Shown: positions 1-64,000 of the stretch, piece after piece | How positions within the stretch are numbered: position 1 is the first letter of the stretch | Layout: each line of letters opens with the position of its first letter | Assembly: GCF_023380205.1 (NCBI RefSeq) | Contig: NZ_CP093361.1 | Location: 1,640,172-1,704,171, forward strand | DNA: 64,000 bases | Direction: 5' to 3' | From: Nicoliella spurrieriana | GTDB lineage: Bacteria > Bacillota > Bacilli > Lactobacillales > Lactobacillaceae | Notes under the pieces: model-generated | What the model was told of the DNA's origin: nothing | Seen by the model: the letters and a program-made list of their open reading frames with translations, nothing else | Database searches by the model: none | Made by a program: the position numbers and the translations under genes

Positions 1-149
1 TAATTAATATCATGCTTTGCAATCCCCTGGTTAATAATCCCAGCGGTCAAAGTCGGTAAGTATAAGAAGGTAATCACTTGCACGATCATAAATAAGACGG
101 CCCCTAGTGCCGCCCACTTGTTTAAAAACCGTTTTACAAGTTTTATCAT
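1..149 (-). CDS. ABC exporter permease/ATPase, N-terminal fragment (cut by window edge)
   Basis: Only the first 49 or so codons lie in the window. The peptide starts MIKLVKRFLNKWAALGAVLF, has one hydrophobic helix at about residues 14-34, and then PTLTAGIINQGIAKHDIN. A basic first segment, a first helix and a P-T-L-x-A-x-I-I-x-x-G-I-A motif is what is seen at the start of type I ABC exporter half-transporters (fused membrane and ATPase domains). The start is ATG at 149, preceded by a GGTGA site; an ATG four bases further out opens a different frame that soon stops. The ATPase half is outside the window, so the substrate cannot be named. Confidence 0.6.
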   Translation of the reverse strand, partial: MIKLVKRFLNKWAALGAVLFMIVQVITFLYLPTLTAGIINQGIAKHDIN

Positions 150-279
150 TCATTTCACCACTTTCTAATTCAAAATAAATCTAAACACTAAGAAATTATT
201 ATAGTAGTTTTACTTTAAAAAACAAAGCAAAACGACAAAATAAGCCGCTGCACATAATATGCAACGACTTATCATTCGA

Positions 280-351
280 TTGGGTATACTGGGTTCGAAC
301 CAGTAAATTAAGGATTCAGAGTCCTCTGCCTTACCGTTTGGCGAATACCCA
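280..351 (-). tRNA. tRNA-Gln (anticodon CTG)
   Basis: The minus strand folds as a cloverleaf. The acceptor arms TGGGTAT and ATACCCA are fully complementary. The T arm is CTGGTTCGAACCCAG. The anticodon arm GAGGA-CTCTGAA-TCCTT gives anticodon CTG, reading CAG. No CCA is encoded after the discriminator A. Confidence 0.85.
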
Positions 352-471
352 AAAATTACTACCTAACTATGATAACCGTTTTTAAAAAAGTTGTCAATCC
401 AAAATCAGCTGCTTTAAACAGGATTGACAACCCATTGAGTTTAAACTATACTGTTTTATATGCTAGTTTTT

Positions 472-545
472 TGCCCGCTGGTCAAACTGGTTTAAGACGT
501 CGCCCTCTCAAGGCGGAGCTACGGGTTCGATCCCCGTGCGGGCGA
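472..545 (+). tRNA. tRNA-Glu (anticodon CTC)
   Basis: The plus strand folds as a cloverleaf with acceptor TGCCCGC paired to GCGGGCG, the D arm GTCAAACTGGTTTAAGAC, the anticodon arm TCGCC-CTCTCAA-GGCGG (anticodon CTC, reading GAG) and the T arm ACGGGTTCGATCCCCGT. CCA is not encoded. It is followed within ten bases by an intrinsic terminator. Confidence 0.85.
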
Positions 546-552
546 TCATATA

Positions 553-582
553 TCCACTGCACTTCGGTGTAGTGGATTTTTT
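553..582 (+). terminator. Terminator of tRNA-Glu
   Basis: Hairpin TCCACTGCAC-TTCG-GTGTAGTGGA followed by TTTTTT. It is a GNRA/UUCG-like tetraloop terminator directly downstream of the tRNA. Confidence 0.85.
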
Positions 583-691
583 GCTTTTTATTGTAATTTT
601 ATTAAATCACCCTAGATTGAATTGACATTTATGCTTAAAACCAATATTCTGAGTTTTAAATAACATTCGCTCACCGAGGGAGACATTCAAA

Positions 692-1162
692 ATGAAGAAA
701 GCATTGATCTTGGGGATTAGCTCATTAACGATTTTACTAGCGGCGTGTGGTAACTCAAATTCTAGTAAAAAAGCGGCTCAACAACCCAAGTACTCACAAA
801 TTGATACGACTAGATACAAACCCATTAATCAGCAAATTTCAGTTAAAAAACTATTAGCCTTAAAACCAAATAATACTAAATATTTCCATCACGAATATTC
901 CATCAAGGGCGAGATCGTTAAAATTGGTAAGAAGTTCCAAGGGAGTGCCACCTATGTAATTAAGGACCCTAAGACCGATTTAACCTACGCATCGGTCACT
1001 AGTGGGACCAAGACTTTTAAGGGCTTCAAGGTCGGTGATAAGGCGACCTTTGCAATCAATGGGCTGACCAGAATTGCTAAAAACAATAATCTAAACGGAC
1101 TAACGACCGAGGATAACCCTAGTCGACTCAGTACCGTTACCAATTTAATTGGTAAATATTAA
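692..1162 (+). CDS. Small lipoprotein of unknown function
   Basis: A 156-residue protein with an N-terminal lipoprotein signal: basic MKK, a hydrophobic core and lipobox LLAAC with Cys at about residue 19, followed by an Asn/Ser/Lys linker. It is therefore expected to be anchored on the outer face of the membrane. The mature part contains 'IKGEIVKIG', 'VGDKATFAINGLTRI' and is rich in beta-strand-like stretches that resemble a nucleic-acid- or ligand-binding OB fold; this is only an impression. A GAGGGAG ribosome site lies about 12 bases before the ATG. It stands alone, converging on the next gene across a shared terminator. No specific role can be assigned. Confidence 0.75.
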   Translation: MKKALILGISSLTILLAACGNSNSSKKAAQQPKYSQIDTTRYKPINQQISVKKLLALKPNNTKYFHHEYSIKGEIVKIGKKFQGSATYVIKDPKTDLTYASVTSGTKTFKGFKVGDKATFAINGLTRIAKNNNLNGLTTEDNPSRLSTVTNLIGKY

Positions 1163-1188
1163 AAGACGTGCAGAGCACGTCTTTTTTA
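1162..1188. terminator. Bidirectional terminator between convergent genes
   Basis: AAAGACGTGC-AGA-GCACGTCTTT hairpin with T-runs on both sides. It ends the lipoprotein gene and overlaps the end of the convergent C39-like gene. Confidence 0.85.
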
Positions 1189-1878
1189 GTAGCTGATGGC
1201 CAAGTAACCAGCAGCTTTCCACATTTTGAGGAGCTGTTTTTTATCGATAATGTTTACTTGCCCAGTAATAGGATTAATATAAAAGAAGCGTTTTTTACTG
1301 AAGCCGGTCAAAACAATCGCAAATGCATTTTGTTCACTTAGGTTTTTGACCCACATCATGACCGGACGCTCACGCCGTAATTGATTCCTGATGCGTCGTA
1401 ATTTTTTATTCGATAGGTTCTTGAACGAACCCACATGTTCAACAAAGATCGTAAAAAAATCAGCGGGCATCGGAAACCCATTTGTATTATCGCTAAGTAG
1501 CGTCCTCAAGCGTGTTAATGGCAGTTCATTTCCCACATACTCTAGCATCATCAATGCTGAAGTAACGTAGCTTCCCTGCAGATCATCAGTCCGTTGTTTT
1601 TCGGCATTCACAGCTAAGCGTCGGTAGTTATCCCGAACGCCCTTTAATGGCAACCAGCCGCTCACTGGATCATTATTAAAAAAGTACCAGGCATGTTTAT
1701 TAAAATAACCGAATCTGGTCACCATAAATTCGCCCCTGGCAACCTGCTTGGGAATTTTAATTTTACGGACTTTAACTTGGTGTTCTAATTCGGGAACGAA
1801 CCAGTATGCCCTTGGTGAACGCTTGAGCTTAACGTAAAAAGCATGCGTCTTTTCACTGGCAATCGTTGTCGATTTCAC
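1186..1878 (-). CDS. C39-like cysteine-protease-fold protein, catalytic residues apparently lost
   Basis: A 230-residue protein starting with GTG behind a GGGGTGA site. It lacks a signal peptide. The C-terminal half follows the C39-like (Peptidase_C39_2 / YvpB-type) pattern: a helix 'TSALMMLEYVG', then 'FVEHVGSFKNLS', then 'RPVMMWVKN', 'AFAIVLTGF', 'FFYINPITG' and a final 'AAGYLAISY'. In active relatives the first helix begins C-G-P-T-S and a His precedes the V-V-x-G strand. Here those places read S-Y-V-T-S and N-A-F-A-I, so the nucleophile and the His seem absent. The N-terminal hundred residues contain W and Y patterns like SH3-type surface repeats. It may be a non-catalytic binding protein; function unknown. 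Confidence 0.6.
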   Translation of the reverse strand: MKSTTIASEKTHAFYVKLKRSPRAYWFVPELEHQVKVRKIKIPKQVARGEFMVTRFGYFNKHAWYFFNNDPVSGWLPLKGVRDNYRRLAVNAEKQRTDDLQGSYVTSALMMLEYVGNELPLTRLRTLLSDNTNGFPMPADFFTIFVEHVGSFKNLSNKKLRRIRNQLRRERPVMMWVKNLSEQNAFAIVLTGFSKKRFFYINPITGQVNIIDKKQLLKMWKAAGYLAISY

Positions 1879-2024
1879 TTATTTCACCCCATTAAAATTT
1901 CGATGCTAATGTTCCTATTATATCTCAAATCAAAATTCAAATGGTAGCTTTTGCTTTTTACTAATAAAAGCTTATCATTTTGATATTTTAGTCAATTATG
2001 CTAGTATATTATACGTACTATATC

Positions 2025-2396
2025 GGGGTCGTTATGGATTCGACGGGTATAGGTTGAGCCTGAATTGCGCTCCGTGGCATCGTCCACGTTAAAAACGCTC
2101 AGTTTTCTATTATAACTGCAAACAATAATACAAACAACTACGCCGTAGCTGCCTAAACAGTATGCTCAGCGTGATCCGTCTAGTCTCGTCCATGGGTTAG
2201 TGCCGGGTCTTAAATTAAGTGGACTTACGCTAATTGCTCACACCTGAAGTAATTAGAAGAGACTAATCAGGTTAGCCAGTCATGGATGCCCTGGAATACG
2301 GCGTTTTGGCTGGTGAAAGCGCAAATAGTATCCCTATGAACGTAGATATTCGGGTGGCAATATGCTCGGACGCGGGTTCGACTCCCGCCGACTCCA
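2025..2396 (+). ncRNA. ssrA: tmRNA (transfer-messenger RNA)
   Basis: The 5' end GGGGTCGTTATGGATTCGACGGG and the 3' end CGGGTTCGACTCCCGCCGACTCCA are the hallmark tRNA-like ends and pair as a 7-bp acceptor stem. The tag frame begins at GCA (2118) and ends with TAA at 2154-2156; it encodes ANNNTNNYAVAA, ending in the usual hydrophobic A-V-A-A degradation signal. It rescues stalled ribosomes and marks the unfinished proteins for proteolysis. The 3' end of ssrA is a common integration site, and the DNA downstream here changes to very AT-rich, gene-poor sequence. Confidence 0.97.
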
Positions 2397-2406
2397 TTGA
2401 TTAGAT

Positions 2407-2456
2407 TAAGCCTGCTATCATAAGTTGTAATAATGCTTATGTAGTGGGCTTTTTCT
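2407..2456 (+). terminator. ssrA terminator
   Basis: AGCCTGCTATCATAAG and CTTATGTAGTGGGCT form an imperfect stem followed by TTTTT, ten bases after the tmRNA end. Confidence 0.8.
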
Positions 2457-2497
2457 TTACCTTAATGTTCATAGCCATATCAATAAATATCATAGAG

Positions 2498-2533
2498 TCT
2501 TAGTCAATATCTTAGTCATTTTCTTAGTCATTA
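2498..2533. repeat. Three tandem 12-bp repeats
   Basis: TCTTAGTCA recurs at 2498, 2510 and 2522 with an exact 12-bp period (TCTTAGTCAATA, TCTTAGTCATTT, TCTTAGTCATTA). The repeats lie just after the ssrA terminator. They could be binding sites for a regulator or remnants of recombinase arm sites; nothing in the sequence decides. Confidence 0.7.
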
Positions 2534-2574
2534 TAAATAGAAAAATTAATCATATAACACTGGAGTTGGATGTA

Positions 2575-2605
2575 GATCACCTAGTTATTAGGTGGTCTTT
2601 TTACA
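2575..2605 (+). terminator. Terminator on the plus strand
   Basis: GATCACCTA-GTTAT-TAGGTGGTC followed by TTTTT. No gene on the plus strand ends here, so it would end a short untranslated RNA transcribed through the 12-bp repeats, or be left over from a deleted gene. Confidence 0.65.
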
Positions 2606-2673
2606 TGCATCCCCCCTCTACCCAAAAATAAAAAAGCCAATGTTATGACAATACTCAGACAACATTGACTCAT
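2581..2673 (-). CDS. Possible 30-residue hydrophobic peptide (type I toxin-like)
   Basis: The ORF starts MSQCCLSIVITLAFLFLGRG and ends GMHVKRPPNN. It has one membrane-length hydrophobic segment (residues 4-17) and a basic, polar tail, and is preceded by GGAGGG three bases before the ATG. This layout is that of small membrane toxins in type I toxin-antitoxin loci, and a plus-strand terminator overlaps its 3' end as in convergent toxin/antisense pairs. Against it: a minus-strand hairpin with a T-run (2624-2669) lies inside the ORF and could terminate the transcript early. I do not recognise the peptide family. Confidence 0.25.
   Translation of the reverse strand: MSQCCLSIVITLAFLFLGRGGMHVKRPPNN
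2624..2669 (-). terminator. Hairpin with T-run on the minus strand
   Basis: On the minus strand GTCAATGTT pairs with AACATTGGC around a 16-base loop, followed by TTTTTTATTTTT. It resembles an intrinsic terminator but sits within the small peptide ORF at 2581-2673. Confidence 0.45.
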
Positions 2674-2811
2674 ACACCCTCCAGTTTCAGTGTTTGAAAA
2701 AAATTTTTTGATAACTTTTGGAAAAAAGGTTAAGAAATGGTAAAAGTGAAGTAATCTAATTTTACTCAAAAATAAATAAAAACTAACTAGAAAAAACTTT
2801 GTTTTAATCAA

Positions 2812-3028
2812 TTAAACTACCTAATATGGATCTTAAACATCATTTATTGTAATTATACTTTCATTTGCTTAAATCAATAAAATAGCCATTATTTAAACGT
2901 TTGAGAGACGCTCTCTGCTGTTAACTTCATTATTTTTATTAGTAATTATCCTTTTACATTCGTTTATATAGAAATATCATTCATTTAACTAATATTACGT
3001 TTTAATAAAAGAAAAATTTTATACTAAA
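2812..3028. other. AT-rich stretch without recognised genes
   Basis: No ORF with a ribosome site was seen on either strand. The only structure noted is a short GAGAG-ACG-CTCTC hairpin at about 2902-2914. Confidence 0.5.
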
Positions 3029-3056
3029 AAAGAAGCTAAAAAATTAGCTTCTTTTA
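3029..3056. terminator. Bidirectional terminator-like hairpin
   Basis: AAGAAGCTAA and TTAGCTTCTT form a stem with T-rich flank on the plus side and A/T-rich flank on the other. It overlaps the end of the minus-strand gene fragment at 3054. Confidence 0.6.
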
Positions 3057-3206
3057 ATATACATATTTATTAGCTTCTTCATCTACTTCAAATTTTGGTA
3101 ATTGATTGATTAAATCAACTGTGGGAGTGTCACAGACAATAACTGCAACGTCATATAATACATTATTAATAATAAATGCTTTAATTGGAGTAATATTAAA
3201 TGTGTA
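3054..3206 (-). pseudogene. C-terminal remnant of an unrecognised gene
   Basis: An open frame of about 50 codons reads TFNITPIKAFIINNVLYDVA... and ends FEVDEEANKYVY before TAA. It has no start codon: the frame upstream meets a TAA directly after an ATG. The composition is that of a real protein tail (hydrophobic core, acidic end), so it is most simply the end of a gene that has lost its beginning. The family was not recognised. Confidence 0.4.
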
Positions 3207-3336
3207 TTCAACTTACATAAGAAAAAGAAATAATATATCTATTTCTGGTGGTGTTTTAGAATAATTGGTAGTATTTTCATGATAATTCCAATCATTGGAA
3301 TTATTATTCTATTCATTTCTACGATAATGCTATTTA

Positions 3337-3519
3337 TTATTTTAAATTTTTCATAATCAGGTAAACAGATATTAATATAATTGTTGATGACGATATTTGT
3401 ACAATAGATATTAAAGTTCCTGGTAAAATATTTTTACAAAATATCATTAATAAAACGAGAACTACTCCAATAGATAACATTATTAACGATAAGAGAAATA
3501 ATTTTTCTGATTTTTTCAT
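3337..3519 (-). CDS. Small two-helix membrane protein
   Basis: A 60-residue protein starting MKKSEKLFLLSLIMLSIGVV, with two membrane-spanning stretches (about residues 7-27 and 34-55), a short polar turn with Cys-Lys-Asn between them, and a basic C-terminus. AAAGGAAAG precedes the ATG by six bases, so translation is plausible. It lies among decayed membrane-protein genes on the same strand. Small proteins of this shape include bacteriocin immunity proteins and holin-like proteins, but no motif supports either. Confidence 0.5.
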   Translation of the reverse strand: MKKSEKLFLLSLIMLSIGVVLVLLMIFCKNILPGTLISIVQISSSTIILISVYLIMKNLK

Positions 3520-3550
3520 AAAAATCTTTCCTTTACAAATTTAGATATAA

Positions 3551-3868
3551 TTATTTAAGTGCCATTAAAATATTGATAGTGATGTCAATAAATGTAGGAG
3601 CAGCAAATATAAAAGAATAAATGATTGAATGATTATTTTTATAGAATAAAACCATAAAAGAGAATATAACTTGATGATTCCCACCTATAACAAAAAGCAA
3701 AATAATATTCATTATCAAATCAATATTTCTTGGTAATATTTAAAAAATATTTGTTAAATATGAAGAAAACATTCTAATCAATATTCTTGTAATTGCATAC
3801 TGCAAGAAGAATAAAAAAGTTGTAGTAATTACAAATAAAATAGTAACGATTATATTAACACCACGTTT
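3551..3868 (-). pseudogene. Membrane protein gene interrupted by a stop codon
   Basis: One continuous frame of about 105 codons encodes three or four hydrophobic segments (for example NIIVTILFVITTTFLFFL and SIIYSFIFAAPTFIDITINI) and ends LMALK. A single TAA at 3740-3742 interrupts it after '...SYLTNIF'. The 5' end is also damaged: a direct duplication of about 22 bp (around 3861-3895, ACGTGATGTTAATATAAT/ACGTGGTGTTAATATAAT) replaces a clean start. Family unknown; context suggests an integral membrane protein of a decayed island. Confidence 0.5.
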
Positions 3869-3916
3869 ATATTATATTAACATCACGTTCCTGTTTTCAC
3901 AATCCTCTTGTTAGAA

Positions 3917-4039
3917 TTAAATTTTTTCTAATTCTCCACTCCACTTAACTATCTTAGGATCTTTATTTGCTTTACAATACTTATCTTTGAATTCTTTTGA
4001 ATATTTTTTTGAATAATTAGACAAATTAAAAACTCCCAT
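3917..4039 (-). CDS. Small basic ORF, 40 residues
   Basis: The ORF reads MGVFNLSNYSKKYSKEFKDK and continues to a WSGELEKI end. It is strongly basic and hydrophilic. 'KKYSKEFKD' is reminiscent of the first residues of IS3-type OrfA proteins, so it could be a transposase remnant. No convincing ribosome site precedes the ATG. Confidence 0.3.
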   Translation of the reverse strand: MGVFNLSNYSKKYSKEFKDKYCKANKDPKIVKWSGELEKI

Positions 4040-4077
4040 CTTAAATAATATTATCTCACAAAACCGTAGGCTTTGCT

Positions 4078-4109
4078 GTGCCATTATTTAGTATAGGAGC
4101 ATATTGTTA
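4078..4109. repeat. Left inverted repeat flanking the toxin-antitoxin module
   Basis: The block GTGCCAT...ATAGGAGCA...GTTA is repeated in inverted orientation at 5830-5861. Seven and nine base blocks are identical and most other positions match. See the finding on this module. Confidence 0.6.
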
Positions 4110-4143
4110 ATTTTTCTTATAGACTATATTTAGCCATACAAAA

Positions 4144-4175
4144 ACACCCCTAAGTTTTTTACAAACTTAGGGGTG
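4144..4175 (-). terminator. Terminator on the minus strand
   Basis: On the minus strand CACCCCTAAGTTT and AAACTTAGGGGTG form a 13-bp stem followed by TTTTTG. No minus-strand gene lies immediately upstream (4176-4340), so it would end a short RNA divergent from the toxin promoter, or be a relic. Confidence 0.6.
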
Positions 4176-4261
4176 CAGTGCAATTTGATGAGTTGAGCAA
4201 GCTAGTGCCGAATAAATAAGTAACGTTTTTAAATTGATACTTTATATTAATGATGTATTAA

Positions 4262-4290
4262 TTGACTATATATGTATATATATATATAAT
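4262..4290 (+). promoter_or_regulatory. Promoter of the toxin-antitoxin operon
   Basis: TTGACT (4262-4267) and TATAAT (4285-4290) are separated by 17 bases. The operator-like palindrome follows 13 bases downstream. Confidence 0.75.
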
Positions 4291-4303
4291 TAATTTACTC
4301 AAT

Positions 4304-4326
4304 GATATTACCAAAAAGGTAATATC
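4304..4326. promoter_or_regulatory. Probable autoregulatory operator
   Basis: GATATTACC-AAAAA-GGTAATATC is a perfect 9-bp palindrome just after the promoter and before the toxin ribosome site. HTH antitoxins of this class normally repress their own operon from such a site. Confidence 0.7.
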
Positions 4327-4340
4327 AATTGGAGGATCAT

Positions 4341-4685
4341 ATGGAAATTGTTTATAAAAACAACAAATTAAAAAAACAATGTGAATCATTAAAAGAGGCA
4401 AAAAAAGACTATGGATTTGATATTGCAAAAAAAATTAAAAAAGATATAAATTTTATCGAATCTGCCCAAGACTTATCTACAGTTATAAATTATTTACCAT
4501 TTCACTTCCATGATTTAAAGGGCGATTTAAGCGGTAAATATTCTATCGATGTAGCAGGCAGAAGAAATCCATATAGGTTTATAGTCCAATTTGATGGTTA
4601 TGATAAAGATATGGTTTTTAAAAATCCTTCTTGCATTAAGATAATTAGCATAGAGAAAATTAGCGACCATTACAAAAAGGGGTGA
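4341..4685 (+). CDS. RelE/HigB-like toxin
   Basis: A protein of about 114 residues beginning MEIVYKNNKLKKQCESLKEA. The pattern (N-terminal I-x-Y-K-N-x-K-L-x-K, a helix, 'AQDLSTV', 'FHDLKGDLSGKYSIDV' and a final beta strand 'SCIKIISIEKISDHY') is that of small plasmid-maintenance killer toxins of the RelE/HigB superfamily, which cleave mRNA on the ribosome. The start chosen is the ATG at 4341 behind GGAGG; a TTG at 4329 is in frame but overlaps that site. It is the first gene of a two-gene operon, toxin before antitoxin, the HigBA order. Seven bases separate it from the next gene. Confidence 0.75.
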   Translation: MEIVYKNNKLKKQCESLKEAKKDYGFDIAKKIKKDINFIESAQDLSTVINYLPFHFHDLKGDLSGKYSIDVAGRRNPYRFIVQFDGYDKDMVFKNPSCIKIISIEKISDHYKKG

Positions 4686-4692
4686 TAATATT

Positions 4693-5781
4693 ATGAGTAA
4701 TGAAGTAGAATATGAAGATATTATAGCGTTCCATCCTGGATCATATATTGAAGATATTATTAATGATTTAAATATAACTCAAAATGAATTTGCTGAAAGG
4801 ATAGGTGTATCTAGTAAGACTATTAGTAAAATTATTAATGGTGAGGATAGAATTACAAGCGTGACTGCTAATAAGCTTGACAAAGCTACAGGTGTATCAT
4901 ATAAAACGTGGAATAGACTACAATCTATTTATGATGAAAAAATTTTAGAGATTAAAGATAGGAAAAAATATGATGAAGAGAAAAGAGTCTGTTCTCTTAT
5001 TGATATGGGCACCTTAAAAGACAATAACTTTGTTAATAATAAAAAAAGATATAAAGTTTCAGAAAAGATTACCGAGATAAGGAGAAAGTTAATATTATCT
5101 GACTTAACTAAATTGTACGATTTTAATTCTTTAGTTAGTTATAGAAAATCTGATAGTTTAACTAATAAAAAAAAGTCTATAGTTAATTCTAATGTTATGT
5201 TAGAGTTTGCTAGTAATGAAGCTAGAAATAAGACTGATACTAGATATAGTAAGGCAAAGTTAAGACAAGCATTACCTAAAATAAAAGGATTAATAATTGA
5301 ACCTAACGAGTCTTTTTATTTGAAACTAAAAGATATTTTATTAAAATGTGGAATTGTTCTAATTGCTATGCCAAGTTTAAAAGGTGCTGGTTTAAATGGT
5401 GCAACTAAGAAATTTAAAAACGGTAGCGTACTTTTATTAATTACTGATAGAAAAAAAACATCAGATATTTTTTGGTTTTCACTTGCTCATGAATTAGGAC
5501 ACATCATATATGAGGACTTTAGTTCAAATACTACTGATAAAATAGAGTATGAAAATCAAGAGAGAAAAGCTGATGATTTTGCATCAAACTTTTTAATTCC
5601 AAATACAGAATACAATAGCTTTATAGAAACTAATCTTTTTAATGAACATTCTATAAAAGAATTTTCAGAAAGAGAAAAAGTTTTACCTGGTATAGTAGTT
5701 GGAAGATTACAAAAAGACAATAAAATAAAATATGATAAATTTAATTATTTAAAAACTAAATATTATATTCATGGATATTAA
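4693..5781 (+). CDS. HigA-type antitoxin fused to ImmA/IrrE metalloprotease domain
   Basis: A 362-residue protein. Residues 16-75 form an XRE-type helix-turn-helix domain (FAERIGVSSKTISKIING). After a charged linker, residues 205-340 form an ImmA/IrrE (M78) peptidase-like domain with the zinc motif H-E-L-G-H at 266-270 and a downstream 'ERKADDFASNFLIP' that contributes the third ligand region. It is expected to neutralise the toxin encoded before it and to repress the operon by binding the palindrome at 4304-4326. The intact HExxH suggests real proteolytic activity. RBS is GGGGTGAT. Codon use is far more AT-rich than in the flanking chromosome, consistent with acquisition by transfer. Confidence 0.8.
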   Translation: MSNEVEYEDIIAFHPGSYIEDIINDLNITQNEFAERIGVSSKTISKIINGEDRITSVTANKLDKATGVSYKTWNRLQSIYDEKILEIKDRKKYDEEKRVCSLIDMGTLKDNNFVNNKKRYKVSEKITEIRRKLILSDLTKLYDFNSLVSYRKSDSLTNKKKSIVNSNVMLEFASNEARNKTDTRYSKAKLRQALPKIKGLIIEPNESFYLKLKDILLKCGIVLIAMPSLKGAGLNGATKKFKNGSVLLLITDRKKTSDIFWFSLAHELGHIIYEDFSSNTTDKIEYENQERKADDFASNFLIPNTEYNSFIETNLFNEHSIKEFSEREKVLPGIVVGRLQKDNKIKYDKFNYLKTKYYIHGY

Positions 5782-5829
5782 GATTAATTATAAACATTTA
5801 ATTTACTGCTTTTATGGAAAATTATGGAG

Positions 5830-5861
5830 TAACGAACTGCTCCTATGTCAAGTTATGGCAC
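5830..5861. repeat. Right inverted repeat flanking the toxin-antitoxin module
   Basis: The reverse complement begins GTGCCATAACTTGACATAGG and ends GTTA, matching 4078-4109 at most positions. Together they bracket a 1.78-kb segment holding only the toxin and antitoxin genes. Confidence 0.6.
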
Positions 5862-5957
5862 AAAAATAATTAAATTTTCTATTGATTCATTGGTAACAAT
5901 ATACCCCATTAGCTTATTTATTGCTAATCGCCATAATAATCGCCATTAATTTACATT

Positions 5958-5988
5958 AATAGAGTGCCTTAGGGTGCTCTATTTTTTA
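5958..5988 (+). terminator. Terminator after the toxin-antitoxin operon
   Basis: AATAGAGTGCC-TTA-GGGTGCTCTATT followed by TTTT, with an 11-bp stem including two G-T pairs. Confidence 0.7.
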
Positions 5989-6008
5989 TTATTGTAGTCA
6001 GCTAAATC

Positions 6009-6521
6009 CTAATCCAGTGGAATCGCACTACGTTTAACCTTAGTCAGTGAAATCTTTTGTCCTTGATATTCAGTCTTGACCGTCTTGCTATATACCAGCT
6101 TCCCTGATACTGTGAAATGGTTCTTACCATTCATCACTACGGTATATTTTTGCAATGGTGAAGTATGATTATCCTTACCAGATGTGATGTAGTAAGTATT
6201 TTTATTTAACTGCTGATACTTTTGATCAGAGTAGTCGCTAAAATCAGCCTCTTTATTCTTTTCTACTTCCTTCTTACTTGAATTGTACATGGTTTGGAAT
6301 GGTACGAAGGTGTCGTCTTGCTTACTCGTCTGGACAGAGACCCGCACATATTTTGAACCGGTGTGTTTGGCTAGTTGATAACCACTGATCCAATTTCCGT
6401 AAAGTACCTTTGGTAAACCCTTATGCCAAGTAGCAGCGTTAGCATTGTTATGTAGATTAGGTGTTAACGCAAACAAAGATAAACTAGCGATTGCTGAAAT
6501 TGCAATGTGTTTTAGTTTCAT
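6009..6521 (-). CDS. Secreted protein, WHKGxPKxLxGxW family
   Basis: A 170-residue protein with a classical signal peptide (MKLKHIAISAIASLSLFALT, cleavage probably after ANA at about residue 29). The mature part opens with TWHKGLPKVLYGNWISG, and the same opening (KWHSGTPKVLHGSWAAK) is found in the protein at 24657-25088, so the two are paralogs. The rest contains predicted beta strands, 'YTVVMNGKNHFTVSGKLVY' being the clearest. Such exported single-domain proteins are common in lactobacilli and no activity is known to me. RBS AGGAGATGATT precedes the ATG. Confidence 0.7.
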   Translation of the reverse strand: MKLKHIAISAIASLSLFALTPNLHNNANAATWHKGLPKVLYGNWISGYQLAKHTGSKYVRVSVQTSKQDDTFVPFQTMYNSSKKEVEKNKEADFSDYSDQKYQQLNKNTYYITSGKDNHTSPLQKYTVVMNGKNHFTVSGKLVYSKTVKTEYQGQKISLTKVKRSAIPLD

Positions 6522-6590
6522 ATTTAATCATCTCCTATTTTTAAATATAAACCCCATGAAATCAACGTGTCAATGTCAGTGTGGACAAAT

Positions 6591-6620
6591 AAAAAAGCCA
6601 TCGCAATTGATGGCTTTTTT
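6591..6620. terminator. Bidirectional terminator
   Basis: AAAAAAGCCATC-GCAATT-GATGGCTTTTTT, a strong stem with T-runs on both strands. On the minus strand it ends the phn-nucleotidase operon. Confidence 0.85.
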
Positions 6621-6701
6621 AAGTTTAAAGATCGTCCGCTATCCATAATCGTATCTTTAAGCCTGATTTGGGCATAAAAGAACACCATTAATAGCATCCC
6701 C

Positions 6702-8279
6702 CTATATCTTCTTATGGTCAATTCCAATAATGTGTAAATTATCAGGCTGATGAGCATCAATCGTTCGATGTTGCTTCAAATAATTCATAATTAATTTAGG
6801 CATATCATCAGAATCACTTTGAATTACCTTATCCGTTGAAAACGTATCATATCCGCCAGTCCCAGTGCCACGGTATTGATTCATGACCACTTTAATGGTT
6901 TGATCATCTAGCAGTGGTTTCCCATGGTAAATTACCTTCACGACCCGTTGCCCTACTGGTTGATTCAAGTCAAAGGTATATTCAATTCCTGAATAATAAT
7001 CATAATTAAATAGCTGTAACTTAGGTTGTGAGAACGCCTTTGATACGGTTATCCTTCCGTCATCGTGCAACGTAAAGAAGCTAGCGCACTTTTCTAGTGC
7101 AAACTTTAGGTCAGCTCCACTAAGTTGCTCGACAACCAAAGTATTTGGAAATACATAGCTGTTTACCACGTTTCTGATGGTTACAGTCCTATCAAATCCA
7201 GTAATTTCATCATTGAACAGGGCGGTTCCGGAAATATCCACGCCCATTTTATCCATTTGAATCTTATTAATTAAGTCGAGATATGCATTTCCATGGAGTC
7301 TGGCATCCATATAATCTGTAATTCGCATGTCCCCATTGATTGTCGCCAATGGTTGATCCATCCACTTTTCAACGGTGGCTTGTAGTCCATTGACCACTTC
7401 AGATAATTTACTATCTACTGGATAGTTCGCGGTCTTAATTAACTTCGCATCTCGATTAACAATCTGTTTTTGAGCATCTAATTCTAAATCAATCTCGCCA
7501 ACGTTCGCACCACGATATCCGGGTTGTGTAATGGGAATGCCATGAACCAATTGCGCTAGTTCACGGTGCTGGTGCCCAGTTACTAATGCATCGATGCCAT
7601 CCACCGCTTTGAGTAACTCATCACCCTCATTTTCACCGGTTAGTTGTTCAGTTGGTTTGCCATTGTCTAAATCCCGTTCAAAGCCACCGTGGTAAGCAAC
7701 TACTACAATGTCAGCTTGTGATTTTAAGATTGGGACATAATGTTTAGCGGTTTGAACAGCCGATTGAAATTTAAGCCCCGCAATATTGGCAGGCTGTTCC
7801 CAATTGGGAACATATTGAGTGGTTAACCCCAAAATCCCAATTTTAACCCCATGGGATTCAATGATTTGATATGGGGCATCAATCATTTTGGAATGATTTG
7901 GACCCGTTATATTAGCATCTAAAATAGGAAAATTACGGTGCTGCCAGGTATCAGCAATGTAATCAACACCGTAGTTAAATTCATGATTGCCTAGAACCAT
8001 TGCATTCGGCTTTACATCGTTGACCATTTCACATAGCTTTTGATTCAAGTGCTCAGTATCATGAGTATTAAATGCATACGAAGTCAGCGGAGAACCCTCA
8101 ATAAAATCACCATTCTCAATGAATAGTACTATTTCATCTGGATTAGCTGCTCTTATCTGCTTAATAACACTTGCTGCCCTTAGATAACCAAACGGTTGTT
8201 GATCATTAACGCCGCTAAAATTAGTAGGAAACAGATAGCCATGGACATCGCTAGTGGATAGAATTTTGATTTTAACCAA
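6702..8279 (-). CDS. 5'-nucleotidase / 2',3'-cyclic phosphodiesterase family phosphoesterase
   Basis: A 525-residue two-domain protein. The N-terminal metallophosphatase domain (residues 1-300) shows the metal-binding motifs STSDVHG (9-15), 'ENGDFIEGSP', 'VLGNHEFNYG', 'YHGGFERD' and 'ALVTGHQHREL'. The C-terminal domain (about 310-520) is the 5'-nucleotidase substrate domain, with 'FPNTLVVEQLSGADLKFALE' and 'VVMNQYRGTGTGGYD'. Members remove phosphate from nucleotides or cyclic nucleotides. Most are exported, but this one has no signal peptide and should be cytoplasmic. It starts immediately after the stop of phnE (one base apart), so it is the last gene of the transporter operon and likely handles an imported phosphorylated compound. 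Confidence 0.85.
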   Translation of the reverse strand: MVKIKILSTSDVHGYLFPTNFSGVNDQQPFGYLRAASVIKQIRAANPDEIVLFIENGDFIEGSPLTSYAFNTHDTEHLNQKLCEMVNDVKPNAMVLGNHEFNYGVDYIADTWQHRNFPILDANITGPNHSKMIDAPYQIIESHGVKIGILGLTTQYVPNWEQPANIAGLKFQSAVQTAKHYVPILKSQADIVVVAYHGGFERDLDNGKPTEQLTGENEGDELLKAVDGIDALVTGHQHRELAQLVHGIPITQPGYRGANVGEIDLELDAQKQIVNRDAKLIKTANYPVDSKLSEVVNGLQATVEKWMDQPLATINGDMRITDYMDARLHGNAYLDLINKIQMDKMGVDISGTALFNDEITGFDRTVTIRNVVNSYVFPNTLVVEQLSGADLKFALEKCASFFTLHDDGRITVSKAFSQPKLQLFNYDYYSGIEYTFDLNQPVGQRVVKVIYHGKPLLDDQTIKVVMNQYRGTGTGGYDTFSTDKVIQSDSDDMPKLIMNYLKQHRTIDAHQPDNLHIIGIDHKKI

Positions 8280-9095
8280 TTAAACTAACTTCTTTCTTAA
8301 GGTTCCTGAAATCCAGTCAATTACAGCAACCATAATGATAATTCCAACAAGAATGATTCCAACCCTAGGCCAATTTCTGGTCTGGATAGCAAAAAGCAGT
8401 GGCGTTCCAATTCCACCGGCACCCACCATTCCTAAAATGGTTGCAGAGCGCACTGCAATTTCGAATTGAAATAGCGTATATGATAAAATCGAAGGCATTA
8501 CGGCTGGAATCGTGGATAAAAATAATACTTGGATTTTATTTCCACCAGCAGCAATAATCGCATCATTAGTGCTGTGGTCAAGCCCTTCAATCGATTCATC
8601 ATATAGTTTTCCTAGCATCCCAATCGAATGGATTCCAAGTGCCAATACCCCTGCAAATGAGCCTGGCCCCACTGCCTTAATGAACATAATGGCTAACACA
8701 ATTTCTGGGAACGTCCTAATTAATACTAATAATAACTTACCACTAGTCGATCGAAGGTGAAATCGCTTTTTAGCATCGGTGCGGGCAGCCCAAAATGAAA
8801 TCGGAAAGCTAATAATTGCTGAGATAAAAATGCCTAAGAATGCGATGGCTAAAGTTTGAATGATTTGACTAACCAAGTCTTCACCACTACCGTTGTAAGC
8901 ATATTTCCAATCAGGGTGGAAAATCCCCTGGAAAATCGACCGGCTCACTTCACCAGCAGAGGCTTGGATTCCAGTAAATTGGAGCCCCTTAAATGCCCAG
9001 AGGTAGACAATCGCAATTACGATAATCCAAAACATAAATCCATATTTAGTGATTAAATTATTTTTTGATTGATCACGACTCATATTGTTTTTCAC
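8280..9095 (-). CDS. phnE: Phosphonate-type ABC transporter permease (second)
   Basis: A 271-residue integral membrane protein with about six helices and the binding-protein-dependent permease motif near residues 150-200 ('GMLGKLYDESIEGLDHSTNDAIIAAGGNK', the EAA-like loop that contacts the ATPase) and 'SATILGMVGAGGIG'. It starts with GTG that overlaps the TGA of the preceding gene by four bases (GTGA) behind AGGAGA, implying translational coupling. It is similar to the other permease in the operon, so the channel is probably a heterodimer. Confidence 0.88.
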   Translation of the reverse strand: MKNNMSRDQSKNNLITKYGFMFWIIVIAIVYLWAFKGLQFTGIQASAGEVSRSIFQGIFHPDWKYAYNGSGEDLVSQIIQTLAIAFLGIFISAIISFPISFWAARTDAKKRFHLRSTSGKLLLVLIRTFPEIVLAIMFIKAVGPGSFAGVLALGIHSIGMLGKLYDESIEGLDHSTNDAIIAAGGNKIQVLFLSTIPAVMPSILSYTLFQFEIAVRSATILGMVGAGGIGTPLLFAIQTRNWPRVGIILVGIIIMVAVIDWISGTLRKKLV

Positions 9096-9883
9096 CTTAA
9101 TTTCTCCTGTAGTTTATTACTGATGGTATCGATAATTACTACGACTACTAGAATCACAATAATAATCACTGCGGTTTGATTGTACATAAATGAAGATAGT
9201 GATCTTTGCAAATAGACCCCAATTCCACCAGCACCTAAATACCCCAGCACCGTTGATGAACGAACATTAATTTCAAATGCATATAAGAAGTACCCCACGA
9301 AGCGGTTAATAATTTGGGGAACAACGGCAAAGATAACTACTTGGATTTTATTAGCTCCGGCAGCTTCTAATGCCTCCAAGGGCCCGTTATCAATTGATTC
9401 AACAGTTTCATAGAATAATTTTGACACCACTCCAAACGAAAAGATCGCCAATGTGAATACCCCGGCAGTAGGTCCAATTCCAACGATTGCAACAAACAAT
9501 GCAGCCAAGAGTAAATCGGGTAAGGTTCTAACTAAATCCAATATGAAGCGAATGATTAACCTTAAAACTGGATTTTTAACGATGTTTCTTGCAGCTAAAA
9601 TTGAAAATGGGGCTGCAATCAGCGCTCCAATCGTAGTCCCAATCAAAGCCATTTGGATGGTTTCAATAATTGGCGCAATCACAACATTTAGATATTGCCA
9701 ATCCGGATTAGACATTCTAACCAGCAAATCAGTAAATTGACCAAAGTTAGAAATAAAGCCAATAATATCCACACCGGTTGCCATTGATGATAGGACTAAT
9801 AGCACTATTAAAATAACTGTCCATGCAATGCCCTTAACATGAAATTTTTGACTAAATGACTTTTGAGGAATTTCTGTATTCAT
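9092..9883 (-). CDS. phnE: Phosphonate-type ABC transporter permease (first)
   Basis: A 263-residue membrane protein with an N-terminal helix at about 17-37 and five more. The EAA-type loop is 'GVVSKLFYETVESIDNGPLEALEAAGANK' and it ends in 'SSTVLGYLGAGGIGVYL', closely parallel to the second permease. It follows phnC by six bases and overlaps the second permease gene by four. It forms the channel for the ligand delivered by PhnD. Confidence 0.88.
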   Translation of the reverse strand: MNTEIPQKSFSQKFHVKGIAWTVILIVLLVLSSMATGVDIIGFISNFGQFTDLLVRMSNPDWQYLNVVIAPIIETIQMALIGTTIGALIAAPFSILAARNIVKNPVLRLIIRFILDLVRTLPDLLLAALFVAIVGIGPTAGVFTLAIFSFGVVSKLFYETVESIDNGPLEALEAAGANKIQVVIFAVVPQIINRFVGYFLYAFEINVRSSTVLGYLGAGGIGVYLQRSLSSFMYNQTAVIIIVILVVVVIIDTISNKLQEKLR

Positions 9884-9889
9884 CTTATC

Positions 9890-10645
9890 TTAATGCCCCG
9901 CTTTATCATAAATTTTATCAAAATCACCATTAGAAACGTTATTGATAGGTTGATCATAAACCAACTGTCCACTCCGTAACCCAATGATTCGACTAGCGTA
10001 CTTCATTGCTAATTCCACTGAATGCAAATTAACAACAACCGTAATCCCTAGCTGTTCATTTAAATTCTTTAAATCATCCATCACGGCTTCAGAAGTGACC
10101 GGGTCTAGTGATGCTACGGGTTCATCAGCTAAAATAATCTTAGGATCTTGCATTAAGGTTCTGGCAATTGCCACCCGCTGTTGCTGTCCGCCGGATAGTT
10201 GATCAGTTCTTGTGTATAATTTATCCAACAAGTTGACGGTCTTTAGTGATTCAACCGCCTTATTCTTATCCGCTTTGCTAAATAAGCCCAGGACACTCTT
10301 CCAAGTCGGATAAAAACCCACCCGGCCGTTCAAAACATTGCGTTGGACGGTTCTTTGTTTAACTAAGTTAAAATTTTGAAAAATCATCCCAATGTTCCGT
10401 CTTAACGCACGCAGTTTTTTAGATTTATAGTTCACGATTGATTTACCATCAATTAGGATATCGCCACTTGTGATATCATGCATCTTGTTGATTGATCTTA
10501 AAAGGGTACTCTTCCCGGCTCCAGAAAGCCCCACAACAGCTATAAATTCACCCTTTTGAATCTCTAAATTGATATCTTTAAGTCCAATCGTTCCACTATC
10601 ATAAACCTTTTGGACGTCCTTAAAAGCAATGGCTGGTTCTATCAT
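9890..10645 (-). CDS. phnC: Phosphonate-type ABC transporter ATP-binding protein
   Basis: A 251-residue ABC ATPase. Walker A is GLSGAGKST (about 38-46), the Q-loop '[12 protein letters not shown]', the signature [15 protein letters not shown] (about 150), Walker B '[13 protein letters not shown]' and the switch His in '[11 protein letters not shown]'. The [10 protein letters not shown] form is characteristic of PhnC/GltL-like importers. It energises the two permeases encoded downstream. A GGAGATTT site precedes the ATG, and a stem-loop lies between it and phnD. Confidence 0.9.
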
Positions 10646-10670
10646 TTATAAAATCTCCTCCATAAATTAA

Positions 10671-10710
10671 TAACCTGTAATAACCCTACTTGAGAGTTAA
10701 TTACAGGTTA
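10671..10710. promoter_or_regulatory. Intercistronic stem-loop between phnD and phnC
   Basis: TAACCTGTAAT and ATTACAGGTTA are perfect 11-bp inverted repeats with an 18-base loop and no T-run. Such structures often stabilise the binding-protein part of a transporter mRNA and lower expression of the membrane genes; it could also be an operator. Confidence 0.6.
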
Positions 10711-10735
10711 CTAATCATAATAAAATATTTAATTA

Positions 10736-11668
10736 TTATTTATTTAATTCTTCAGCAATTTTATCGTACTTCCGGATAGAGTTAAAATCGCTATCCTTAG
10801 CATTTACATATCCCTCATGGGAGTAAACGGATGACATGATTTCATGTCCCTTCTTGGTCTTTACGATCTTCTTAAAGGCATCAGCAATCTTCTTTTGCCA
10901 CTTCTTACTCATATCACCACGAACAGTAATCGTGTCATTAGGAATCTTACCAGTAGTATAAATTGGTACAACTTCCTTCATCACATCTGGAGCATCTTTA
11001 GTAACTAAAGTCCGAGCACCCTGGAAAACAAATGCTGCATCGGTATTCTTGTTATATACAGACAATACTCCTTGATCATGGCCCTTTACTTGAACCGTCT
11101 TAATATTATCCTTATTGATATTTACGCCATGTTTTAACATTTCAACCGCTGGATACACCCAACCAGCGGTAGAGGTAGTATCTTGAACCGCAATCTTCTT
11201 ACCCTTTAATTGCTTAAGGTTCTTGATGCCGCTACCTTTATGAACCAAAATTTGAGCACGGTAGTAGTTCACTAATTTTTTACCGGTTTTATCGTCAGGT
11301 TCCGTCCGGTTATAACGTAGTGCTTGAAGTAACACCTTAGCGTTATATTGTTTGTGAGCTAAGACATATGCGTCAGGTGGTAAGAAACCAACGTCAACTT
11401 TCTTTGAACCCATTGCTTCAACGATCGTATTGTAATCGGTCGAAACACTAACATTTACAGGAATGCCTAGTTGCTTTGAAAGTAAACCTGCCAATGGCTT
11501 AGCCTTTGCTTCCATGGTATTTGCATTTGATGAAGGCACAAATTGAACAGTCAATTTCTTAGGCGTATAATCTCCTGAACCATTTGAAGACTTGCCCCCA
11601 CAGGCGGTCAATAACACTGCACTCAATAAAAGCACACTGGCTGCCGCCACTTTCTTAAAGAACTTCAT
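10736..11668 (-). CDS. phnD: Phosphonate/phosphite-type substrate-binding lipoprotein
   Basis: A protein of about 310 residues with a lipoprotein signal (MKFFKKVAAASVLLLSAVLL then lipobox LTAC). The mature part shows the PhnD fold: 'LTVQFVPSSNANTMEAKAKPL', 'VDVGFLPPDAYVLA', 'KGKKIAVQDTTSTAGWVYP', 'AAFVFQGAR' and 'KIPNDTITVRGDMS'. These shape a pocket for small phosphorus oxyanions or phosphonates. The start is taken as the ATG after AGGAGAGA; a more upstream ATG at 11686 overlaps that ribosome site. First gene of the phnDCEE-nucleotidase operon; the exact ligand (phosphonate, phosphite or organophosphate) is not evident. Confidence 0.88.
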   Translation of the reverse strand: MKFFKKVAAASVLLLSAVLLTACGGKSSNGSGDYTPKKLTVQFVPSSNANTMEAKAKPLAGLLSKQLGIPVNVSVSTDYNTIVEAMGSKKVDVGFLPPDAYVLAHKQYNAKVLLQALRYNRTEPDDKTGKKLVNYYRAQILVHKGSGIKNLKQLKGKKIAVQDTTSTAGWVYPAVEMLKHGVNINKDNIKTVQVKGHDQGVLSVYNKNTDAAFVFQGARTLVTKDAPDVMKEVVPIYTTGKIPNDTITVRGDMSKKWQKKIADAFKKIVKTKKGHEIMSSVYSHEGYVNAKDSDFNSIRKYDKIAEELNK

Positions 11669-11704
11669 ACCGCTATCTCTCCTCATAAAGAAATGAAATT
11701 ATTA

Positions 11705-11736
11705 TGTAAGATGAACCCGAACATAAATATCTTACA
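11705..11736. promoter_or_regulatory. Inverted repeat upstream of phnD
   Basis: TGTAAGAT and ATCTTACA are perfect 8-bp inverted repeats 16 bases apart, 37 bp before phnD. Possible operator or 5' mRNA hairpin. The rest of the 317-bp divergent region to 11985 holds AT-rich DNA and the promoter of the next gene. Confidence 0.4.
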
Positions 11737-11916
11737 AATTAATAATATCAAGTTTTTCTTAAGATTTCAAAGTAAATTTGTAAAAAATTAGCCATTTTTT
11801 TGTAAAATGTTTGTATTTTATCCGGCTTTTGTAGTTAAACATTAATTATAGTTAACATATTAATGACCTCATTTCTAGAAAGATACAGAGCGCATTGGCC
11901 GAATCAATCCAATTAA

Positions 11917-11945
11917 TTGAAATTCACACAAACTAGCTATACAAT
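11917..11945 (+). promoter_or_regulatory. Promoter of the acetoin/diacetyl reductase gene
   Basis: TTGAAA (11917-11922), 17 bases, TACAAT (11940-11945). The gene's GGGGGAG site follows about 28 bases later. Confidence 0.6.
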
Positions 11946-11985
11946 AATTGTGAAAACATTAACAATTACCTTTGGGGGAGATTAA

Positions 11986-12759
11986 ATGAGTAAAAAAGTA
12001 GCTTTAATTACCGGTGCTGGTCAAGGAATTGGGAAGAGCATCGCATTACAACTAAGTGCAGATGGCTTTGAAGTAGCATTAACTGGTCGGCACCTAGACA
12101 AGATGCAAGCAGTTGCTGATGAAATCAATGGTAATGGCGGTCATGCAATTGCCATTCAATCAGATGTCCAATCTAAGGCCGAAGTCGATCAAGCGGTAGC
12201 AGCAACCGTTGCAAAACTCGGTCAATTAAATGTATACGTTAACAATGCTGGAATTGCAGTGGTTGATCCAGTCGCAGAAACGACCGAAGCTGAAATGCGG
12301 CGACTATTGGATATTAACGTCATGGGGGCCCTTTTTGGAATTCAAGCTGCTGCTAAGCAGTTTAAAAAGCAAGGTACTCCTGGTAAAATCATTAATGCAT
12401 CATCCATTGCGGGCCACGAGGGCTTTCCAATGCTCGGTGGTTACTCCGCAACTAAGTTTGCAATTAGAGGACTGACCCAAGCTGCTGCTAAGGAACTGGC
12501 TAAGGATCACATTACCGTTAATGCTTACTGCCCTGGAATTGTGCTCACTCCAATGTGGGATGAAATTGATGATAAGCTCACCACACTAGAAAATAAGCCC
12601 AAGGGGTCTGCTTTGAAAGATGCAGTTGACGGAATCGCCCTTGGCCGCGGTGAGGAACCAAAGGATGTTTCCAATTTAGTATCATTTTTAGCAAGTGATA
12701 AAGCCGACTACATTACCGGACAGGCAATCCTAGTTGATGGTGGAATTAAGTACGTTTAA
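11986..12759 (+). CDS. butA: Diacetyl/acetoin reductase (short-chain dehydrogenase)
   Basis: A 257-residue short-chain dehydrogenase. The nucleotide-binding motif is TGAGQGIG (9-16), then '[11 protein letters not shown]' (NNAG at about 86), the catalytic Ser in '[12 protein letters not shown]', Y-S-A-T-K (YxxxK) at about 153-157, and '[14 protein letters not shown]'. The last two features and the overall length are typical of the meso-2,3-butanediol/acetoin (diacetyl) reductases of lactic acid bacteria, which reduce diacetyl to acetoin with NADH and so recycle cofactor during pyruvate overflow. Own promoter, own terminator, single gene. The exact stereospecificity cannot be read from sequence. 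Confidence 0.8.
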
Positions 12760-12782
12760 TCTAAACAATAAATTAAATCAAT

Positions 12783-12818
12783 CACGGGGTGGTCCTTTAA
12801 TTAGTGCCATCCCGTTTT
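12783..12818 (+). terminator. Terminator of the reductase gene
   Basis: ACGGGGTGG...CCATCCCGT stem followed by TTTTAG. Confidence 0.7.
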
Positions 12819-12868
12819 AGCATCATCAATAATGATTGATTTTAAGTTTTACACAAATTAATTATTCA

Positions 12869-12897
12869 TTGACAGTTGTCATTGCCAATACTATATT
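12869..12897 (+). promoter_or_regulatory. Promoter of the CAP-domain exoprotein gene
   Basis: TTGACA (12869-12874), 17-base spacer, TATATT (12892-12897). The gene has a short leader of about 20 bases with TTGGAGATG as ribosome site. Confidence 0.75.
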
Positions 12898-12921
12898 TAA
12901 TAATATTGGAGATGAATAATT

Positions 12922-14559
12922 ATGAAAAAAATCAAATTATTATTAGCAACGACCGTCATTGCGACGTTAGGTACGGGCGTTACATATTCACAAACCGCTA
13001 GTGCAAAAGCCCCAAAAACCATTCGGGTATTTAAATTCAGCAATCAATATAGCACCCCCGTGCTAATCAGTAGCAGTAATCAAAAATATACCGGCACACT
13101 AAAAAGGGGCACTAAAATCAACTACCATAATCGGAATTATTATTACATAAAACGTTTCCATGGATACATTGCTGGGGGGAAAGCACATTTAAAACTATCT
13201 TTAGTTAGCTATCCCGGTTCCACAGGCAAGGCGGATGCCACTCATAAATACATTGTCAGTTCCAAACACCATAGCGCCCCCATCATGGATCAACAACAAT
13301 TTCATCAATTAATTAATCAAAAGGCAGATGGGAGTTTTGGTGCCGATAGCGGATTTGAAAATTACCGCGTTCACATTATCAAGACCCAAACCGTTGCAGG
13401 GTACTCTTTTACAGAAATCGATCAACTAACTGGAAACCATGATCGGGAAAAATCATGGATCTATTCCGGATATTTAGGTAACAAAAGAAACGTGCACGTT
13501 AAGTACGTTAGTTTAGATAAAATTTACGCAAAACAAAGTAAAATTTTAGCCAATCAAAATCAATCCAGTGATTCCGATAGTAATGATCAGAATAGTGGTA
13601 AAAATGATCCGAAGCTATTTACTACCGATGAAATCAATCAAATTCAGGAATATCAAAATGAAGCCAATGCAATTGGTAACGTTACTAACCCCTACTCAGT
13701 TAAACCTGTGTACCAAAATTCGTTTAATGTTGGCCAATTAAATCCCGCTTTTATTCAAAACACGGTCGATTGGCTCAATTTTTATCGAAAAATGTTTGGT
13801 CTTTCTGAAATTCAAGATGACAGCAATTGGGATTCTGCAGCTCAATATGGAGCAACAACGCTCGCAGCAGCAAATCAGGGATTGAGCCATGGGCTAGTTG
13901 GTTTTAATAAACCCGATTTCATCAGTCAAGATGATTGGCAACGTGGAATCGATGCTACTGCATCTAGTAACCTAGCATCTGGGGTTAGCACTCCTTATGA
14001 TATTATTAACACCTACTTAAATGATAATGGCGATCAATATCCAGGCCACCGGCAATGGTTATTTGGTAATATCGGTAAAATTGGTGTCGGGCAAGCCGGT
14101 ACCTATAACGACTTAAAAGTATTTGAAAAATCCGAACATAATGACGCCATCTTTAACATTACCAATAGTGCCCTCCCGTTTCCTAAGGCCGGCCTATGTC
14201 CAATTAACTTAGTTGACGGGGCCTATTGGACCTTATCATTACCATATGAGCTATCATCTTTCCCTAGTTATTCCTCGCATTATCACGTCCTTTATAAAGA
14301 TGCTAGCACTGAAAGCGATCAATATGACCCTAGTCGTGATTCTAGCACGGTTACAATTCATGATAATACTGCTAATCAGGATGTGCCAGTTTCTAATGTT
14401 GCATTGGCTGGTGATTCCGGGGATGGAAATGTTTGTTTTACTTTCAAGCCAGATGACCAATATATCAAGGTCGGTCATAGCTACACGGTAACGGTCACCG
14501 GCCTTCCCAATAATCAAACCTACACTTACACCACCAAATTATTTAATTTAAAGAGTTAA
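12922..14559 (+). CDS. Secreted CAP (SCP/PR-1) domain protein with N-terminal surface-layer-like region
   Basis: A 545-residue exported protein. Signal peptide residues 1-28 ending in SAKA. Residues 30-200 contain short repeats of aromatic-basic strands ('YYYIKRFHGYIAGGKAHLKL', 'YLGNKRNVHVKYVSL') that resemble the SLAP/cell-wall-binding segments of lactobacillar surface proteins. A low-complexity Ser/Asn/Asp linker lies at about 208-225. Residues 270-420 form a CAP domain: 'TVDWLNFYRKMFGL', 'AAQYGATTLAA', 'LSHGL', and 'YPGHRQWLF' with 'KIGVGQ', matching the conserved His, Glu/Asp and G-H-R positions. The last 100 residues look like an Ig-like beta domain. Probably a cell-wall-associated protein; enzymatic role unknown. 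Confidence 0.8.
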   Translation: MKKIKLLLATTVIATLGTGVTYSQTASAKAPKTIRVFKFSNQYSTPVLISSSNQKYTGTLKRGTKINYHNRNYYYIKRFHGYIAGGKAHLKLSLVSYPGSTGKADATHKYIVSSKHHSAPIMDQQQFHQLINQKADGSFGADSGFENYRVHIIKTQTVAGYSFTEIDQLTGNHDREKSWIYSGYLGNKRNVHVKYVSLDKIYAKQSKILANQNQSSDSDSNDQNSGKNDPKLFTTDEINQIQEYQNEANAIGNVTNPYSVKPVYQNSFNVGQLNPAFIQNTVDWLNFYRKMFGLSEIQDDSNWDSAAQYGATTLAAANQGLSHGLVGFNKPDFISQDDWQRGIDATASSNLASGVSTPYDIINTYLNDNGDQYPGHRQWLFGNIGKIGVGQAGTYNDLKVFEKSEHNDAIFNITNSALPFPKAGLCPINLVDGAYWTLSLPYELSSFPSYSSHYHVLYKDASTESDQYDPSRDSSTVTIHDNTANQDVPVSNVALAGDSGDGNVCFTFKPDDQYIKVGHSYTVTVTGLPNNQTYTYTTKLFNLKS

Positions 14560-14676
14560 GCCCGTCCCGTCAACGACTCACAAATCACCCGAATTTTCAA
14601 TGCTAGTATTTTAAATCTGAGCGCTCTAAAATGAAATTGTTGCAATAGTTAGAGTTAAGTATACGAGGTGATTGTC

Positions 14677-15852
14677 ATGATTCATTTAAAAGAATTTCAA
14701 GCACTACAAGCTGCCATTTTGCACAGTTCAAATAACACCAATCAGTTACTACATCAATTTTTTGACCGTAACTGGGATGAAATTCATCGGGTCGTTAATT
14801 TAGAAGATGCACTCCCAGATGCCGTTGTTGACATCTGGTGGCTTCGAAAATTAGCCGACCAAAAAGCACTCCCACTGGATGATGAAATTGACGATGGCAT
14901 CGTAATTGAAACCATGAATCGTTTAGCAACGGTTCAAACTGAGTACCTGGTAAATTTTAAAGCACAGCTTCCAGCCGAATCATTGGTATCAGTTAGCACC
15001 ATTATGAAGGCCCTTGATAATTGGTATGCTCAGGCCCAAAGTAATGATTCAGACGAATTGGAAACCCATCCGTTAGCTCAACTCTGGATTGAAAATCGCG
15101 AATCATTTGCGGTGATGATGGATAATGATCGTTCATTTAACCGAATCGACCGGCGGTTTAAAATCCTGCACTTTCTATCGAATACCAAATTCAGTTTTAC
15201 TCAAGCAATCGAGATCTTCCGTCAGCTCCGGCAATTCTGTTTGCAATACGCATTTAAAACCACTTTATTATCGGACCGGATGTTTGATCAATGCATCGAA
15301 GCAGTTAAGCAAGATCCGCACAATTTAATGCCAGTAGCCAAGCTCATTGAAATCAATGAAAATAAACTAAATGCCGTGATCAACCCTCGTTTTGGTGCCA
15401 CAAGTAAACAAATAGCAAATCTGATGATCATTAGCAAAATTGCCAAGGGGCAAACGCCAATTAATGGTGATATTGCAGTTGATCAGTTAATCAAGCGGCT
15501 GGGAACCCTTAAGAACACCTACATTCGTTGCATCATTCAAAGAAATTCGCTTCAGTCTACTTTAACCAGTAGTGATTTTAAGGCCGCCTTTAGTTTTTGG
15601 GACGAGCCAGAGTACATGGGGATGGAGACCGATCCGACTCCAATGGCCGAATTTTGGCAAAAACATCAAGATCAAGTCGCTGAACTAATTGGCGATTACT
15701 CAATCTACAAACGTATTAACATGGTAATGGAAACCATTATTAAACAACAACTTACCCGATTAAGTGATGAAGATACCGTTGCGTTATACCACGCCTTTCA
15801 GCTCATCATGGATATGTGCCTAGCAAAAGAGGCGGCCATCACGAACTTATAA
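14677..15852 (+). CDS. Helical protein of unknown family (intact paralog)
   Basis: A 391-residue, cytoplasmic, mostly alpha-helical protein with no signal or membrane segment. The ATG at 14677 is preceded by GAGGTGA; a GTG at 14668 overlaps that site. Recognisable landmarks are 'AVVDIWWLRKLADQKALPL' near residue 50, 'WIENRESFAVMMDNDRSFN' near 150, 'TSSDFKAAFSFWDEPEYMG' and 'DPTPMAEFWQKH' near 310, and an 'AKEAAITNL' end. The same landmarks in the same order occur in the split gene at 20374-21575 on the other strand, so this is a local paralogous family. The two halves also look alike (both have a W-x(10-15)-MMDND or W-x-x-H segment followed by a helical hairpin), hinting at an internal duplication. 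Function unknown. Confidence 0.7.
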   Translation: MIHLKEFQALQAAILHSSNNTNQLLHQFFDRNWDEIHRVVNLEDALPDAVVDIWWLRKLADQKALPLDDEIDDGIVIETMNRLATVQTEYLVNFKAQLPAESLVSVSTIMKALDNWYAQAQSNDSDELETHPLAQLWIENRESFAVMMDNDRSFNRIDRRFKILHFLSNTKFSFTQAIEIFRQLRQFCLQYAFKTTLLSDRMFDQCIEAVKQDPHNLMPVAKLIEINENKLNAVINPRFGATSKQIANLMIISKIAKGQTPINGDIAVDQLIKRLGTLKNTYIRCIIQRNSLQSTLTSSDFKAAFSFWDEPEYMGMETDPTPMAEFWQKHQDQVAELIGDYSIYKRINMVMETIIKQQLTRLSDEDTVALYHAFQLIMDMCLAKEAAITNL

Positions 15853-15867
15853 TTAGCTCCACCCCGA

Positions 15868-15902
15868 AAATAGCCATGCATTTTAATGGCTATTTTTAAA
15901 TT
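15868..15902 (+). terminator. Terminator
   Basis: AAAATAGCCAT-GCATTTTA-ATGGCTATTTTT. Confidence 0.8.
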
Positions 15903-16128
15903 TGTATCATTGTTGATCTAACAGCTTTTATTGCGGATGATAAATTGAATTGTTGGATTAATGATGTTAATTCATCCTTAAATTAACATCATTTTCAGTC
16001 GAAATTAAATTTTAACCACCTAATCCTGCATCACTACACAGAACTTAATTACAGCAGTTATTTTCAGGATTTTAAGAGATAATCATCAATGCTAATCTAT
16101 ATTTAAACAAATAAAGGTGGTTGATCAA

Positions 16129-16275
16129 ATGTTCAAAAAATTAAAGCAGTTTCTCCATAATGTAAAGATCATTCTAAAGGGAATGGGAATCGTATAAGTA
16201 GTCATTTTATGCTCTCTCTTTGCCTCCGTTACCTATTTATATACTAAATTAGTAGTGTACGGACAAGAACGCTAA
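16129..16275 (+). pseudogene. Small single-helix membrane protein interrupted by TAA
   Basis: After a good site (AAAGGTGG, 8 bases before ATG) the frame reads MFKKLKQFLHNVKIILKGMG-IV, then TAA at 16195-16197, then continues in the same frame VVILCSLFASVTYLYTKLVV to a second stop at 16273-16275. Joined, the product would be a 48-residue protein with an amphipathic basic N-terminus and one membrane helix. As written, only the 22-residue cationic peptide would be made. Followed by a long-loop terminator. Either a nonsense-mutated gene or a genuine short amphipathic peptide. The 15903-16128 stretch before it holds only AT-rich DNA and a TTAATGATGTTAATTCATCC-type repeat region. Confidence 0.5.
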
Positions 16276-16324
16276 AGAGCTTGGACAAGCCAACGTTAAC
16301 CACGTTGTTTATCCAAGCTCTTTT
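16272..16324. terminator. Terminator between convergent genes
   Basis: AAAGAGCTTGGA and TCCAAGCTCTTTT form a 12-bp stem around a loop of about 27 bases that itself contains GTTAAC. It serves the small ORF and the convergent repressor-like gene. Confidence 0.75.
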
Positions 16325-16328
16325 GATT

Positions 16329-17021
16329 TTAGTTATAAAAGCGGTGGCGATAACCGGTAACTACCCCGATTAAATTGACATATAATGGACTATCAACCGG
16401 ATCATAGAGATGGTGGGTATTTAAATCAGGAACGATAATTCTTTCCAGGTGATGGTAATTATCATTCACTAACGTCCATGTTTTATCATCATTGAACCAG
16501 ACCCGCTTGGCGACATGGGGAGTAAATGAAGGTGATGCGGATCGATGCGTCTTTAACCAAAATAAGCCAATCATGCCATTTTGCAGCTGACAGTGCGAAT
16601 CAACATCTAATACCGAATCCTTTGGGATCGTTGGTTCCATATCATCGCTTAAGTAATCATAAACCATGGTCTCGGGATGTTGTTTTTCAAATGCTTCATC
16701 GCGTTTGATCTGAAAGTCAGCCAGTTTAGTTCCCCGATCAAATTCACCTAACAAATTAAAAAACAATTCGTCATGCAGCTTCATTAATTCTTCATCAGTG
16801 TAGGTATTATTCAAGGTTTTGGGCGCAATTTGGAACAAATCTGCCAACTTATTTAAATTATGACCTTCTGGAACCTGTTTTCCCTGCGACCAATTAGTAA
16901 TCGTTGTGTTAGACACCCCCAGGCGCTTGGCAACGTCCTTCTTCTTCAGTCGTGAATTAACGAGTTCGCGATTGAAGTTCTTTGCAAACGCTTGTTTATA
17001 TGAATCGCTCTTTTTATCCAT
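16329..17021 (-). CDS. XRE-family regulator with S24 (LexA/CI-like) C-terminal domain, catalytic Ser absent
   Basis: A 230-residue DNA-binding protein. Residues 10-65 form an XRE helix-turn-helix (DVAKRLGVSNTTITNWSQGK). The C-terminal half resembles the S24 domain of LexA/CI repressors: 'YDYLSDDMEPTIPKDSVLDVD' aligns with the V-x-G-D-S-M-x-P-T-I box, and 'PHVAKRVWF' with the strand carrying the general-base Lys. The nucleophile position is Asp (D-D-M rather than D-S-M), so self-cleavage is not expected. The start is ATG 17021 behind GGGTGAT; the longer TTG-initiated frame overlaps that site. No phage genes adjoin it. Probably a chromosomal regulator controlled other than by RecA-stimulated cleavage. 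Confidence 0.7.
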   Translation of the reverse strand: MDKKSDSYKQAFAKNFNRELVNSRLKKKDVAKRLGVSNTTITNWSQGKQVPEGHNLNKLADLFQIAPKTLNNTYTDEELMKLHDELFFNLLGEFDRGTKLADFQIKRDEAFEKQHPETMVYDYLSDDMEPTIPKDSVLDVDSHCQLQNGMIGLFWLKTHRSASPSFTPHVAKRVWFNDDKTWTLVNDNYHHLERIIVPDLNTHHLYDPVDSPLYVNLIGVVTGYRHRFYN

Positions 17022-17325
17022 TATTATCACCCACAAACGTTGATTTTAGTTTTCAATCAATCATGATGAACAAACCCTATTATAGCGCGTTTTAAAGCTA
17101 ACTCAATTTAAAATAGTTGGATTTTATCATCCGAATTTTCGCATTTGATGCATATTTGCTGGTCCCAAATAAACTTTCCCCCATTCTAACCCCTAGCTAG
17201 CCATAACTACTGATATCCCAACCATTTTCAGGGTGTCTTTCGAAAACATCCCGCGATAAAATGTAGTTACTGAATCAGCCACTAGTGCTGACTAAGTAAA
17301 TTCATTTTTAGAAAGGATCCTGCCG
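17022..17325. other. Intergenic region between divergent genes
   Basis: No ORF with a ribosome site. A near-palindrome TCAGC-CACTAGTG-CTGA lies at about 17276-17292, 34 bp before the next gene, and could be an operator, possibly for the divergent XRE regulator. Confidence 0.4.
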
Positions 17326-17826
17326 ATGGAAAATAAAGTGTTTCTAAAGCAAATGTTCGATGCGAAATCGCTAGTCATCTCGGTTAATGACAACGTCTTA
17401 AGCGTTTTAGCTGGTGATCACACCGAAACCGTTGCAGAGGCCATAACGGCGTTTAAGCAAATTCCGGTTGACCAACGTACCCTATTCATTAAGATGAATT
17501 TGAATCATCATCAGTTGGAAGTTTTTACCGCACTACTGACCGAACTCATGTATGCTGACAACGACTACCACATCAGCTTAAAGTCGGAACTACAAAAGGT
17601 GGCGTTAGATTCATTTTTAGAAGCAGCTGACCAGGCTTTCGCACTTTATAGTAAACCCACAATTGAGATTACGATGAAGGCCTTTGACCTCTCGATCGTC
17701 ATTAATTCCATTTATGATTTTATTAATGATAACTTAGTTGAATTAGAGGAGAACCAGGTCGCCGTGCTCGACACCGTCGCTGAGCTAATGACCAAGCAGT
17801 TTAACACCTGTGTCAAACAAATCTAA
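17326..17826 (+). CDS. Unknown protein, family shared with the next gene (copy 1)
   Basis: A 166-residue soluble protein starting MENKVFLKQMFDAKSLVISV. It aligns over most of its length with the next gene product: both have 'KSLxIS', a 'xAFKQxPVxxRxLFIKM' segment near residues 45-60, a central 'LTEL' and a C-terminal helical half. The shared part of the upstream region is TAGAAAGGATCCT, about 8 bases before each ATG, so the duplication included the ribosome site. No signal peptide, membrane helix or known catalytic motif was seen. Function unknown. Confidence 0.7.
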   Translation: MENKVFLKQMFDAKSLVISVNDNVLSVLAGDHTETVAEAITAFKQIPVDQRTLFIKMNLNHHQLEVFTALLTELMYADNDYHISLKSELQKVALDSFLEAADQAFALYSKPTIEITMKAFDLSIVINSIYDFINDNLVELEENQVAVLDTVAELMTKQFNTCVKQI

Positions 17827-17897
17827 TTAGCAGCCATTTGATTGAATGAATTAGCAAATCAGTCCTAAGCAATGTCAGTATAGAAAGGATCCTTTGA

Positions 17898-18413
17898 ATG
17901 AAAAAAGTACTCTTTACGAACTACCATATCGATGATAAATCACTAATTATTTCACTGGATTGGGATGGCAAAATTACCGTATTGCCACTCGTTAATCAAG
18001 ATGTTAATTCTTTCGAGGACGTAATCAAACGTTTCCAACAATTGCCGGTCGCTGAACGTCATTTGTACATTCAAGTCGTTATCCCCAACCTAATGGCCAA
18101 GTACTGTGCGCAAATGTTAACTGAATCCCCCACTTCAAACAATCATAATACGATTGACTTTAAAATGGTGGTTGATAAACGAGCATTAAAGCCATTCATT
18201 GATAGTATTAATAATGGATTAAAAGCTGATTCAACCCTTCCATATATCGCACCGATTATCGAAGCAACCGATTTACAAACGATCATTGATAATATCCAAA
18301 AGCTATTAAATGATCATAAGGATCAATTTAATAAGAATCAACGTGCATGGATTGGTGCACTGGCGATTTTCATGCAAGATGAACTAGATGCATGTCTAAA
18401 TGCAGTTAAATAA
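17898..18413 (+). CDS. Unknown protein, family shared with the previous gene (copy 2)
   Basis: A 171-residue soluble protein starting MKKVLFTNYHIDDKSLIISL. 'VIKRFQQLPVAERHLYIQVV' corresponds to 'AITAFKQIPVDQRTLFIKMN' in copy 1. The genes are 71 bp apart in tandem and probably co-transcribed, ending at the strong hairpin at 18421. They are diverged enough to be an old duplication. Function unknown; the position next to the polysaccharide synthase operon is the only clue. Confidence 0.7.
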   Translation: MKKVLFTNYHIDDKSLIISLDWDGKITVLPLVNQDVNSFEDVIKRFQQLPVAERHLYIQVVIPNLMAKYCAQMLTESPTSNNHNTIDFKMVVDKRALKPFIDSINNGLKADSTLPYIAPIIEATDLQTIIDNIQKLLNDHKDQFNKNQRAWIGALAIFMQDELDACLNAVK

Positions 18414-18420
18414 ATAACAC

Positions 18421-18457
18421 AAGGGGGCTCGACCAGACTGGTCGAACCCCCTTTTAT
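18421..18457. terminator. Bidirectional terminator
   Basis: AAGGGGGCTCGACCA-GAC-TGGTCGAACCCCCTTTT, a very stable stem between convergent transcription units. Confidence 0.9.
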
Positions 18458-19719
18458 TATCGTGGACTTTGCCACGTTCCAGAAGAATGGCCGAAAAAGA
18501 TGGTTTTACATGCCAAAATAAAGGTCATCACTAGTGAAACGGTATTTACCAACCATAAACATGAAATATACAATGGCGCCACCCAAAGATACCGCATCTT
18601 CATGCCAAATTGATCATAATTTAGCGATAGGATCAATTGAACGAACCCCATCAGATACTCTATTGCCACTAAGGCCATGTTCACCGTCCATAGGTTCAAC
18701 AGCCGTGCATATTGATGGGTCAGTAAAAAATCGATGTTCATGATCACCAGTACAACCGTAGCAATAAATAACGCAAAACTCCATAGAATGCTTAGGGTAT
18801 TATCAACGTAGATTGGTAGTTGCCGATGCATCCCAATTGGCGAACACACCATCCGCCGAAAGTTATATAACCAGACCTCAGTCCCCCCTTGCGACCAGCG
18901 TTTTCGTTGGTGGTATAGGCTAGGAATATCTTCCGGGACCAACATGTGAAAGACGATATCTGGTGAAAACTTTGTCTGCCATTGATAATAAGCCATATCC
19001 CAAGCAATGCTAATGTCTTCGGTGGCCCGATTCTGCCTGAAACCGCCGACATCGATCAATGCATCACGGCGATACATCGTATTGGCCCCACTAAAGGCGT
19101 ACATGCTTCCTGACACCGCGGTCTGGGTCCGCTTAATCCCACCCACGATACTGGTAAATTCAATGATTTGTGATTTTGCAATTAAGGTCGTCCGATTATT
19201 TACATCCATATTAGCGGTGACAGCGCCAACGTTCCGATTTTTAATTCCGGTAAAGTACGTCAAATACTTATTGATTGCATTCGGCTCCGGGAGCGTATCT
19301 GAATCGTTACTTAATATAAACTCACCATTCGCAAAGCCGATCCCCACGTTTAATGCATGGGCTTTTCCATTATTATTCGAAATATGAACCACGCGTAGAT
19401 TTTGATACTGTGCTTGCAGGCGTTTTGCAATATCAAGCGTATCATCAGTTGAACCATCATCCATGATTAACACCTCGTAGTGACGATAACAGAGTCGATT
19501 TTCCAAATATTCAATCGTCGGTGTCAACGTTGAGTGCTCATTATGGGCTGAAATGATAATTGAGACCAGCGGCTCATTTGATACCACTGGATAATTATTA
19601 AAATGCGTAATTTTACTGCTACACAGGTATTCATACCAGATAATTCCAAATGAAATATAAATGGCCCCTAAAATGGGGTAACAAATCAAGCTGAACGTTA
19701 ACAGGCCTAGCCAATTCAT
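18457..19719 (-). CDS. pgaC: Membrane glycosyltransferase 2, poly-N-acetylglucosamine synthase-like
   Basis: A 420-residue processive GT2 enzyme. Two N-terminal helices (to about 45), then the catalytic domain: 'VSIIISAHNE' (54-63), 'LIMDDGSTDDT' (D-D-G), 'SNDSDTLPEPNA' (DxD), 'GGFRQNRATEDISIAWDM' (the acceptor-binding T-E-D) and 'QRKRWSQGG' (Q-x-x-R-W). Three or four C-terminal helices follow. This layout is that of PgaC/IcaA, which polymerise UDP-GlcNAc into beta-1,6-GlcNAc and extrude it. The gene overlaps the preceding PgaD-like gene by one base (TAATG). No PgaA, PgaB or IcaB deacetylase gene is nearby, so the polymer identity is inferred, not shown. Confidence 0.8.
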   Translation of the reverse strand: MNWLGLLTFSLICYPILGAIYISFGIIWYEYLCSSKITHFNNYPVVSNEPLVSIIISAHNEHSTLTPTIEYLENRLCYRHYEVLIMDDGSTDDTLDIAKRLQAQYQNLRVVHISNNNGKAHALNVGIGFANGEFILSNDSDTLPEPNAINKYLTYFTGIKNRNVGAVTANMDVNNRTTLIAKSQIIEFTSIVGGIKRTQTAVSGSMYAFSGANTMYRRDALIDVGGFRQNRATEDISIAWDMAYYQWQTKFSPDIVFHMLVPEDIPSLYHQRKRWSQGGTEVWLYNFRRMVCSPIGMHRQLPIYVDNTLSILWSFALFIATVVLVIMNIDFLLTHQYARLLNLWTVNMALVAIEYLMGFVQLILSLNYDQFGMKMRYLWVAPLYISCLWLVNTVSLVMTFILACKTIFFGHSSGTWQSPR

Positions 19720-20132
19720 TAATGCCCATCTCGCTTATCAATATGGTGGTGTTGATATAGTTTCATAAATTCATCCAGCGGGATATTATTATCAACATCC
19801 ACTGAATAGTAATCTAGGTCCTTAAGATTGGTGCCAAATTTAGCTGCAAAGTAATTATCAATAACCATCTTTTTATTTTGGACCCCATTTAAATTATAAG
19901 TAATTCGTCGATTAAAGTTTCTTTTAATCTGCCAATTATTTAACAACGTTAAGACCAATGATAATAGTCCTAAAATAACCGTCCATCCTAAAAAGAACAT
20001 TAATAACGAAACAATGTCTGAAGCAACGGATTTACGGGTTTCAGGAACTAGTAATAAAAGTCCAATCAATAAAAATGGTGCTAACACAACGATCCAAAAA
20101 CCGATGATGATAAGATTTGATGATTTCTTCAT
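19719..20132 (-). CDS. PgaD/IcaD-like accessory membrane protein
   Basis: A 137-residue protein with two membrane helices (about 7-28 and 42-66) and a soluble C-terminal half with 'DNYFAAKFGTNLKDLDYY'. Size, two-helix topology and overlapping position ahead of the GT2 gene match IcaD/PgaD, a partner needed for full synthase activity, but sequence similarity to a named family is weak. First gene of the two-gene operon. Confidence 0.6.
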   Translation of the reverse strand: MKKSSNLIIIGFWIVVLAPFLLIGLLLLVPETRKSVASDIVSLLMFFLGWTVILGLLSLVLTLLNNWQIKRNFNRRITYNLNGVQNKKMVIDNYFAAKFGTNLKDLDYYSVDVDNNIPLDEFMKLYQHHHIDKRDGH

Positions 20133-20373
20133 GGCGCTTCCCTCTGGTATTAAGATTTAAGTATTATTGAACCTTCAAATTAAAACAAATTATAAAATTA
20201 TTTATACTATTAAACATTATATCAGTAACAAGATTGAATACACATGCTAATTAATCCGCCCTAAATTCCAGTAACAACCTCCAATTAACCGCATTGGTAG
20301 TAGCTCAATTTATTTATTATGTATCAATCCTAGTTACCCATCCTAAAATCAATTGAGTTTCACCGTCCTGAAA

Positions 20374-20970
20374 TTATAAGTTAGTAAACACCGCGGCTTT
20401 AGCTAAGTATACCGCTTCCAACGTCTTAAAATTACGATGTAAGAGGACCGCATCCTGAGTAGACAAAATGGTAATATCACTTCGATCCAGTTTATCCATC
20501 ATCTGCTTGAAACCCTCATAGACTGCATAGTCATTAATGACTTCCCCAATCGCATATGCATGTTGGTTCCAAAAGTTAACAATTGGGGTCGGATCACATT
20601 CACTCCCAAAGTACTCTGGTCGTTGCCAATAAATCAACGCCCGGTCAAAATCCGCCTCAGTCAGAAAATCAAACCGTTCGAATTTTTTAATTGTCAGATA
20701 TAAATAATCCTTTCTAAGTCGCTCCATTTTATCAATGAGCTGTTTCACATCAAATGGATTCTCATTATCAATCAGCGTCCGACCATCAGCAATCATTTTA
20801 AGTTCAATTAGGTTATCAACTTGGGAATCATCGGCACCATATCGATAGTTAACGATTTCAGTCAGGGTGGCCTCAAAATTTTTAAAAAATTCCTGTAGTT
20901 GTGCATCTAAGTGCGCATGATCACTATCAAGCGCTGCAATGTATTTATCAAACATGTCCCTGTATAACAT
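20374..20970 (-). CDS. Second half of a split paralog of the 14.7-kb helical protein
   Basis: A 198-residue product aligning with residues 200-391 of the 14677-15852 product: 'RPEYFGSECDPTPIVNFWNQ' matches 'EPEYMGMETDPTPMAEFWQK', and both end in 'LAKAAVFTNL'/'LAKEAAITNL'. It starts 11 bases after the stop of the first half and in another frame. AAGGGG sits 7 bases before its ATG, so reinitiation is possible. It may be a frameshifted gene or a genuine two-subunit version. Confidence 0.6.
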   Translation of the reverse strand: MLYRDMFDKYIAALDSDHAHLDAQLQEFFKNFEATLTEIVNYRYGADDSQVDNLIELKMIADGRTLIDNENPFDVKQLIDKMERLRKDYLYLTIKKFERFDFLTEADFDRALIYWQRPEYFGSECDPTPIVNFWNQHAYAIGEVINDYAVYEGFKQMMDKLDRSDITILSTQDAVLLHRNFKTLEAVYLAKAAVFTNL

Positions 20971-20981
20971 TTAAAAACCCC

Positions 20982-21575
20982 TTATAACCTGGTTAACACT
21001 TCTTTGCGAACTGAGTAGCGCAGGATCAATTGATTAAATGACCGCTCGATCAGACTCGCCGTCTTTTGATTCATCGCGTCCTTTGAAAAATCATGTCGAT
21101 GCTGAAAAAAATAATCTAACAGCATAAAGACATCATCGTTATCCATAATAAAGGCAAGCGCATCCCGATGGGCATCCCAAAATTGCTTTAACGTCTGGAC
21201 GTCGCGCTCATAGGATCCATCCTGTGCGACTACCTGTTTCCATGCATTAAGTGCATTCGAAAATTCAGCCTCTGGAATCAAATAATGGGTCTTAAGACTC
21301 GTTTGAAAATTAACCCAGTATTCAGCTTCGATGGAGTCCAATCGCGATAACGTCGATGCCGCCAAGTCACTATCGGCTGCGATTGCATTTTGATTTGCTA
21401 GTTTTTTCAACCACCATAAATCCACCACGACCTGTGGATTAGACTTTTGAAGGTTTACCATTGAATCCATCATTTGTCCATTCTCCATGAAAAACGTTTT
21501 TAAGTATTGATTGACCAAATCCGGATTAAATTGAATATTAAAATGAAGGTCTCTAAATACCCTTCGATGAATCAT
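20982..21575 (-). CDS. First half of a split paralog of the 14.7-kb helical protein
   Basis: A 197-residue product starting MIHRRVFRDLHFNIQFN behind AGGAGTGA (an earlier in-frame ATG at 21611 has no site). 'QVVVDLWWLKKLANQNAIA' matches 'AVVDIWWLRKLADQKALPL' of the intact paralog, and 'FWDAHRDALAFIMDNDDVF' matches 'WIENRESFAVMMDNDRSFN'. The frame ends at 'KEVLTRL', where the intact paralog continues with 'SDRMFDQCIEA'; the second half resumes at 'RDMFDKYIAA' in another frame. This places the break precisely. Confidence 0.6.
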   Translation of the reverse strand: MIHRRVFRDLHFNIQFNPDLVNQYLKTFFMENGQMMDSMVNLQKSNPQVVVDLWWLKKLANQNAIAADSDLAASTLSRLDSIEAEYWVNFQTSLKTHYLIPEAEFSNALNAWKQVVAQDGSYERDVQTLKQFWDAHRDALAFIMDNDDVFMLLDYFFQHRHDFSKDAMNQKTASLIERSFNQLILRYSVRKEVLTRL

Positions 21576-21680
21576 CCGATCACTCCTGTTCATTAACCTA
21601 TAGTGTAGCAATTTTTAGGATAAAAATCTGCTTTTAACACCAATTATTCCATTTTAGACGAATCCATGTTAATAAAATAA

Positions 21681-21710
21681 AAACACGACCAATTAAGATT
21701 AGCCGTGTCA
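21681..21710 (-). terminator. Terminator of the small gene at 21759
   Basis: On the minus strand ACACGGCTAAT...ATTGGTCGTGT followed by TTTTATTTT. Confidence 0.7.
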
Positions 21711-21758
21711 AATTTTCATTTAAAATTAATTTTAATTTTCAGTATTTTCTAACGCCAA

Positions 21759-21938
21759 TTATTTTCCAGTGACCATTCGCTCTTCTGGATTAACACCCTG
21801 GGCGGCATTATTAGCCTCGTAAAACGAGCGACTAGCAAATTCACCGACTGAGGTGACTGCAGCAGTCATGATCATCTTGGAAAAGATGTTCTTAATGGTT
21901 TTGAATAAGCCAACGGTTGCTTTAGTATCTTTTTTCAT
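21759..21938 (-). CDS. Small protein of unknown function, 59 residues
   Basis: Starts MKKDTKATVGLFKTIKNIFS at the ATG with GGAGGG six bases upstream; the longer in-frame ATG at 21959 lies before that site. It has an amphipathic or weakly hydrophobic central region (IFSKMIMTAAVTSVGEFASR) and an acidic tail ending EERMVTGK. It is a well-formed single gene with its own terminator. No family recognised. Confidence 0.65.
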   Translation of the reverse strand: MKKDTKATVGLFKTIKNIFSKMIMTAAVTSVGEFASRSFYEANNAAQGVNPEERMVTGK

Positions 21939-22063
21939 AATAAGCCCTCCAGTGTGCATATAATTGCAATTAGATTTTGATTACAAATACATTGTACCAC
22001 ACTCAGATAATTTTAATAGAGTAAATTACTTATTTTTTGTAAAAAATGTTAAAAAACCTAACG

Positions 22064-23230
22064 TCAATTCACATTTGAATTTGAATTCCACAGATACTTT
22101 CTAATTCGACTAACGATGGTTTTATTTTTGATCTGAGGATATAAAATAAATGATAATTCGCCATCAATAATCTGGGCTAAAAAGACCTGTTTAAATGTAA
22201 ATGACTTCCCCTTGACCACCAATCGTTGCTTTAAATCCTGCTCGGTCATATTAAGTTTAACTAGTGCATCATGATTAACTGCACCATCAGCAATCACAAT
22301 GTATGCGTCACTTTGATTTTCATTATCAATGGTCAACGACCCGTTTCTTTCAATCGATGCATTCTTTACCTTACGATAATCATTAATGCCATTTAACCTC
22401 AGGTTGAACATTAAATCATCAGCAGACATCCCCATTTTTAAAATATCATCAATATTAACGTGCCCATTTTTGATAACGGTTCTGGGCTTTCCAATTAAGA
22501 TATTTTTAAATAAATTAGTGTTTTTAGCTAAAATTTTTCCACCAAAGATGATAATGGACCATAGCAGTAAAATAATGGTGAATTGAAGGATCGTAATGGC
22601 CGAATTATAAATCATCCCGCCAATAATGCCACCCAGAACGTAGTTTTGCATCTGGTCAATGGTAGTGGACTGTGCCAAATTTGATTTTCCAGATAAGTCA
22701 ATTTGAACCACTAGCATGATGAACCCCACGAGTAACTTAAGCCACAGGACAACGTAGCTATTATGAAACAGATTTAAGTTAAAGTCATTTCGATGCACAT
22801 AGTTAATTTGCTGCCCCTTAATTGCATCAATTGAGTTTAACTTATAGCCGGTCTGAGAATCATTTACCGTAACAGAATAGTACTTACTCCCGACTTTAAT
22901 GGTCATCCCATCTTTAATGACGTTGGAATCAGAATAAACATGATTTAATTCGACGTGGTGTTCAATACTAATTTGCTTTAAAAAGCGGGCCGTCTGCTGA
23001 CCGTTAGAATAGCCACTATTGTTGATATTCGTAATTTGAATTCCCACCATTGCTAAGGCCACAAAGAGTGTCAAAATGATTAAATCACGAAATTTTAAGT
23101 TGGTTCGATTTTTTAAGTACTTAGTTCCGAGAACAATTAACGCAACCGCAAATAAAATCATGATCAATAAAAACGCATAGTTTAACCGATCATAATTTTG
23201 GTTTAAGTAATTATATGAATAAAAATTCAT
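22064..23230 (-). CDS. DUF3290-DUF421 fusion membrane protein
   Basis: A 388-residue protein. Residues 1-145 match DUF3290 (one N-terminal helix at about 16-36, a second at 48-66, then an extracellular segment with 'QISIEHHVELNHVYSDS' and 'DGMTIKVGSKYYSV'). Residues 155-375 match DUF421 (YetF/YrbG-like): three helices, then the cytoplasmic domain with 'LIGKPRTVIKNGHVNIDDIL', 'LMFNLRLNGINDYRKVKNAS' and 'ERNGSLTI'. In other Lactobacillales these are usually two adjacent genes; here they are one protein. DUF421 proteins are inner-membrane proteins implicated in spore or stress processes in bacilli. Stand-alone gene. Confidence 0.75.
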   Translation of the reverse strand: MNFYSYNYLNQNYDRLNYAFLLIMILFAVALIVLGTKYLKNRTNLKFRDLIILTLFVALAMVGIQITNINNSGYSNGQQTARFLKQISIEHHVELNHVYSDSNVIKDGMTIKVGSKYYSVTVNDSQTGYKLNSIDAIKGQQINYVHRNDFNLNLFHNSYVVLWLKLLVGFIMLVVQIDLSGKSNLAQSTTIDQMQNYVLGGIIGGMIYNSAITILQFTIILLLWSIIIFGGKILAKNTNLFKNILIGKPRTVIKNGHVNIDDILKMGMSADDLMFNLRLNGINDYRKVKNASIERNGSLTIDNENQSDAYIVIADGAVNHDALVKLNMTEQDLKQRLVVKGKSFTFKQVFLAQIIDGELSFILYPQIKNKTIVSRIRKYLWNSNSNVN

Positions 23231-23303
23231 TTCAAATGCCCCAATCTTTTAAGGATTCCCCTAAATTATAGGCCTATTAAACGGACCAGTACAATCATTT
23301 CAA

Positions 23304-23795
23304 TTAAATTGGCTTGACCATGTTATACCACACTTCACCAGCATGTGATGATTCCGATTCACCCTCATTTACGAATCCATTGCGTTCATAAAAGGGAATC
23401 AAGCGCTGCAAACAAGTCAGGGTAACCGCCAATCGATTAGACCGTTTAGCAACCATTTCGATTCGGCCTAGTAGTTCACTGGCAATTCCGTGCCCTCGTT
23501 CACTCGGCAATACTGCAATGCTCAACACAGTTTGGTAGTGATCAGTGGGTTGGTTCGGGGTCGACTTTTCATACAGGGCATCGTCCAAATAACGCCGATC
23601 ATAGGCAGCCCCGACCACAAAGCCCACTAACTGACCAGCGTTAATCGCCACGATGAACGTATCGGAAAGCTTTGCAATCCGCTCCCGCATGGCTATTTCA
23701 CTAGCAGCTTCAGCGGGGCTAAAGCCAGTTCGTTCAATCTGCATCAATGCATTTAAATCATTCATCTGGGCGTTTCTAAACGTAATCTGATCCAT
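23304..23795 (-). CDS. GNAT family N-acetyltransferase
   Basis: A 163-residue GNAT protein. 'MDQITFRNAQMNDLNALMQIE' opens the fold, 'GQLVGFVVGAA' is strand 4, and 'VLSIAVLPSERGHGIASELL' holds the acetyl-CoA motif (R-G-H-G-I-A). 'CLQRLIPFYERNGFVNEGE' is the C-terminal motif B. The length and the 'Y-E-x-x-G-F-x-x-x-G' ending resemble the arylalkylamine-type acetyltransferases of lactic acid bacteria. ATG at 23795 is preceded by AAGGGGGATT. Substrate unknown. Confidence 0.8.
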   Translation of the reverse strand: MDQITFRNAQMNDLNALMQIERTGFSPAEAASEIAMRERIAKLSDTFIVAINAGQLVGFVVGAAYDRRYLDDALYEKSTPNQPTDHYQTVLSIAVLPSERGHGIASELLGRIEMVAKRSNRLAVTLTCLQRLIPFYERNGFVNEGESESSHAGEVWYNMVKPI

Positions 23796-23897
23796 AATCA
23801 ATCCCCCTTCAAAATTAAAAATAGAGCATCACTGATCACATCAGAAACGCTCTATTGATTTGATTATAACGCACTTAAGCTATAAAACATACCCGGA

Positions 23898-24290
23898 TTA
23901 TTCATTAATGTAGTCAAGCAACCTAAACATCAACCGCTGGTTTGCAACCGAAATTGGGTGGTTCGTAATCTCGGTAGCAATTTGCTTTAAAATGGTTCCC
24001 GCAACGTATGGAAACCCATTTGTGACCATTTCACGCTCGCCATCAGCGGTCTGCTCAAAATGAAATTGCAGGCCAATCACATGGTGATTCAACACAAAGC
24101 CTTAATTTTTTAATCCAGCAGTTGAAAATAGCAATTGCGCCCCATCTGGAATTTCGAACATGTCTTGATGCCAATGCAACGCCATTAACGTTTCCGAAAT
24201 CCCAGAAATCACATCACTTTGTAGTTGCACCGGGGCCCAACCGACTTCCTTGACCGGCGATTTAATGATGAAGCTATTATCAATTAACTT
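23898..24290 (-). pseudogene. Glutamine amidotransferase class I, C-terminal remnant
   Basis: The frame reads 'KSPVKEVGWAPVQLQSD', 'LMALHWHQDMFEIPDGAQLL', then TAA at 24102-24104, then 'GFVLNHHVIGLQFHFEQTAD' and a tail to 23898. H-W-H-x-D and the final 'G-L-Q-F-H-F-E' (His and Glu of the catalytic triad) identify a GATase1 domain like the YxeQ/GuaA-type stand-alone amidotransferases. The N-terminal half with the nucleophile Cys is missing, and one stop interrupts the rest. The missing part ends where a converging TetR fragment begins. Confidence 0.7.
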
Positions 24291-24585
24291 CTCGATCATC
24301 GAAGATAACATCCGCGACGAACCTTTCTTGGCGTTTAAAAAACAGATTTTCCAATTCATGGCCATCTTACAAGCGAAGCTTTTAACAGTCGATCCTGAAT
24401 TAAATCCAGCAGAAATTGAACGTATTAAATACTCAATGTTGACCATGATGGCAGCAATTTATCCGGTAACCCATGATGATGGCAATCACGTCACTTTAAT
24501 GCAACAAATTAACCCTAAGTTCGCAAAGCCAAACTACGCAGAACTACTGTGGGAAAACATTGCACAAATTTTTGAGGTCCTTTAA
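24280..24585 (+). pseudogene. TetR-family regulator, C-terminal remnant
   Basis: The plus-strand frame contains 'NIRDEPFLAFKKQIFQFMAI' and then 'LLTVDPELNPAEIERIKYSM', 'MMAAIYPVTHDDGNHV' and a final 'ELLWENIAQIFEVL'. This reads as the ligand-binding C-terminal half of a TetR-type protein; its HTH half is absent and upstream sequence is the antisense of the amidotransferase remnant. The assignment to TetR rests on pattern only. Confidence 0.5.
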
Positions 24586-24656
24586 TCCAACTCAAAATCC
24601 TTTGCGTAAATTATGTTATGATAAAACTAAATACATTTGATATAGGAGTTGAGCAA

Positions 24657-25088
24657 ATGAACCATCGTAAATCATTCACATCGTTAATTATTAGTGCATC
24701 CATGCTATCCGGACTACTATTCACTTCTGCCACCAATGTTAATGCTGCCAAGGCTAAGTGGCATTCCGGAACCCCTAAGGTGCTCCACGGTAGCTGGGCT
24801 GCTAAAAAAACTAATGGGGGCAGTGATGGTAAGACCACCATCAGCAATCAAAAGATTAATGAGACCCACCGGTTTGCACCAATCAATCCCGAAACCATTA
24901 CTAAGCTCAAGTATAAGAAAACTGGCAAGCAAAAATATACCATTAAGGGTGCTAATATGTCGTATGCATCCTCTGGAATTATTTCTAAATATAAGTTCAA
25001 AGTTAAGGTTCATAACCACAACCAAATCTACTTCAGTGGCATTAGAACCGGTAAGTTTGGCGACGCTGCTATCTATCACCGGAAATAA
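24657..25088 (+). CDS. Secreted protein, WHxGxPKxLxGxW family (second paralog)
   Basis: A 143-residue exported protein starting MNHRKSFTSLIISASMLSGL with a signal peptide cleaved near NAAKA. The mature N-terminus KWHSGTPKVLHGSWAAKKT parallels TWHKGLPKVLYGNWISG of the protein at 6009-6521. The ATG at 24657 has TAGGAGTT nine bases upstream; the longer frame starting at 24618 lies before that site. Function unknown; likely a beta-rich exoprotein. Confidence 0.7.
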   Translation: MNHRKSFTSLIISASMLSGLLFTSATNVNAAKAKWHSGTPKVLHGSWAAKKTNGGSDGKTTISNQKINETHRFAPINPETITKLKYKKTGKQKYTIKGANMSYASSGIISKYKFKVKVHNHNQIYFSGIRTGKFGDAAIYHRK

Positions 25089-25091
25089 TGA

Positions 25092-26087
25092 ATGGGCTTT
25101 TGTAATATGCAATCACGTAGATCATTCATCATGGGCTTCATGTTTGCAATTAGCATTATTGAAAAGTACACCGCGTTCATTAATCAACGTAGTCTACGAG
25201 CTCAGCTCGTTAATCAAATACTACCGTTGATTCCAGTGATCAGGCCACTTAATACTAATCGCAAGTTTCAACAAGCCATGCAAAATAGTAAGTTACCATA
25301 TCAAGTCCCGCGTTGGATACAATGCCTGGGTTCCGTTCATCAATACCACGGCCAGAGCGCCATTTTTGAAATTGTTCCCCATTATGTTCAAGCAGCTAAT
25401 CATGTCATCTTCTATCTTCATGGTGGTGCCTATCTTAACCCACCGACGTTACAGCACTATCAGTTGCTAACTAAGTTGGCTAATCAAACCGGTTGGCGGG
25501 TCATAATGCCAGTGTATCCTAAAACCCCGGCATATCATGCTCGAGATGCTCATGCAATGGTTATGGATGCGTATCAACAATTACTAAATGATGATACCAT
25601 TGATTCAATCACTTTAATGGGTGATTCTGCTGGTGCTGGCTTAGGGTTAGCATTAATGCAACGAATCCGCGATCAAAAAATGCAACTACCTGCTAAGGCG
25701 GTGTTGATTTCACCATACTTGGATATTTCCAATTCTAATCAACAAATGCGAAATATCCAGCCTAGAGATCCAATGCTAAATATCGCAACCCTAGCTCAAT
25801 TAGGCCTGCTGTACGCTGATGGAATTAGCGTCAAAGATCCACTCGTTAGTCCTATCTATGGTGATGCTACTGGGTTACCAGCAATTTTAATGGTCACCGG
25901 AACCGACGATATTTTGTCACCAGATGCAATGCGTTTTCAGAAAATGGCGGTCTCGCACCATTGGGAAGTGACTACCATCCGCTATCAAGCAATGAACCAC
26001 GATTTCATGTTGTTCCCAATTCCGGAGGCAAGGGATGCACTTCACCGGGTAATTCAATTTATTCAAAAGGTGAGCCTAAGGGCCTGA
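25092..26087 (+). CDS. Alpha/beta hydrolase, HSL-type esterase/lipase
   Basis: A 331-residue hydrolase with a hydrophobic N-terminal helix at about 12-25, perhaps a membrane anchor. 'FYLHGGAYLNPP' is the oxyanion H-G-G motif, 'TLMGDSAGAGLGLALMQ' carries the nucleophile Ser in G-D-S-A-G, 'ILMVTGTDDILSPDAMRF' the acid and 'YQAMNHDFMLFP' the His. This is the hormone-sensitive-lipase clan, with small-acyl esterase activity. It follows the secreted protein by three bases and may be translated in the same transcript; GGAAATAATG precedes the ATG. Substrate unknown. Confidence 0.8.
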   Translation: MGFCNMQSRRSFIMGFMFAISIIEKYTAFINQRSLRAQLVNQILPLIPVIRPLNTNRKFQQAMQNSKLPYQVPRWIQCLGSVHQYHGQSAIFEIVPHYVQAANHVIFYLHGGAYLNPPTLQHYQLLTKLANQTGWRVIMPVYPKTPAYHARDAHAMVMDAYQQLLNDDTIDSITLMGDSAGAGLGLALMQRIRDQKMQLPAKAVLISPYLDISNSNQQMRNIQPRDPMLNIATLAQLGLLYADGISVKDPLVSPIYGDATGLPAILMVTGTDDILSPDAMRFQKMAVSHHWEVTTIRYQAMNHDFMLFPIPEARDALHRVIQFIQKVSLRA

Positions 26088-26128
26088 TAATAGTTGCGTC
26101 TCATGGAAGATAAATAATCTCAAATAAC

Positions 26129-26170
26129 AAAAACGGGAACCAGTTAAAATTAACTGATTCCCGTTTTTTA
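26129..26170. terminator. Bidirectional terminator
   Basis: AAAAACGGGAACCAGTTAA and TTAACTGATTCCCGTTTTTT pair around AAA. T-runs on both strands, between convergent genes. Confidence 0.85.
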
Positions 26171-26461
26171 CTATTTAAAGCTAACTTGATACTGCTTATC
26201 ATTCCATGTAAATTCAATCTTGGTCTCAAAGACCTGACTCATCTTAAATTCAGTCGAACTAACCACTTCTGGGCCAGCAGTGATGATAAATTTCAATTCA
26301 GCATTATCATCCGGTTGCTTGATTAATTCAGCATTGCTTTCATTTTGCGCTGCTAATTCAATCGTCAACCCTTCTAATTCATCCACCCCGGTAAATGTTT
26401 CATCCGGCTTAAATTTTTCCCTGCGTAAACACATTAAAAATGGCATTACTAATCTTTTCAA
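26171..26461 (-). CDS. Small protein of unknown function, probable TTG start
   Basis: A 96-residue protein. AGGGGTGA lies 7 bases before a TTG (26461), which gives MKRLVMPFLMCLRREKFKPD. Later ATGs lack a site. After a short hydrophobic start the protein is acidic and beta-like ('LTIELAAQNESN', 'ELKFIITAGPEVVSS', 'TKIEFTWNDKQYQVSFK'). It follows the MFS gene by 40 bp on the same strand and is probably in the same transcript. No family recognised. Confidence 0.6.
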   Translation of the reverse strand: MKRLVMPFLMCLRREKFKPDETFTGVDELEGLTIELAAQNESNAELIKQPDDNAELKFIITAGPEVVSSTEFKMSQVFETKIEFTWNDKQYQVSFK

Positions 26462-26501
26462 AAAATTTCACCCCTATGTTTTCAATACTAATATCATATC
26501 A

Positions 26502-27794
26502 TTAATCACTGTGCCGTTGAATAAAGCGGTCGTCCTTTTTAATGTCACGGCTAAATACGTCAATGCTAAAGAACGCATATGCAATTAAAACCAACCCGCT
26601 TAGCACTAAAATATAACTACCATGCTCAAAGAAATCGAACAATCCGGTGTAAATAATGGTTCCGACCGGCATGATTGCAAAACTAGCGGTGTATAACGTT
26701 GAACTGACCCGCCCTAAAATTCTAGTCGGGACGGTGCTTTGCAGCCGAATTTCAACGGCGAGGTCAAAGATGGCAAATGCAAGGTCTAACAGTAACGCTA
26801 GCAGCAGACCCATGATGCCAATCATCAACTTGTTAGGGGCAACTGCAAATAATGCCCCCAGCCCGGTTAACGCTACTCCCACCAATCCCAATGATACCAA
26901 CACCCGCTTTGCAAAGTGGCGTTGGTTTTTGAACCAGTTGGTAATCAAACTCCCCAGGAGGTAGCCAATTGCATAGCCAGTTTCAATCGTTGCAACCACG
27001 TCATTGCCCAAGTTTAATTCATTAACGATGATAAATGGCGCTCCCGTCACCACTGCGGTGTAAAAGAAGTTCACGACAATCTCGGCAATGATCGTATCGC
27101 GAATAAACGGCCGTTTCTTCATATAACGCAGTGTTTCGTGAAATTGTTGGGTCTGCGACACCTTCTTCCGGGGCGTTTGATGACCATCGACATTGTGAAA
27201 ATGCAGGTGCATCATAATGATCATTGCAATGATGGTCGCCACAATTTCTAGTGCAATTAACCCGTTCACGCTAATCAACGAATATAACAACACCCCAAAG
27301 ACCGGGGCTAAGACGCGTGAAGCAGAGGCACACGCCGTCGTTAGCGAACTGAGTTTTGGAATCTGACTCTCGTTTACGAACTGGCGAATCGATGCCGAAT
27401 AAGCGGTATTGCGGAAGTTGACTAAGAATGAATCCAAAACAATAAATAGCGCCACCGGAATTAATAACCCGGTGCCACTAAAGAACGGCAATGCCACGCC
27501 CAACAAGACGAACCCGATAATGCGGAGTAGGTAGCCCCAAAAGATAATCCGTTTATGGTCGTGGGTATCCACAAAGTTCCCAATTGGAATAAACGTTAAG
27601 AGACTGACTAATGGAGCAATCGTCAGTCCCATCCCAAAGCTTAACGGTGACTTAGTAGCGTGTAATAACATAAAGCTGATGCCATATTGGAAAATCCCAT
27701 AGCTAAACGCCCCCAGCGCGTTACTACTTAACGCCTTAATAATCTGATGATTAGATTCTCGATCAGTTAACTGTAAGCCATGATTTTCAGCCAT
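26502..27794 (-). CDS. MFS efflux transporter (12 helices)
   Basis: A 430-residue major-facilitator protein. Twelve hydrophobic segments; the loop between helices 2 and 3 is 'GNFVDTHDHKRIIFWGYLLR', the form of the MFS motif A seen in the macrolide-efflux/enterobactin-exporter (MFS_3) subgroup. The C-terminal half has 'GLLLALLLDLAFAIFDLAVE' and ends in a charged tail. Such proteins expel drugs or metabolites by proton antiport. An AGGAG-like site (GGAGCGCTGG) precedes the ATG. Substrate unknown. Confidence 0.78.
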   Translation of the reverse strand: MAENHGLQLTDRESNHQIIKALSSNALGAFSYGIFQYGISFMLLHATKSPLSFGMGLTIAPLVSLLTFIPIGNFVDTHDHKRIIFWGYLLRIIGFVLLGVALPFFSGTGLLIPVALFIVLDSFLVNFRNTAYSASIRQFVNESQIPKLSSLTTACASASRVLAPVFGVLLYSLISVNGLIALEIVATIIAMIIMMHLHFHNVDGHQTPRKKVSQTQQFHETLRYMKKRPFIRDTIIAEIVVNFFYTAVVTGAPFIIVNELNLGNDVVATIETGYAIGYLLGSLITNWFKNQRHFAKRVLVSLGLVGVALTGLGALFAVAPNKLMIGIMGLLLALLLDLAFAIFDLAVEIRLQSTVPTRILGRVSSTLYTASFAIMPVGTIIYTGLFDFFEHGSYILVLSGLVLIAYAFFSIDVFSRDIKKDDRFIQRHSD

Positions 27795-27856
27795 TTCCAG
27801 CGCTCCTTAAAAAAGATTTAATTTCTATTTTACTGCCTGGCCTAATAATTCACAAC

Positions 27857-27889
27857 TAAAAACGCCCCAGCCCGAAGGGACTGAGGCAC
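27857..27889 (-). terminator. Terminator of the enolase gene
   Basis: On the minus strand GCCTCAGTCCC-TTC-GGGCTGGGGC followed by GTTTTTAG. Confidence 0.85.
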
Positions 27890-27906
27890 TTGAATTCAAT
27901 TTGAAA

Positions 27907-29199
27907 TTAATCTAAATCAACATCATTTGGGTAGTGCGCAACTGGTGTTAAGTCATGCATTGCCTCTTCGATTCTTAAGATGTCGTTGTACTTTTCAACC
28001 CGTTCTGAACGAGCCATCGCACCAGCCTTAAGTTCACCACCATTAACAGCAACGGCAAAGTCAGCAACAAAGGTATCACCAGTTTCACCAGAACGGTGAC
28101 TGATCATGGTTTTGAAGTTGTTCTTCCGTGCTAGCCGAACGGCTTCTAAGGTTTCGGAAACGGTCCCGATTTGGTTCAACTTAATCAAGAGCGTGTTTCC
28201 AGCGCCCAGCTTAATGGCCTTTCTGATAAACTTAGGGTTCGTCACGATCAAATCATCATCAACGATTTGGACTTTATCCCCTAAGCGCTTCGTAGCAGTT
28301 ACGAAGTCATCCCATGAATTTTCGTCCATTGGGTCTTCAACGGACATAATTGCTGGATACTTATCGATTAAATCACTAACGTAGTCGATAAATTGTGCTG
28401 GTGTGTAGGTCTTGCCTTCAAAATTGTAATTGCCGCTTTCCTTATCAAAGAAGGCGGACGCAGCAAAGTCCATCGCAATTCCAATATCAACGCCGGGTTC
28501 ATATCCAGCTTGCTTAATGGCCTTGTAAAGTGCTTCAACCGCCTCTTCGGTATGCTTCATGTTGGGAGCAAACCCACCTTCATCACCAACACCGGTCTCA
28601 AAGCCTTCTGCTTCTAAGACCTTCTTTAAGGTGTGGTAAACATCGGCAATCTTATTAATTCCATCACGGAAGGAAGTCTTCTTAAGGGGTGTAATCATAA
28701 ATTCTTGAGCGTCGATATCGTTATCAGCGTGTTCGCCACCATTGATAACGTTGTGGAATGATTGTGGTAATTCTAGGTCCACCCCACCGAGGTATCGATA
28801 AAGCGGTTCGTTGAAGTAATCAGCAGCGGCCCGCGCCGTAGCCATCGAAACTCCCAAAATAGCATTTGCACCCAACTTAGCTTTATTAGGGGTGCCATCT
28901 AACTCGATCATGATTTGGTCAACTTGACGTTGGTCAAATGGGCTCACACCGTGTAAAGCGGTACTAATTTCGTTGTTAATATGCGCAACGGCCTTAGTAA
29001 CACCTTTCCCCATTAATCGTTTGCCGCCATCGCGAAGTTCAATTGCTTCGTTTTCACCAGTAGAGGCTCCTGATGGCACTTCGGCTCTTCCTAACGTCCC
29101 ATCGGTCAAAATCACATCTGCTTCAACCGTTGGATTTCCACGGGAATCAAATACCTCCCGTCCCTTTACTCGATCAATATAAACTTCGTTCAAACGCAT
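27907..29199 (-). CDS. eno: Enolase (divergent lactobacillar type)
   Basis: A 430-residue enolase, full family length. Landmarks: 'SRGNPTVEADV' and 'PSGASTGENEAIELRDG' (N-terminal loop), 'INGGEHADNDIDAQEFMITP', 'GVGDEGGFAPN' (general acid/base Glu), 'AMDFAASAFFDKESG' (metal Asp), 'SVEDPMDENSWDDF' (metal Glu), 'IVDDDLIVTN' (metal Asp), 'TLLIKLNQIGTVSE' (catalytic Lys) and 'ISHRSGETGDTFVADFAVA'. All metal ligands and catalytic residues seem present, but P-M-D-E-N and F-A-A-S-A-F replace the more usual G-L-x-E-D and C-A-A-S-E-F. It converts 2-phosphoglycerate to PEP. It is monocistronic, with a good AAAGGA site, and is not linked to gap/pgk/tpi here. Confidence 0.92.
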   Translation of the reverse strand: MRLNEVYIDRVKGREVFDSRGNPTVEADVILTDGTLGRAEVPSGASTGENEAIELRDGGKRLMGKGVTKAVAHINNEISTALHGVSPFDQRQVDQIMIELDGTPNKAKLGANAILGVSMATARAAADYFNEPLYRYLGGVDLELPQSFHNVINGGEHADNDIDAQEFMITPLKKTSFRDGINKIADVYHTLKKVLEAEGFETGVGDEGGFAPNMKHTEEAVEALYKAIKQAGYEPGVDIGIAMDFAASAFFDKESGNYNFEGKTYTPAQFIDYVSDLIDKYPAIMSVEDPMDENSWDDFVTATKRLGDKVQIVDDDLIVTNPKFIRKAIKLGAGNTLLIKLNQIGTVSETLEAVRLARKNNFKTMISHRSGETGDTFVADFAVAVNGGELKAGAMARSERVEKYNDILRIEEAMHDLTPVAHYPNDVDLD

Positions 29200-29361
29200 A
29201 ACACCAAATCCTTTCGTTTTTTAATTTTTAACTACTAGATTTAATTCATATTCATATTAAAACAGCACTCATTATAATTCAAAGATAACGTCCTTCAGTT
29301 GAAAATTTTTCTAAATCACGGTGTAAAATAAGAACTAAAATATCATAAAGGGGATTTTCAC

Positions 29362-30276
29362 TTGCCATACTTATTTGGAATCATCGCCGGGTTAGTATTA
29401 CCGGTGCAAACATCAATTAATACGAAATTAAAGAACACCCTTAGGGGTGGCCCGTTCTTTGCCTCAATGGTGTCATTTGTGATCGGAACGCTGTCATTAT
29501 TGATCGTGAACTTGATTGAAGGTAACTCGCTATTGGTCCCTGTCAACACCTTTACCACCGAACCAGTGTGGATTTGGTTCGGCGGAGCCCTTGGGGTGGT
29601 CGGACTAACGGCTAACATCATTATCTTTCCGTACTTAGGAGCGGTACAAACCGTGGTCATGCCAATCTTAGGCCAAATTTTAATGGGGATGCTCATCGAT
29701 AACTTCGGGTTATTCGCCGCCCCGGTGCACCACTTCACACTACTCAGGTTATTGGGCATCATCATCCTATTAGCCGGCATCTTTATGATTGTGATCAAAC
29801 GCGAACCCGCGGCTAGCAGTCACAAGAGTAAGTTGCCCTGGCAACTAATTGGCTTAGTCGCTGGGATGTTTCAAGCTTCCCAAGCCCCGATCAATGGTCA
29901 TTTGGGGATTCTTATTGGTTCACCGACCCACGCGGCATTAATCTCATTCTTCGTGGGTGCCGTCATTTTATTGATCATTGGTGGGATTAGCGAACACGGG
30001 TATCAAAAGGTCAAGAATGCTTTTAGCCACGGGCATCCCTGGTGGGTCCTCTCCGGTGGAGCCCTCGGCGCCATTTATGTGCTAGCTAACGCCGACATCA
30101 GCCCCATTATCGGTGCCGGAACCGCGGTAATCTTAGCACTGCTAGGTAACCTATTTGGTAGCGTCATTTTTGATAAATACGGGATCATGGGGGCCAGCAA
30201 GAAACACATTACGATTGTGCAATATTTAGGAATTGTGGTCATGTTCTTAGGCGTGGTCATTGTAAAGTTATTTTAA
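29362..30276 (+). CDS. YdcZ-family (DMT superfamily) transporter with two repeats
   Basis: A 304-residue membrane protein starting with TTG behind AAAGGGGATT (no ATG fits). It has about ten helices arranged as two similar five-helix halves: 'IIAGLVLPVQTSINTKLKN' and 'LVAGMFQASQAPINGHLGI' start the halves, and 'VWIWFGGALGVVGLTANIII' and 'PWWVLSGGALGAIYVLANAD' recur within them. This is the DUF606/YdcZ family of the drug/metabolite transporter superfamily. Substrate unknown. Divergent from eno. Confidence 0.8.
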   Translation: MPYLFGIIAGLVLPVQTSINTKLKNTLRGGPFFASMVSFVIGTLSLLIVNLIEGNSLLVPVNTFTTEPVWIWFGGALGVVGLTANIIIFPYLGAVQTVVMPILGQILMGMLIDNFGLFAAPVHHFTLLRLLGIIILLAGIFMIVIKREPAASSHKSKLPWQLIGLVAGMFQASQAPINGHLGILIGSPTHAALISFFVGAVILLIIGGISEHGYQKVKNAFSHGHPWWVLSGGALGAIYVLANADISPIIGAGTAVILALLGNLFGSVIFDKYGIMGASKKHITIVQYLGIVVMFLGVVIVKLF

Positions 30277-30283
30277 AAACAAC

Positions 30284-30328
30284 AAAGGGTCAGCTTGATG
30301 CCAATTTTGACACCAGGCTGACCCTTTA
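30284..30328. terminator. Bidirectional terminator
   Basis: AAAGGGTCAGC and GCTGACCCTTT form the outer stem, with a further TTGATGCC/... inner pairing. Between convergent genes. Confidence 0.8.
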
Positions 30329-30340
30329 TCGTGCTATCTA

Positions 30341-30940
30341 TTAACCCTTAAATGGATGGTCCTTCAATAAGTCCGTGTAAAACGCGATTCGTTTTGCAGT
30401 TTGCGTTAACTTCTTACCATAGTATTCACCAGATGGTGCATCTGGTAAGACGGCGCCATCGGCAGCAAAGTTATCCTGCACGTTTCCAATGACAACTGAC
30501 TTTGGTAGCACGAACGAGCCCAAACGATTGATAATTGGGCTGAGTGCATTCCCACCAAATTGACCGCCCCGGCTATTGTTCGAATAGGTAATGATCAATG
30601 CCGGCTTATCACCAATTTCTCCAGCAAGGTAGTCAATCCCGTTCTTTAAAACTGCCGGAATCGAGTGGTTATATTCTGGCGTCATGAAGATGTAGCCATC
30701 GGCATTCTTCATATCATCGACCCATTTTTGTTCATTTTCCTTTAAGGTCCGGTCCGGATTGTTTAATGGCGCTAAATCTTCATAGAAAAACGGCAGGTTA
30801 TAACTGCCCAATTCCATAAAGTTAAACTGGTCGCCAGTCATTTTTTCATATTCATCCTTGTGGGCTGCCATGTAGTTCAATAGGTTCTTACCCAATGCAG
30901 CCTTACGTGAAGTTCCTAAAATAACGTTAATTGTTGACAT
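30341..30940 (-). CDS. NAD(P)H-dependent FMN reductase
   Basis: A 199-residue flavodoxin-like reductase. 'INVILGTSRKAALGKNLLNYM' holds the FMN-phosphate loop, 'FMTPEYNHSIPAVLKNGIDYL' is the signature P-E-Y-N-x-x-I-P-x-x-L-K-N-x-I-D-x-x, and 'ITYSNNSRGGQFGG' is the flavin-ring loop. It transfers electrons from NAD(P)H to FMN and often to quinones, azo compounds or nitro compounds. It follows the multidrug exporter by 11 bases behind AGGAGGAA, so the two are co-expressed under the MarR regulator. A role in clearing electrophilic or quinone stress is likely. Confidence 0.85.
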   Translation of the reverse strand: MSTINVILGTSRKAALGKNLLNYMAAHKDEYEKMTGDQFNFMELGSYNLPFFYEDLAPLNNPDRTLKENEQKWVDDMKNADGYIFMTPEYNHSIPAVLKNGIDYLAGEIGDKPALIITYSNNSRGGQFGGNALSPIINRLGSFVLPKSVVIGNVQDNFAADGAVLPDAPSGEYYGKKLTQTAKRIAFYTDLLKDHPFKG

Positions 30941-30951
30941 AAAAATTCCTC

Positions 30952-32355
30952 CTATGATTGTGTGGTTCTAATTGTTTTAACTTGCTTTAATGTAATTACA
31001 ATCGTAATCACGATTAAAACAATTCCAAATCCATATACAAATTGTTGGCCCATTAGATACAATGGCTTGTTACTACCGGTAAAGTTAGTTACATGCTGAC
31101 CGGAAATGACGCTCATGACCAAGAATAATAACGACGTGGCAAGGGCATTGCCCAGCACCATTCCGATATTCCGGGAGAGCGAATTCATGCTCCCGGCAAT
31201 TCCCAGGTCCTTACTCTTGATCGAACCCATGATCATTGAATTATTCGGTGCTTGAAAGACCGAGTTACCGAGTCCCAATAACCCAATCGCTACCATATAG
31301 ATAATGATACTCGAATTTAGGTTACTTGACAGCAATAATACTTGGGCCACCAGAATGAACAATAATCCGATCACGATCAATTTAATTTCACCGAACACAT
31401 CGGCCAGTTTCCCGGATAACGGAGCGGTCACGATTTGAACGAACGGTAAGATCATCATAATCAAACCGGCAATCCCCGCGGAATAGTTCCGGGCGTTTTG
31501 CAAATAAAATGGTGTCAGGACCATGTAGAAATTATTGGTAACGAAAATTAAGACCGCCGTAATTAGACCCGCTGAAAAATCGACATTCTTAAATAGTTTT
31601 AGATCGATCAACGGATTGGCTTGCTTATTCTCATTGAAGATAAAGACAACTAGTGCGACCACCGAAATTAGTAGTCCCAGTAATAACCAACCATTTAGAT
31701 ACCCAAATTGTTGCCCCGCGTAGAGATACACGAAGAATAAGAAGATAAACGCGGTCGATAAAGCATCGCCAATTGGATCTGATTGCTCTGGCTTGCCAGG
31801 ATGGTCTTTTTCCAGCACCTTGGTGGCCATTAACATCATTAAAATCCCGACTGGCACGTTAATGTAGAAGATATCCTCCCACGATAGATACTGCAGAATC
31901 ACGCCCCCGACTCCGGGACCGGCAATCATCCCGAGTGCAACGAACGAACCAATCCACCCGAGGGCCTGACCCCGTTGCTTTTTTGGAAACACTTCGGTAA
32001 TAATTCCATTATTGGTACTCATCGTCATCGCTGCCCCGATGCCTTGCAAAATCCGGGCAAATATTAATAATGTAATATTAGGGCTTAGTCCACAGACCAG
32101 CGACCCGACCGTAAATAATGCAGTTCCAATTTTAAAAATGCGGTTTTTGCCAATTTTATCGCTTAACTTCCCTAACGGCATTAATAAAATACAGATGGTA
32201 ATTAAGTAGGCAGAAACAATTAATTCAGAAATACTCATACTAATCGATAATGATTTACTAATCGTGGGTAATGCAATGTTTACCACACTCGCATCAAGAT
32301 CACTCATAAAGGTCACGATCCCAATACAGATAAGGATCAACCATTTTCTACTCAA
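30952..32355 (-). CDS. MFS multidrug exporter, DHA2/EmrB-QacA type (14 helices)
   Basis: A protein of about 467 residues with 14 membrane helices. Motif 'LDASVVNIALPTISKSLSIS' (motif D1 of DHA2) is at the start of helix 1, 'GKLSDKIGKNRIFKIGTALF' is motif A, and 'GIGAAMTMSTNNGIITEVFP' and 'GPGVGGVILQYLSWEDIFYI' (motif C) follow. The start is a TTG at 32355 with GGGAGGAA six bases upstream; the longer GTG-initiated frame would run through that site. It expels drugs by proton antiport. A MarR-type box overlaps its 5' end. Confidence 0.85.
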   Translation of the reverse strand: MSRKWLILICIGIVTFMSDLDASVVNIALPTISKSLSISMSISELIVSAYLITICILLMPLGKLSDKIGKNRIFKIGTALFTVGSLVCGLSPNITLLIFARILQGIGAAMTMSTNNGIITEVFPKKQRGQALGWIGSFVALGMIAGPGVGGVILQYLSWEDIFYINVPVGILMMLMATKVLEKDHPGKPEQSDPIGDALSTAFIFLFFVYLYAGQQFGYLNGWLLLGLLISVVALVVFIFNENKQANPLIDLKLFKNVDFSAGLITAVLIFVTNNFYMVLTPFYLQNARNYSAGIAGLIMMILPFVQIVTAPLSGKLADVFGEIKLIVIGLLFILVAQVLLLSSNLNSSIIIYMVAIGLLGLGNSVFQAPNNSMIMGSIKSKDLGIAGSMNSLSRNIGMVLGNALATSLLFLVMSVISGQHVTNFTGSNKPLYLMGQQFVYGFGIVLIVITIVITLKQVKTIRTTQS

Positions 32356-32377
32356 TTCGGTTCCTCCCTTCAGATTT

Positions 32378-32393
32378 GTATTCACTTGAATAC
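32378..32393. promoter_or_regulatory. Predicted MarR operator 1
   Basis: GTATTCA-CT-TGAATAC is a perfect 7-bp palindrome just upstream of the exporter's ribosome site. The same ATTCA-N2-TGAAT core recurs at 32434-32445. Confidence 0.7.
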
Positions 32394-32433
32394 ATTGTTA
32401 GTATATCATTAAAATAACAGAATGCAAGTTTTT

Positions 32434-32445
32434 ATTCACATGAAT
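32434..32445. promoter_or_regulatory. Predicted MarR operator 2
   Basis: ATTCA-CA-TGAAT lies directly before the AAAGGAG site of the marR gene. Two matching boxes in the divergent region suggest the regulator controls both the exporter operon and itself. Confidence 0.7.
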
Positions 32446-32461
32446 TAAAAAAGGAGAAGTT

Positions 32462-32935
32462 ATGGATAATTCACAAAAAGTCATTACCTTAATCGGGCAA
32501 ATTCTAGAACAAGATTCAAAGGATGATAACGAAAAAGAGTGGATGCGCCAAAACGCCCCCACTAAGGAAGTCGCCAATGTCATTCATAAACTAACGACCC
32601 GTGATTTTCACGTGATCATTGCGATTTATCATAGTCAAAAAGCATATGCCAAGGCGCTACCAGAACAAGTCCACATTTCACAACCGACCGTTTCGAGGGC
32701 AATCAAGGCCCTTAACGACCGTGGGTTAATCAAACGCTACTCGACTCCACAAAATAGTAAGGACATCATCGTGGAATTAACCCCCCTCGGCACTGCGGTC
32801 GCTAAGGTCCAACTCCAATTACGGAATAAGCTCACTGCTGACGTTTCTAAAATTTTAGGGCAACTGTCGGAGCATGAAGCTGACCTCTTCGTGGATACGC
32901 TGCGGCAAATCAAAAACCTCAATATTTTTGATTAA
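32462..32935 (+). CDS. MarR-family transcriptional regulator
   Basis: A 157-residue winged-helix protein. The DNA-binding part is at 60-110, 'LTTRDFHVIIAIYHSQKAYA', 'LPEQVHISQPTVSRAIKALN' (recognition helix) and the wing 'RYSTPQNSKDIIVELTPLGT'. The first 50 and last 35 residues are dimerisation helices. It is divergent from the DHA2 exporter/FMN-reductase operon with two matching palindromes between them, so it most likely represses both until a toxic ligand binds. Its own mRNA ends without an obvious terminator before the next promoter at 32952. Confidence 0.85.
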   Translation: MDNSQKVITLIGQILEQDSKDDNEKEWMRQNAPTKEVANVIHKLTTRDFHVIIAIYHSQKAYAKALPEQVHISQPTVSRAIKALNDRGLIKRYSTPQNSKDIIVELTPLGTAVAKVQLQLRNKLTADVSKILGQLSEHEADLFVDTLRQIKNLNIFD

Positions 32936-32951
32936 TTCAGACGCTAATCGG

Positions 32952-32980
32952 TTGACTTTTAGTCCATAAAAAACTATTGT
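32952..32980 (+). promoter_or_regulatory. Promoter of the first oxidoreductase gene
   Basis: TTGACT (32952-32957), 17-base spacer, TATTGT (32975-32980), 41 bases before the ATG. Confidence 0.6.
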
Positions 32981-33021
32981 GTTTTAAAAGTAATCAATTA
33001 AATTGCAAAGGAGATCAGACC

Positions 33022-33978
33022 ATGAAAGCAGTTACAATTCACAGTTTAGGACAAGCCAATCCCTTAGTTGACGTACCGACCCCAGCGGTCCCAGCGGATT
33101 CCGTATTAATTAAGGTGCACGCCACCGCAGTCAACAACGTCGATTTAGCTTGGGCCACTGGAAAGCGCAAAAAAGACGATACCATCTTGGGATTAGAAGT
33201 ATCAGGTGAGGTCGTCGAATCCAATTCGGCCGTGAAGGTCGGCCAACGGGTAGCTGCATTTGTTGTCGGTGGTGCCTACGCTGAGTTCGTTTCGGTCCCA
33301 GCTAACCGGGTCATCCCACTTCCCGAAACCGTTTCATATTCAAAGGGGGCCTGCATCCCAGTTAGTTATCTGACTGCCTACCAATCACTATTTTGGTTGG
33401 GCCAATTGCAGGACCATCAAACCGTATTAATTCACGGTGGTGCTGGGGGCGTTGGTAGTGCCGCCACCCAATTGGCCAAGGCCCTTAAGGACGTTACGGT
33501 CATTACCACTTCCAGTGCTGCTAAAACGCAGGCATGTAAGGAGAACGGTGCTGATTACGCAATTGATTACGAACACCAGGATTTTGAAGCCGAAGTGGAT
33601 CAAATCACTGATCACCAAGGGGTTGATTTAATCATTGACTTCATTGGTGCGAGTTATTTCCAACGGAATCTAAACGCTTTGCATACCGATGGTCACATCG
33701 TCATCATCGGCACGCTCGGCGGTGAAATCGTTGACCAATTCAACCTCCGCTACATCATGGTCAAGCGGGCTACCGTGACCGGGTCCATGTTAATGCCCCG
33801 GTCTGAGGAATATAAAGCTAAGTTAACCACTGAATTTGCCCAAAAGACAGCACAATTATTTGCGGACGGGAAGTTGGACCCAGTCGTAAGTGGGGCGTTC
33901 GACCTTCCCGATGCCCTAGCGGCTCAAAAATTCATGCATGATAAGCAAAACGTTGGTAAAATCGTTTTAAAGGTTTAA
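33022..33978 (+). CDS. NADPH:quinone oxidoreductase-like MDR protein (copy 1)
   Basis: A 318-residue medium-chain dehydrogenase/reductase without zinc-ligand Cys pattern. 'VTIHSLGQANPL' opens the family, 'VKVGQRVAAFVVGGAYAEFV' is the substrate-domain strand, 'TVLIHGGAGGVGSAATQLAK' (A-G-G-V-G) binds NADPH and 'NGADYAIDYEHQDFEA' follows. Related enzymes reduce quinones or alpha,beta-unsaturated carbonyls. Start is ATG 33022 behind AAAGGAGA. It is very similar to the next gene. Confidence 0.82.
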   Translation: MKAVTIHSLGQANPLVDVPTPAVPADSVLIKVHATAVNNVDLAWATGKRKKDDTILGLEVSGEVVESNSAVKVGQRVAAFVVGGAYAEFVSVPANRVIPLPETVSYSKGACIPVSYLTAYQSLFWLGQLQDHQTVLIHGGAGGVGSAATQLAKALKDVTVITTSSAAKTQACKENGADYAIDYEHQDFEAEVDQITDHQGVDLIIDFIGASYFQRNLNALHTDGHIVIIGTLGGEIVDQFNLRYIMVKRATVTGSMLMPRSEEYKAKLTTEFAQKTAQLFADGKLDPVVSGAFDLPDALAAQKFMHDKQNVGKIVLKV

Positions 33979-33983
33979 TTAAT

Positions 33984-34016
33984 CGGATTGATGCTTAATC
34001 GCATCAATCCCTTTTT
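33984..34016 (+). terminator. Terminator of oxidoreductase copy 1
   Basis: GGATTGATGC-TTAATC-GCATCAATCC then CTTTTT. Confidence 0.85.
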
Positions 34017-34021
34017 AGTAA

Positions 34022-34050
34022 TTGACAATTATCGCATAACCCGCTAATCT
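34022..34050 (+). promoter_or_regulatory. Promoter of oxidoreductase copy 2
   Basis: TTGACA (34022-34027), 17-base spacer, TAATCT (34045-34050). Confidence 0.6.
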
Positions 34051-34085
34051 ATTTGGTAAAATCAATTCATTGCGGAGGAAATCAT

Positions 34086-35045
34086 ATGAAAGCAGTTACC
34101 ATCCATAGCTTAAGTCAAGCTAACCCCATCGTCGACGTTCCAAATCCCGAAGTCACCACTGGCTCCGTGTTAATCAAGGTTCATGCCACCGGTGTTAACC
34201 ACGTCGATTTGGCGTGGGCCACCGGCAAGCGTAAGCCCGCTGACACCGTGTTCGGACTAGAAGCAGCAGGTGAAGTGATCGAATCTAAGTCCAATCAGGT
34301 GCAAGTCGGTCAACGAGTGGCGGCCCTTCTCGATCATGGTGGTTACGCTGGCTTGGTTGCCGTCCCAGCTGAACGAATCATTCCACTTCCAGATGAAGTT
34401 AGTTACACCCAGGGTGCTAGCATCCCAGAAAGTTTCTTGACGGCTTACCAGGCCCTATTTTGGATCGGTCAGTTAAAAGAACACCAAACAGTATTAATTC
34501 ATGCCGGAGCCAGTGCAGTGGGCACGGCTGCCATTCAGCTCGCTAAGGTGTTGAAACACGCAACCGTGATTACCACTGCTAGTACTGCCAAAACGAAGGT
34601 TTGTAAACAATTCGGGGCGGATTACACGATTGATTATAAAACCCAGGACTTTGAAGCCGAAGTCGATCGGATTACTGAACACCAGGGCGTTGATTTAATC
34701 CTCGACTTCATTGGGAAGAACTACTTTCAAAGTAATTTGAACGCATTGCACTTTGATGGCCGGATCGTGTTAATCGGTGATTTGAGCGGTAGCATCGTGG
34801 ACCAATTTAATTTACGCTACATCATGGTCAAGCGCGCCAGCATTACCGGAACCATGTTATCGCCACGCTCAGCTGAATATAAGGCTCGCTTAACGCAGGC
34901 ATTCGTGGCCGATACCAAGCAATTATTTGCGGACGGAACCTTAAAGCCATCAGTGAGTGCCACCTTTGACCTAGCGGACGCCCTCGCTGCTCAACAGTTC
35001 ATGGCTGATCAAAAGAACGTGGGTAAAATTGTCATCAAGGTTTAA
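34086..35045 (+). CDS. NADPH:quinone oxidoreductase-like MDR protein (copy 2)
   Basis: A 319-residue paralog of copy 1 ('VTIHSLSQANPIVDVPNPEV', 'TVLIHAGASAVGTAAIQLAK', 'DLILDFIGKNYFQSNLNALH'). The NADPH loop reads A-G-A-S-A-V-G where copy 1 has G-G-A-G-G-V-G, so the glycine-rich turn is altered and cofactor binding may differ. It has its own promoter, terminator and GGAGGAA site. The pair is a tandem duplication that has diverged, perhaps in substrate range. Confidence 0.82.
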   Translation: MKAVTIHSLSQANPIVDVPNPEVTTGSVLIKVHATGVNHVDLAWATGKRKPADTVFGLEAAGEVIESKSNQVQVGQRVAALLDHGGYAGLVAVPAERIIPLPDEVSYTQGASIPESFLTAYQALFWIGQLKEHQTVLIHAGASAVGTAAIQLAKVLKHATVITTASTAKTKVCKQFGADYTIDYKTQDFEAEVDRITEHQGVDLILDFIGKNYFQSNLNALHFDGRIVLIGDLSGSIVDQFNLRYIMVKRASITGTMLSPRSAEYKARLTQAFVADTKQLFADGTLKPSVSATFDLADALAAQQFMADQKNVGKIVIKV

Positions 35046-35092
35046 TCGCCACGATACGAGAAAATGGAAATTTGGTAACCACCATCATTAAT

Positions 35093-35141
35093 AAATAGGG
35101 GGGAGGAAATTCGGCATGCTCGAACTTCCTCCCCCCTATTT
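35093..35141. terminator. Strong bidirectional terminator
   Basis: AAATAGGGGGGAGGAA and TTCCTCCCCCCTATTT form a 16-bp stem with an inner TTCG-GCATGC-TCGAA loop, between convergent genes. Confidence 0.9.
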
Positions 35142-35151
35142 AGTTTCTTTG

Positions 35152-35757
35152 CTATTCATTATCATGTTGTTGTGCTGATTTTAACTTGGCCACGTCGCCA
35201 TTTACCTCGTCTTTTTGGCCCTGGTTAACGTAGTAGTCATTCACCAAGCGGTCAATCGTGACGGTTTCCACCTTAAAGTGACCATCGGCGACATCTTTTG
35301 CACCCGAGACCCAATTCTTAATCGTCACATTCGAGCCGTTCACTTGATAGAATACATACCCTAATTGATCGGTACTCATATCCGTAATGTAGCTATATCC
35401 CTTTTCCAGTGCATTTTTACCCACATTTTGACTTGCTGGCATGTAATAAACCGGATCTGAGCCCTTAATTAAATCCGGAAACGCCAGAAAGACGGCCATG
35501 ACCCCAATCTGCTTATCACTTAAATTACTGGTATTTTTACTAACAGACGCACTACTAGCAGTGCTACTACCATTAGTCGCCGAACTACTGGCTGCTGAGC
35601 TGCTCGTGGTCACACTCGAACTAGCTGAGCTACTGGTAACACTAGAACTACCGGCTTGGCTACTACTGCTACTCGTCGCTTTATCATTACCATTATTCCC
35701 ACAACCAGCTAACAATAACACCATTGATAATCCTACAATACTACAAAATTTTTTCAT
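35152..35757 (-). CDS. Ser-rich lipoprotein, paralog 1 of 3
   Basis: A 201-residue lipoprotein (lipobox LLAGC at residues 15-19). Residues 27-78 are a Ser/Ala/Thr-rich linker that spaces the domain from the membrane. The C-terminal domain contains 'LSDKQIGVMAVFLAFPDLIK', 'YVFYQVNGSNVTIKNW' and 'VTIDRLVNDYYVNQGQKDEV'; the last block is nearly the same in the proteins at 41308-41919 and 56726-57310. This is an exported family typical of lactobacilli (Lreu_0056-like, by recollection), function unknown. It is a single gene. Confidence 0.75.
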   Translation of the reverse strand: MKKFCSIVGLSMVLLLAGCGNNGNDKATSSSSSQAGSSSVTSSSASSSVTTSSSAASSSATNGSSTASSASVSKNTSNLSDKQIGVMAVFLAFPDLIKGSDPVYYMPASQNVGKNALEKGYSYITDMSTDQLGYVFYQVNGSNVTIKNWVSGAKDVADGHFKVETVTIDRLVNDYYVNQGQKDEVNGDVAKLKSAQQHDNE

Positions 35758-35837
35758 ATCGTATCATTCCCCTATGTATTAATTATTTACACCTTTCAGT
35801 ATATGATTATCAATTAAAAAACGCCAATTTTAGCAAT

Positions 35838-35871
35838 AAAAAAACCACGATTTAAAAGCCCATCGTGGTTT
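35838..35871 (-). terminator. Terminator of the helicase gene
   Basis: On the minus strand AACCACGATG-GGCTTTTA-AATCGTGGTT followed by TTTTTATT. Confidence 0.85.
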
Positions 35872-35884
35872 GTAATTAATTTAA

Positions 35885-37546
35885 CTATTGAATATAGCGG
35901 ATTGAATCACTGCCAATTTCCTTTAGCAAGTTAATCGTTTGCGGATTCCGGTATACCAGCATTAACATGTTTTCAGACCTAGTAATTCCAACGTATTCTT
36001 GTGCATAAAACCGATTGGCTTCCTCATCATTTAACATCTCAAACTTCACCGTACTATCCATGTTTAAAATTTCATCACGGCAATAGTAACTAGGCATTGA
36101 ATCGATACAATAAAACAAGACGTTCGGAAACTGGAGCCCCTTAATTTTATTCATCCCTAAAACATAAACATTAGCAGTCCCATCGTCTTCATCATCGTCT
36201 TTACCATACTCATCCTTAAAGGCAATGTCATTTTGCTTTAATAGGTTCGTAATTTCACGTTTATCCCGATCATTCCGACAAATGATTAATGAATCCTCAT
36301 TCGCCTTTACCGCCCGGTTTAAAAACCGAACGATGTAATCCGATTTAGAGTAGTTCACCGCATAGGGTTGATAACTATGCTTAGTCGATAGCTCTGGCTC
36401 AATGAACGTCGATTCCGTTTCCTTATAAGAGGCTGATTCAACATCAGAGGAGTAGTGTAACTTACAGTAATCTAGAAAATCCTTCCCGAGCTTAGAAATT
36501 TCATAGGTATTTCTGTAGTTATGCTTAATGCGATGACTATTTCCACGGTTCACCTGCAGCCCTAGTTTCTTCCAAGACATCCGACGTCCAAAGATGTTTT
36601 GTGATAAATCACCTAATAGTGTGAAGTAGGTATTGCCATCACGCTTCCGAATTTGATTTAACGCTTCGAACATTACCGGCGATAAGTCTTGGACTTCATC
36701 AACGATTACATAGTCATACTTTTGATTTTCGGGAATGTCGAGGTACTTCACCAAGCGATAAACATCATTATAGTCAAAAATCTTAGAAACGCCCCGGTCA
36801 GTTCTGTAACTATCCCGTTTTTCATAGTATTGGTAATAAATATCATAAACCAACTTCCGTTGAATCCCGCCCTTGTTTCCCAGGTTAAATGAACTTCGGC
36901 CAATTCGATCGGCATTTAAATAGGCGGCTTCATCATTATACGGAATCTCATTATCCTGCATCCAGTTAATTTCATCCCTGATTGCTAATTTGATGTCCTT
37001 ATAGCTCATTTGATCTTTTTTCCAAATGTTATTATCAGGATGCTCCTTTTTGGCTTCATCAATCAATTCATCTAACATTTTATTTACAACATTTTTATCC
37101 ATAGCAGTCGCTTCTGGGTAGTAATTGTACCCCCGTTTATTATAAGGACTGCGATTATGGACGTAGTCATCATACCGGTTATTAGCAGATTGTAAGAATT
37201 GATATTCATGCTCATTTAGATTTTTCAATTCTTGCGTCGGCCGGCAAGTATTCACTAACTCCTTAAAGTATGTATAAACAGTATTCACATCCACATTGTC
37301 GGTGTCGTTCGCTTGTTGTTTCACATTGCCCCTGATAAATGAATGAATCGCATCATTATAAGTCAGAATTAATACCCTTTTGGGCTCAAATAATGATGAA
37401 TTTGATAGCATAATGGAGCGATAAATGGCAATCACCGTTTTGCCACCTCCAGCAACACCTAAAACAATTTGATCTTGATTATCACTAGCCCGTAGCGCGG
37501 TGACTTGTTCATCAGTCAGTTCCTTTTCACTCGGTAAAACATTCAT
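35885..37546 (-). CDS. Superfamily 1 UvrD/Rep-like helicase
   Basis: A 553-residue SF1 helicase. Q-motif region 'LTDEQVTALRASDNQDQIVL', Walker A 'GVAGGGKT' (about 29-36), motif Ia 'RVLILTYNDAI', Walker B 'YVIVDEVQDLSP' (about 287), motif III 'LLGDLSQNIFG', motif IV 'NYRNTYEI', motif V 'NKIKGLQFPNVLFY' and motif VI 'EYVGITRSENMLMLVY'. Residues 95-230 are an inserted charged helical region. It is shorter than UvrD or PcrA and lacks a nuclease domain. It lies 114 bp after the McrC-like gene on the same strand and could take part in the same defence cassette; the link is positional only. Confidence 0.82.
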   Translation of the reverse strand: MNVLPSEKELTDEQVTALRASDNQDQIVLGVAGGGKTVIAIYRSIMLSNSSLFEPKRVLILTYNDAIHSFIRGNVKQQANDTDNVDVNTVYTYFKELVNTCRPTQELKNLNEHEYQFLQSANNRYDDYVHNRSPYNKRGYNYYPEATAMDKNVVNKMLDELIDEAKKEHPDNNIWKKDQMSYKDIKLAIRDEINWMQDNEIPYNDEAAYLNADRIGRSSFNLGNKGGIQRKLVYDIYYQYYEKRDSYRTDRGVSKIFDYNDVYRLVKYLDIPENQKYDYVIVDEVQDLSPVMFEALNQIRKRDGNTYFTLLGDLSQNIFGRRMSWKKLGLQVNRGNSHRIKHNYRNTYEISKLGKDFLDYCKLHYSSDVESASYKETESTFIEPELSTKHSYQPYAVNYSKSDYIVRFLNRAVKANEDSLIICRNDRDKREITNLLKQNDIAFKDEYGKDDDEDDGTANVYVLGMNKIKGLQFPNVLFYCIDSMPSYYCRDEILNMDSTVKFEMLNDEEANRFYAQEYVGITRSENMLMLVYRNPQTINLLKEIGSDSIRYIQ

Positions 37547-37660
37547 AAAAACACCCCATATCAGTCATAATTATTCAATCTATTTTATTTTTACCATTAT
37601 CATTTCAATAAATCAACCGTTAATTAACGCACTCTAATCATTCGCATCAAAGGCAATCGA

Positions 37661-39307
37661 TCAACAATGTAAAATTGTTACTAAATTCAAAATCGCCGTT
37701 ATTTGTGCGTCAATAAAATCATTAATTTGCCGCTTATCACTAGGAACTGCAAATACCGATTCCAATCCCCACCGCCTTAAATGAGCATCACTCGAAACCG
37801 GATTGATGATGCCGACCTTAGAAACCACCCGTAATAATTCACGCGGAATGTTTTCAACATAGTGAGCCGATTTAAACATGTCACTACTATTGACCTTATA
37901 GTAGTAGTCCAATAATTGCTGCATCGTATCCTTATTACGATCGTTGATAAAGTACTTAATTTCTCGATACTTAGTATCCATAATAAAACTACCGATCAAC
38001 GTATCATCAGCGTCATGATCGAAGAAATCGACCCTAAGATCAGGTTTGTAATGATTGCTATCGATCCACAGTTTTGACCGACCATTATCAACATGGTCCA
38101 TTTCATCATTATAGGTAATTACCGCCATCACGGTTAATTTCAGCGTCCCTAGCTCAACTGGCTTAGTCATTTTAACCTGCGTCATCTTAGGTAGCCCATC
38201 AATCGGCTGATTGTTAGCCATTAACTGCTCCGCTAAACTCCACAGTGGCACGTCTGAAAACCCCAGTTGGTGAAATGCGACAATGACGCTAATAAAACCC
38301 CAGTATTCATATAAATCATAACTGCTCCGCCGGGCAATCCCAAATTGATTCGATTGGGCTGCAATCGAATGCTGCTTGCGAAGGCAGTCCTCAACGCCAG
38401 TTAAAAATTGAGTCATGAATCGGTACCGGTAGTCAATTTGATGGGCTTGACGCCGCAACGGCCGGTCCGTGACCCGCTTCAGCCAGGAATGCGTCAGTAG
38501 CTGATTGATTAAATCAACGTATGGCGTGATGATTTCATCATTATTAGCATTCACTAGCGGGTTCAGAATGAAGTTTAACCGCCGAAGGGTCGCCTTTAAA
38601 TTTTGGTTTGCCTGCGTATTGAAGTTCACTTGATTCGATTGAACGTAGTAACCATCACTTGGCTTTTGTGCCATCCGGTTCAGTGACCGTCGATCAAGGC
38701 GTCCCGTCAATGCCGGACTCCAATGATGGCCGCGTTTAAGCTGATTTTGTGGATGCTGCTTTAAGTTTGCAACCACGCCGGTAAAGGCCTCTAAGTGCGC
38801 CTTTAAAAAGCGCATTAGTTCATCGATTAATAGGATTGACGCCACCCGGGCCCGCTTATTCGTAGCCACCTGGGATAATTTTTTAAACGCCGCATCAATA
38901 TCAAACACCATCTGATTATATTCTTGATCGGCATTTTCACCGGTCCCAAAGAACTTATTATTAAATTTTAACCAGCACTGGTAGCGGGTTTCATCTGCAC
39001 ACACCACTAATTTATAGTATCCAGGAATGTAAACATCCTTATTAATCTTAGTATCATAAAGAGAAACGGTGCAGTCACTAGCAAGATACTGCCGGCCCCG
39101 TTCATCACGGGCCAAGCTATTCAACGGGACGCGCTTCAGCTCTGATAACCCTTCCAGATACACCCGCTCATTTGCCCCCACGGTAATCGCCAAACTACAG
39201 TAGGTGTTCTCCTTAATTTGATAACAGGCAGTCCCAGCTTGAGTTAACTCTAACTGCTCCTTGCCAGAACGGCCCCGAATTAAAACCACCCTAGTTTGCA
39301 AATCCAA
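37661..39307 (-). CDS. mcrC: McrC-like restriction nuclease subunit (DUF2357 + PD-(D/E)XK)
   Basis: A 548-residue protein. The N-terminal two-thirds is DUF2357-like: beta-rich residues 1-120, then a helical part with conserved 'LYEYW' (about 332-336). The C-terminal PD-(D/E)XK nuclease shows P-D-L at 423-425 and 'FIMDTKYREIKYF' with Asp444-x-Lys446. This pairing with an McrB-type AAA+ protein defines McrBC-like systems, in which McrB loads on modified DNA and McrC cuts. It overlaps mcrB by 17 bases (start 39307, mcrB stop 39291-39293), so translation is coupled. The partner's target (methylated or otherwise modified DNA) is inferred from the family. Confidence 0.82.
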   Translation of the reverse strand: MDLQTRVVLIRGRSGKEQLELTQAGTACYQIKENTYCSLAITVGANERVYLEGLSELKRVPLNSLARDERGRQYLASDCTVSLYDTKINKDVYIPGYYKLVVCADETRYQCWLKFNNKFFGTGENADQEYNQMVFDIDAAFKKLSQVATNKRARVASILLIDELMRFLKAHLEAFTGVVANLKQHPQNQLKRGHHWSPALTGRLDRRSLNRMAQKPSDGYYVQSNQVNFNTQANQNLKATLRRLNFILNPLVNANNDEIITPYVDLINQLLTHSWLKRVTDRPLRRQAHQIDYRYRFMTQFLTGVEDCLRKQHSIAAQSNQFGIARRSSYDLYEYWGFISVIVAFHQLGFSDVPLWSLAEQLMANNQPIDGLPKMTQVKMTKPVELGTLKLTVMAVITYNDEMDHVDNGRSKLWIDSNHYKPDLRVDFFDHDADDTLIGSFIMDTKYREIKYFINDRNKDTMQQLLDYYYKVNSSDMFKSAHYVENIPRELLRVVSKVGIINPVSSDAHLRRWGLESVFAVPSDKRQINDFIDAQITAILNLVTILHC

Positions 39308-41174
39308 TCACCCTAATCTCTTTTCGCTTATGTGTTAGTTGCTGCCTAGTTACCTCAAAATCAGATAAATCGTGGTAGCGGTCCAATAATTGTTCAAATT
39401 GATTATCAGCACCTAATAACGGTGCTAACACCTGTTGACTACCGCGTACCTTCGGTAAAATCCGTTGGGCGATTTGGTAATCAAATGCCACCCGATCATC
39501 AAATTGAAAATCGGCATCATCGTACGCTTTAACGTTGCTCATAAACGTTTGAATGTTACTCAATGTGCGCCAGCTAAAGCCCAAGTCCGGAATGGCATTG
39601 TTAATTAACTGGTACAAATCATCGAAGAACTGTAAGTACAATTGATTAAATTGAAAGTCCCCGCGGTCAATCGTTTGTTGGTAGGTGTCAAATGATACTT
39701 CAGGACTATCAACGGTGGTGGGAGCTGGGAGGTTTAAGATGGCTGTAAAGGCCGTTTTAGATAGCTTGATCAAATTTGCCCGGTCCAAAACCTTATCTGA
39801 CAACTGGAACGTTGATTCATCAATGTTCATGGTCCCAATGAACCGCACGTTATTTGGAATCCAGACTTCCGCAGGATATTCATCCGCATTATCCACTGAT
39901 TGATGTGGGTTATACAGCCTAATTTTTTGGTCCTTTTTATCCCGTTCTAACACTGATAGGAACTGAGCAAAGTAAAATTCCACCCGTGCTAGGTTCATTT
40001 CGTCTAAGACGATTAAGTATAATTTATGGGGATTGGCATTTGCTGCGATGAGGGTATCAACGATCCCCGATGTGCTAGGCAGGTAGCGTTCTTTGGATAT
40101 GTCTACGAACCCTAATAAATCGGCATCACTTTGCCAGTCAGGACTCACCGCCACCATGTTGAACTGTTCTTCGTTTTTGATGCCCAGCGCGTCAGCATAT
40201 GCGGTCACAATTTTAGATTTTCCAGACCCACTTAATCCTGCTAAAATCGTCAGTGGAAAACTCTTAACCGAATTATGGAAGTTCGCAATGTCTTGCTTGG
40301 TAAATTCAAAGCGATATTGCTTTGCTAGCACTTCAGCAAAGTGGTACAAAACATCATCAGATTGTGAATTTACGATTGCTTGATTATACTCAGCATTAAA
40401 ATATTGATGCGACTGTTTAATGGTTCCCGAAGCAGAATCGCCCAAGCAGACGTTTTCAGGAATATAAAATAACGTATCGGAATCATTCAGATTGCTCAAC
40501 CAATCATCATTAATTTTAGTCACTTGGTACTGGTCGAATGGATCTGTAAACTGAAGCACCCCATCAGCTTGGACCTGAACATGCCCACTCAGTAGCATCG
40601 TTTCATTTTCGCCAGCCCAAATCATCCCATTGATCTGTACATTTTCATCAATGGTCGTGTGTTCATTCACCCGAACTTCCTGCCCAGATTCGATTGAATG
40701 CAGTAGCTCATCGACTCCGTAAATGCCAAGAGTGTTACTAGGGTTCAAAAACGCTAATGCTTGATCATAATTGGCTTCATGATCAGCATTGACTACCGCA
40801 ATTAATTTCGCATACCCGATTCGATCAGTTAAATTAGGTTCCGTAATGAATAACTTATTTCGGCAAATTTCAATCATTTGTTCCTTTAGCGCATTGACTT
40901 TGATGTCATTATCAAAGTCAGCGCTCTTAGTAATCTTCTGATCACGCATCATCTTAACAACATTTAAACCATTTATTTTAACCCCAACATCATGGATGGA
41001 TTTAAACTCTAGATAGATGTATTCATCTTTACGAGATGATAGATTTATCTTTTCTTCATCCGCCTGGTTTAAAAAGCCTTGATAAACTAACCGAAACGTA
41101 AAATAAATTGAATTATCTTTCATATTTTTATTCACAAAAAGATCCTGAATGGTTCCAATTGCTTCAGCTGCCAT
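39291..41174 (-). CDS. mcrB: McrB-like AAA+ NTPase
   Basis: A 627-residue protein. Residues 1-290 are a large non-catalytic N-terminal part of unrecognised folds, where other McrB proteins carry their DNA-recognition domain. Residues 300-600 are the AAA+ domain: Walker A 'LAGLSGSGKSK' (about 311-321), Walker B 'LIVLDEMNLARVEFYF' (about 387-402; the D-E-M-N form is diagnostic of the McrB clade) and sensor 1 'IGTMNIDEST' (M-N-x-D, about 447). It is expected to form a GTP- or ATP-driven ring that translocates on DNA and activates the nuclease next door. First gene of the cassette; no short antitoxin or regulator precedes it. Confidence 0.85.
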   Translation of the reverse strand: MAAEAIGTIQDLFVNKNMKDNSIYFTFRLVYQGFLNQADEEKINLSSRKDEYIYLEFKSIHDVGVKINGLNVVKMMRDQKITKSADFDNDIKVNALKEQMIEICRNKLFITEPNLTDRIGYAKLIAVVNADHEANYDQALAFLNPSNTLGIYGVDELLHSIESGQEVRVNEHTTIDENVQINGMIWAGENETMLLSGHVQVQADGVLQFTDPFDQYQVTKINDDWLSNLNDSDTLFYIPENVCLGDSASGTIKQSHQYFNAEYNQAIVNSQSDDVLYHFAEVLAKQYRFEFTKQDIANFHNSVKSFPLTILAGLSGSGKSKIVTAYADALGIKNEEQFNMVAVSPDWQSDADLLGFVDISKERYLPSTSGIVDTLIAANANPHKLYLIVLDEMNLARVEFYFAQFLSVLERDKKDQKIRLYNPHQSVDNADEYPAEVWIPNNVRFIGTMNIDESTFQLSDKVLDRANLIKLSKTAFTAILNLPAPTTVDSPEVSFDTYQQTIDRGDFQFNQLYLQFFDDLYQLINNAIPDLGFSWRTLSNIQTFMSNVKAYDDADFQFDDRVAFDYQIAQRILPKVRGSQQVLAPLLGADNQFEQLLDRYHDLSDFEVTRQQLTHKRKEIRVIGFAN

Positions 41175-41264
41175 TTAGTTCCACCTCAAAAATAAAGATT
41201 TTAAATTTAATATAGCAAAATCAAATCCGAAATACAAATTATTTCAGATTGATTTTCACGCTAA

Positions 41265-41305
41265 AAAGCCATCCGTAATTGCGATTTGGACAATCACGGA
41301 TGGTT
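41265..41305 (-). terminator. Terminator of lipoprotein paralog 2
   Basis: On the minus strand ACCATCCGTGATTG...CAATTACGGATGGC followed by TTTTTAG. Confidence 0.8.
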
Positions 41306-41307
41306 CT

Positions 41308-41919
41308 TTAGTCGTTTTTGTGCGCATTCATAAATTGTTGTGCAGATTTAAGTTGATTAGCATCGCTGTTAACCTCGTCCTTTTGGGATTGGTTAACGTA
41401 GTAGTCATTCTTTAAGCGGTCGATACTAACCGTTTCGTTCTTCCAATGCCCATCGGCAACTCCACCCTGAGCACTTAGCTCCCAGAGTTTAATATTAACG
41501 TTCTCTCCATTAACCTGGTAATAAATAAAGCTGGTCGGATCCCCCATTTGACTAACATAACTATAGTTACGAACTGCCGTTCCTCTAGAATGAGTCGTTA
41601 AACTAGCAGGTTGATAATACATCCCATCCAGGTTCTGCTTAAACCAATTCGGCATGGTTAAAAATGCTACCATGACCCCAATTTGTTTATCATTGACCCC
41701 ACTGTTATTTGTAGTGGTGGCCGTGCTACTACTCTGCGCAGCAGAGCTGCTATTGGTCGCAGAACTACTGGTGGCCGAACTAGAGCTAGCCACACTACTG
41801 GAGCTACTAACACTACTGGACTGACTGCTGCTACTAGTTTGTTGACTAGCGGTTTGATTCCCACAGCCCGCTAGTAGTAATAACGTCGCTACCCCCGCGA
41901 TTTGCCAAAGTTTATTCAT
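41308..41919 (-). CDS. Ser-rich lipoprotein, paralog 2 of 3
   Basis: A 203-residue lipoprotein (MNKLWQIAGVATLLLLAGCG, lipobox LLAGC). A Ser/Ala linker of about 45 residues follows, then 'VNDKQIGVMVAFLTMPNWFK', 'SFIYYQVNGENVNIKLWEL' and 'VSIDRLKNDYYVNQSQKDEV'. The C-terminal domain and even the DNA of that last block are close to the copy at 35152-35757. The two copies lie in the same orientation on either side of the helicase-mcrC-mcrB cassette. Confidence 0.75.
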   Translation of the reverse strand: MNKLWQIAGVATLLLLAGCGNQTASQQTSSSSQSSSVSSSSSVASSSSATSSSATNSSSAAQSSSTATTTNNSGVNDKQIGVMVAFLTMPNWFKQNLDGMYYQPASLTTHSRGTAVRNYSYVSQMGDPTSFIYYQVNGENVNIKLWELSAQGGVADGHWKNETVSIDRLKNDYYVNQSQKDEVNSDANQLKSAQQFMNAHKND

Positions 41920-42000
41920 AAAACACCATTCCTTTATGTAAAAATGTGATTAACACTTCCAGTATAGAATGATAAGGAATAAAAAGCGAGTTTAAACAAA

Positions 42001-42034
42001 CAAAAACGCAGAACCATTCACTGATTCTGCGTTA
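42001..42034 (-). terminator. Terminator of the DUF2798 gene
   Basis: On the minus strand ACGCAGAATCAGTGAATGGTTCTGCGTTTTTG. Confidence 0.8.
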
Positions 42035-42044
42035 TGATTATTGA

Positions 42045-42521
42045 TTATTGACGGGCGTCAAAACTTGCTTGCACCCGCGCTAATAGGAACCGACAAATCG
42101 GGCCCACGATTAGGAGTTGCAATGGTAATGCTAAGATTAAGTTTAATAACCATGCATGCCCGTACATCACCCACGAGATGTTCCCAATTCCAAATGTCAC
42201 GATAATTCCGAACAATGACATGCAGGTCACCATCCCAAGGACCATCAATGTTGAAATCCCCAATGCAATTTTAATCGGTGTTTTCTGCCAGGCTGGTTTA
42301 AAAATGAACTTGAAAAAGATGCCCTTCATGCTAGGCCCCACTAAAAGTAGATCCAGACATGCGGCCACTAACAATGCGACTGGGTAGCCCTTAATAATCT
42401 CAAGTGCGATTCCACTATCGACTCCCTGGGCTAAAATCACGTTATACGTTTCCATGACGATGACCATTAAGCCGGCCATCAGTGCTGTAAAAATCAATTC
42501 TTCCTTAAAATTTCTAGGCAT
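42045..42521 (-). CDS. DUF2798 membrane protein
   Basis: A 158-residue protein with four membrane helices in two repeats ('FTALMAGLMVIVMETYNVIL' and 'GISTLMVLGMVTCMSLFGII', each followed by 'PVALLVAACLDLLLVGP' or 'LNLILALPLQLLIVGPICR'). Two tandem DUF2798-type units. Function unknown. Single gene with a GGAGCGATC site. Confidence 0.75.
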   Translation of the reverse strand: MPRNFKEELIFTALMAGLMVIVMETYNVILAQGVDSGIALEIIKGYPVALLVAACLDLLLVGPSMKGIFFKFIFKPAWQKTPIKIALGISTLMVLGMVTCMSLFGIIVTFGIGNISWVMYGHAWLLNLILALPLQLLIVGPICRFLLARVQASFDARQ

Positions 42522-42698
42522 TGTGATCGCTCCTTATTGCTTATTCATTAATTAGCGTAGCACAAATAATTTTGCTTCATAAGTTACAGTTTGATTACAA
42601 AATCATAATTAAATCGATCGGACCATTGCCATACTATATTTACCAAAATAACGCCTCTAGTTGATGAACAACCAAAGGCGCTTTTGTAATATTATCAT

Positions 42699-43643
42699 TT
42701 AATTTTTAACACTTTGCAGCTGTTTTTTCGCCTTATTCAAAGTTTGCTTAGCCTGCTTAATTGCAGATTGCTTCCCTTTCTTTTCAGCTCGCTTTAAGTT
42801 CCGCTTAGCCTTAGTAACCGACTGCTTAGCTCGTTTTATTTTAGCAGCATTCTTACTTGGCTGTTGTTGATTATTAGTTTGTGAACTAGCATTACTAGTC
42901 TGAGTCTGATTGCTGCTAACACTACTCCCGTTTGAACTATCGGAATTTGCATCGCTATCAGTCGTACTGGGCGTATCACTAACATCTTCATGGAGGTAAT
43001 ATTTAAGAATGATATTGATTTCATTTAATAGTTTGCTTCTAGAAATTCCATCATGTTGATCAACGTGTTGGCCAAAGCCGTATTGCATAAAATCGCTATC
43101 ACTCATATTCGAAACATCACGCTTTAAATCACTAATCGAGTAGGTATTATCAATTATTGATGAGCTGGAAACGTACTTACTATAGAAATCATCAACATTA
43201 TTTCCATCTGAATCAAAACAAATATACGCCACTTTAATCGGTTGTAGATTAGAAACTCCACTATTAGGATTTGGCACATAGTTTTCCTCATAAATTGTAG
43301 TCAGGTAGTCCTTATCATTATCCTGATTATCATTAATGCCATTTGATTCAACAATATAAGGGGCCGTACTTCTAACCGCATATTGCTTAGATGTACTGTC
43401 GCCACCCAATTGATAAGCAGTCTGATCATAATTAATAAACGATGGGCCTCCATCAAAATTAGTATAGAAATTAATATACTGGGATGCTTCATCGGAAAGT
43501 GGTGCCACTAACATGGTCCGATACGGAACCCCAGCATATGCCACGGGACCCGAAATAAAGCTTGGATTAACGGTGTTCATAACTGCGATTCCACCAGTAG
43601 TGAGTGCTGCTAACGTTGCTAAATAGATCATTGATTTTTTCAT
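42699..43643 (-). CDS. Secreted protein with basic coiled-coil tail
   Basis: A 314-residue exported protein starting MKKSMIYLATLAALTTGGIA; the ATG at 43643 lies 8 bases after GGGGG. A signal peptide runs to about residue 38 (AYA). Residues 40-220 form an unrecognised, beta-like domain. A Ser/Asn/Gln linker is at about 225-262, and residues 265-314 are a highly basic Lys/Ala helix (K-R-A-K-Q-S-V-T-K-A-K-R-N-L-K-R) able to bind teichoic acid or nucleic acid. It probably stays at the cell wall. Family not recognised. Confidence 0.65.
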   Translation of the reverse strand: MKKSMIYLATLAALTTGGIAVMNTVNPSFISGPVAYAGVPYRTMLVAPLSDEASQYINFYTNFDGGPSFINYDQTAYQLGGDSTSKQYAVRSTAPYIVESNGINDNQDNDKDYLTTIYEENYVPNPNSGVSNLQPIKVAYICFDSDGNNVDDFYSKYVSSSSIIDNTYSISDLKRDVSNMSDSDFMQYGFGQHVDQHDGISRSKLLNEINIILKYYLHEDVSDTPSTTDSDANSDSSNGSSVSSNQTQTSNASSQTNNQQQPSKNAAKIKRAKQSVTKAKRNLKRAEKKGKQSAIKQAKQTLNKAKKQLQSVKN

Positions 43644-43785
43644 TATGAAGGCCCCCATCTTGGTATTTAATGTTTTCTTAATCATTATATTAATCCTATT
43701 ATCGAATTAAATACAATCTTTTAACTAATATCTTCGTTTGGAGCTATCTTTTCATTGGAATAAAATTAATGGATTGAAATAAAAA

Positions 43786-43814
43786 TTGCAAAAAGATTAA
43801 TTTTGAATTATAAT
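43786..43814 (+). promoter_or_regulatory. Promoter of the T-box transcript
   Basis: TTGCAA (43786-43791), 17-base spacer, TATAAT (43809-43814), 20 bases before stem I of the T-box leader. Confidence 0.75.
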
Positions 43815-43833
43815 TATGCCATTAAATTAATAT

Positions 43834-44091
43834 GTACGTTGAAGAGTAGAGTAACTAGGTTTTTGTCATTTCAAGAGAGTTCCGATTTGGTGAGATGGAA
43901 TAATGATGAACTAGCGAAAATGAACTTGGAGTTGAATAATGGTTTTTATAGCTATTATTCCGGATTAAAGACCGATATCAATCTTTATCTCTATCTTATA
44001 GGAGATACTGAGGAATTTAGTGCGAGCTAAATTTAACTAAAAGGTGGTACCGCTGAAATGCCCTTTGTATTAATTTACAAAGGGTTTTTTA
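43834..44091 (+). promoter_or_regulatory. T-box leader (tRNA-sensing riboswitch)
   Basis: GAAGAGTAGAGTAAC opens stem I with the AG-bulge and AGTA S-turn. The T-box proper, TTAACTAAAAGGTGGTACCGC, is at 44032-44052. It is followed by the terminator CCCTTTGTATTAATTTACAAAGGG and TTTTTT. Uncharged tRNA stabilises the antiterminator so that oppA is transcribed. The specifier loop region CTAGCGAAAATGAAC allows AAU (Asn) or AUG (Met); the sequence alone does not settle it. Confidence 0.88.
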
Positions 44092-44113
44092 TTTTCAGAG
44101 GAGGAATCATATA

Positions 44114-45732
44114 ATGAAAAATAGCTATAAGGTAATATTAGGAAGTGTCTTTACCGGAATTGCAATCACACTAGCTGCATGTGGTAACAGCAATTCAGAT
44201 AGCGCTAGTCAAAAGAAACAGGTATTAAATTGGACTGAACCAACCCCATTAGCAACAAATGACTTATCTAAGGCTACTGATACTTTAAGTTTCAACGTCC
44301 TAATGAATACTGGTGATGGATTATATCGTTTAGATAAAAACGGTACTCCACAATTAGCAATTGCTAAAAAGGCAACCGTATCTAAAGATGGCAAGGTGTA
44401 TACCTTTGATTTAAGAGATGATGCTAAATGGTCAAATGGTGATCCAGTAACCGCGGCTGATTTCGTTTATTCATAGCAAAGAACAGTTAATCCTAAAACT
44501 GCGTCACAAGATGCTTTTTATTTAGACCAAGTTCAAAATGCTAAGGAAATTAATGCAGGTAAGAAACCATTGAGTAGTCTTGGCATTCACGCATTAGGCA
44601 AATATAAACTTCAAGTTACCCTTACCAAGCCAGTTACATACTTCAAGAAATTGTTATCATGGCCATTATTCTACCCAGTTAATAAATACGGAAAGCAGTT
44701 TGGTACTAACAGTAAATATAATGTTTATGACGGGCCATTTAAATTAACTAAATGGAATGGCTCCAGCAATAGTTGGACCCTCGTTAAAAATAAATATTAT
44801 TGGGATAAACAAGCAGTCAAGTTAACTAAAATCAATGACCAAGTAGCTGAGTCAACCGAGACTAGTTATAACTTATATAAGTCCAATAAGGTTGATGAAA
44901 CCCTATTGACAGGGCAACAAATCAAAAATAATAAAAATAACCCTGATTTTGTAAAACGAGTTCCAAATACACTAGTTCGATTAGACCTAAATCAAACTAC
45001 CGTTCCGGCATTCAAAAATATTAACGTCCGGAAAGCAATTTCGCTTGCCATCAACAGACAACAATTAACTAATGATGTCCTACAAGATGGATCAGTTCCC
45101 GCTAAGGGATTTGTCCCTTCCAACATGGGTACTAATCCTAAAACAGGAGCACAATTTAATAATGAGTCATACGTTAAAAATAGTGTTTCTAGTAATCTAA
45201 GTGAAGCTAAGAAGCTATTAGCAAAGGGATTTAAAGAAACTAATACTAAAAAGTTGAATTTCAAACTACTAGTTGCTGAAACTGATACTAATAAACAAAC
45301 CGCTGAATTTATCCAAGGTGCATTGGAGAAACTTCCAAACGTAAAGGTATCAATTTCTGTTGTCCCATTTGCTCAATTAATTGCTACTCAACAAAAGAAA
45401 AACTTCCAAGCAACGTTAGCTAACTGGCAATCTGTTTTCGCTGATCCAATTAATTTCTTAGATGTGTTTGAAAGTAACTCCAGCTACAATACCGTTGGTT
45501 ACAAAAACAGTGAATTTGATAAATTAACTGAAGAAAGTGAAGATGAATTAGCTAACCAACTGAAAAGCGTTGGGATGCATTAGTAAAAGCTGAAAAGGTC
45601 TTAATGAATGATCAGGCCACGATTCCACTCTACCAAGCTGATAAATCACAACTGCTTAGAAGCGATGTTAAGGACGTTAGCTTTAATCCAGCTGGTGTTC
45701 CATATGATTTCAAGAATGCTTATATCAAGTAA
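44114..45732 (+). pseudogene. oppA: Oligopeptide-binding protein OppA, broken by a stop and a frameshift
   Basis: The frame begins with a lipoprotein signal (ITLAAC) and OppA landmarks 'VLNWTEPTPLATNDLSKATD', 'GDGLYRLDKNGTPQLAIAKK', 'WSNGDPVTAADFVYS'. A TAG at 44474-44476 replaces the expected Trp of 'F-V-Y-S-W-Q-R'. The frame continues through 'TVNPKTASQDAFYLDQ...' to 'EDELANQ', where one base is missing near 45560: 'RWDALVKAEKVLMNDQATIP' and the C-terminus to 45732 are in another frame. A full-length OppA (about 540 residues) would result otherwise. It would bind peptides for an Opp transporter not present in the window. Confidence 0.85.
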
Positions 45733-45750
45733 TATCTTCCCCATGATTTA

Positions 45751-45797
45751 AAAACAGGCCATGTTAAGTATTTTCTTAACACGACCTGTTTTTTTAA
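45751..45797 (+). terminator. Terminator after oppA
   Basis: AAACAGGCCATGTTAAG...CTTAACACGACCTGTTTTTTT. Confidence 0.8.
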
Positions 45798-46408
45798 TGT
45801 GCATATTTATTATGCCACTATGATTAAATTCATGAATAAAATTAGTTCAATTTATTGACATAAGAGCATCTAATTAAATGAACATGTTTTGTAGATATCC
45901 CTTCTTTAGTTGTTTGAGATGATCAAGTTTGGATTGTTGAAGATCAATTTGTTGATCTAAATTTTGGAAGAATGCACCGATTTTTTTTTGTTCTTTGGGG
46001 TGTGGAATCAATAATTTTAATTTAGAGTAATCTTTAAAATAAATATGTGGAATCCCCGTTCCAATCTTAAATAATCTGAAGTTTATATTTTGTAATTTGT
46101 AAAATAGATAATTTAAATCCACTCCATTTGGATGGATAATTTCCATCGTACTAATTACAGATGTCATCCCACGGCGAAGAAATGTTTTTCCAACGTTAGA
46201 TCCATCCTTTATTATTGAAATATATTCATCCTTACTCTGATAACTATTCAAAAATCCTATTAATTTATTGACGTCATACACTGGATATTTTCCATTTTTT
46301 TTAACATCTTTTACACCTATATTAGATGATTGATTATAAGAAATATCTTTTAACGATACATTTAATAAATCATCATTGAATGTATGAAACCTTAACAAAT
46401 TCACTGAA

Positions 46409-46536
46409 ACTCCCTTTGCAGGATATAGTTTTTGCAAGAAACCGCGCTTCAGCTGCTTTAAGTGAGTAACTTTTTGAGATTGGAGTTCAATTAGTTGATC
46501 AAGTTTTTGTAAAAATAACCCAATTTTTTTCTGTTC
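46409..46536. repeat. Central hsdS inverted repeat, copy on the minus-strand gene
   Basis: About 127 bp matching 47682-47808 in inverted orientation at roughly nine of ten positions. Exact blocks include GATCAACTAATTGAACTCCA and TTGCAAAAACTATATCCTGC. It encodes the central helical spacer of HsdS. Confidence 0.85.
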
Positions 46537-46768
46537 TTTATCATTGGGAATATAGACAAGTAAATTTTTTATATCATTTGAATTTATTGATAAAAATGTT
46601 GATCCAGAACTATATCTTTTCCAAAAGTTTCTATTTTTTAATGATAGTAGTAAAAAATAAATAAAAAGATTACCTGATATTGAACAAACTCCACGCCCCA
46701 AAACAATCTCTGTAAATTGATTAATTGCTACTTCACCAACAGGAGCCCTAACAGTCATTATTATTTCA

Positions 46769-46776
46769 TTTTTTTT
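46769..46776. repeat. A8 homopolymer at the hsdS frameshift
   Basis: Eight A in the coding strand within TCAAAAAAAATGAAATAATAATG. In the +1 length the frame joins '...LSKK' to 'NEIIMTVRAPVGE'. Confidence 0.8.
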
Positions 46777-47029
46777 GATAGTTTAGTTATTTCAGTAGTA
46801 AATATTCTTGGATTAATATGTCCATTTTTGATATCTGCATTACCTTGAACTAATACATTATATTCATTGTTATTTATGTAATTTTTAGAGCTAGGAGATT
46901 GTCCCATAATAATTTTGAAATATTCTCCAAACTTTACTAATTTCCAATATTTATGAAATTCTTTAAATCTATTTCTTGGACATAATTTACCCATTAATAA
47001 TACCTCATTTTCATATCTATATATTTATT

Positions 47030-47069
47030 TTTACGTTTTAATTAAATAAAATCCTAATTAAAACGTAAA
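47030..47069. promoter_or_regulatory. Perfect inverted repeat between the divergent hsdS genes
   Basis: TTTACGTTTTAATTA and TAATTAAAACGTAAA are a 15-bp perfect palindrome with a 10-base spacer in the 200-bp region between the two hsdS starts. Possible operator, recombination site or divergent-promoter element. Confidence 0.6.
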
Positions 47070-47198
47070 TAGTGACATACAAATGCATATAAATTAGCGT
47101 TTATATTTCCTCATATCTAATTTTATATTGATTTAAGTATATCATCATTTCGTAATAATAGTGAAATGTATAAATATTATTAAGGAATGGTATTAAAA

Positions 47199-48467
47199 AT
47201 GAATTTACCCTCGTTAAGATTCGAAGGCTATACGGATTTGTGGAAAAAAACTACTTTAAACAAGTTATCCAAAATAATTAGTGGTGGAACTCCTAATACA
47301 AATAATATTAGTTATTGGAATGGAAGTATAAACTGGTTTTCACCCATGGAAATTGGAAAGGATATTTTTGTTTATAATAGTCAAAAAAAGATAACTACTT
47401 TAGGTCTCCAAAAATCTTCTGCAAAAATTTTGCCCGTTGGAACCATACTTTTTACATCTAGAGCAGGAATTGGAAAAACTGCTATTCTTTCTAAAGAAGC
47501 GTGTACTAATCAAGGATTTCAGTCAATTGTTCCTAAAAAAAAATTATTGGATTCATATTTTACTTTTTCAATTACAAACAAACTTAAAAAATATGGAAAT
47601 AAAATGGGATCTGGATCCACTTTTAATGAAATATCTGGAAAGCAAATGGGTAAAATGAAAATATTTATTCCAGAATTTCATGAACAACAAAAAATTGGTT
47701 CTTTTTTCCAAAAACTAGATCAACTAATTGAACTCCAATCTCAAAAGGTTATTCACCTGAAGCAACTGAAGCGCGGATTTTTGCAAAAACTATATCCTGC
47801 AAAGGGAGAAATTCTGCCATTACTTAGATTTAATAAATTTAATGGGAATTGGAATTTAGATAAGCTAAACAAACTCGGAAAAAGTTATGGTGGACTTACA
47901 GGAAAAAATAAAGATGATTTTGGTCATGGTAATGGTAAATATATAACATATTTAAATGTTTACAATAATGCTATAGCTAGAAAAGACGGAGTAAAAAGTA
48001 TAGAAGTGGATTACAAACAAAATTGCGTTAATAAACACGACATTCTGTTCACTATTTCTTCTGAAACTCCTGAAGAAGTCGGTTTATCATCTATATGGGA
48101 CTATAATGAAAATGATGTTTATTTAAACAGCTTTTCGTTTGGATATAGACCATTAATTCATTTTGATAATTATTTTTTAGGATACTATTTAAGATCTGAT
48201 CAATTCAGAAGTTCAATATTTCCGCTTGCACAAGGAATATCTAGATATAACATCTCAAAAAATAACTTACTAAAATTAAAAATAATTTTTCCTAGTATTA
48301 AAGAACAACAAAAAATCGGATCACTCTTCCAAAACCTAGACCAACAAATATCCCTCCAACAATCCAAACTCGAGCATCTCAAACAACTCAAAAAGGTTAT
48401 CTTCAAAATATGTTCATCTAAAAAAGACTCATTCTCCCGCGAGAGTGCGTCTTTAGTTTACGATTAA
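47199..48467 (+). CDS. hsdS: Type I restriction specificity subunit, C-terminus altered
   Basis: A 422-residue HsdS starting MNLPSLRFEGYTDLWKKTTL at ATG 47199 (AAGGA 12 bases upstream; an ATG at 47187 abuts that site). TRD1 spans about 10-170 ('ILPVGTILFTSRAGIGKTAI'), the central spacer 175-225 ('KLDQLIELQSQKVIHLKQLK'), TRD2 about 225-370, and the distal spacer 'NLDQQISLQQSKLEHLKQLK'. Compared with the other copy, one G is missing near 48395, so the usual ending 'KKGYLQNMFI' becomes 'KKVIFKICSSKKDSFSRESA' and runs on to the hsdM stop. The two recognition domains are intact, so it is probably the working specificity subunit. Its codon use is more AT-rich than hsdM. Confidence 0.85.
   Translation: MNLPSLRFEGYTDLWKKTTLNKLSKIISGGTPNTNNISYWNGSINWFSPMEIGKDIFVYNSQKKITTLGLQKSSAKILPVGTILFTSRAGIGKTAILSKEACTNQGFQSIVPKKKLLDSYFTFSITNKLKKYGNKMGSGSTFNEISGKQMGKMKIFIPEFHEQQKIGSFFQKLDQLIELQSQKVIHLKQLKRGFLQKLYPAKGEILPLLRFNKFNGNWNLDKLNKLGKSYGGLTGKNKDDFGHGNGKYITYLNVYNNAIARKDGVKSIEVDYKQNCVNKHDILFTISSETPEEVGLSSIWDYNENDVYLNSFSFGYRPLIHFDNYFLGYYLRSDQFRSSIFPLAQGISRYNISKNNLLKLKIIFPSIKEQQKIGSLFQNLDQQISLQQSKLEHLKQLKKVIFKICSSKKDSFSRESASLVYD
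47682..47808. repeat. Central hsdS inverted repeat, copy on the plus-strand gene
   Basis: Partner of 46409-46536. Recombination between them would exchange the TRD1 halves and the promoter region of the two genes. Confidence 0.85.
48423..48454. terminator. Terminator-like hairpin between hsdS and hsdM
   Basis: AAAGACTCATTCTC-CCGC-GAGAGTGCGTCTTT, 14 bp with one mismatch. It lies just after the normal hsdS stop position (48419-48421) and before the convergent hsdM end, but falls inside the frameshifted hsdS tail. T-runs are short, so efficiency is uncertain. Confidence 0.55.
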
Positions 48468-50087
48468 TTATTTATCTTGATCATGTTGGTCCGTCCAAAC
48501 CAATTCAGCCTTCATCTTGTTGAATTCGGCTTCAACCTTTTCATATTCAGCATCAATTTCAGCAATTTTTTGCTCTTCAGCTTGAATATCAATTTCTGGT
48601 TCTGGTTCAAAAGTATCTACATACCGCGGAATGTTTAAGTTAAAGTCATTTTCTTCAATTTCTTCGGGTGTTGCAACATGCGCATACTTATCAACGTCTT
48701 GCCGTTTTTGATAGGTATCAATAATCAAATCAATATCTGCTGGTTTCAATACGTTTTGATTCTTACCCTTTTCAAAGTGCTTACTAGCATCAATGAAGAG
48801 CACATCCCGATTATCCCGTTGCTTCTTCAATACAATTACCACCGTTGGAATTGAGGTCGAGTAGAATAGCTTTTCTGGCAAGCCAATCACTGCATCAATT
48901 TGATTCTTCTTAAGCAATGCTTCCCGGATTTTCCCTTCCTTAGCACCACGGAATAACACCCCATGTGGTAACACAATTGCCATCGTCCCAGTGGGTTTCA
49001 AATGGAAAAGGCCATGAAGTAGGAATGCGTAGTCAGCTTTACTCTTTGGCGGTAGTGCTCCATATTCTTTGAATCGAGGATCCTTTAATTTACCCTCGTT
49101 ATTGTCCCAATGCGCAGAGTATGGTGGGTTTTCTACCACTGCATCTACAAAGCGAGGGTGTTCAATTCCATTTTCGTCAATTCCATCAGGCCAATCGCTT
49201 TCTAGTGTGTCACCATTTCTAAGTTGCATATTCTGGTAACCAATCCCATGCATCATTAAGTTCATTCGAGCTAAGTTATAAGTTGTTGTGTTTAATTCTT
49301 GCCCATGGAACCGCACTTTCCCCTTCTTTTGCCCATTGGGTACTTCATCTTGAACCGTCAATAGCAATGATCCCGACCCCATTGCAGGATCTAAAACATC
49401 AAATGGGTCGTCATTATCTGGTAACCCAAGCGTTACTAGTTTAGCAAGAATTTCGGACACTTCATGGGGCGTGTAAAATTCTCCCGCCTTCTTACCGGAG
49501 TTAGAGGCAAATTGGGCAATTAGGTATTCATATACATCCCCTAAAATATCATGCCCACTTTCGTCATTATAGTTAAATTTATCAACCAAGTTCACAATTT
49601 TACTAAGTGCCTTAGCCCGATCATTAGTGTTATTACCAAGTCGACTGTTTCCAAGGTTAATGTCCGCAAACACCCCCCGGAAATCCTTTTCGGCTCCGTG
49701 GTTCAATGATGCATTTTCATTAAAATGATCAAACATGTTTTGGAAATCTTCGGGAGCAATGGTGCCGTTCTCCACTTTCTTAACGATGGTGGCCCAAGTG
49801 TCTTCCGGACGAATCGCATATCCATCACGTTCTGCAATGGCTTCGAGATAATCTTCAACACCATCTTCAGCAGCTGCTTCCGCATATGCATCGTTAATAT
49901 CTTGACCTGGTTTAACATCGAAGAAATCTTGGGACTTCAGGAATGCTTCTTGGTGTTCTGAAAGGTATCTATAAAACATGAACCCTAAAATATAGGTTTG
50001 GAAATCGACCGCATCCATGTTCCCCCGTAATTCATTAGCCATATTCCATAATTGACTCGTAATATCTGCAGCTTTATTTTCTGCCAT
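48468..50087 (-). CDS. hsdM: Type I restriction-modification N6-adenine methyltransferase
   Basis: A 539-residue M subunit. The N-terminal helical domain ('QLWNMANELRGNMDAVDFQT') leads to the methyltransferase domain: 'GEFYTPHEVSEILAKLV', SAM-binding 'VLDPAMGSGSLLLTV' (about 235) and catalytic N-P-P-Y in 'VENPPYSAHWDN' (about 316). C-terminal residues 480-539 form a charged coiled coil for contact with HsdS. With two M and one S subunit it methylates adenine in the target; with HsdR it restricts unmodified DNA. It lies 11 bases after hsdR in the same transcript, and hsdS is not downstream in the same direction. Confidence 0.93.
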   Translation of the reverse strand: MAENKAADITSQLWNMANELRGNMDAVDFQTYILGFMFYRYLSEHQEAFLKSQDFFDVKPGQDINDAYAEAAAEDGVEDYLEAIAERDGYAIRPEDTWATIVKKVENGTIAPEDFQNMFDHFNENASLNHGAEKDFRGVFADINLGNSRLGNNTNDRAKALSKIVNLVDKFNYNDESGHDILGDVYEYLIAQFASNSGKKAGEFYTPHEVSEILAKLVTLGLPDNDDPFDVLDPAMGSGSLLLTVQDEVPNGQKKGKVRFHGQELNTTTYNLARMNLMMHGIGYQNMQLRNGDTLESDWPDGIDENGIEHPRFVDAVVENPPYSAHWDNNEGKLKDPRFKEYGALPPKSKADYAFLLHGLFHLKPTGTMAIVLPHGVLFRGAKEGKIREALLKKNQIDAVIGLPEKLFYSTSIPTVVIVLKKQRDNRDVLFIDASKHFEKGKNQNVLKPADIDLIIDTYQKRQDVDKYAHVATPEEIEENDFNLNIPRYVDTFEPEPEIDIQAEEQKIAEIDAEYEKVEAEFNKMKAELVWTDQHDQDK

Positions 50088-50098
50088 CTTAGTTCCTC

Positions 50099-53000
50099 CT
50101 AGAATTGCTTCTTAATTTTGTCAGCAAGTGACTTAAACGCTTCCTTCATTTGGTTGTAATACTTAATTTTGCTTAATTTTTTAACGGATTGATCAGTAGC
50201 ATCCTGCTTATAAGCCGATTTACCTAAATTAACAACTTTTTCCAGCTTATCAGAGTGTTGCAAATCATCTTTTTCCAATTGATGTTGATCAATTAATTCT
50301 TCAATTGCCTGCTGCACATTGGCATTTTCCAATCCCCACTGTTGAATAAAGGCACTAATTTCACCTTGTGACCAATTACGGCCACTGTTCTTAATTAAGT
50401 CCTCAATTTCATCGGGTTTAAGTGGATATTTAACTTGCTTTGCAAAATCAGAATCAATCAAGTTGCGGACCTGACGAGCATATTTTTGGTCGGTCTCATC
50501 CACCGAATCTAACATCCGCAGAATTTCGTTTTTAATTTTATCCAGTTCGGATTGGTCAACATCATTATCATGAACGTGATTAGCATACTCAGCAATCAGT
50601 TCATGCAGGTAATCGTAGTTTACCGTCACTTCTTTGACGTGTTCCATCCGCATATCTAATTCGATTGGGTCAACCTTCTCTACGTTAGCAATACTTTTCT
50701 TAACATCATAAGCAATTGCACCAGTTAAACGAGCCTCATCATCTGGTGGCAGTCCAGCAGCTTGCAAGACCTTATCACCACCTTCATCGACAAATTCTGA
50801 ATATTGCTTTAATTTTGTAAGAATACGATTATATCTATTAAGCTGATTATAAGTCTCTCGTTGTTCCTTCTCACTATTGGGAGCAGCAGTGAAACTGCCT
50901 GTTAAATAAGATAAACTATCAACAACCTTACTAAAATCTGATTTAACTTCTTCATAATTTTTAGCAAGAATTTTATCATCATCTGGTATCAAATCGATCC
51001 CAGAGTCTGCTGAATCTGGATTAGAATAAATAGCGAGAGCTTGACGCATTAATTTTTCATTATGCATTGGCCACCGATAATTAACAATGTGTCCATATGG
51101 CTTATGCTCCATATCCTGAATTCGATTTGTACGTGAATATGCTTGAATCAAGTTGGCACCTTTCAATGTGCGATCTACATATAAGGTGTTTAAATTCGGG
51201 GCATCAAATCCAGTCAATAGCTGATTTACAACGATTACCAAATCCAAGTAATTTTTATCATCAACAGTTCGATTCAGGCGACTACAAACATCATCAAAGT
51301 ATTCATTAACAGTTGTATCATCAAAATTAGTATTAAATTGTTGATTATAATCGCTAATCACTCGAAATAAATCTTGATTATTCTTTAACTGATTGTCGTC
51401 GTTAGAGGTGTTTTGGCTAAACGTAATCGCAATTTTTAATGGTTTATTTTTAGCAGTCATTTGCTTTTGGAATTCATCGTAATACATCATTGCCATTGGA
51501 GTTGATGCATTTTTACCACTAACATGAGTTGTTAACATTGCGTTATAGAGCCCATTAACGGAGCGATTATCCCAGTACTTTAAAATATCAGCAACCACCT
51601 GTTCAACGTGGTTGGGTTGCATATCATAAACGCTTGATTTTACCGCATCGTCCATATCTTCATTGGTCAATGAGTTAATCCGATGTTGAATATCAGTATC
51701 CGTCCAATTAGGGTATTGTTCATGGAAATACTGTGGTAGGTATTTCGACTTTAATTCTGAATATGGAATCGTTGTTTGAAAATCCACTTTAAAGCCGAGC
51801 ACATTTTTATCAGCAATCGCATCACTGATTACATAGCGATGCAGTGGTAATCCAAAAATTTGCTTAGTGGTGGGGCCATTCTTTTGGTCAAAGTTTGGCG
51901 TTCCAGTATATCCAATCCACGCTGACTTTCGAAAGGACTTCTTAATTTTTTGAAGCATATCTCCACTAGTGGAACGATGTGCTTCATCCACAATAAAAAC
52001 TGTTCGTTTCGTATCCATCGAAAATTTATCATTACTAACTAGCATATGAAGTTTTTGGATTGACGTAACTACAATATCAGTTTTATTTTTAGATTTAAGC
52101 TTTCGTCTTAAGTCACCAACATTAGCTGTATCTGAAACAATTCCCCCCTTATTATCTGCATCAGAATTGGGATCATAAGCTTTATATTCACGTGCTGTCT
52201 GATTCGTTAATGCAATTCGGTCCACTAAGAAGACCACCTTATCAACATTGGGCAAGCGTGAAGCTAAAAACGCCGCCTTAAAGGAGCTAATCGTTTTACC
52301 AGAACCAGTAGTGTGCCAAATGTACCCGACTTTTTTATTTCCATCTGTTAGATCATCAAAATCATGTTTACTTAATTTTCGAATGATCTCTTGAGTCGCA
52401 TACACTTGATAATAACGCATTACCTTAATTGATTGATGATTAGGTGTGTTATCTAGGATCATATAGTTAGTGGCCATTCTATGTGCCATTGGAATTGATA
52501 AGAATTGATCCGCAAATTCTTTCCAATCTTGGATGGGTAACTTGCGACCACCGTTTTGTTTCCATTCAAATGCAAAGTCTGTATTGAAATCCTCTGAAGT
52601 TGTATTTGCCATGTACCTAACTTCATGAGGCGTCATTGCAATTAATATCTGGACCGTTGAGAAAATATCTGAATATTGATTTTCGTCTGCATATTGACGC
52701 ATTTGTTCTAACGCTTTTTTTGCATTTATTTTATCCGACTTCTCTTCAATCTGAATGATTGGTAACCCATTAATTAAAAGTGTAACGTCAAATCGACGAT
52801 TATGTTTACCCTTAACAACATTTTTCCGTTCAATCTGTCGCACAATTTGGTAGACCGTATTTCCAGCACCAATCTCATCTTGATCAAAAATAGTCAGATA
52901 GACGTGCTTATTATCATCCCGGTCAATTTCTACTTGAGACTTACCACCCACTCCATAAAGAAATACCCCTGCATAATATGGCGTCTTGGTTTGGTTTAAA

Positions 53001-53212
53001 ATAGCCGCTTTGACCTGATTAAATTCAGCATCACTAAGTGGTTTAGTTAATTTATCTTGATTCAATTGATAAACAATCTTGCGAAAGTTATCCCAAAGGT
53101 CAGCAGTGGTTTTAATTGCATCCATTTGTTGCCATTGTTTTGATCCACCTAGATTAGCTAAATAGTCATAAACTTTTTGTTCAAATTTTAATTCATCATT
53201 TTCTACGGTCAT
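50099..53212 (-). CDS. hsdR: Type I restriction endonuclease subunit R
   Basis: A 1037-residue motor/nuclease subunit. The N-terminal PD-(D/E)XK nuclease has 'RFDVTLLINGLPIIQIEEKS' (Asp and E-x-K of the active site, about 140-158). The SF2 translocase has motif I 'HTTGSGKTISSFKAAFLA' (about 303), motif II 'FIVDEAHRSTSGDM' (about 400), motif III 'IGYTGTP', motif V/VI 'LVIVVNQLLTGFDAPNLNTL' and 'QAYSRTNRI'. A helical C-terminal domain (about 860-1037) docks on M2S. It pumps DNA and cuts at a distance from unmethylated targets. First gene of the hsdR-hsdM unit. Confidence 0.93.
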   Translation of the reverse strand: MTVENDELKFEQKVYDYLANLGGSKQWQQMDAIKTTADLWDNFRKIVYQLNQDKLTKPLSDAEFNQVKAAILNQTKTPYYAGVFLYGVGGKSQVEIDRDDNKHVYLTIFDQDEIGAGNTVYQIVRQIERKNVVKGKHNRRFDVTLLINGLPIIQIEEKSDKINAKKALEQMRQYADENQYSDIFSTVQILIAMTPHEVRYMANTTSEDFNTDFAFEWKQNGGRKLPIQDWKEFADQFLSIPMAHRMATNYMILDNTPNHQSIKVMRYYQVYATQEIIRKLSKHDFDDLTDGNKKVGYIWHTTGSGKTISSFKAAFLASRLPNVDKVVFLVDRIALTNQTAREYKAYDPNSDADNKGGIVSDTANVGDLRRKLKSKNKTDIVVTSIQKLHMLVSNDKFSMDTKRTVFIVDEAHRSTSGDMLQKIKKSFRKSAWIGYTGTPNFDQKNGPTTKQIFGLPLHRYVISDAIADKNVLGFKVDFQTTIPYSELKSKYLPQYFHEQYPNWTDTDIQHRINSLTNEDMDDAVKSSVYDMQPNHVEQVVADILKYWDNRSVNGLYNAMLTTHVSGKNASTPMAMMYYDEFQKQMTAKNKPLKIAITFSQNTSNDDNQLKNNQDLFRVISDYNQQFNTNFDDTTVNEYFDDVCSRLNRTVDDKNYLDLVIVVNQLLTGFDAPNLNTLYVDRTLKGANLIQAYSRTNRIQDMEHKPYGHIVNYRWPMHNEKLMRQALAIYSNPDSADSGIDLIPDDDKILAKNYEEVKSDFSKVVDSLSYLTGSFTAAPNSEKEQRETYNQLNRYNRILTKLKQYSEFVDEGGDKVLQAAGLPPDDEARLTGAIAYDVKKSIANVEKVDPIELDMRMEHVKEVTVNYDYLHELIAEYANHVHDNDVDQSELDKIKNEILRMLDSVDETDQKYARQVRNLIDSDFAKQVKYPLKPDEIEDLIKNSGRNWSQGEISAFIQQWGLENANVQQAIEELIDQHQLEKDDLQHSDKLEKVVNLGKSAYKQDATDQSVKKLSKIKYYNQMKEAFKSLADKIKKQF

Positions 53213-53435
53213 TTGTTTCTCCTGTTATGTAAAATTATTAATATATTCATTTTATCATTTACATAATCATTATTGTTAATAATTTTTTAAATCAAATTAA
53301 TTCATTTGATTTTTAGTTCACCTAATAATTAATTTCTATTAATTAAAGCGTAACATTGCCAAATATCTGCTCCATTATTCATTAATTTTTGACCTAATAA
53401 TCTATATTAGTAAATTAATTATTTTTATAATTAGT

Positions 53436-53464
53436 TTGCAATCTATTTTTAATAGTAATATAAT
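53436..53464 (+). promoter_or_regulatory. Promoter of the attenuator transcript
   Basis: TTGCAA (53436-53441), 17-base spacer, TATAAT (53459-53464). Transcription should start near 53471, about 22 bases before the leader peptide. The region 53213-53435 before it holds only AT-rich DNA. Confidence 0.75.
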
Positions 53465-53492
53465 CGACCCCATTAAGTAAACGAAGGAGATT

Positions 53493-53582
53493 ATGGGTAT
53501 GGTAAATAATAATTATCAATTAAATAATTACAAATCCTTATTATCAGTAATCTCAATCGCAATTCAAATTATTATTATTTGA
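53493..53582 (+). CDS. Ile-rich leader peptide (29 residues)
   Basis: The ORF begins MGMVNNNYQLNNYKSLLSV and ends ISIAIQIIII before TGA. GAAGGAGA is 4-6 bases upstream of the ATG. Seven of the last ten codons are Ile (ATC at codons 20 and 22, ATT at 24 and 26-29), and these codons overlap the first arm of a downstream hairpin. That placement is the hallmark of a leader peptide that senses charged tRNA. A hydrophobic toxin-like peptide is the alternative. Confidence 0.65.
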   Translation: MGMVNNNYQLNNYKSLLSVISIAIQIIII

Positions 53583-53677
53583 ATTGTGATTTGAGCGTTA
53601 TTGAATTTGGGGAATTTTTATCTTACCTAAATCTAATCCGTACAAATCATTTTTTCATGATTTGTACGGATTTTTTG
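53555..53677 (+). promoter_or_regulatory. Transcription attenuator with alternative hairpins
   Basis: Arm 1 (53555-53569) and arm 2 (53577-53591) pair over 15 bp around a 7-base loop, including TCGCAATTCAAAT/ATTTGAATTGTGA. Arm 3 (53635-53650) and arm 4 (53657-53672) form a 16-bp terminator (AATCCGTACAAATCAT/ATGATTTGTACGGATT) followed by TTTT. TGATTTG of arm 2 (53587-53593) is exactly complementary to CAAATCA of arm 3 (53643-53649), so 2:3 pairing would prevent the terminator. A ribosome stalled early in the Ile run would cover arm 1 and free arm 2. This predicts transcription of the genes below when charged tRNA-Ile is scarce. Confidence 0.65.
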
Positions 53678-53712
53678 TTTACTTTAATAAAAAATATGAA
53701 GGGATGTTACAT

Positions 53713-54285
53713 ATGAGAGTTAAAACAGTTTTGTCCGCTCCTGAATTAAATGATGCTAATAAATCAGATAGTTATTTTTTATCTGGCGATGCATTATCAT
53801 ATCAACTAACGGGGAAGCATAATGAGGGTCTATTATCACTATCAGAATATTTACATTATTTTGATTACTTAAGGGTACTAACCAATAATCAATTTGTTTT
53901 AGATGGCCAAGCCGGATTCGGAAATCCACTTAATACTTTTTATTCTGTTACTGAAATGGAGAATCATGGAGCTGATATTATTCTAATTAATGATCAGACC
54001 CATCCATCGCATAGTAAGTTAGAACAACGCCATCCGGAACAGTTAACTGAATTTGCTGGTAAATTAACAGCAGCAATGGATGCACACCATAGCGAATATT
54101 CAAGCATCTGGATCAAATTAGATTGTGTTAATCAATACACTGAAGAAGAATTAGAAAACCGTCTATTGGTTGCAAAATATCTCGGGGTTGAAAACGTTGT
54201 TGTTGATAAAAATAATTCGATGCCAAATGTTGATGGGATGAATTACCATCAATTTGATTATGATACACAAACAATTTTAAATTAA
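53713..54285 (+). CDS. Degenerate PEP-mutase/isocitrate-lyase superfamily protein
   Basis: A 190-residue protein starting MRVKTVLSAPELNDANKSDS (ATG behind AAGGGATG). It parallels the next gene in part: 'NNQFVLDGQAGFGNPLNTFY' aligns with 'PVFVDGDTGYGDTENVARTV', and 'HGADIILINDQTHPSHSKLE' with 'AGAAGIFLEDQVWPKRCGHM'. The metal-binding Asp of D-G-D becomes Gln and the E-D and K-R-C-G-H active-site segments are N-D and H-S-K, so catalysis is unlikely. It is also shorter, covering only part of the barrel. It may be a non-catalytic partner or a decayed copy. 21 bases before the lyase gene in one operon. Confidence 0.55.
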   Translation: MRVKTVLSAPELNDANKSDSYFLSGDALSYQLTGKHNEGLLSLSEYLHYFDYLRVLTNNQFVLDGQAGFGNPLNTFYSVTEMENHGADIILINDQTHPSHSKLEQRHPEQLTEFAGKLTAAMDAHHSEYSSIWIKLDCVNQYTEEELENRLLVAKYLGVENVVVDKNNSMPNVDGMNYHQFDYDTQTILN

Positions 54286-54306
54286 TTTTACTGGAGGGAT
54301 TAAATC

Positions 54307-55224
54307 ATGCGTGACTATGATGAAAAAAGGACTCAATTTAAGAAGTTAACTAGTGGCGACCGAATTTTAAGTATGGTTGTTGCTCCTGATGCATTAGCCG
54401 CAAAAGTTGCTGAGAAAACGGGATTTAAAGCCATTTTTGTTGCAGGATACGCAACCGCTGCAAGTACTCGTTCGCTACCTGATCGCGGTATTTTAGATTT
54501 TGGTGAAATGCTTAGTAAACTAAGAGAAATTGTAGCTACAGTTGATATCCCAGTCTTTGTAGATGGTGATACTGGTTATGGAGATACAGAAAACGTTGCC
54601 CGGACCGTTCGTGCATATGAAAATGCGGGTGCAGCTGGTATTTTTTTGGAAGACCAAGTATGGCCAAAGAGATGTGGGCATATGGCCGGCAAAAGCGTGG
54701 TGCCTGCTGATGAATTAGCTGACAAAATTAAAACTGCGGTTAAAGCTAGGCGTCATTCTAATTTTACAATTATGTCTAGAACCGACGCGCGACAAATGTA
54801 TGGTCTAGAAGAGGCAATCAAGCGGAGTCATCAATATCAAGATGCTGGTGCTGATATGATTTTTATTGAAGCCCCGCAAAGTAAGGACGAGTTAAGAGAA
54901 ATTGCAAATGAATTCCCAAATACACCATTAATGGCCAATATGATTGAAGACGGTGCCACTCCAATGACATCAGTTGACGAATTAAAATCAATGGGCTACA
55001 GCATTGCAGTTCATCCCACTGCGCTTACATATGCCCACGCATATGCTGATAAGGAATTTCTACAAGAGTTACATACTGTAGGCAGAACTGAAAAAACTAA
55101 GCAACACATGGTAACATTTAACGATTTCAATGATTTCGTTGGTTTGAATGATTTAAATACGATTGAGCAAAAATATTCAAAAGCGCCAATGCAGGATATG
55201 CTCAATCAATTAAAGTTAAAGTGA
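54307..55224 (+). CDS. PEP-mutase/isocitrate-lyase superfamily lyase (methylisocitrate lyase-like)
   Basis: A 305-residue TIM-barrel enzyme. 'VAPDALAAKVAEKTGFKAIF' and 'SGYATAAS'-like 'VAGYATAASTRSLPDRG' start the barrel. Metal-binding 'VDGDTGYG' is at 85-92, and the flexible catalytic loop 'LEDQVWPKRCGHMAGK' with Lys121-Arg-Cys123-Gly-His is intact, as are 'IMSRTDAR' and 'FIEAPQS'. K-K-R-C-G-H is the signature of isocitrate/methylisocitrate lyases and the related dimethylmalate/citramalate lyases and oxaloacetate hydrolases. It cleaves a C-C bond in a 2-hydroxy or alkylmalate-type acid. The exact substrate cannot be deduced. GGAGGGATT site. Confidence 0.75.
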   Translation: MRDYDEKRTQFKKLTSGDRILSMVVAPDALAAKVAEKTGFKAIFVAGYATAASTRSLPDRGILDFGEMLSKLREIVATVDIPVFVDGDTGYGDTENVARTVRAYENAGAAGIFLEDQVWPKRCGHMAGKSVVPADELADKIKTAVKARRHSNFTIMSRTDARQMYGLEEAIKRSHQYQDAGADMIFIEAPQSKDELREIANEFPNTPLMANMIEDGATPMTSVDELKSMGYSIAVHPTALTYAHAYADKEFLQELHTVGRTEKTKQHMVTFNDFNDFVGLNDLNTIEQKYSKAPMQDMLNQLKLK

Positions 55225-55237
55225 GGAGTGGTTTAAT

Positions 55238-56527
55238 ATGATAAGTAAAGAAAAATTAATGTTAGGACAACGAATGGATACGGCTAAGGAGTCTCCATTA
55301 TTTTACAAGGTATTTATGCTTGTGGGTGCCGGATTACTTTTGGATAGCTCAGATGTTTATATGGCAAGTAACGTTAACTCCAGTATGATTGTCAGTAAAT
55401 TTGCAACTTTATCACAAGGCTCAGCTTTTTTATCATCATGATTCTTGGGCCTTTTCATTGGATCGGTTCTTGCCGGTCACTTGGGTGATTTTTATGGTCG
55501 TAGTAAAACATTCCAATGGAACTTATTGGTTTTTGGAATCGCTACTTTATTAGCTGCATTTGCTCCGAATGTTTATTTTCTAATTGCAATGCGCTTCATC
55601 GCAGCAGTGGGACTTGGAGCAGAAGCCGTAACCGGATTTTCTATGATTAATGAATTTGCCCCCGTCCAAAATCGTGGTAAATGGAGTGGTACCGTATCCG
55701 TATTTGCAAATTTGGGTGCCCCATTTGGTTTCTTATTATCAACCCTTTTAATTACCCATGCTGGATGGAGATCGATGTTTTTAGTATTAGGATGTTTGGC
55801 AATCGTTTTATGGTTCGCTAGAAGACATCTACCAGAATCACCACGGTGGCTAATGATTCATGGTAAAGAAGATGAAGCACAGACGATCATTGAAAAGCTA
55901 GAAAAGGATGGGCATTACGATGTTAAAAACATTTCTGAGGATTCTTCATCGCATGTTAGTCGTAAAAGAGGATTGCTGATTGCAATTACAGCTATCTCAG
56001 CCACCCTTCTTTGCCAATATATGTTTACATCATGGGTCCCAACACTATTATTAGGTAAGGGACTAAACATTGTCCATTCTATGTGGTTCTCAACCATTAT
56101 GATGGCTGGAGCACCACTTGGCGCACTAGTTGGAATGCTATTAGTTGATAAAGTTGGCCGTAAAAAAACAATCGTACCTAGTTTTGTTTTAATCGCATTC
56201 GCGGGAATTACATATGCATTTCAAAATACTAGTACCGGAATTTTAGTTAATGGATTTATTCTAACTGCTCTAATGTATGTATCAATTGCTAGCACCATTT
56301 CAGTGTATGCTCCTGAACTATTTTCAACTGACTTTAGATTCCGTGGTACTGGATATGCAAATGGTTTTGCTAAACTATTGATTACCCTTTCACCTTACAT
56401 CGTTTTATTCACAGTTTCGTCATTTGGTCAGGAAACATTATTTGTAATTATTGGTGTAATTGCAGTATTAGCAGCAATCGTTATTGCAGTGTTTGGTCCA
56501 GAAACCAAGGGACAAAGACTTGGTTGA
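55238..56527 (+). pseudogene. MFS organic-acid/sugar-type transporter interrupted by TGA
   Basis: The two open parts are one reading frame: 'MISKEKLMLGQRMDTAKESP' ... 'AFLSS', then TGA at 55439-55441, then 'FLGLFIGSVLAGHLGDFYGR' (motif A) on to 'FGPETKGQRLG', the usual C-terminus of the sugar-porter/MHS group (P-E-T-K-G). The TGA stands where homologs in this position commonly have an aromatic residue such as Trp (TGG). Without it a 12-helix transporter of about 430 residues results. It starts 14 bases after the lyase gene and would carry that pathway's acid. Confidence 0.75.
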
Positions 56528-56560
56528 TAATATGAATAATTTTAAATTATAACCATTTCA

Positions 56561-56587
56561 AAGATCAGTGATTATTCACTGGTCTTT
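56561..56587 (+). terminator. Terminator of the attenuator operon
   Basis: AAGATCAGTGA-TTAT-TCACTGGTCTT followed by TTAT. Confidence 0.7.
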
Positions 56588-56725
56588 TATTACTTGAAGG
56601 ATTATTAACACCCTTGACTAAAAATATTGAGTGAAAATTAACCGCAAAATTAATATGAAATAAACAATAAGTTAGGGAGTGATATAATTAACTTGATTAA
56701 AAATATATAATTTGGAGTGATCATT

Positions 56726-57310
56726 ATGAAAAGAAATTTATTTATCGGTAGTATAACCCTATTGGCAAGTTCTTTAATCCTTGTTGGCTGTGGAAATCAA
56801 AATAAAGCTAGTTCACAGTCCAGTAGCAACACAAGTAGCTCATCAGTAAGCAGTAGCTCTGTTAGTAGTTCCAATAGCAGTTCTACTACGTCATCATCAT
56901 CTAACACTAGCTCAAGTGCTAGTAGTGCTACTACCAACAATCAGAAAGCGCAGACTAAGGTAAACTCTAAAACAGCAGGTGTCCTCGTAGCATTATTAGT
57001 GAGACCGGATTGGTTTAAATCCGAAGTTGGTAGTAGCTTAAAATATTCAGAAACTGCTGGTGGTGAATATAAGAATTATGGAGCTTTCTATGGTCAAGGT
57101 GATACATCCGACCACCTAGCATTTCAATTAAATGGTAACACTGTTAATTATGAATATTGGGATCAAGATTCATCAGAGCCTAATGGTGGTCATAAAATAA
57201 CGGGGTCTGTGGCACTAAATCGTTTAATCAATGATTATTACATAAATCAAGATCAAAAAGATGAAGTGAACGGCTATGTGAATAAATTACCACTTGATAG
57301 TATTGATTAG
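56726..57310 (+). CDS. Ser-rich lipoprotein, paralog 3 of 3
   Basis: A 194-residue lipoprotein starting MKRNLFIGSITLLASSLILV (lipobox LVGC). A Ser/Thr-rich linker of about 50 residues, then 'VNSKTAGVLVALLVRPDWFK', 'HLAFQLNGNTVNYEYWDQDS' and 'VALNRLINDYYINQDQKDEV'. This matches the C-terminal domains of paralogs 1 and 2, though more diverged and on the other strand. GGAGTGATC precedes the ATG. Confidence 0.75.
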   Translation: MKRNLFIGSITLLASSLILVGCGNQNKASSQSSSNTSSSSVSSSSVSSSNSSSTTSSSSNTSSSASSATTNNQKAQTKVNSKTAGVLVALLVRPDWFKSEVGSSLKYSETAGGEYKNYGAFYGQGDTSDHLAFQLNGNTVNYEYWDQDSSEPNGGHKITGSVALNRLINDYYINQDQKDEVNGYVNKLPLDSID

Positions 57311-57338
57311 AGCTTCAAATTTAACTTAATCTTCTCTA

Positions 57339-57471
57339 AAATGAGCCCTGATTTCAATCAGGAATTTATGATCAACAATCTGCTTCAAAAGAAGTGGCTC
57401 ATTTAATCAAAAGCAAACTAACAATTAGGCGCCCTCATCAAGGTTTGCCAGAAGCTTGGGGGCGGCTTTTT
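57339..57471 (+). terminator. Two hairpins downstream of lipoprotein 3
   Basis: AAATGAGCC (57339) pairs with GGCTCATTT (57396-57404) and contains an inner CCTGATT/AATCAGG hairpin. A second stem GGCGCCC...GGGGGCGGC (57428-57466) is followed by TTTTTG and is the likelier terminator. No gene lies in 57311-57602. Confidence 0.5.
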
Positions 57472-57602
57472 GTTACTTTCAGTCTTCGAAGTACACAAAC
57501 ATCGTATTACATGACAACCATCATAAGAGCGGTGCATTATATTCAAAGGGATGATTTAAATAATAGAAATTACAACAAACTAACTTAGAATGGAGTGATT
57601 TT

Positions 57603-58391
57603 ATGAAGAATTATAAATGGATATTTTTAGTTCTTTTTATGACTTTTGTCGGTTATAAGTTTACTAACCAAGTAGCTCATGCAAATACTAGTATCCTAGA
57701 TACATATATTGATGGTGGCTACACTGATTTTTCTAATGCAGTTAAAGATGCTAATGATCCAAACTACTTTGACCCCAAAAATTCAAGTGATTACTATACC
57801 AAAGTTCCAAAGGGATACCATTTTTTGATGGTTAGAAAAAATGCTATAATTGGTGCATCTGAAAAAACAAATGGATTGCCAATTTATCCTTATCCATATG
57901 GTGATACGCTCATAGTTAATAAGATTATCAATAATAACGGGAAATATCGGTTTAAAGTACTTAACAAAGGTACATCTTCTCCTGGTAAGTATAGATACAT
58001 TTCTGCCAACAAGGAATTGGTGAAATTTATTCCTGATTCAATTAGGTTTAACCTTGGAGGAGTTGCTGATCCACGGGAAGCAAAGGATATAAGTAAGTCT
58101 TATCCAGCTATTACGGTTCCAGGTGTCATATCACAAGCCTTTATCCAGCGTGATTACGGTAATCCACCATACACACCTGCAGATGAAAAGCGGGCTATGA
58201 AGCGGGCACCTGGTGAAAATAAATTGCTAGCTGAGTACTTTAAGAATCGTGAAGTCAGGCCGATTAGTTACTATGTAAAACGGCATAAATTTTTTGATAA
58301 ATACTTTGGATTAAAAGGTAGTTCATCATTAGTTAACTATAGAAAGTATTTCCCACAAAATGATTTAAATATTAAAAATTATCTAAAGTAG
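57603..58391 (+). CDS. Secreted protein of unknown function
   Basis: A 262-residue exported protein starting MKNYKWIFLVLFMTFVGYKF with a signal peptide cut near AHA (about 28). The mature part contains 'GGYTDFSNAVKDANDPNYFD', 'VPKGYHFLMVRKNAIIGASE' and 'YRFKVLNKGTSSPGKYRYIS', then a basic C-terminal third. GGAGTGATTTT precedes the ATG. No family or catalytic motif recognised; it lies among other secreted-protein genes. Confidence 0.65.
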   Translation: MKNYKWIFLVLFMTFVGYKFTNQVAHANTSILDTYIDGGYTDFSNAVKDANDPNYFDPKNSSDYYTKVPKGYHFLMVRKNAIIGASEKTNGLPIYPYPYGDTLIVNKIINNNGKYRFKVLNKGTSSPGKYRYISANKELVKFIPDSIRFNLGGVADPREAKDISKSYPAITVPGVISQAFIQRDYGNPPYTPADEKRAMKRAPGENKLLAEYFKNREVRPISYYVKRHKFFDKYFGLKGSSSLVNYRKYFPQNDLNIKNYLK

Positions 58392-58441
58392 TATTCAAAT
58401 CATAATAAGCAGTACAAAAATTATGAAATAAATAAAGATGT

Positions 58442-58487
58442 AAAAATCTCTCTAATCTGTAAAATTCAAGTTAGAGAGATTTTTTAG
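58442..58487 (+). terminator. Terminator
   Basis: AAAATCTCTCTAA...TTAGAGAGATTTTTT. Confidence 0.85.
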
Positions 58488-58520
58488 TATGTTTATCACA
58501 TAAGTATACCTTGTAAATAT

Positions 58521-58661
58521 TTAATTCTGATTAACCCAAAATCGTTGATATGTCTCTTGAATGGTTATTAATCCACGTCCCAACCAAGACAAACGATAGT
58601 CCGCAATTAACGGGCTGCTGTTATGATAAGTAGTTAAAATTAATTGCTCGGCATCCCCCAT
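58521..58661 (-). pseudogene. C-terminal fragment of an unrecognised gene
   Basis: A 46-codon frame reads MGDAEQLILTTYHNSSPLIA and continues 'DYRLSWLGRGLITIQETYQR' to a stop. It has a real-protein composition but no ribosome site, so it is probably the tail of a deleted gene. The rest of 58392-58791 holds only a terminator and AT-rich DNA. Confidence 0.35.
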
Positions 58662-58791
58662 ATGGCAGATGTTTTTAGTACATATATAATAATTATTATC
58701 TTATCAGCTGGACATAATGATAAGGTCCTCCGTGAATTGATTATCAATATGTTAAAATAAATTAAGAAAAAATTAAGAAAGAGGTACATAT

Positions 58792-59601
58792 ATGATCAAT
58801 ACTAAAAAAATTCTATTTACGTTGGGTGCCGTTAGCACTTTCTCATTCGCTGGCGTTGCCAGCAACGTTTCAAATCCCGATTCAAACACTGTTTATGCTG
58901 CTAAGACCAATGAGTTCGGTCAATATCCATTGAATACCCCTAATATTAAACTAAATACATTTAAGTACCAATATGGATTGACTGGAGATCTTAATTCGTA
59001 TGTAAACTCAAATGCAACCCCATCTACAATGCCAGTATTCCATCGAGAAAAATCAATGCAAAATGCTAATAATAAAGCATATTATAGACGAGATTCTAAA
59101 GAAATGTACATTGATGGTTGTCCTGTAGGTATTAGCTCAAGCGGATGGATTTCCCGTGGAGCGAGCACGTTTGATAAATATATGCCTGATAAATGGATTA
59201 AATTAATAAACACCAGTAAATCATTTAGATATAATCACCCTGAACTATTACTAGTTGGGGCTCAATTCCAGATCTCGAAGTCACCATTCTGTAACAAATT
59301 TGTCAACATCAAGAAGCTTTATCATGATTACTACCACGTTAACATTGACAAAATTCTTTCTTATACTCGCCCTAACAATTGGGAAACCAAATATGCTAAA
59401 CACGGTCTAAACCCTAAAAACTACATGGTTAAAGGATACACCAAAGACGACCTCTTTAAGGTTCTCTACAACGGTTACGGTGGTTACAGTAGAAAGGTTG
59501 ACCCTAAACTGAAAACTTTGAAGCACATCATCTACAAAGACCAACGGACGCAATCCGACCACAATGATTTCAACATCACTGCCACTTACAAGAATTCATA
59601 A
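58792..59601 (+). CDS. Secreted protein, tandem paralog 1
   Basis: A 269-residue exported protein with a signal peptide (to VYA, about residue 36). It shares with the following gene 'MPVFHR', 'QNANNKAYYR', 'VNIKKLYHDYYHVNIDKILS', 'NYMVKGYT' and an end 'YKDQRTQSDHNDF'. Signal-region DNA (ATTCTATTTACGTTGGGTGC) is identical in the two. AAAGAGG site. Function unknown; this looks like a surface-exposed family. Confidence 0.7.
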   Translation: MINTKKILFTLGAVSTFSFAGVASNVSNPDSNTVYAAKTNEFGQYPLNTPNIKLNTFKYQYGLTGDLNSYVNSNATPSTMPVFHREKSMQNANNKAYYRRDSKEMYIDGCPVGISSSGWISRGASTFDKYMPDKWIKLINTSKSFRYNHPELLLVGAQFQISKSPFCNKFVNIKKLYHDYYHVNIDKILSYTRPNNWETKYAKHGLNPKNYMVKGYTKDDLFKVLYNGYGGYSRKVDPKLKTLKHIIYKDQRTQSDHNDFNITATYKNS

Positions 59602-59617
59602 GGAGCGATCAATAACT

Positions 59618-60406
59618 GTGCAAAAATTATTTAAACAAATTCTATTTACGTTGGGTGCCGTTAGCGCCCTCTCATTTGATGGTGTTGCCAGCAATACTGT
59701 TTATGCTGCTGAAACTAACGCTTTCGGACAATATTCAATTTACCATAACCTTGATTTCAAAACTCTCGCTGACCAAAGTGGCAAAGCTCCTAATTTCGAC
59801 AACTATGTCAACAATAATGCCAAACCAAGTGTTATGCCTGTATTTCACAGAATGGATTCATATCAAAATGCTAATAATAAAGCATATTACAGAGCAACAG
59901 AAAAACAACTATATTTAATGGGATTGCCAGTAACCCTAAGTCAATCAGGATACCTACAACTAAACAGCGGTACCTATTCCAAAACACTCCCACAAAAATG
60001 GGCTAAGCAATACCTAACCACAAATACGTTTCTCTATGCTCATCCCGAATTAGCAATTCTTTATAACAATCCTACCGGCGCCAATAATTTTAAGGGCCAA
60101 AACAATGGTGCTAGAAAATATGTTAACATCAAGAAAATCTACCATTATTACTACCACGTTAACATTGACAAACTATTGACCTACACTCGTCCTAAGAACT
60201 GGGTCAACAAATACTACAAACACGGGATGAACCCTAAGACTTACATGGTCAAAGGATACACTACTAAGGACCTTCTTAACACGCTTAAAGGATCTTCGAA
60301 CATGACCGCTAATGCTAAAAAGTTGAACAAGATTCATAACCTGGTCTACAAAGACCAACGTCAACAATCTGACCACAATGATTTTGGAACTACAACTAAG
60401 TATTAA
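59618..60406 (+). CDS. Secreted protein, tandem paralog 2, GTG start
   Basis: A 262-residue exported protein that best starts at GTG 59618 (AAGGAGCG about 11 bases upstream), giving a signal peptide 'KLFKQILFTLGAVSALSF'. The frame extends upstream to an ATG at 59564 inside the previous gene, but that would destroy the signal peptide. It follows paralog 1 by 16 bases, likely one transcript. Same landmark order as paralog 1, diverged in the middle. Confidence 0.65.
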   Translation: MQKLFKQILFTLGAVSALSFDGVASNTVYAAETNAFGQYSIYHNLDFKTLADQSGKAPNFDNYVNNNAKPSVMPVFHRMDSYQNANNKAYYRATEKQLYLMGLPVTLSQSGYLQLNSGTYSKTLPQKWAKQYLTTNTFLYAHPELAILYNNPTGANNFKGQNNGARKYVNIKKIYHYYYHVNIDKLLTYTRPKNWVNKYYKHGMNPKTYMVKGYTTKDLLNTLKGSSNMTANAKKLNKIHNLVYKDQRQQSDHNDFGTTTKY

Positions 60407-60545
60407 TTCAATCGTGAACTTAAATAATACTCATAATTATTTCTTTATTAGTGAGTAGTTCGATGCTAAAAAATGTGAAGTGGGTTTTAAACAAACAATG
60501 ATTACCACCGTATGTGTGAGATTATAAATGATTAGTTGTAAATAA

Positions 60546-60585
60546 ATAACCTCCGATCAGAGTATATCTGTTTGGAGGTTATTTG
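60546..60585 (+). terminator. Terminator after the secreted-protein pair
   Basis: AATAACCTCC...GGAGGTTATTTG, 10-bp stem. A second palindrome TATGCTTA-GTATA-TAAGCATA follows at 60586-60606. The rest of 60407-60713 shows nothing else. Confidence 0.6.
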
Positions 60586-60713
60586 TATGCTTAGTATATA
60601 AGCATACCTTTTAAGTGGATTTAATTATTTGGTGTTTTGAGACCTAGTAATTGATTGAAATATTTGTTTATTACAAATTACTAATATAGGGGAAATACTT
60701 CACGTGCAAACTA

Positions 60714-62108
60714 TCATATTTTTATCATTTCAATTTTTCCATTTAGCATTAGTTCTTTTAATAATTCATCTCCTTGGTGATTGTGGAAATTATCAAATGA
60801 ATGGCGATGCTCATTAGCGTACCTATTGATCATTCCTGAAGCCTTAATCAGTATATCTTTTGCAGCTTCTTCATCACTAATTGTTTTGTCATTTACTTTG
60901 TAAGTAGAGTAAAACAAAATTATCTTTAATTTATCATCTTCTAAATCATATCTATCAAAAATACTTCTAAAATAAGAATAATCAGCAGAGGAAAATGAGT
61001 GCCCATAAAAAGCTACTTCATTAACTAGGTCAATAAATGGAAAGTTATTATTCAAATTTCTTCTTGATGTGATTACTCTAAATGTTTTTGTAAATTCATA
61101 TTCAATGCTATCCATATCAATATTATCGCCATCTATACCTATTATTAAAGAGTTGTTTTTATCTTTAAATTGTTTATCTGGAACTAATACTCCATGAATG
61201 TTAGTAATTCCGTCTTTGTTATTTTGAAATGATAAATCTGTATAATTAAAATTTATTACATGCCAATTACTACTGCCCTTTAATAGCTTATTTAATAACT
61301 TTTTTGACGACTTACTATATGTTTGATTATTGCTTTTGTTATAAGATAATAATTCATTGTTCATATATGAATTGAAGCTTTTCTCGAATTTATTTAATTC
61401 TTTCAATAAATATTCAAAAATTGTTTTTCGTAATTGTTTTTCTTCATGATTATTTAATGTTTTACCATTATTTTCTTTATACTCATTATATTTATTTTTT
61501 AAAATATCAAGAAAACTAGAACTATTGTGACATATATATGATATCAACAATCCGTATTTTATGAATTCATTTTTATCTAATTGAGTGTGACTAATATACA
61601 TTTCTCCATCTCTATAAAAATCTTCTATTTTATCGTTCGATACTTTATCCATATCTCCAATAATAAAGAACTCTATAAAATGAATAATGTTATCCATTTC
61701 ACATACATAATCATTTAAACTTTTTGAAAAAATACCTATTGAAGATTCTATATCCTCCCAGTTTTCAATTGAATTGTTAAAAAAATATTTATTTAAAAGT
61801 AGATAAAATATCCAAAAATTACTATCATTAGAAACATTCTTTAATAATTTTATTAAGTTTATGTCCAAATCTAGTGAATTATTATCCTTAGTATCTTTGG
61901 AAAAAGATTTAATTATTGTGTCTCTAATAACAAAATTAATTTTTATTGGACTATAATCATTAAATAATGTTTTATAGTCATTAAGATAGAAATCATTTAT
62001 ATATTTATTGGAATAAGGGAAAAAACTCTTTACAAAATCACTAAATGTAGATTTTAATCCTAAATGCAGATCAAAACCGTTCCCAATTATTAATATTCTG
62101 TTATTCAT
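60714..62108 (-). CDS. abiH: AbiH-family abortive infection protein
   Basis: A 464-residue protein. The N-terminus 'ILIIGNGFDLHLGLKSTFSD' is the signature of the AbiH family (a G-N-G-F-D-L nucleotide-binding-like loop), and the C-terminal 'NEVAFYGHSFSSADYSYFRS' matches the conserved G-H-S-x-x-x-x-D block. The middle is charged and helical. AbiH proteins protect lactic acid bacteria from certain phages by an abortive mechanism that is not well resolved. Codon use is extremely AT-rich, unlike the chromosome, and an IS3-type remnant lies upstream. Start ATG behind GAGG-like sequence (AAAGAGGATATTAAA). Confidence 0.8.
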   Translation of the reverse strand: MNNRILIIGNGFDLHLGLKSTFSDFVKSFFPYSNKYINDFYLNDYKTLFNDYSPIKINFVIRDTIIKSFSKDTKDNNSLDLDINLIKLLKNVSNDSNFWIFYLLLNKYFFNNSIENWEDIESSIGIFSKSLNDYVCEMDNIIHFIEFFIIGDMDKVSNDKIEDFYRDGEMYISHTQLDKNEFIKYGLLISYICHNSSSFLDILKNKYNEYKENNGKTLNNHEEKQLRKTIFEYLLKELNKFEKSFNSYMNNELLSYNKSNNQTYSKSSKKLLNKLLKGSSNWHVINFNYTDLSFQNNKDGITNIHGVLVPDKQFKDKNNSLIIGIDGDNIDMDSIEYEFTKTFRVITSRRNLNNNFPFIDLVNEVAFYGHSFSSADYSYFRSIFDRYDLEDDKLKIILFYSTYKVNDKTISDEEAAKDILIKASGMINRYANEHRHSFDNFHNHQGDELLKELMLNGKIEMIKI

Positions 62109-62229
62109 TATATTTTAATATCCTCTTTTTAAATTTATTAATGGATTTAACACTATGTCAATATCTGGAACTAATCTTTATGTATTTTTGACCAATCTAA
62201 TCCTGTCGTAAATTGCAAAATTTTACATA

Positions 62230-62406
62230 TCAGTCAATACAGTTAATTACTTCTTCGTATAAAATACGCTGCCCATCAACATTAACAGATGAACCTTTCT
62301 AAAGATTGTGTTGGATGGAATACCGCATTTTTTAGCTAAAAATCCAACGCTGTGACCTTTCTTAGATAATATAATCATTAAATTCCTTTGAATGTGATTT
62401 TGACAT
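62230..62406 (-). pseudogene. IS3-type OrfA (transposase helix-turn-helix) remnant
   Basis: AAAGGAG precedes ATG 62406. The three frames together read MSKSHSKEFN / MIILSKKGHSVGFLAKKCGI then PSNTIFRK / SSVNVDGQRILYEEVINCID. 'LAKKCGIPSNTIFRK' resembles the helix-turn-helix of IS3-family OrfA proteins ('A-x-x-x-G-I-x-x-x-T-I-x-R'). Two frameshifts and a missing OrfB show that it is a relic. It lies between the AbiH and ApeA-like genes. Confidence 0.5.
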
Positions 62407-62490
62407 AATAAAAACTCCTTTAATAATAATTATACCCGAAAGGGCGCATCATAAAAATAGTCTATATTATTATCAGGAGCGGGTTATAAA

Positions 62491-62518
62491 TAAATAACCC
62501 TTTGCGGAGGGTTATTTA
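62491..62518. repeat. Perfect inverted repeat between abiH and the ApeA-like gene
   Basis: TAAATAACCCT-TTGCGG-AGGGTTATTTA, 11 bp without a long T-run. Possibly a terminator of the ApeA-like gene that ends 70 bp away, or an IS end. Confidence 0.5.
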
Positions 62519-62589
62519 TTGGATGTTTTGGTAATCAGGTAAATTGATAGGATTTTACTTATCATAAAATTATTAACATAACGCGTCAT

Positions 62590-63945
62590 TTAATAAATAA
62601 AATCAACGTTATCTATCATTGATTTAACTCCTTCATGCATAATTACATTGTCTAATATTTCGTTAGGAATTTTACATTCTGATAATATCCACCTTCTAAC
62701 TATAAACCTACTAGCAATATTATATTTATAAGCTTCATAAATAGATACACCATCATTGCCATAATCATACGAACCATGATCAACTGAATTTCTTATTTTA
62801 TTCAATTTCTCGCAAACTATATCTTCATTTCTAGATTCATTATTATTTTCTAGAACGCTTATAACTTCACATTTTCCAATTCTATTAAATGAATTTATTA
62901 TAGATTTTGCTTTTATAGAGAATGGTGGATATTTTTTGTCATCTTTTTTTCCGAATTTTTCAAATACCATGTTATTCATTTCATTTTTAAAATAATTTGC
63001 TGAAATTAAATCAATTCCTGAAAATGCTCTTGATAGGCTCATATTAAGATTATTATAGTTGTAATATGATATTGAATTCCCTATTGTAAGTAACTTATCA
63101 TCATTTTCAATGAAATGTTTCAACCCATTAATAAATAGATTAAAAAAATTATCTGTTCTTTTATTTAAATGTAATTCATTAATGAAAGAAGAAGGCTTAG
63201 CAGTATTATAATCTCTAGGCCTAAAGTATGATATTTTGTTATTATAACTATTAATCAAAATACATTTTATTACAGCTTGATTGCTGTTCATTGATAACGA
63301 TAAAAAAGTTTCTAAATCATTAATATACCTACTGATATCTTCTATACTTAAGCTACTTATAATAGATATATGAGTATCCTTCCTTATGCCATGGTATCTT
63401 TCTAAAAGTTCATTATTTTCATAATAATTTGAAATAGAAATTAATTGAATTTTAGTATCATCACTTATATTATCTTCGGAAAGAACCTTAAAATCCATTG
63501 CTTCTTCATTAAATAAAGAGTCATATTTGTCATTTTTCATCCAACCACTTAGGTTTGTTGGACATAGAATACACTTACTATATTTAGTATCATTATTAAC
63601 GAAACAATCACCAATGAATAATTTACCACTTATACATAAATCATTTGTCATATGTTCATCATTGTATTTAAATGATATAGATGATTTAAATATATGACAG
63701 CTTAGAAGAGAAATTTCGTGAACACTAATTTGCTCATCCTTGTATTTACCACTTTGAACTACTAATGATCCTCTTCCAAATATAGATTCAGAATCCATAT
63801 CATTATGATCAAAATCATTTAAATACAATCTAATTCCATCACTATTGTATACTAATGAGCCCGTAGTTTTTAAATTGTTTTCGCTAGTTCCCCAAATCCC
63901 TGTGATTATAAAATCATCATACGAAGTTATATCTTCAAAATTCAA
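62590..63945 (-). CDS. ApeA-like HEPN-domain anti-phage protein
   Basis: A 451-residue protein. The N-terminal part 'DFIITGIWGTSENNLKTTGS' then 'LVYNSDGIRLYLNDF' resembles the ApeA N-terminal domain, which usually begins with a G-x-W-W-L-P and a P-G-x-L-x-Y-x-x-x-G-I-x-L segment. The C-terminal domain is HEPN-like: 'EKLNKIRNSVDHGSYDYGND' carries R385-N-S-V-D-H390, the R-x4-H ribonuclease motif. Single-gene defence proteins of this build degrade RNA after phage sensing. Very AT-rich, transcribed toward abiH and 481 bp apart from it. Start ATG behind GAGGAGG-like (GGAGGATATTAC). Confidence 0.75.
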   Translation of the reverse strand: MNFEDITSYDDFIITGIWGTSENNLKTTGSLVYNSDGIRLYLNDFDHNDMDSESIFGRGSLVVQSGKYKDEQISVHEISLLSCHIFKSSISFKYNDEHMTNDLCISGKLFIGDCFVNNDTKYSKCILCPTNLSGWMKNDKYDSLFNEEAMDFKVLSEDNISDDTKIQLISISNYYENNELLERYHGIRKDTHISIISSLSIEDISRYINDLETFLSLSMNSNQAVIKCILINSYNNKISYFRPRDYNTAKPSSFINELHLNKRTDNFFNLFINGLKHFIENDDKLLTIGNSISYYNYNNLNMSLSRAFSGIDLISANYFKNEMNNMVFEKFGKKDDKKYPPFSIKAKSIINSFNRIGKCEVISVLENNNESRNEDIVCEKLNKIRNSVDHGSYDYGNDGVSIYEAYKYNIASRFIVRRWILSECKIPNEILDNVIMHEGVKSMIDNVDFIY

Positions 63946-64000
63946 GTAATATCCTCCTCAAACTAAAGTAGAAACATTGATTTAATATCGAATCAAATTC

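Follow-up and report, generated by a model that had tools for sequence, protein, structure and literature searches.

Does a pair of hsdS genes that face away from each other and share inverted repeats constitute a switch of DNA specificity, or might such repeats be no more than what two related genes in opposite orientation look like? The question is raised by a Type I restriction-modification (R-M) locus of Nicoliella spurrieriana on the larger contig (1.71 Mb) of its 2.05-Mb genome, for which the original prediction was that recombination between the repeats would exchange target-recognition domains (TRDs). We analysed it within a window of 64,000 nucleotides (the whole stretch of DNA studied; 37% GC). 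Inverting hsdS loci are already well known, lactobacilli included; what is unusual here is a head-to-head hsdS pair straight after hsdM, without an integrase or a co-directional hsdS adjacent to hsdM. We suggest, with a probability of roughly 0.6, that this is an integrase-less, rearranged and decaying two-S Type I R-M locus, which is fixed or only rarely inverts. This reading is better than that of a working switch, which is possible but unsupported.

Anatomy of the locus and its neighbourhood

The features of the locus are listed below.

45874–45996, minus strand: C-terminal inverted repeat (CR2), hsdS2 arm; 82.9% identical to 48300–48421, longest exact run 14
45874–46994, minus strand: hsdS2, split specificity gene; ORFs 46761–46994 (77 aa) and 45874–46758 (294 aa) each match HsdS
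46410–46536, minus strand: central inverted repeat (CR1), hsdS2 arm; 127 bp, 89.0% identical to 47682–47808
46769–46776, minus strand: T8/A8 run at the −1 frameshift in TRD1 of hsdS2; 11 nt, as against 12 nt in homologues
46995–47198, no strand: divergent intergenic region; 204 bp, 18% GC, defined from sequence and GC
47030–47069, no strand: perfect 15-bp palindrome, TTTACGTTTTAATTA-N10-TAATTAAAACGTAAA; fold z of the region −3.1
47199–48467, plus strand: hsdS1, full two-TRD specificity gene with a frameshifted C-terminus; PF01420 twice, PADLOC Specificity_I
47682–47808, plus strand: CR1, hsdS1 arm; partner of 46410–46536
48300–48421, plus strand: CR2, hsdS1 arm; partner of 45874–45996
48390–48396, plus strand: one-base frameshift (AAAAAGG) in hsdS1; from alignment with the hsdS2 copy and the HsdS endings of relatives
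48423–48456, no strand: hairpin with an A-run on one side and a T-run on the other; fold z −2.5, plus-strand terminator-like site at 48430–48447
48468–50087, minus strand: hsdM, methyltransferase subunit, 539 aa, intact; TIGR00497, PF02384, PF12161
50099–53212, minus strand: hsdR, restriction subunit, 1037 aa, intact; Pfam HSDR_N, SWI2_SNF2, T1R_D3-like, EcoR124_C

The Type I gene set is complete, with hsdR, hsdM and hsdS together at the locus: the score of hsdR against NCBIfam TIGR00348 exceeds the curated cut-off, hsdM reaches 411 bits against TIGR00497 (cut-off 243), and Pfam Methylase_S is found on each S gene. The named relatives of hsdM are mainly Lactobacillaceae (Ca. Paralactobacillus, Companilactobacillus and Lactobacillus), with a maximum identity of 72%. 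GC content is about 28–30% in the S genes versus 41% in hsdM, a large gap, yet one inside the range of the relatives (rank 6 of 91). The layout is M> <S S>: hsdS1 and hsdM lie tail to tail with abutting stop codons, and the two S genes diverge head to head. It had been stated that hsdM is followed by no co-directional hsdS; this needs correction in that hsdS2 does share the strand of hsdM, yet it starts 1.47 kb past hsdM, with hsdS1 and the terminator in between, and no such gene adjoins hsdM. By its sequence, the hairpin at 48423–48456 is probably a bidirectional terminator shared by hsdRM and hsdS1. Any promoters for both hsdS genes should sit in the divergent intergenic region, where a consensus promoter scan gave matches no commoner than in shuffled sequence. 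The palindrome within this region may be an operator or a hairpin; as a site of recombination with other copies it was rejected, being single copy genome-wide.

In the only other surveyed genome of the genus (G032), the flanks 42702–43643 and 53716–56524 are conserved with a spacing of about 7 kb that is filled by unrelated genes, and the hsd system is absent, which indicates that the oppA-hsdS-hsdM-hsdR block is lineage-specific. The oppA-like solute-binding protein gene (44114–45731, plus strand) is a pseudogene, with an in-frame TAG near 44474–44476, probably in place of a Trp codon, and a second lesion, a frameshift, near 45560–45583. The MFS transporter gene (55238–56524, plus strand) has an in-frame TGA close to its start, and its orthologue in G032 (L182:11585-12874) is full-length (429 aa). 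These lesions show that point mutations have truly degraded genes in this part of the window. Beside the hsd locus there is possibly a second defence cluster (35885–41174, minus strand), with genes for a McrB-like AAA protein (39291–41174; Pfam AAA_5, PADLOC PDC-M26A), for a 548-aa protein without a family match (37661–39307), which overlaps the end of the McrB-like gene, and for a UvrD-like helicase (35885–37546).

Inverted repeats, recombinases and related loci

The repeats are as predicted: the S genes face apart and share a central inverted repeat of about 127 bp, and their C-terminal spacers are homologous in inverted orientation. The match between the CR1 arms (E about 1e-43, blastn) is well past chance, and includes exact runs at 46472–46500 (29 bp) and 46410–46437 (28 bp); a published screen for inverting hsdS loci called for one or more perfect inverted repeats with a length of 20 bp or above (PMC7394358), a length that both runs exceed. 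What CR1 encodes is the spacer helix KLDQLIELQSQKVxHLKQLKRGFLQKLYPAKG. Its arms are nearest each other, with any other fetched locus at 74% or less, and they differ at 14 of 127 sites; 10 of the 14 are third codon positions, and four of 42 codons are non-synonymous. Having diverged, mostly at third positions, the arms are not being maintained identical. On the sequence evidence, the CR1 copies are old paralogues constrained at the protein level and not recent exchanges, and both CR1 and CR2 are conserved spacer helices of paralogous HsdS, explained by gene homology: any hsdS pair of the same family that faces opposite ways would display such inverted repeats.

We compared the layout with related loci in a set of 104 hsdM loci, mostly from Lactobacillaceae (the window, 100 genome regions and three named loci, with at least one duplicate). 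A co-directional hsdS lies directly 3' of hsdM in 98 of them, and in 58 an integrase is encoded within 6 kb; these integrases belong to a single conserved family and are about 60% identical to one another. The commonest multi-S arrangements are M> S> I> <S and M> S> <I <S. S genes occur on both strands in 50 loci, 47 of which have an integrase; the window is among the three without. The arrangement M> <S S> was found in the window alone. Divergent <S S> pairs do occur elsewhere, beyond an M-proximal S and with an integrase present (e.g. L059-L061, L063, L126, L136 and L138); these lactobacillar loci are three-S loci of the form M> S> I> <S S>, in which the divergent S genes are often partial. 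Repeats in integrase-bearing relatives range from about 20 bp exact to more than 120 bp, and the repeats of some inverting loci that do encode an integrase equal those here in shortness or divergence (e.g. L055, L074 and L008), so repeat divergence alone does not prove inactivity. In L081 two hsdS genes share a perfect inverted repeat of 171 bp (5124–5294 and 7309–7479), and the integrase gene is present as two fragments on opposite strands, as though an inversion had split it; L140 and L142 likewise have integrase pieces on opposite strands.

No recombinase gene lies in the window, as had been noted from the sequence alone. The genome search that had been proposed did yield four tyrosine recombinases, namely two XerC/D-like proteins, one phage-like integrase with internal stops, which is on the other contig, and one 203-aa protein; each is either on the other contig or separated from the locus by over 400 kb, and none is of the hsdS type. 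A 13-row profile of hsdS-type integrases (A1) found no such gene in the genome, its top matches being the phage-like integrase (100 bits) and the XerC/D-like proteins, and the idea of an hsdS integrase encoded elsewhere in the genome was rejected, only these proteins being found. A serine invertase was likewise rejected, as there is no serine recombinase anywhere in the genome, and no integrase remnant was found. The WEQRK-coding motif, the one most often common to inverted S genes where an integrase is encoded, does not occur here; since WEQRK-coding words are also present in S genes of integrase-free loci, this is weak evidence. For the CreX core ATTATGGGAA, the locus offers no paired near-match.

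Comparison with known systems helps to weigh these absences. The LreRMII system of Lactobacillus reuteri, from the same host family, is likewise a Type I R-M system with two hsdS genes that have common CR1 and CR2; its TRD rearrangement was demonstrated and attributed to inverted repeats, with LsrA as the recombinase, whose gene lies between the two hsdS, whereas the N. spurrieriana locus lacks such a gene and has its hsdS pair head-to-head, with a frameshift in each (PMC6122466). The SpnIII (cod) locus of Streptococcus pneumoniae, with CreX (PsrA), also combines hsdR-hsdM with several hsdS genes and inverted repeats (15, 85 and ~300 bp), and differs in that hsdM is transcribed together with an intact hsdS, the donors are silent and inversion has been demonstrated (PMC6620402, PMC4948785). 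Recombinase-independent inversion was seen there in strains without creX (PMC6620402, PMC4948785): the 85- and 333-bp repeats invert without CreX or RecA, and CreX is strictly needed for the 15-bp repeat (PMC6620402). The missing enzyme thus lowers, and does not exclude, the chance of inversion in N. spurrieriana.

Frameshifts and the predicted outcome of an inversion

The two S genes are FRAMESHIFTED, and in this assembly each carries one frameshift. The minus-strand gene had been placed at 45874–46758, with its start too far downstream: the true start of hsdS2 is the ATG at 46994, preceded by a GAGG ribosome site; its 5' part spans 46764–46994 (77 aa), and the gene is split by a one-base deletion at the T8 run. 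When the 77-aa and 294-aa pieces were queried one by one (tblastn), both matched the same plasmid-borne HsdS genes (e.g. NC_004960 and NC_007191) in a single frame, 12 nt apart (2070–2288 and 2301–3191 in NC_004960), so the gene is contiguous there; the gap between the pieces in the window is 11 nt. The ATG at 46758 is 2 nt past the stop of the upstream fragment.

The other S gene starts at the ATG at 47199, with PSLRF at its N-terminus, and retains both TRDs despite its frameshifted C-terminus. KKxxLQxMF plus a final residue is the HsdS ending in nearly all of the ~100 relatives listed, and hsdS2 ends in KKGYLQNMFI; hsdS1 instead reads KKVIFKICSSKKDSFSRE... after the frameshift and continues into KKVIFKICSSKKDSFSRESASLVYD across the terminator, because one base is absent at 48390–48396. 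The alternative frame gives the familiar end with a TAA at 48419–48421, immediately 5' of the hairpin, and homologues align with hsdS1 up to residue ~401 only (the comparison of C-terminal ends used the aligned homologues L101 and L102 together with the ~100 HsdS endings).

What would an inversion do to these lesions? As the genes are head-to-head, a crossover at CR1 shifts TRD1 and the promoter region together; in known systems with convergent genes it is the C-terminal halves that move, whereas here it is the N-terminal TRDs and the promoter region. Simulated at either exact CR1 block, the inversion turns the left gene into an uninterrupted HsdS (a 385-aa ORF, 381 aa from MNLP) made of the first half of hsdS1 and the second half of hsdS2, ending in KKGYLQNMFI and lying on the strand of hsdM, and the right gene gathers both frameshifts. 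It would be tempting to take this restoration as a trace of past inversion. However, with two lesions in two genes, lesions that are now split and joined after inversion are an outcome of about 50% by chance, and such a coin flip is in itself no proof.

Alternative readings and the likely origin of the locus

The simulated outcome bears most directly on an unlikely alternative, that of a slow but working switch, ON/OFF as well as of specificity, that has no dedicated recombinase and in which recombination at CR1 flips a 1.4-kb core with the TRD1s and both promoters. The sequenced isomer would then be the one without a fully normal hsdS, the other would have one intact hsdS co-directional with hsdM, and the second gene would act as donor and lesion sink. 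The gathering of both frameshifts in one gene is what would be expected of lesions built up in a silent partner before an inversion, the chance level just given weakening this point; the length of the exact CR1 runs and the pneumococcal precedent also speak for a slow switch, and the missing recombinase, the 89% identity of the arms, the lack of the WEQRK-coding motif and the unpaired CreX core speak against it. That the locus forms a recombinase-free module, in which promoters travel with the N-terminal TRDs and which toggles between no normal hsdS and one intact hsdS aligned with hsdM, the other gene being the lesion sink, appears quite unlikely. Exchange of TRDs through the repeats, as originally predicted, is permitted by geometry and by repeat length; the lack of an integrase at the locus and of a co-directional hsdS adjacent to hsdM, the diverged repeats and the frameshifts in both genes weigh against it.

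Both lesions are single-base and homopolymer-adjacent (T8 and A5GG), and could be assembly errors, in which case neither gene would be broken and the locus could have two specificities side by side. The corresponding proposal, of two specificity subunits that are co-expressed from the divergent promoter region and share hsdM and hsdR and give two simultaneous methylation motifs, is also improbable. In its favor, each hsdS has its own start and ribosome site, with a 204-bp divergent intergenic region between them, and in lactococci alternative HsdS subunits work with resident HsdM and HsdR. However, the nonsense codons of the neighbouring genes (the TAG of oppA and the TGA of the MFS gene) are not homopolymer errors, and the large nearby genes are intact, giving no sign of a high indel error rate.

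Another way in which the frameshifts could be functional is slippage, with T8 in TRD1 of hsdS2 (and A5GG in hsdS1) toggling each gene in the manner of the hsdS poly-G of NgoAV in Neisseria gonorrhoeae. The T8 run coincides exactly with the frameshift, and re-initiation at the ATG at 46758 could yield the 294-aa product, with NgoAV as the precedent (cited in PMC7394358). In NgoAV, too, a homopolymer frameshift splits hsdS and a downstream ORF remains. The NgoAV lesion leads to a truncated subunit with its own activity, whereas hsdS2 is interrupted within TRD1, at an ordinary A8 run. Slippage is very unlikely here: neither hsdS gene has a long G or C tract, and A/T runs of at least 8 are not enriched (the count is reached in 203 of 1000 dinucleotide and 415 of 1000 synonymous-codon shuffles), so poly-A tract enrichment was discarded as a sign of slippage. 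That the head-to-head layout, unique among the 104 loci, was produced by misassembly of a locus that contains repeats is scarcely credible, since the locus is interior to the 1.71-Mb contig, the abutting stops of hsdM and hsdS1 beside a shared terminator are hardly the product of a chimeric join, and the repeats have diverged too far to mislead an assembler.

Thus, we return to a decaying two-S locus. As judged from the related loci, the most likely origin of M> <S S> is a rearrangement of the inverting type common in Lactobacillaceae: either M> S> I> <S S> lost its 'S> integrase>' part, or the first S of M> S> S> was flipped. With the integrase gone and the repeats 89% identical, the locus would be fixed, or would invert rarely through general recombination. 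In the sequenced state, with hsdS2 broken in TRD1 and hsdS1 lacking a normal C-terminal end, the system may be decaying and HsdS function lost, or it may rely on hsdS1 with its altered tail. Any inversion at CR1 would swap TRD1 and promoters, and would leave one HsdS intact and the other gene broken twice.

The locus may show the fate of an inverting locus after loss of its recombinase. It would be a clean test case for recombinase-independent inversion, as the other isomer is predicted to regain an intact hsdS. If no inversion occurs, it would be a cautionary case, in which the inverted repeats of opposite-facing hsdS genes stem from homology and are not by themselves evidence of a switch.
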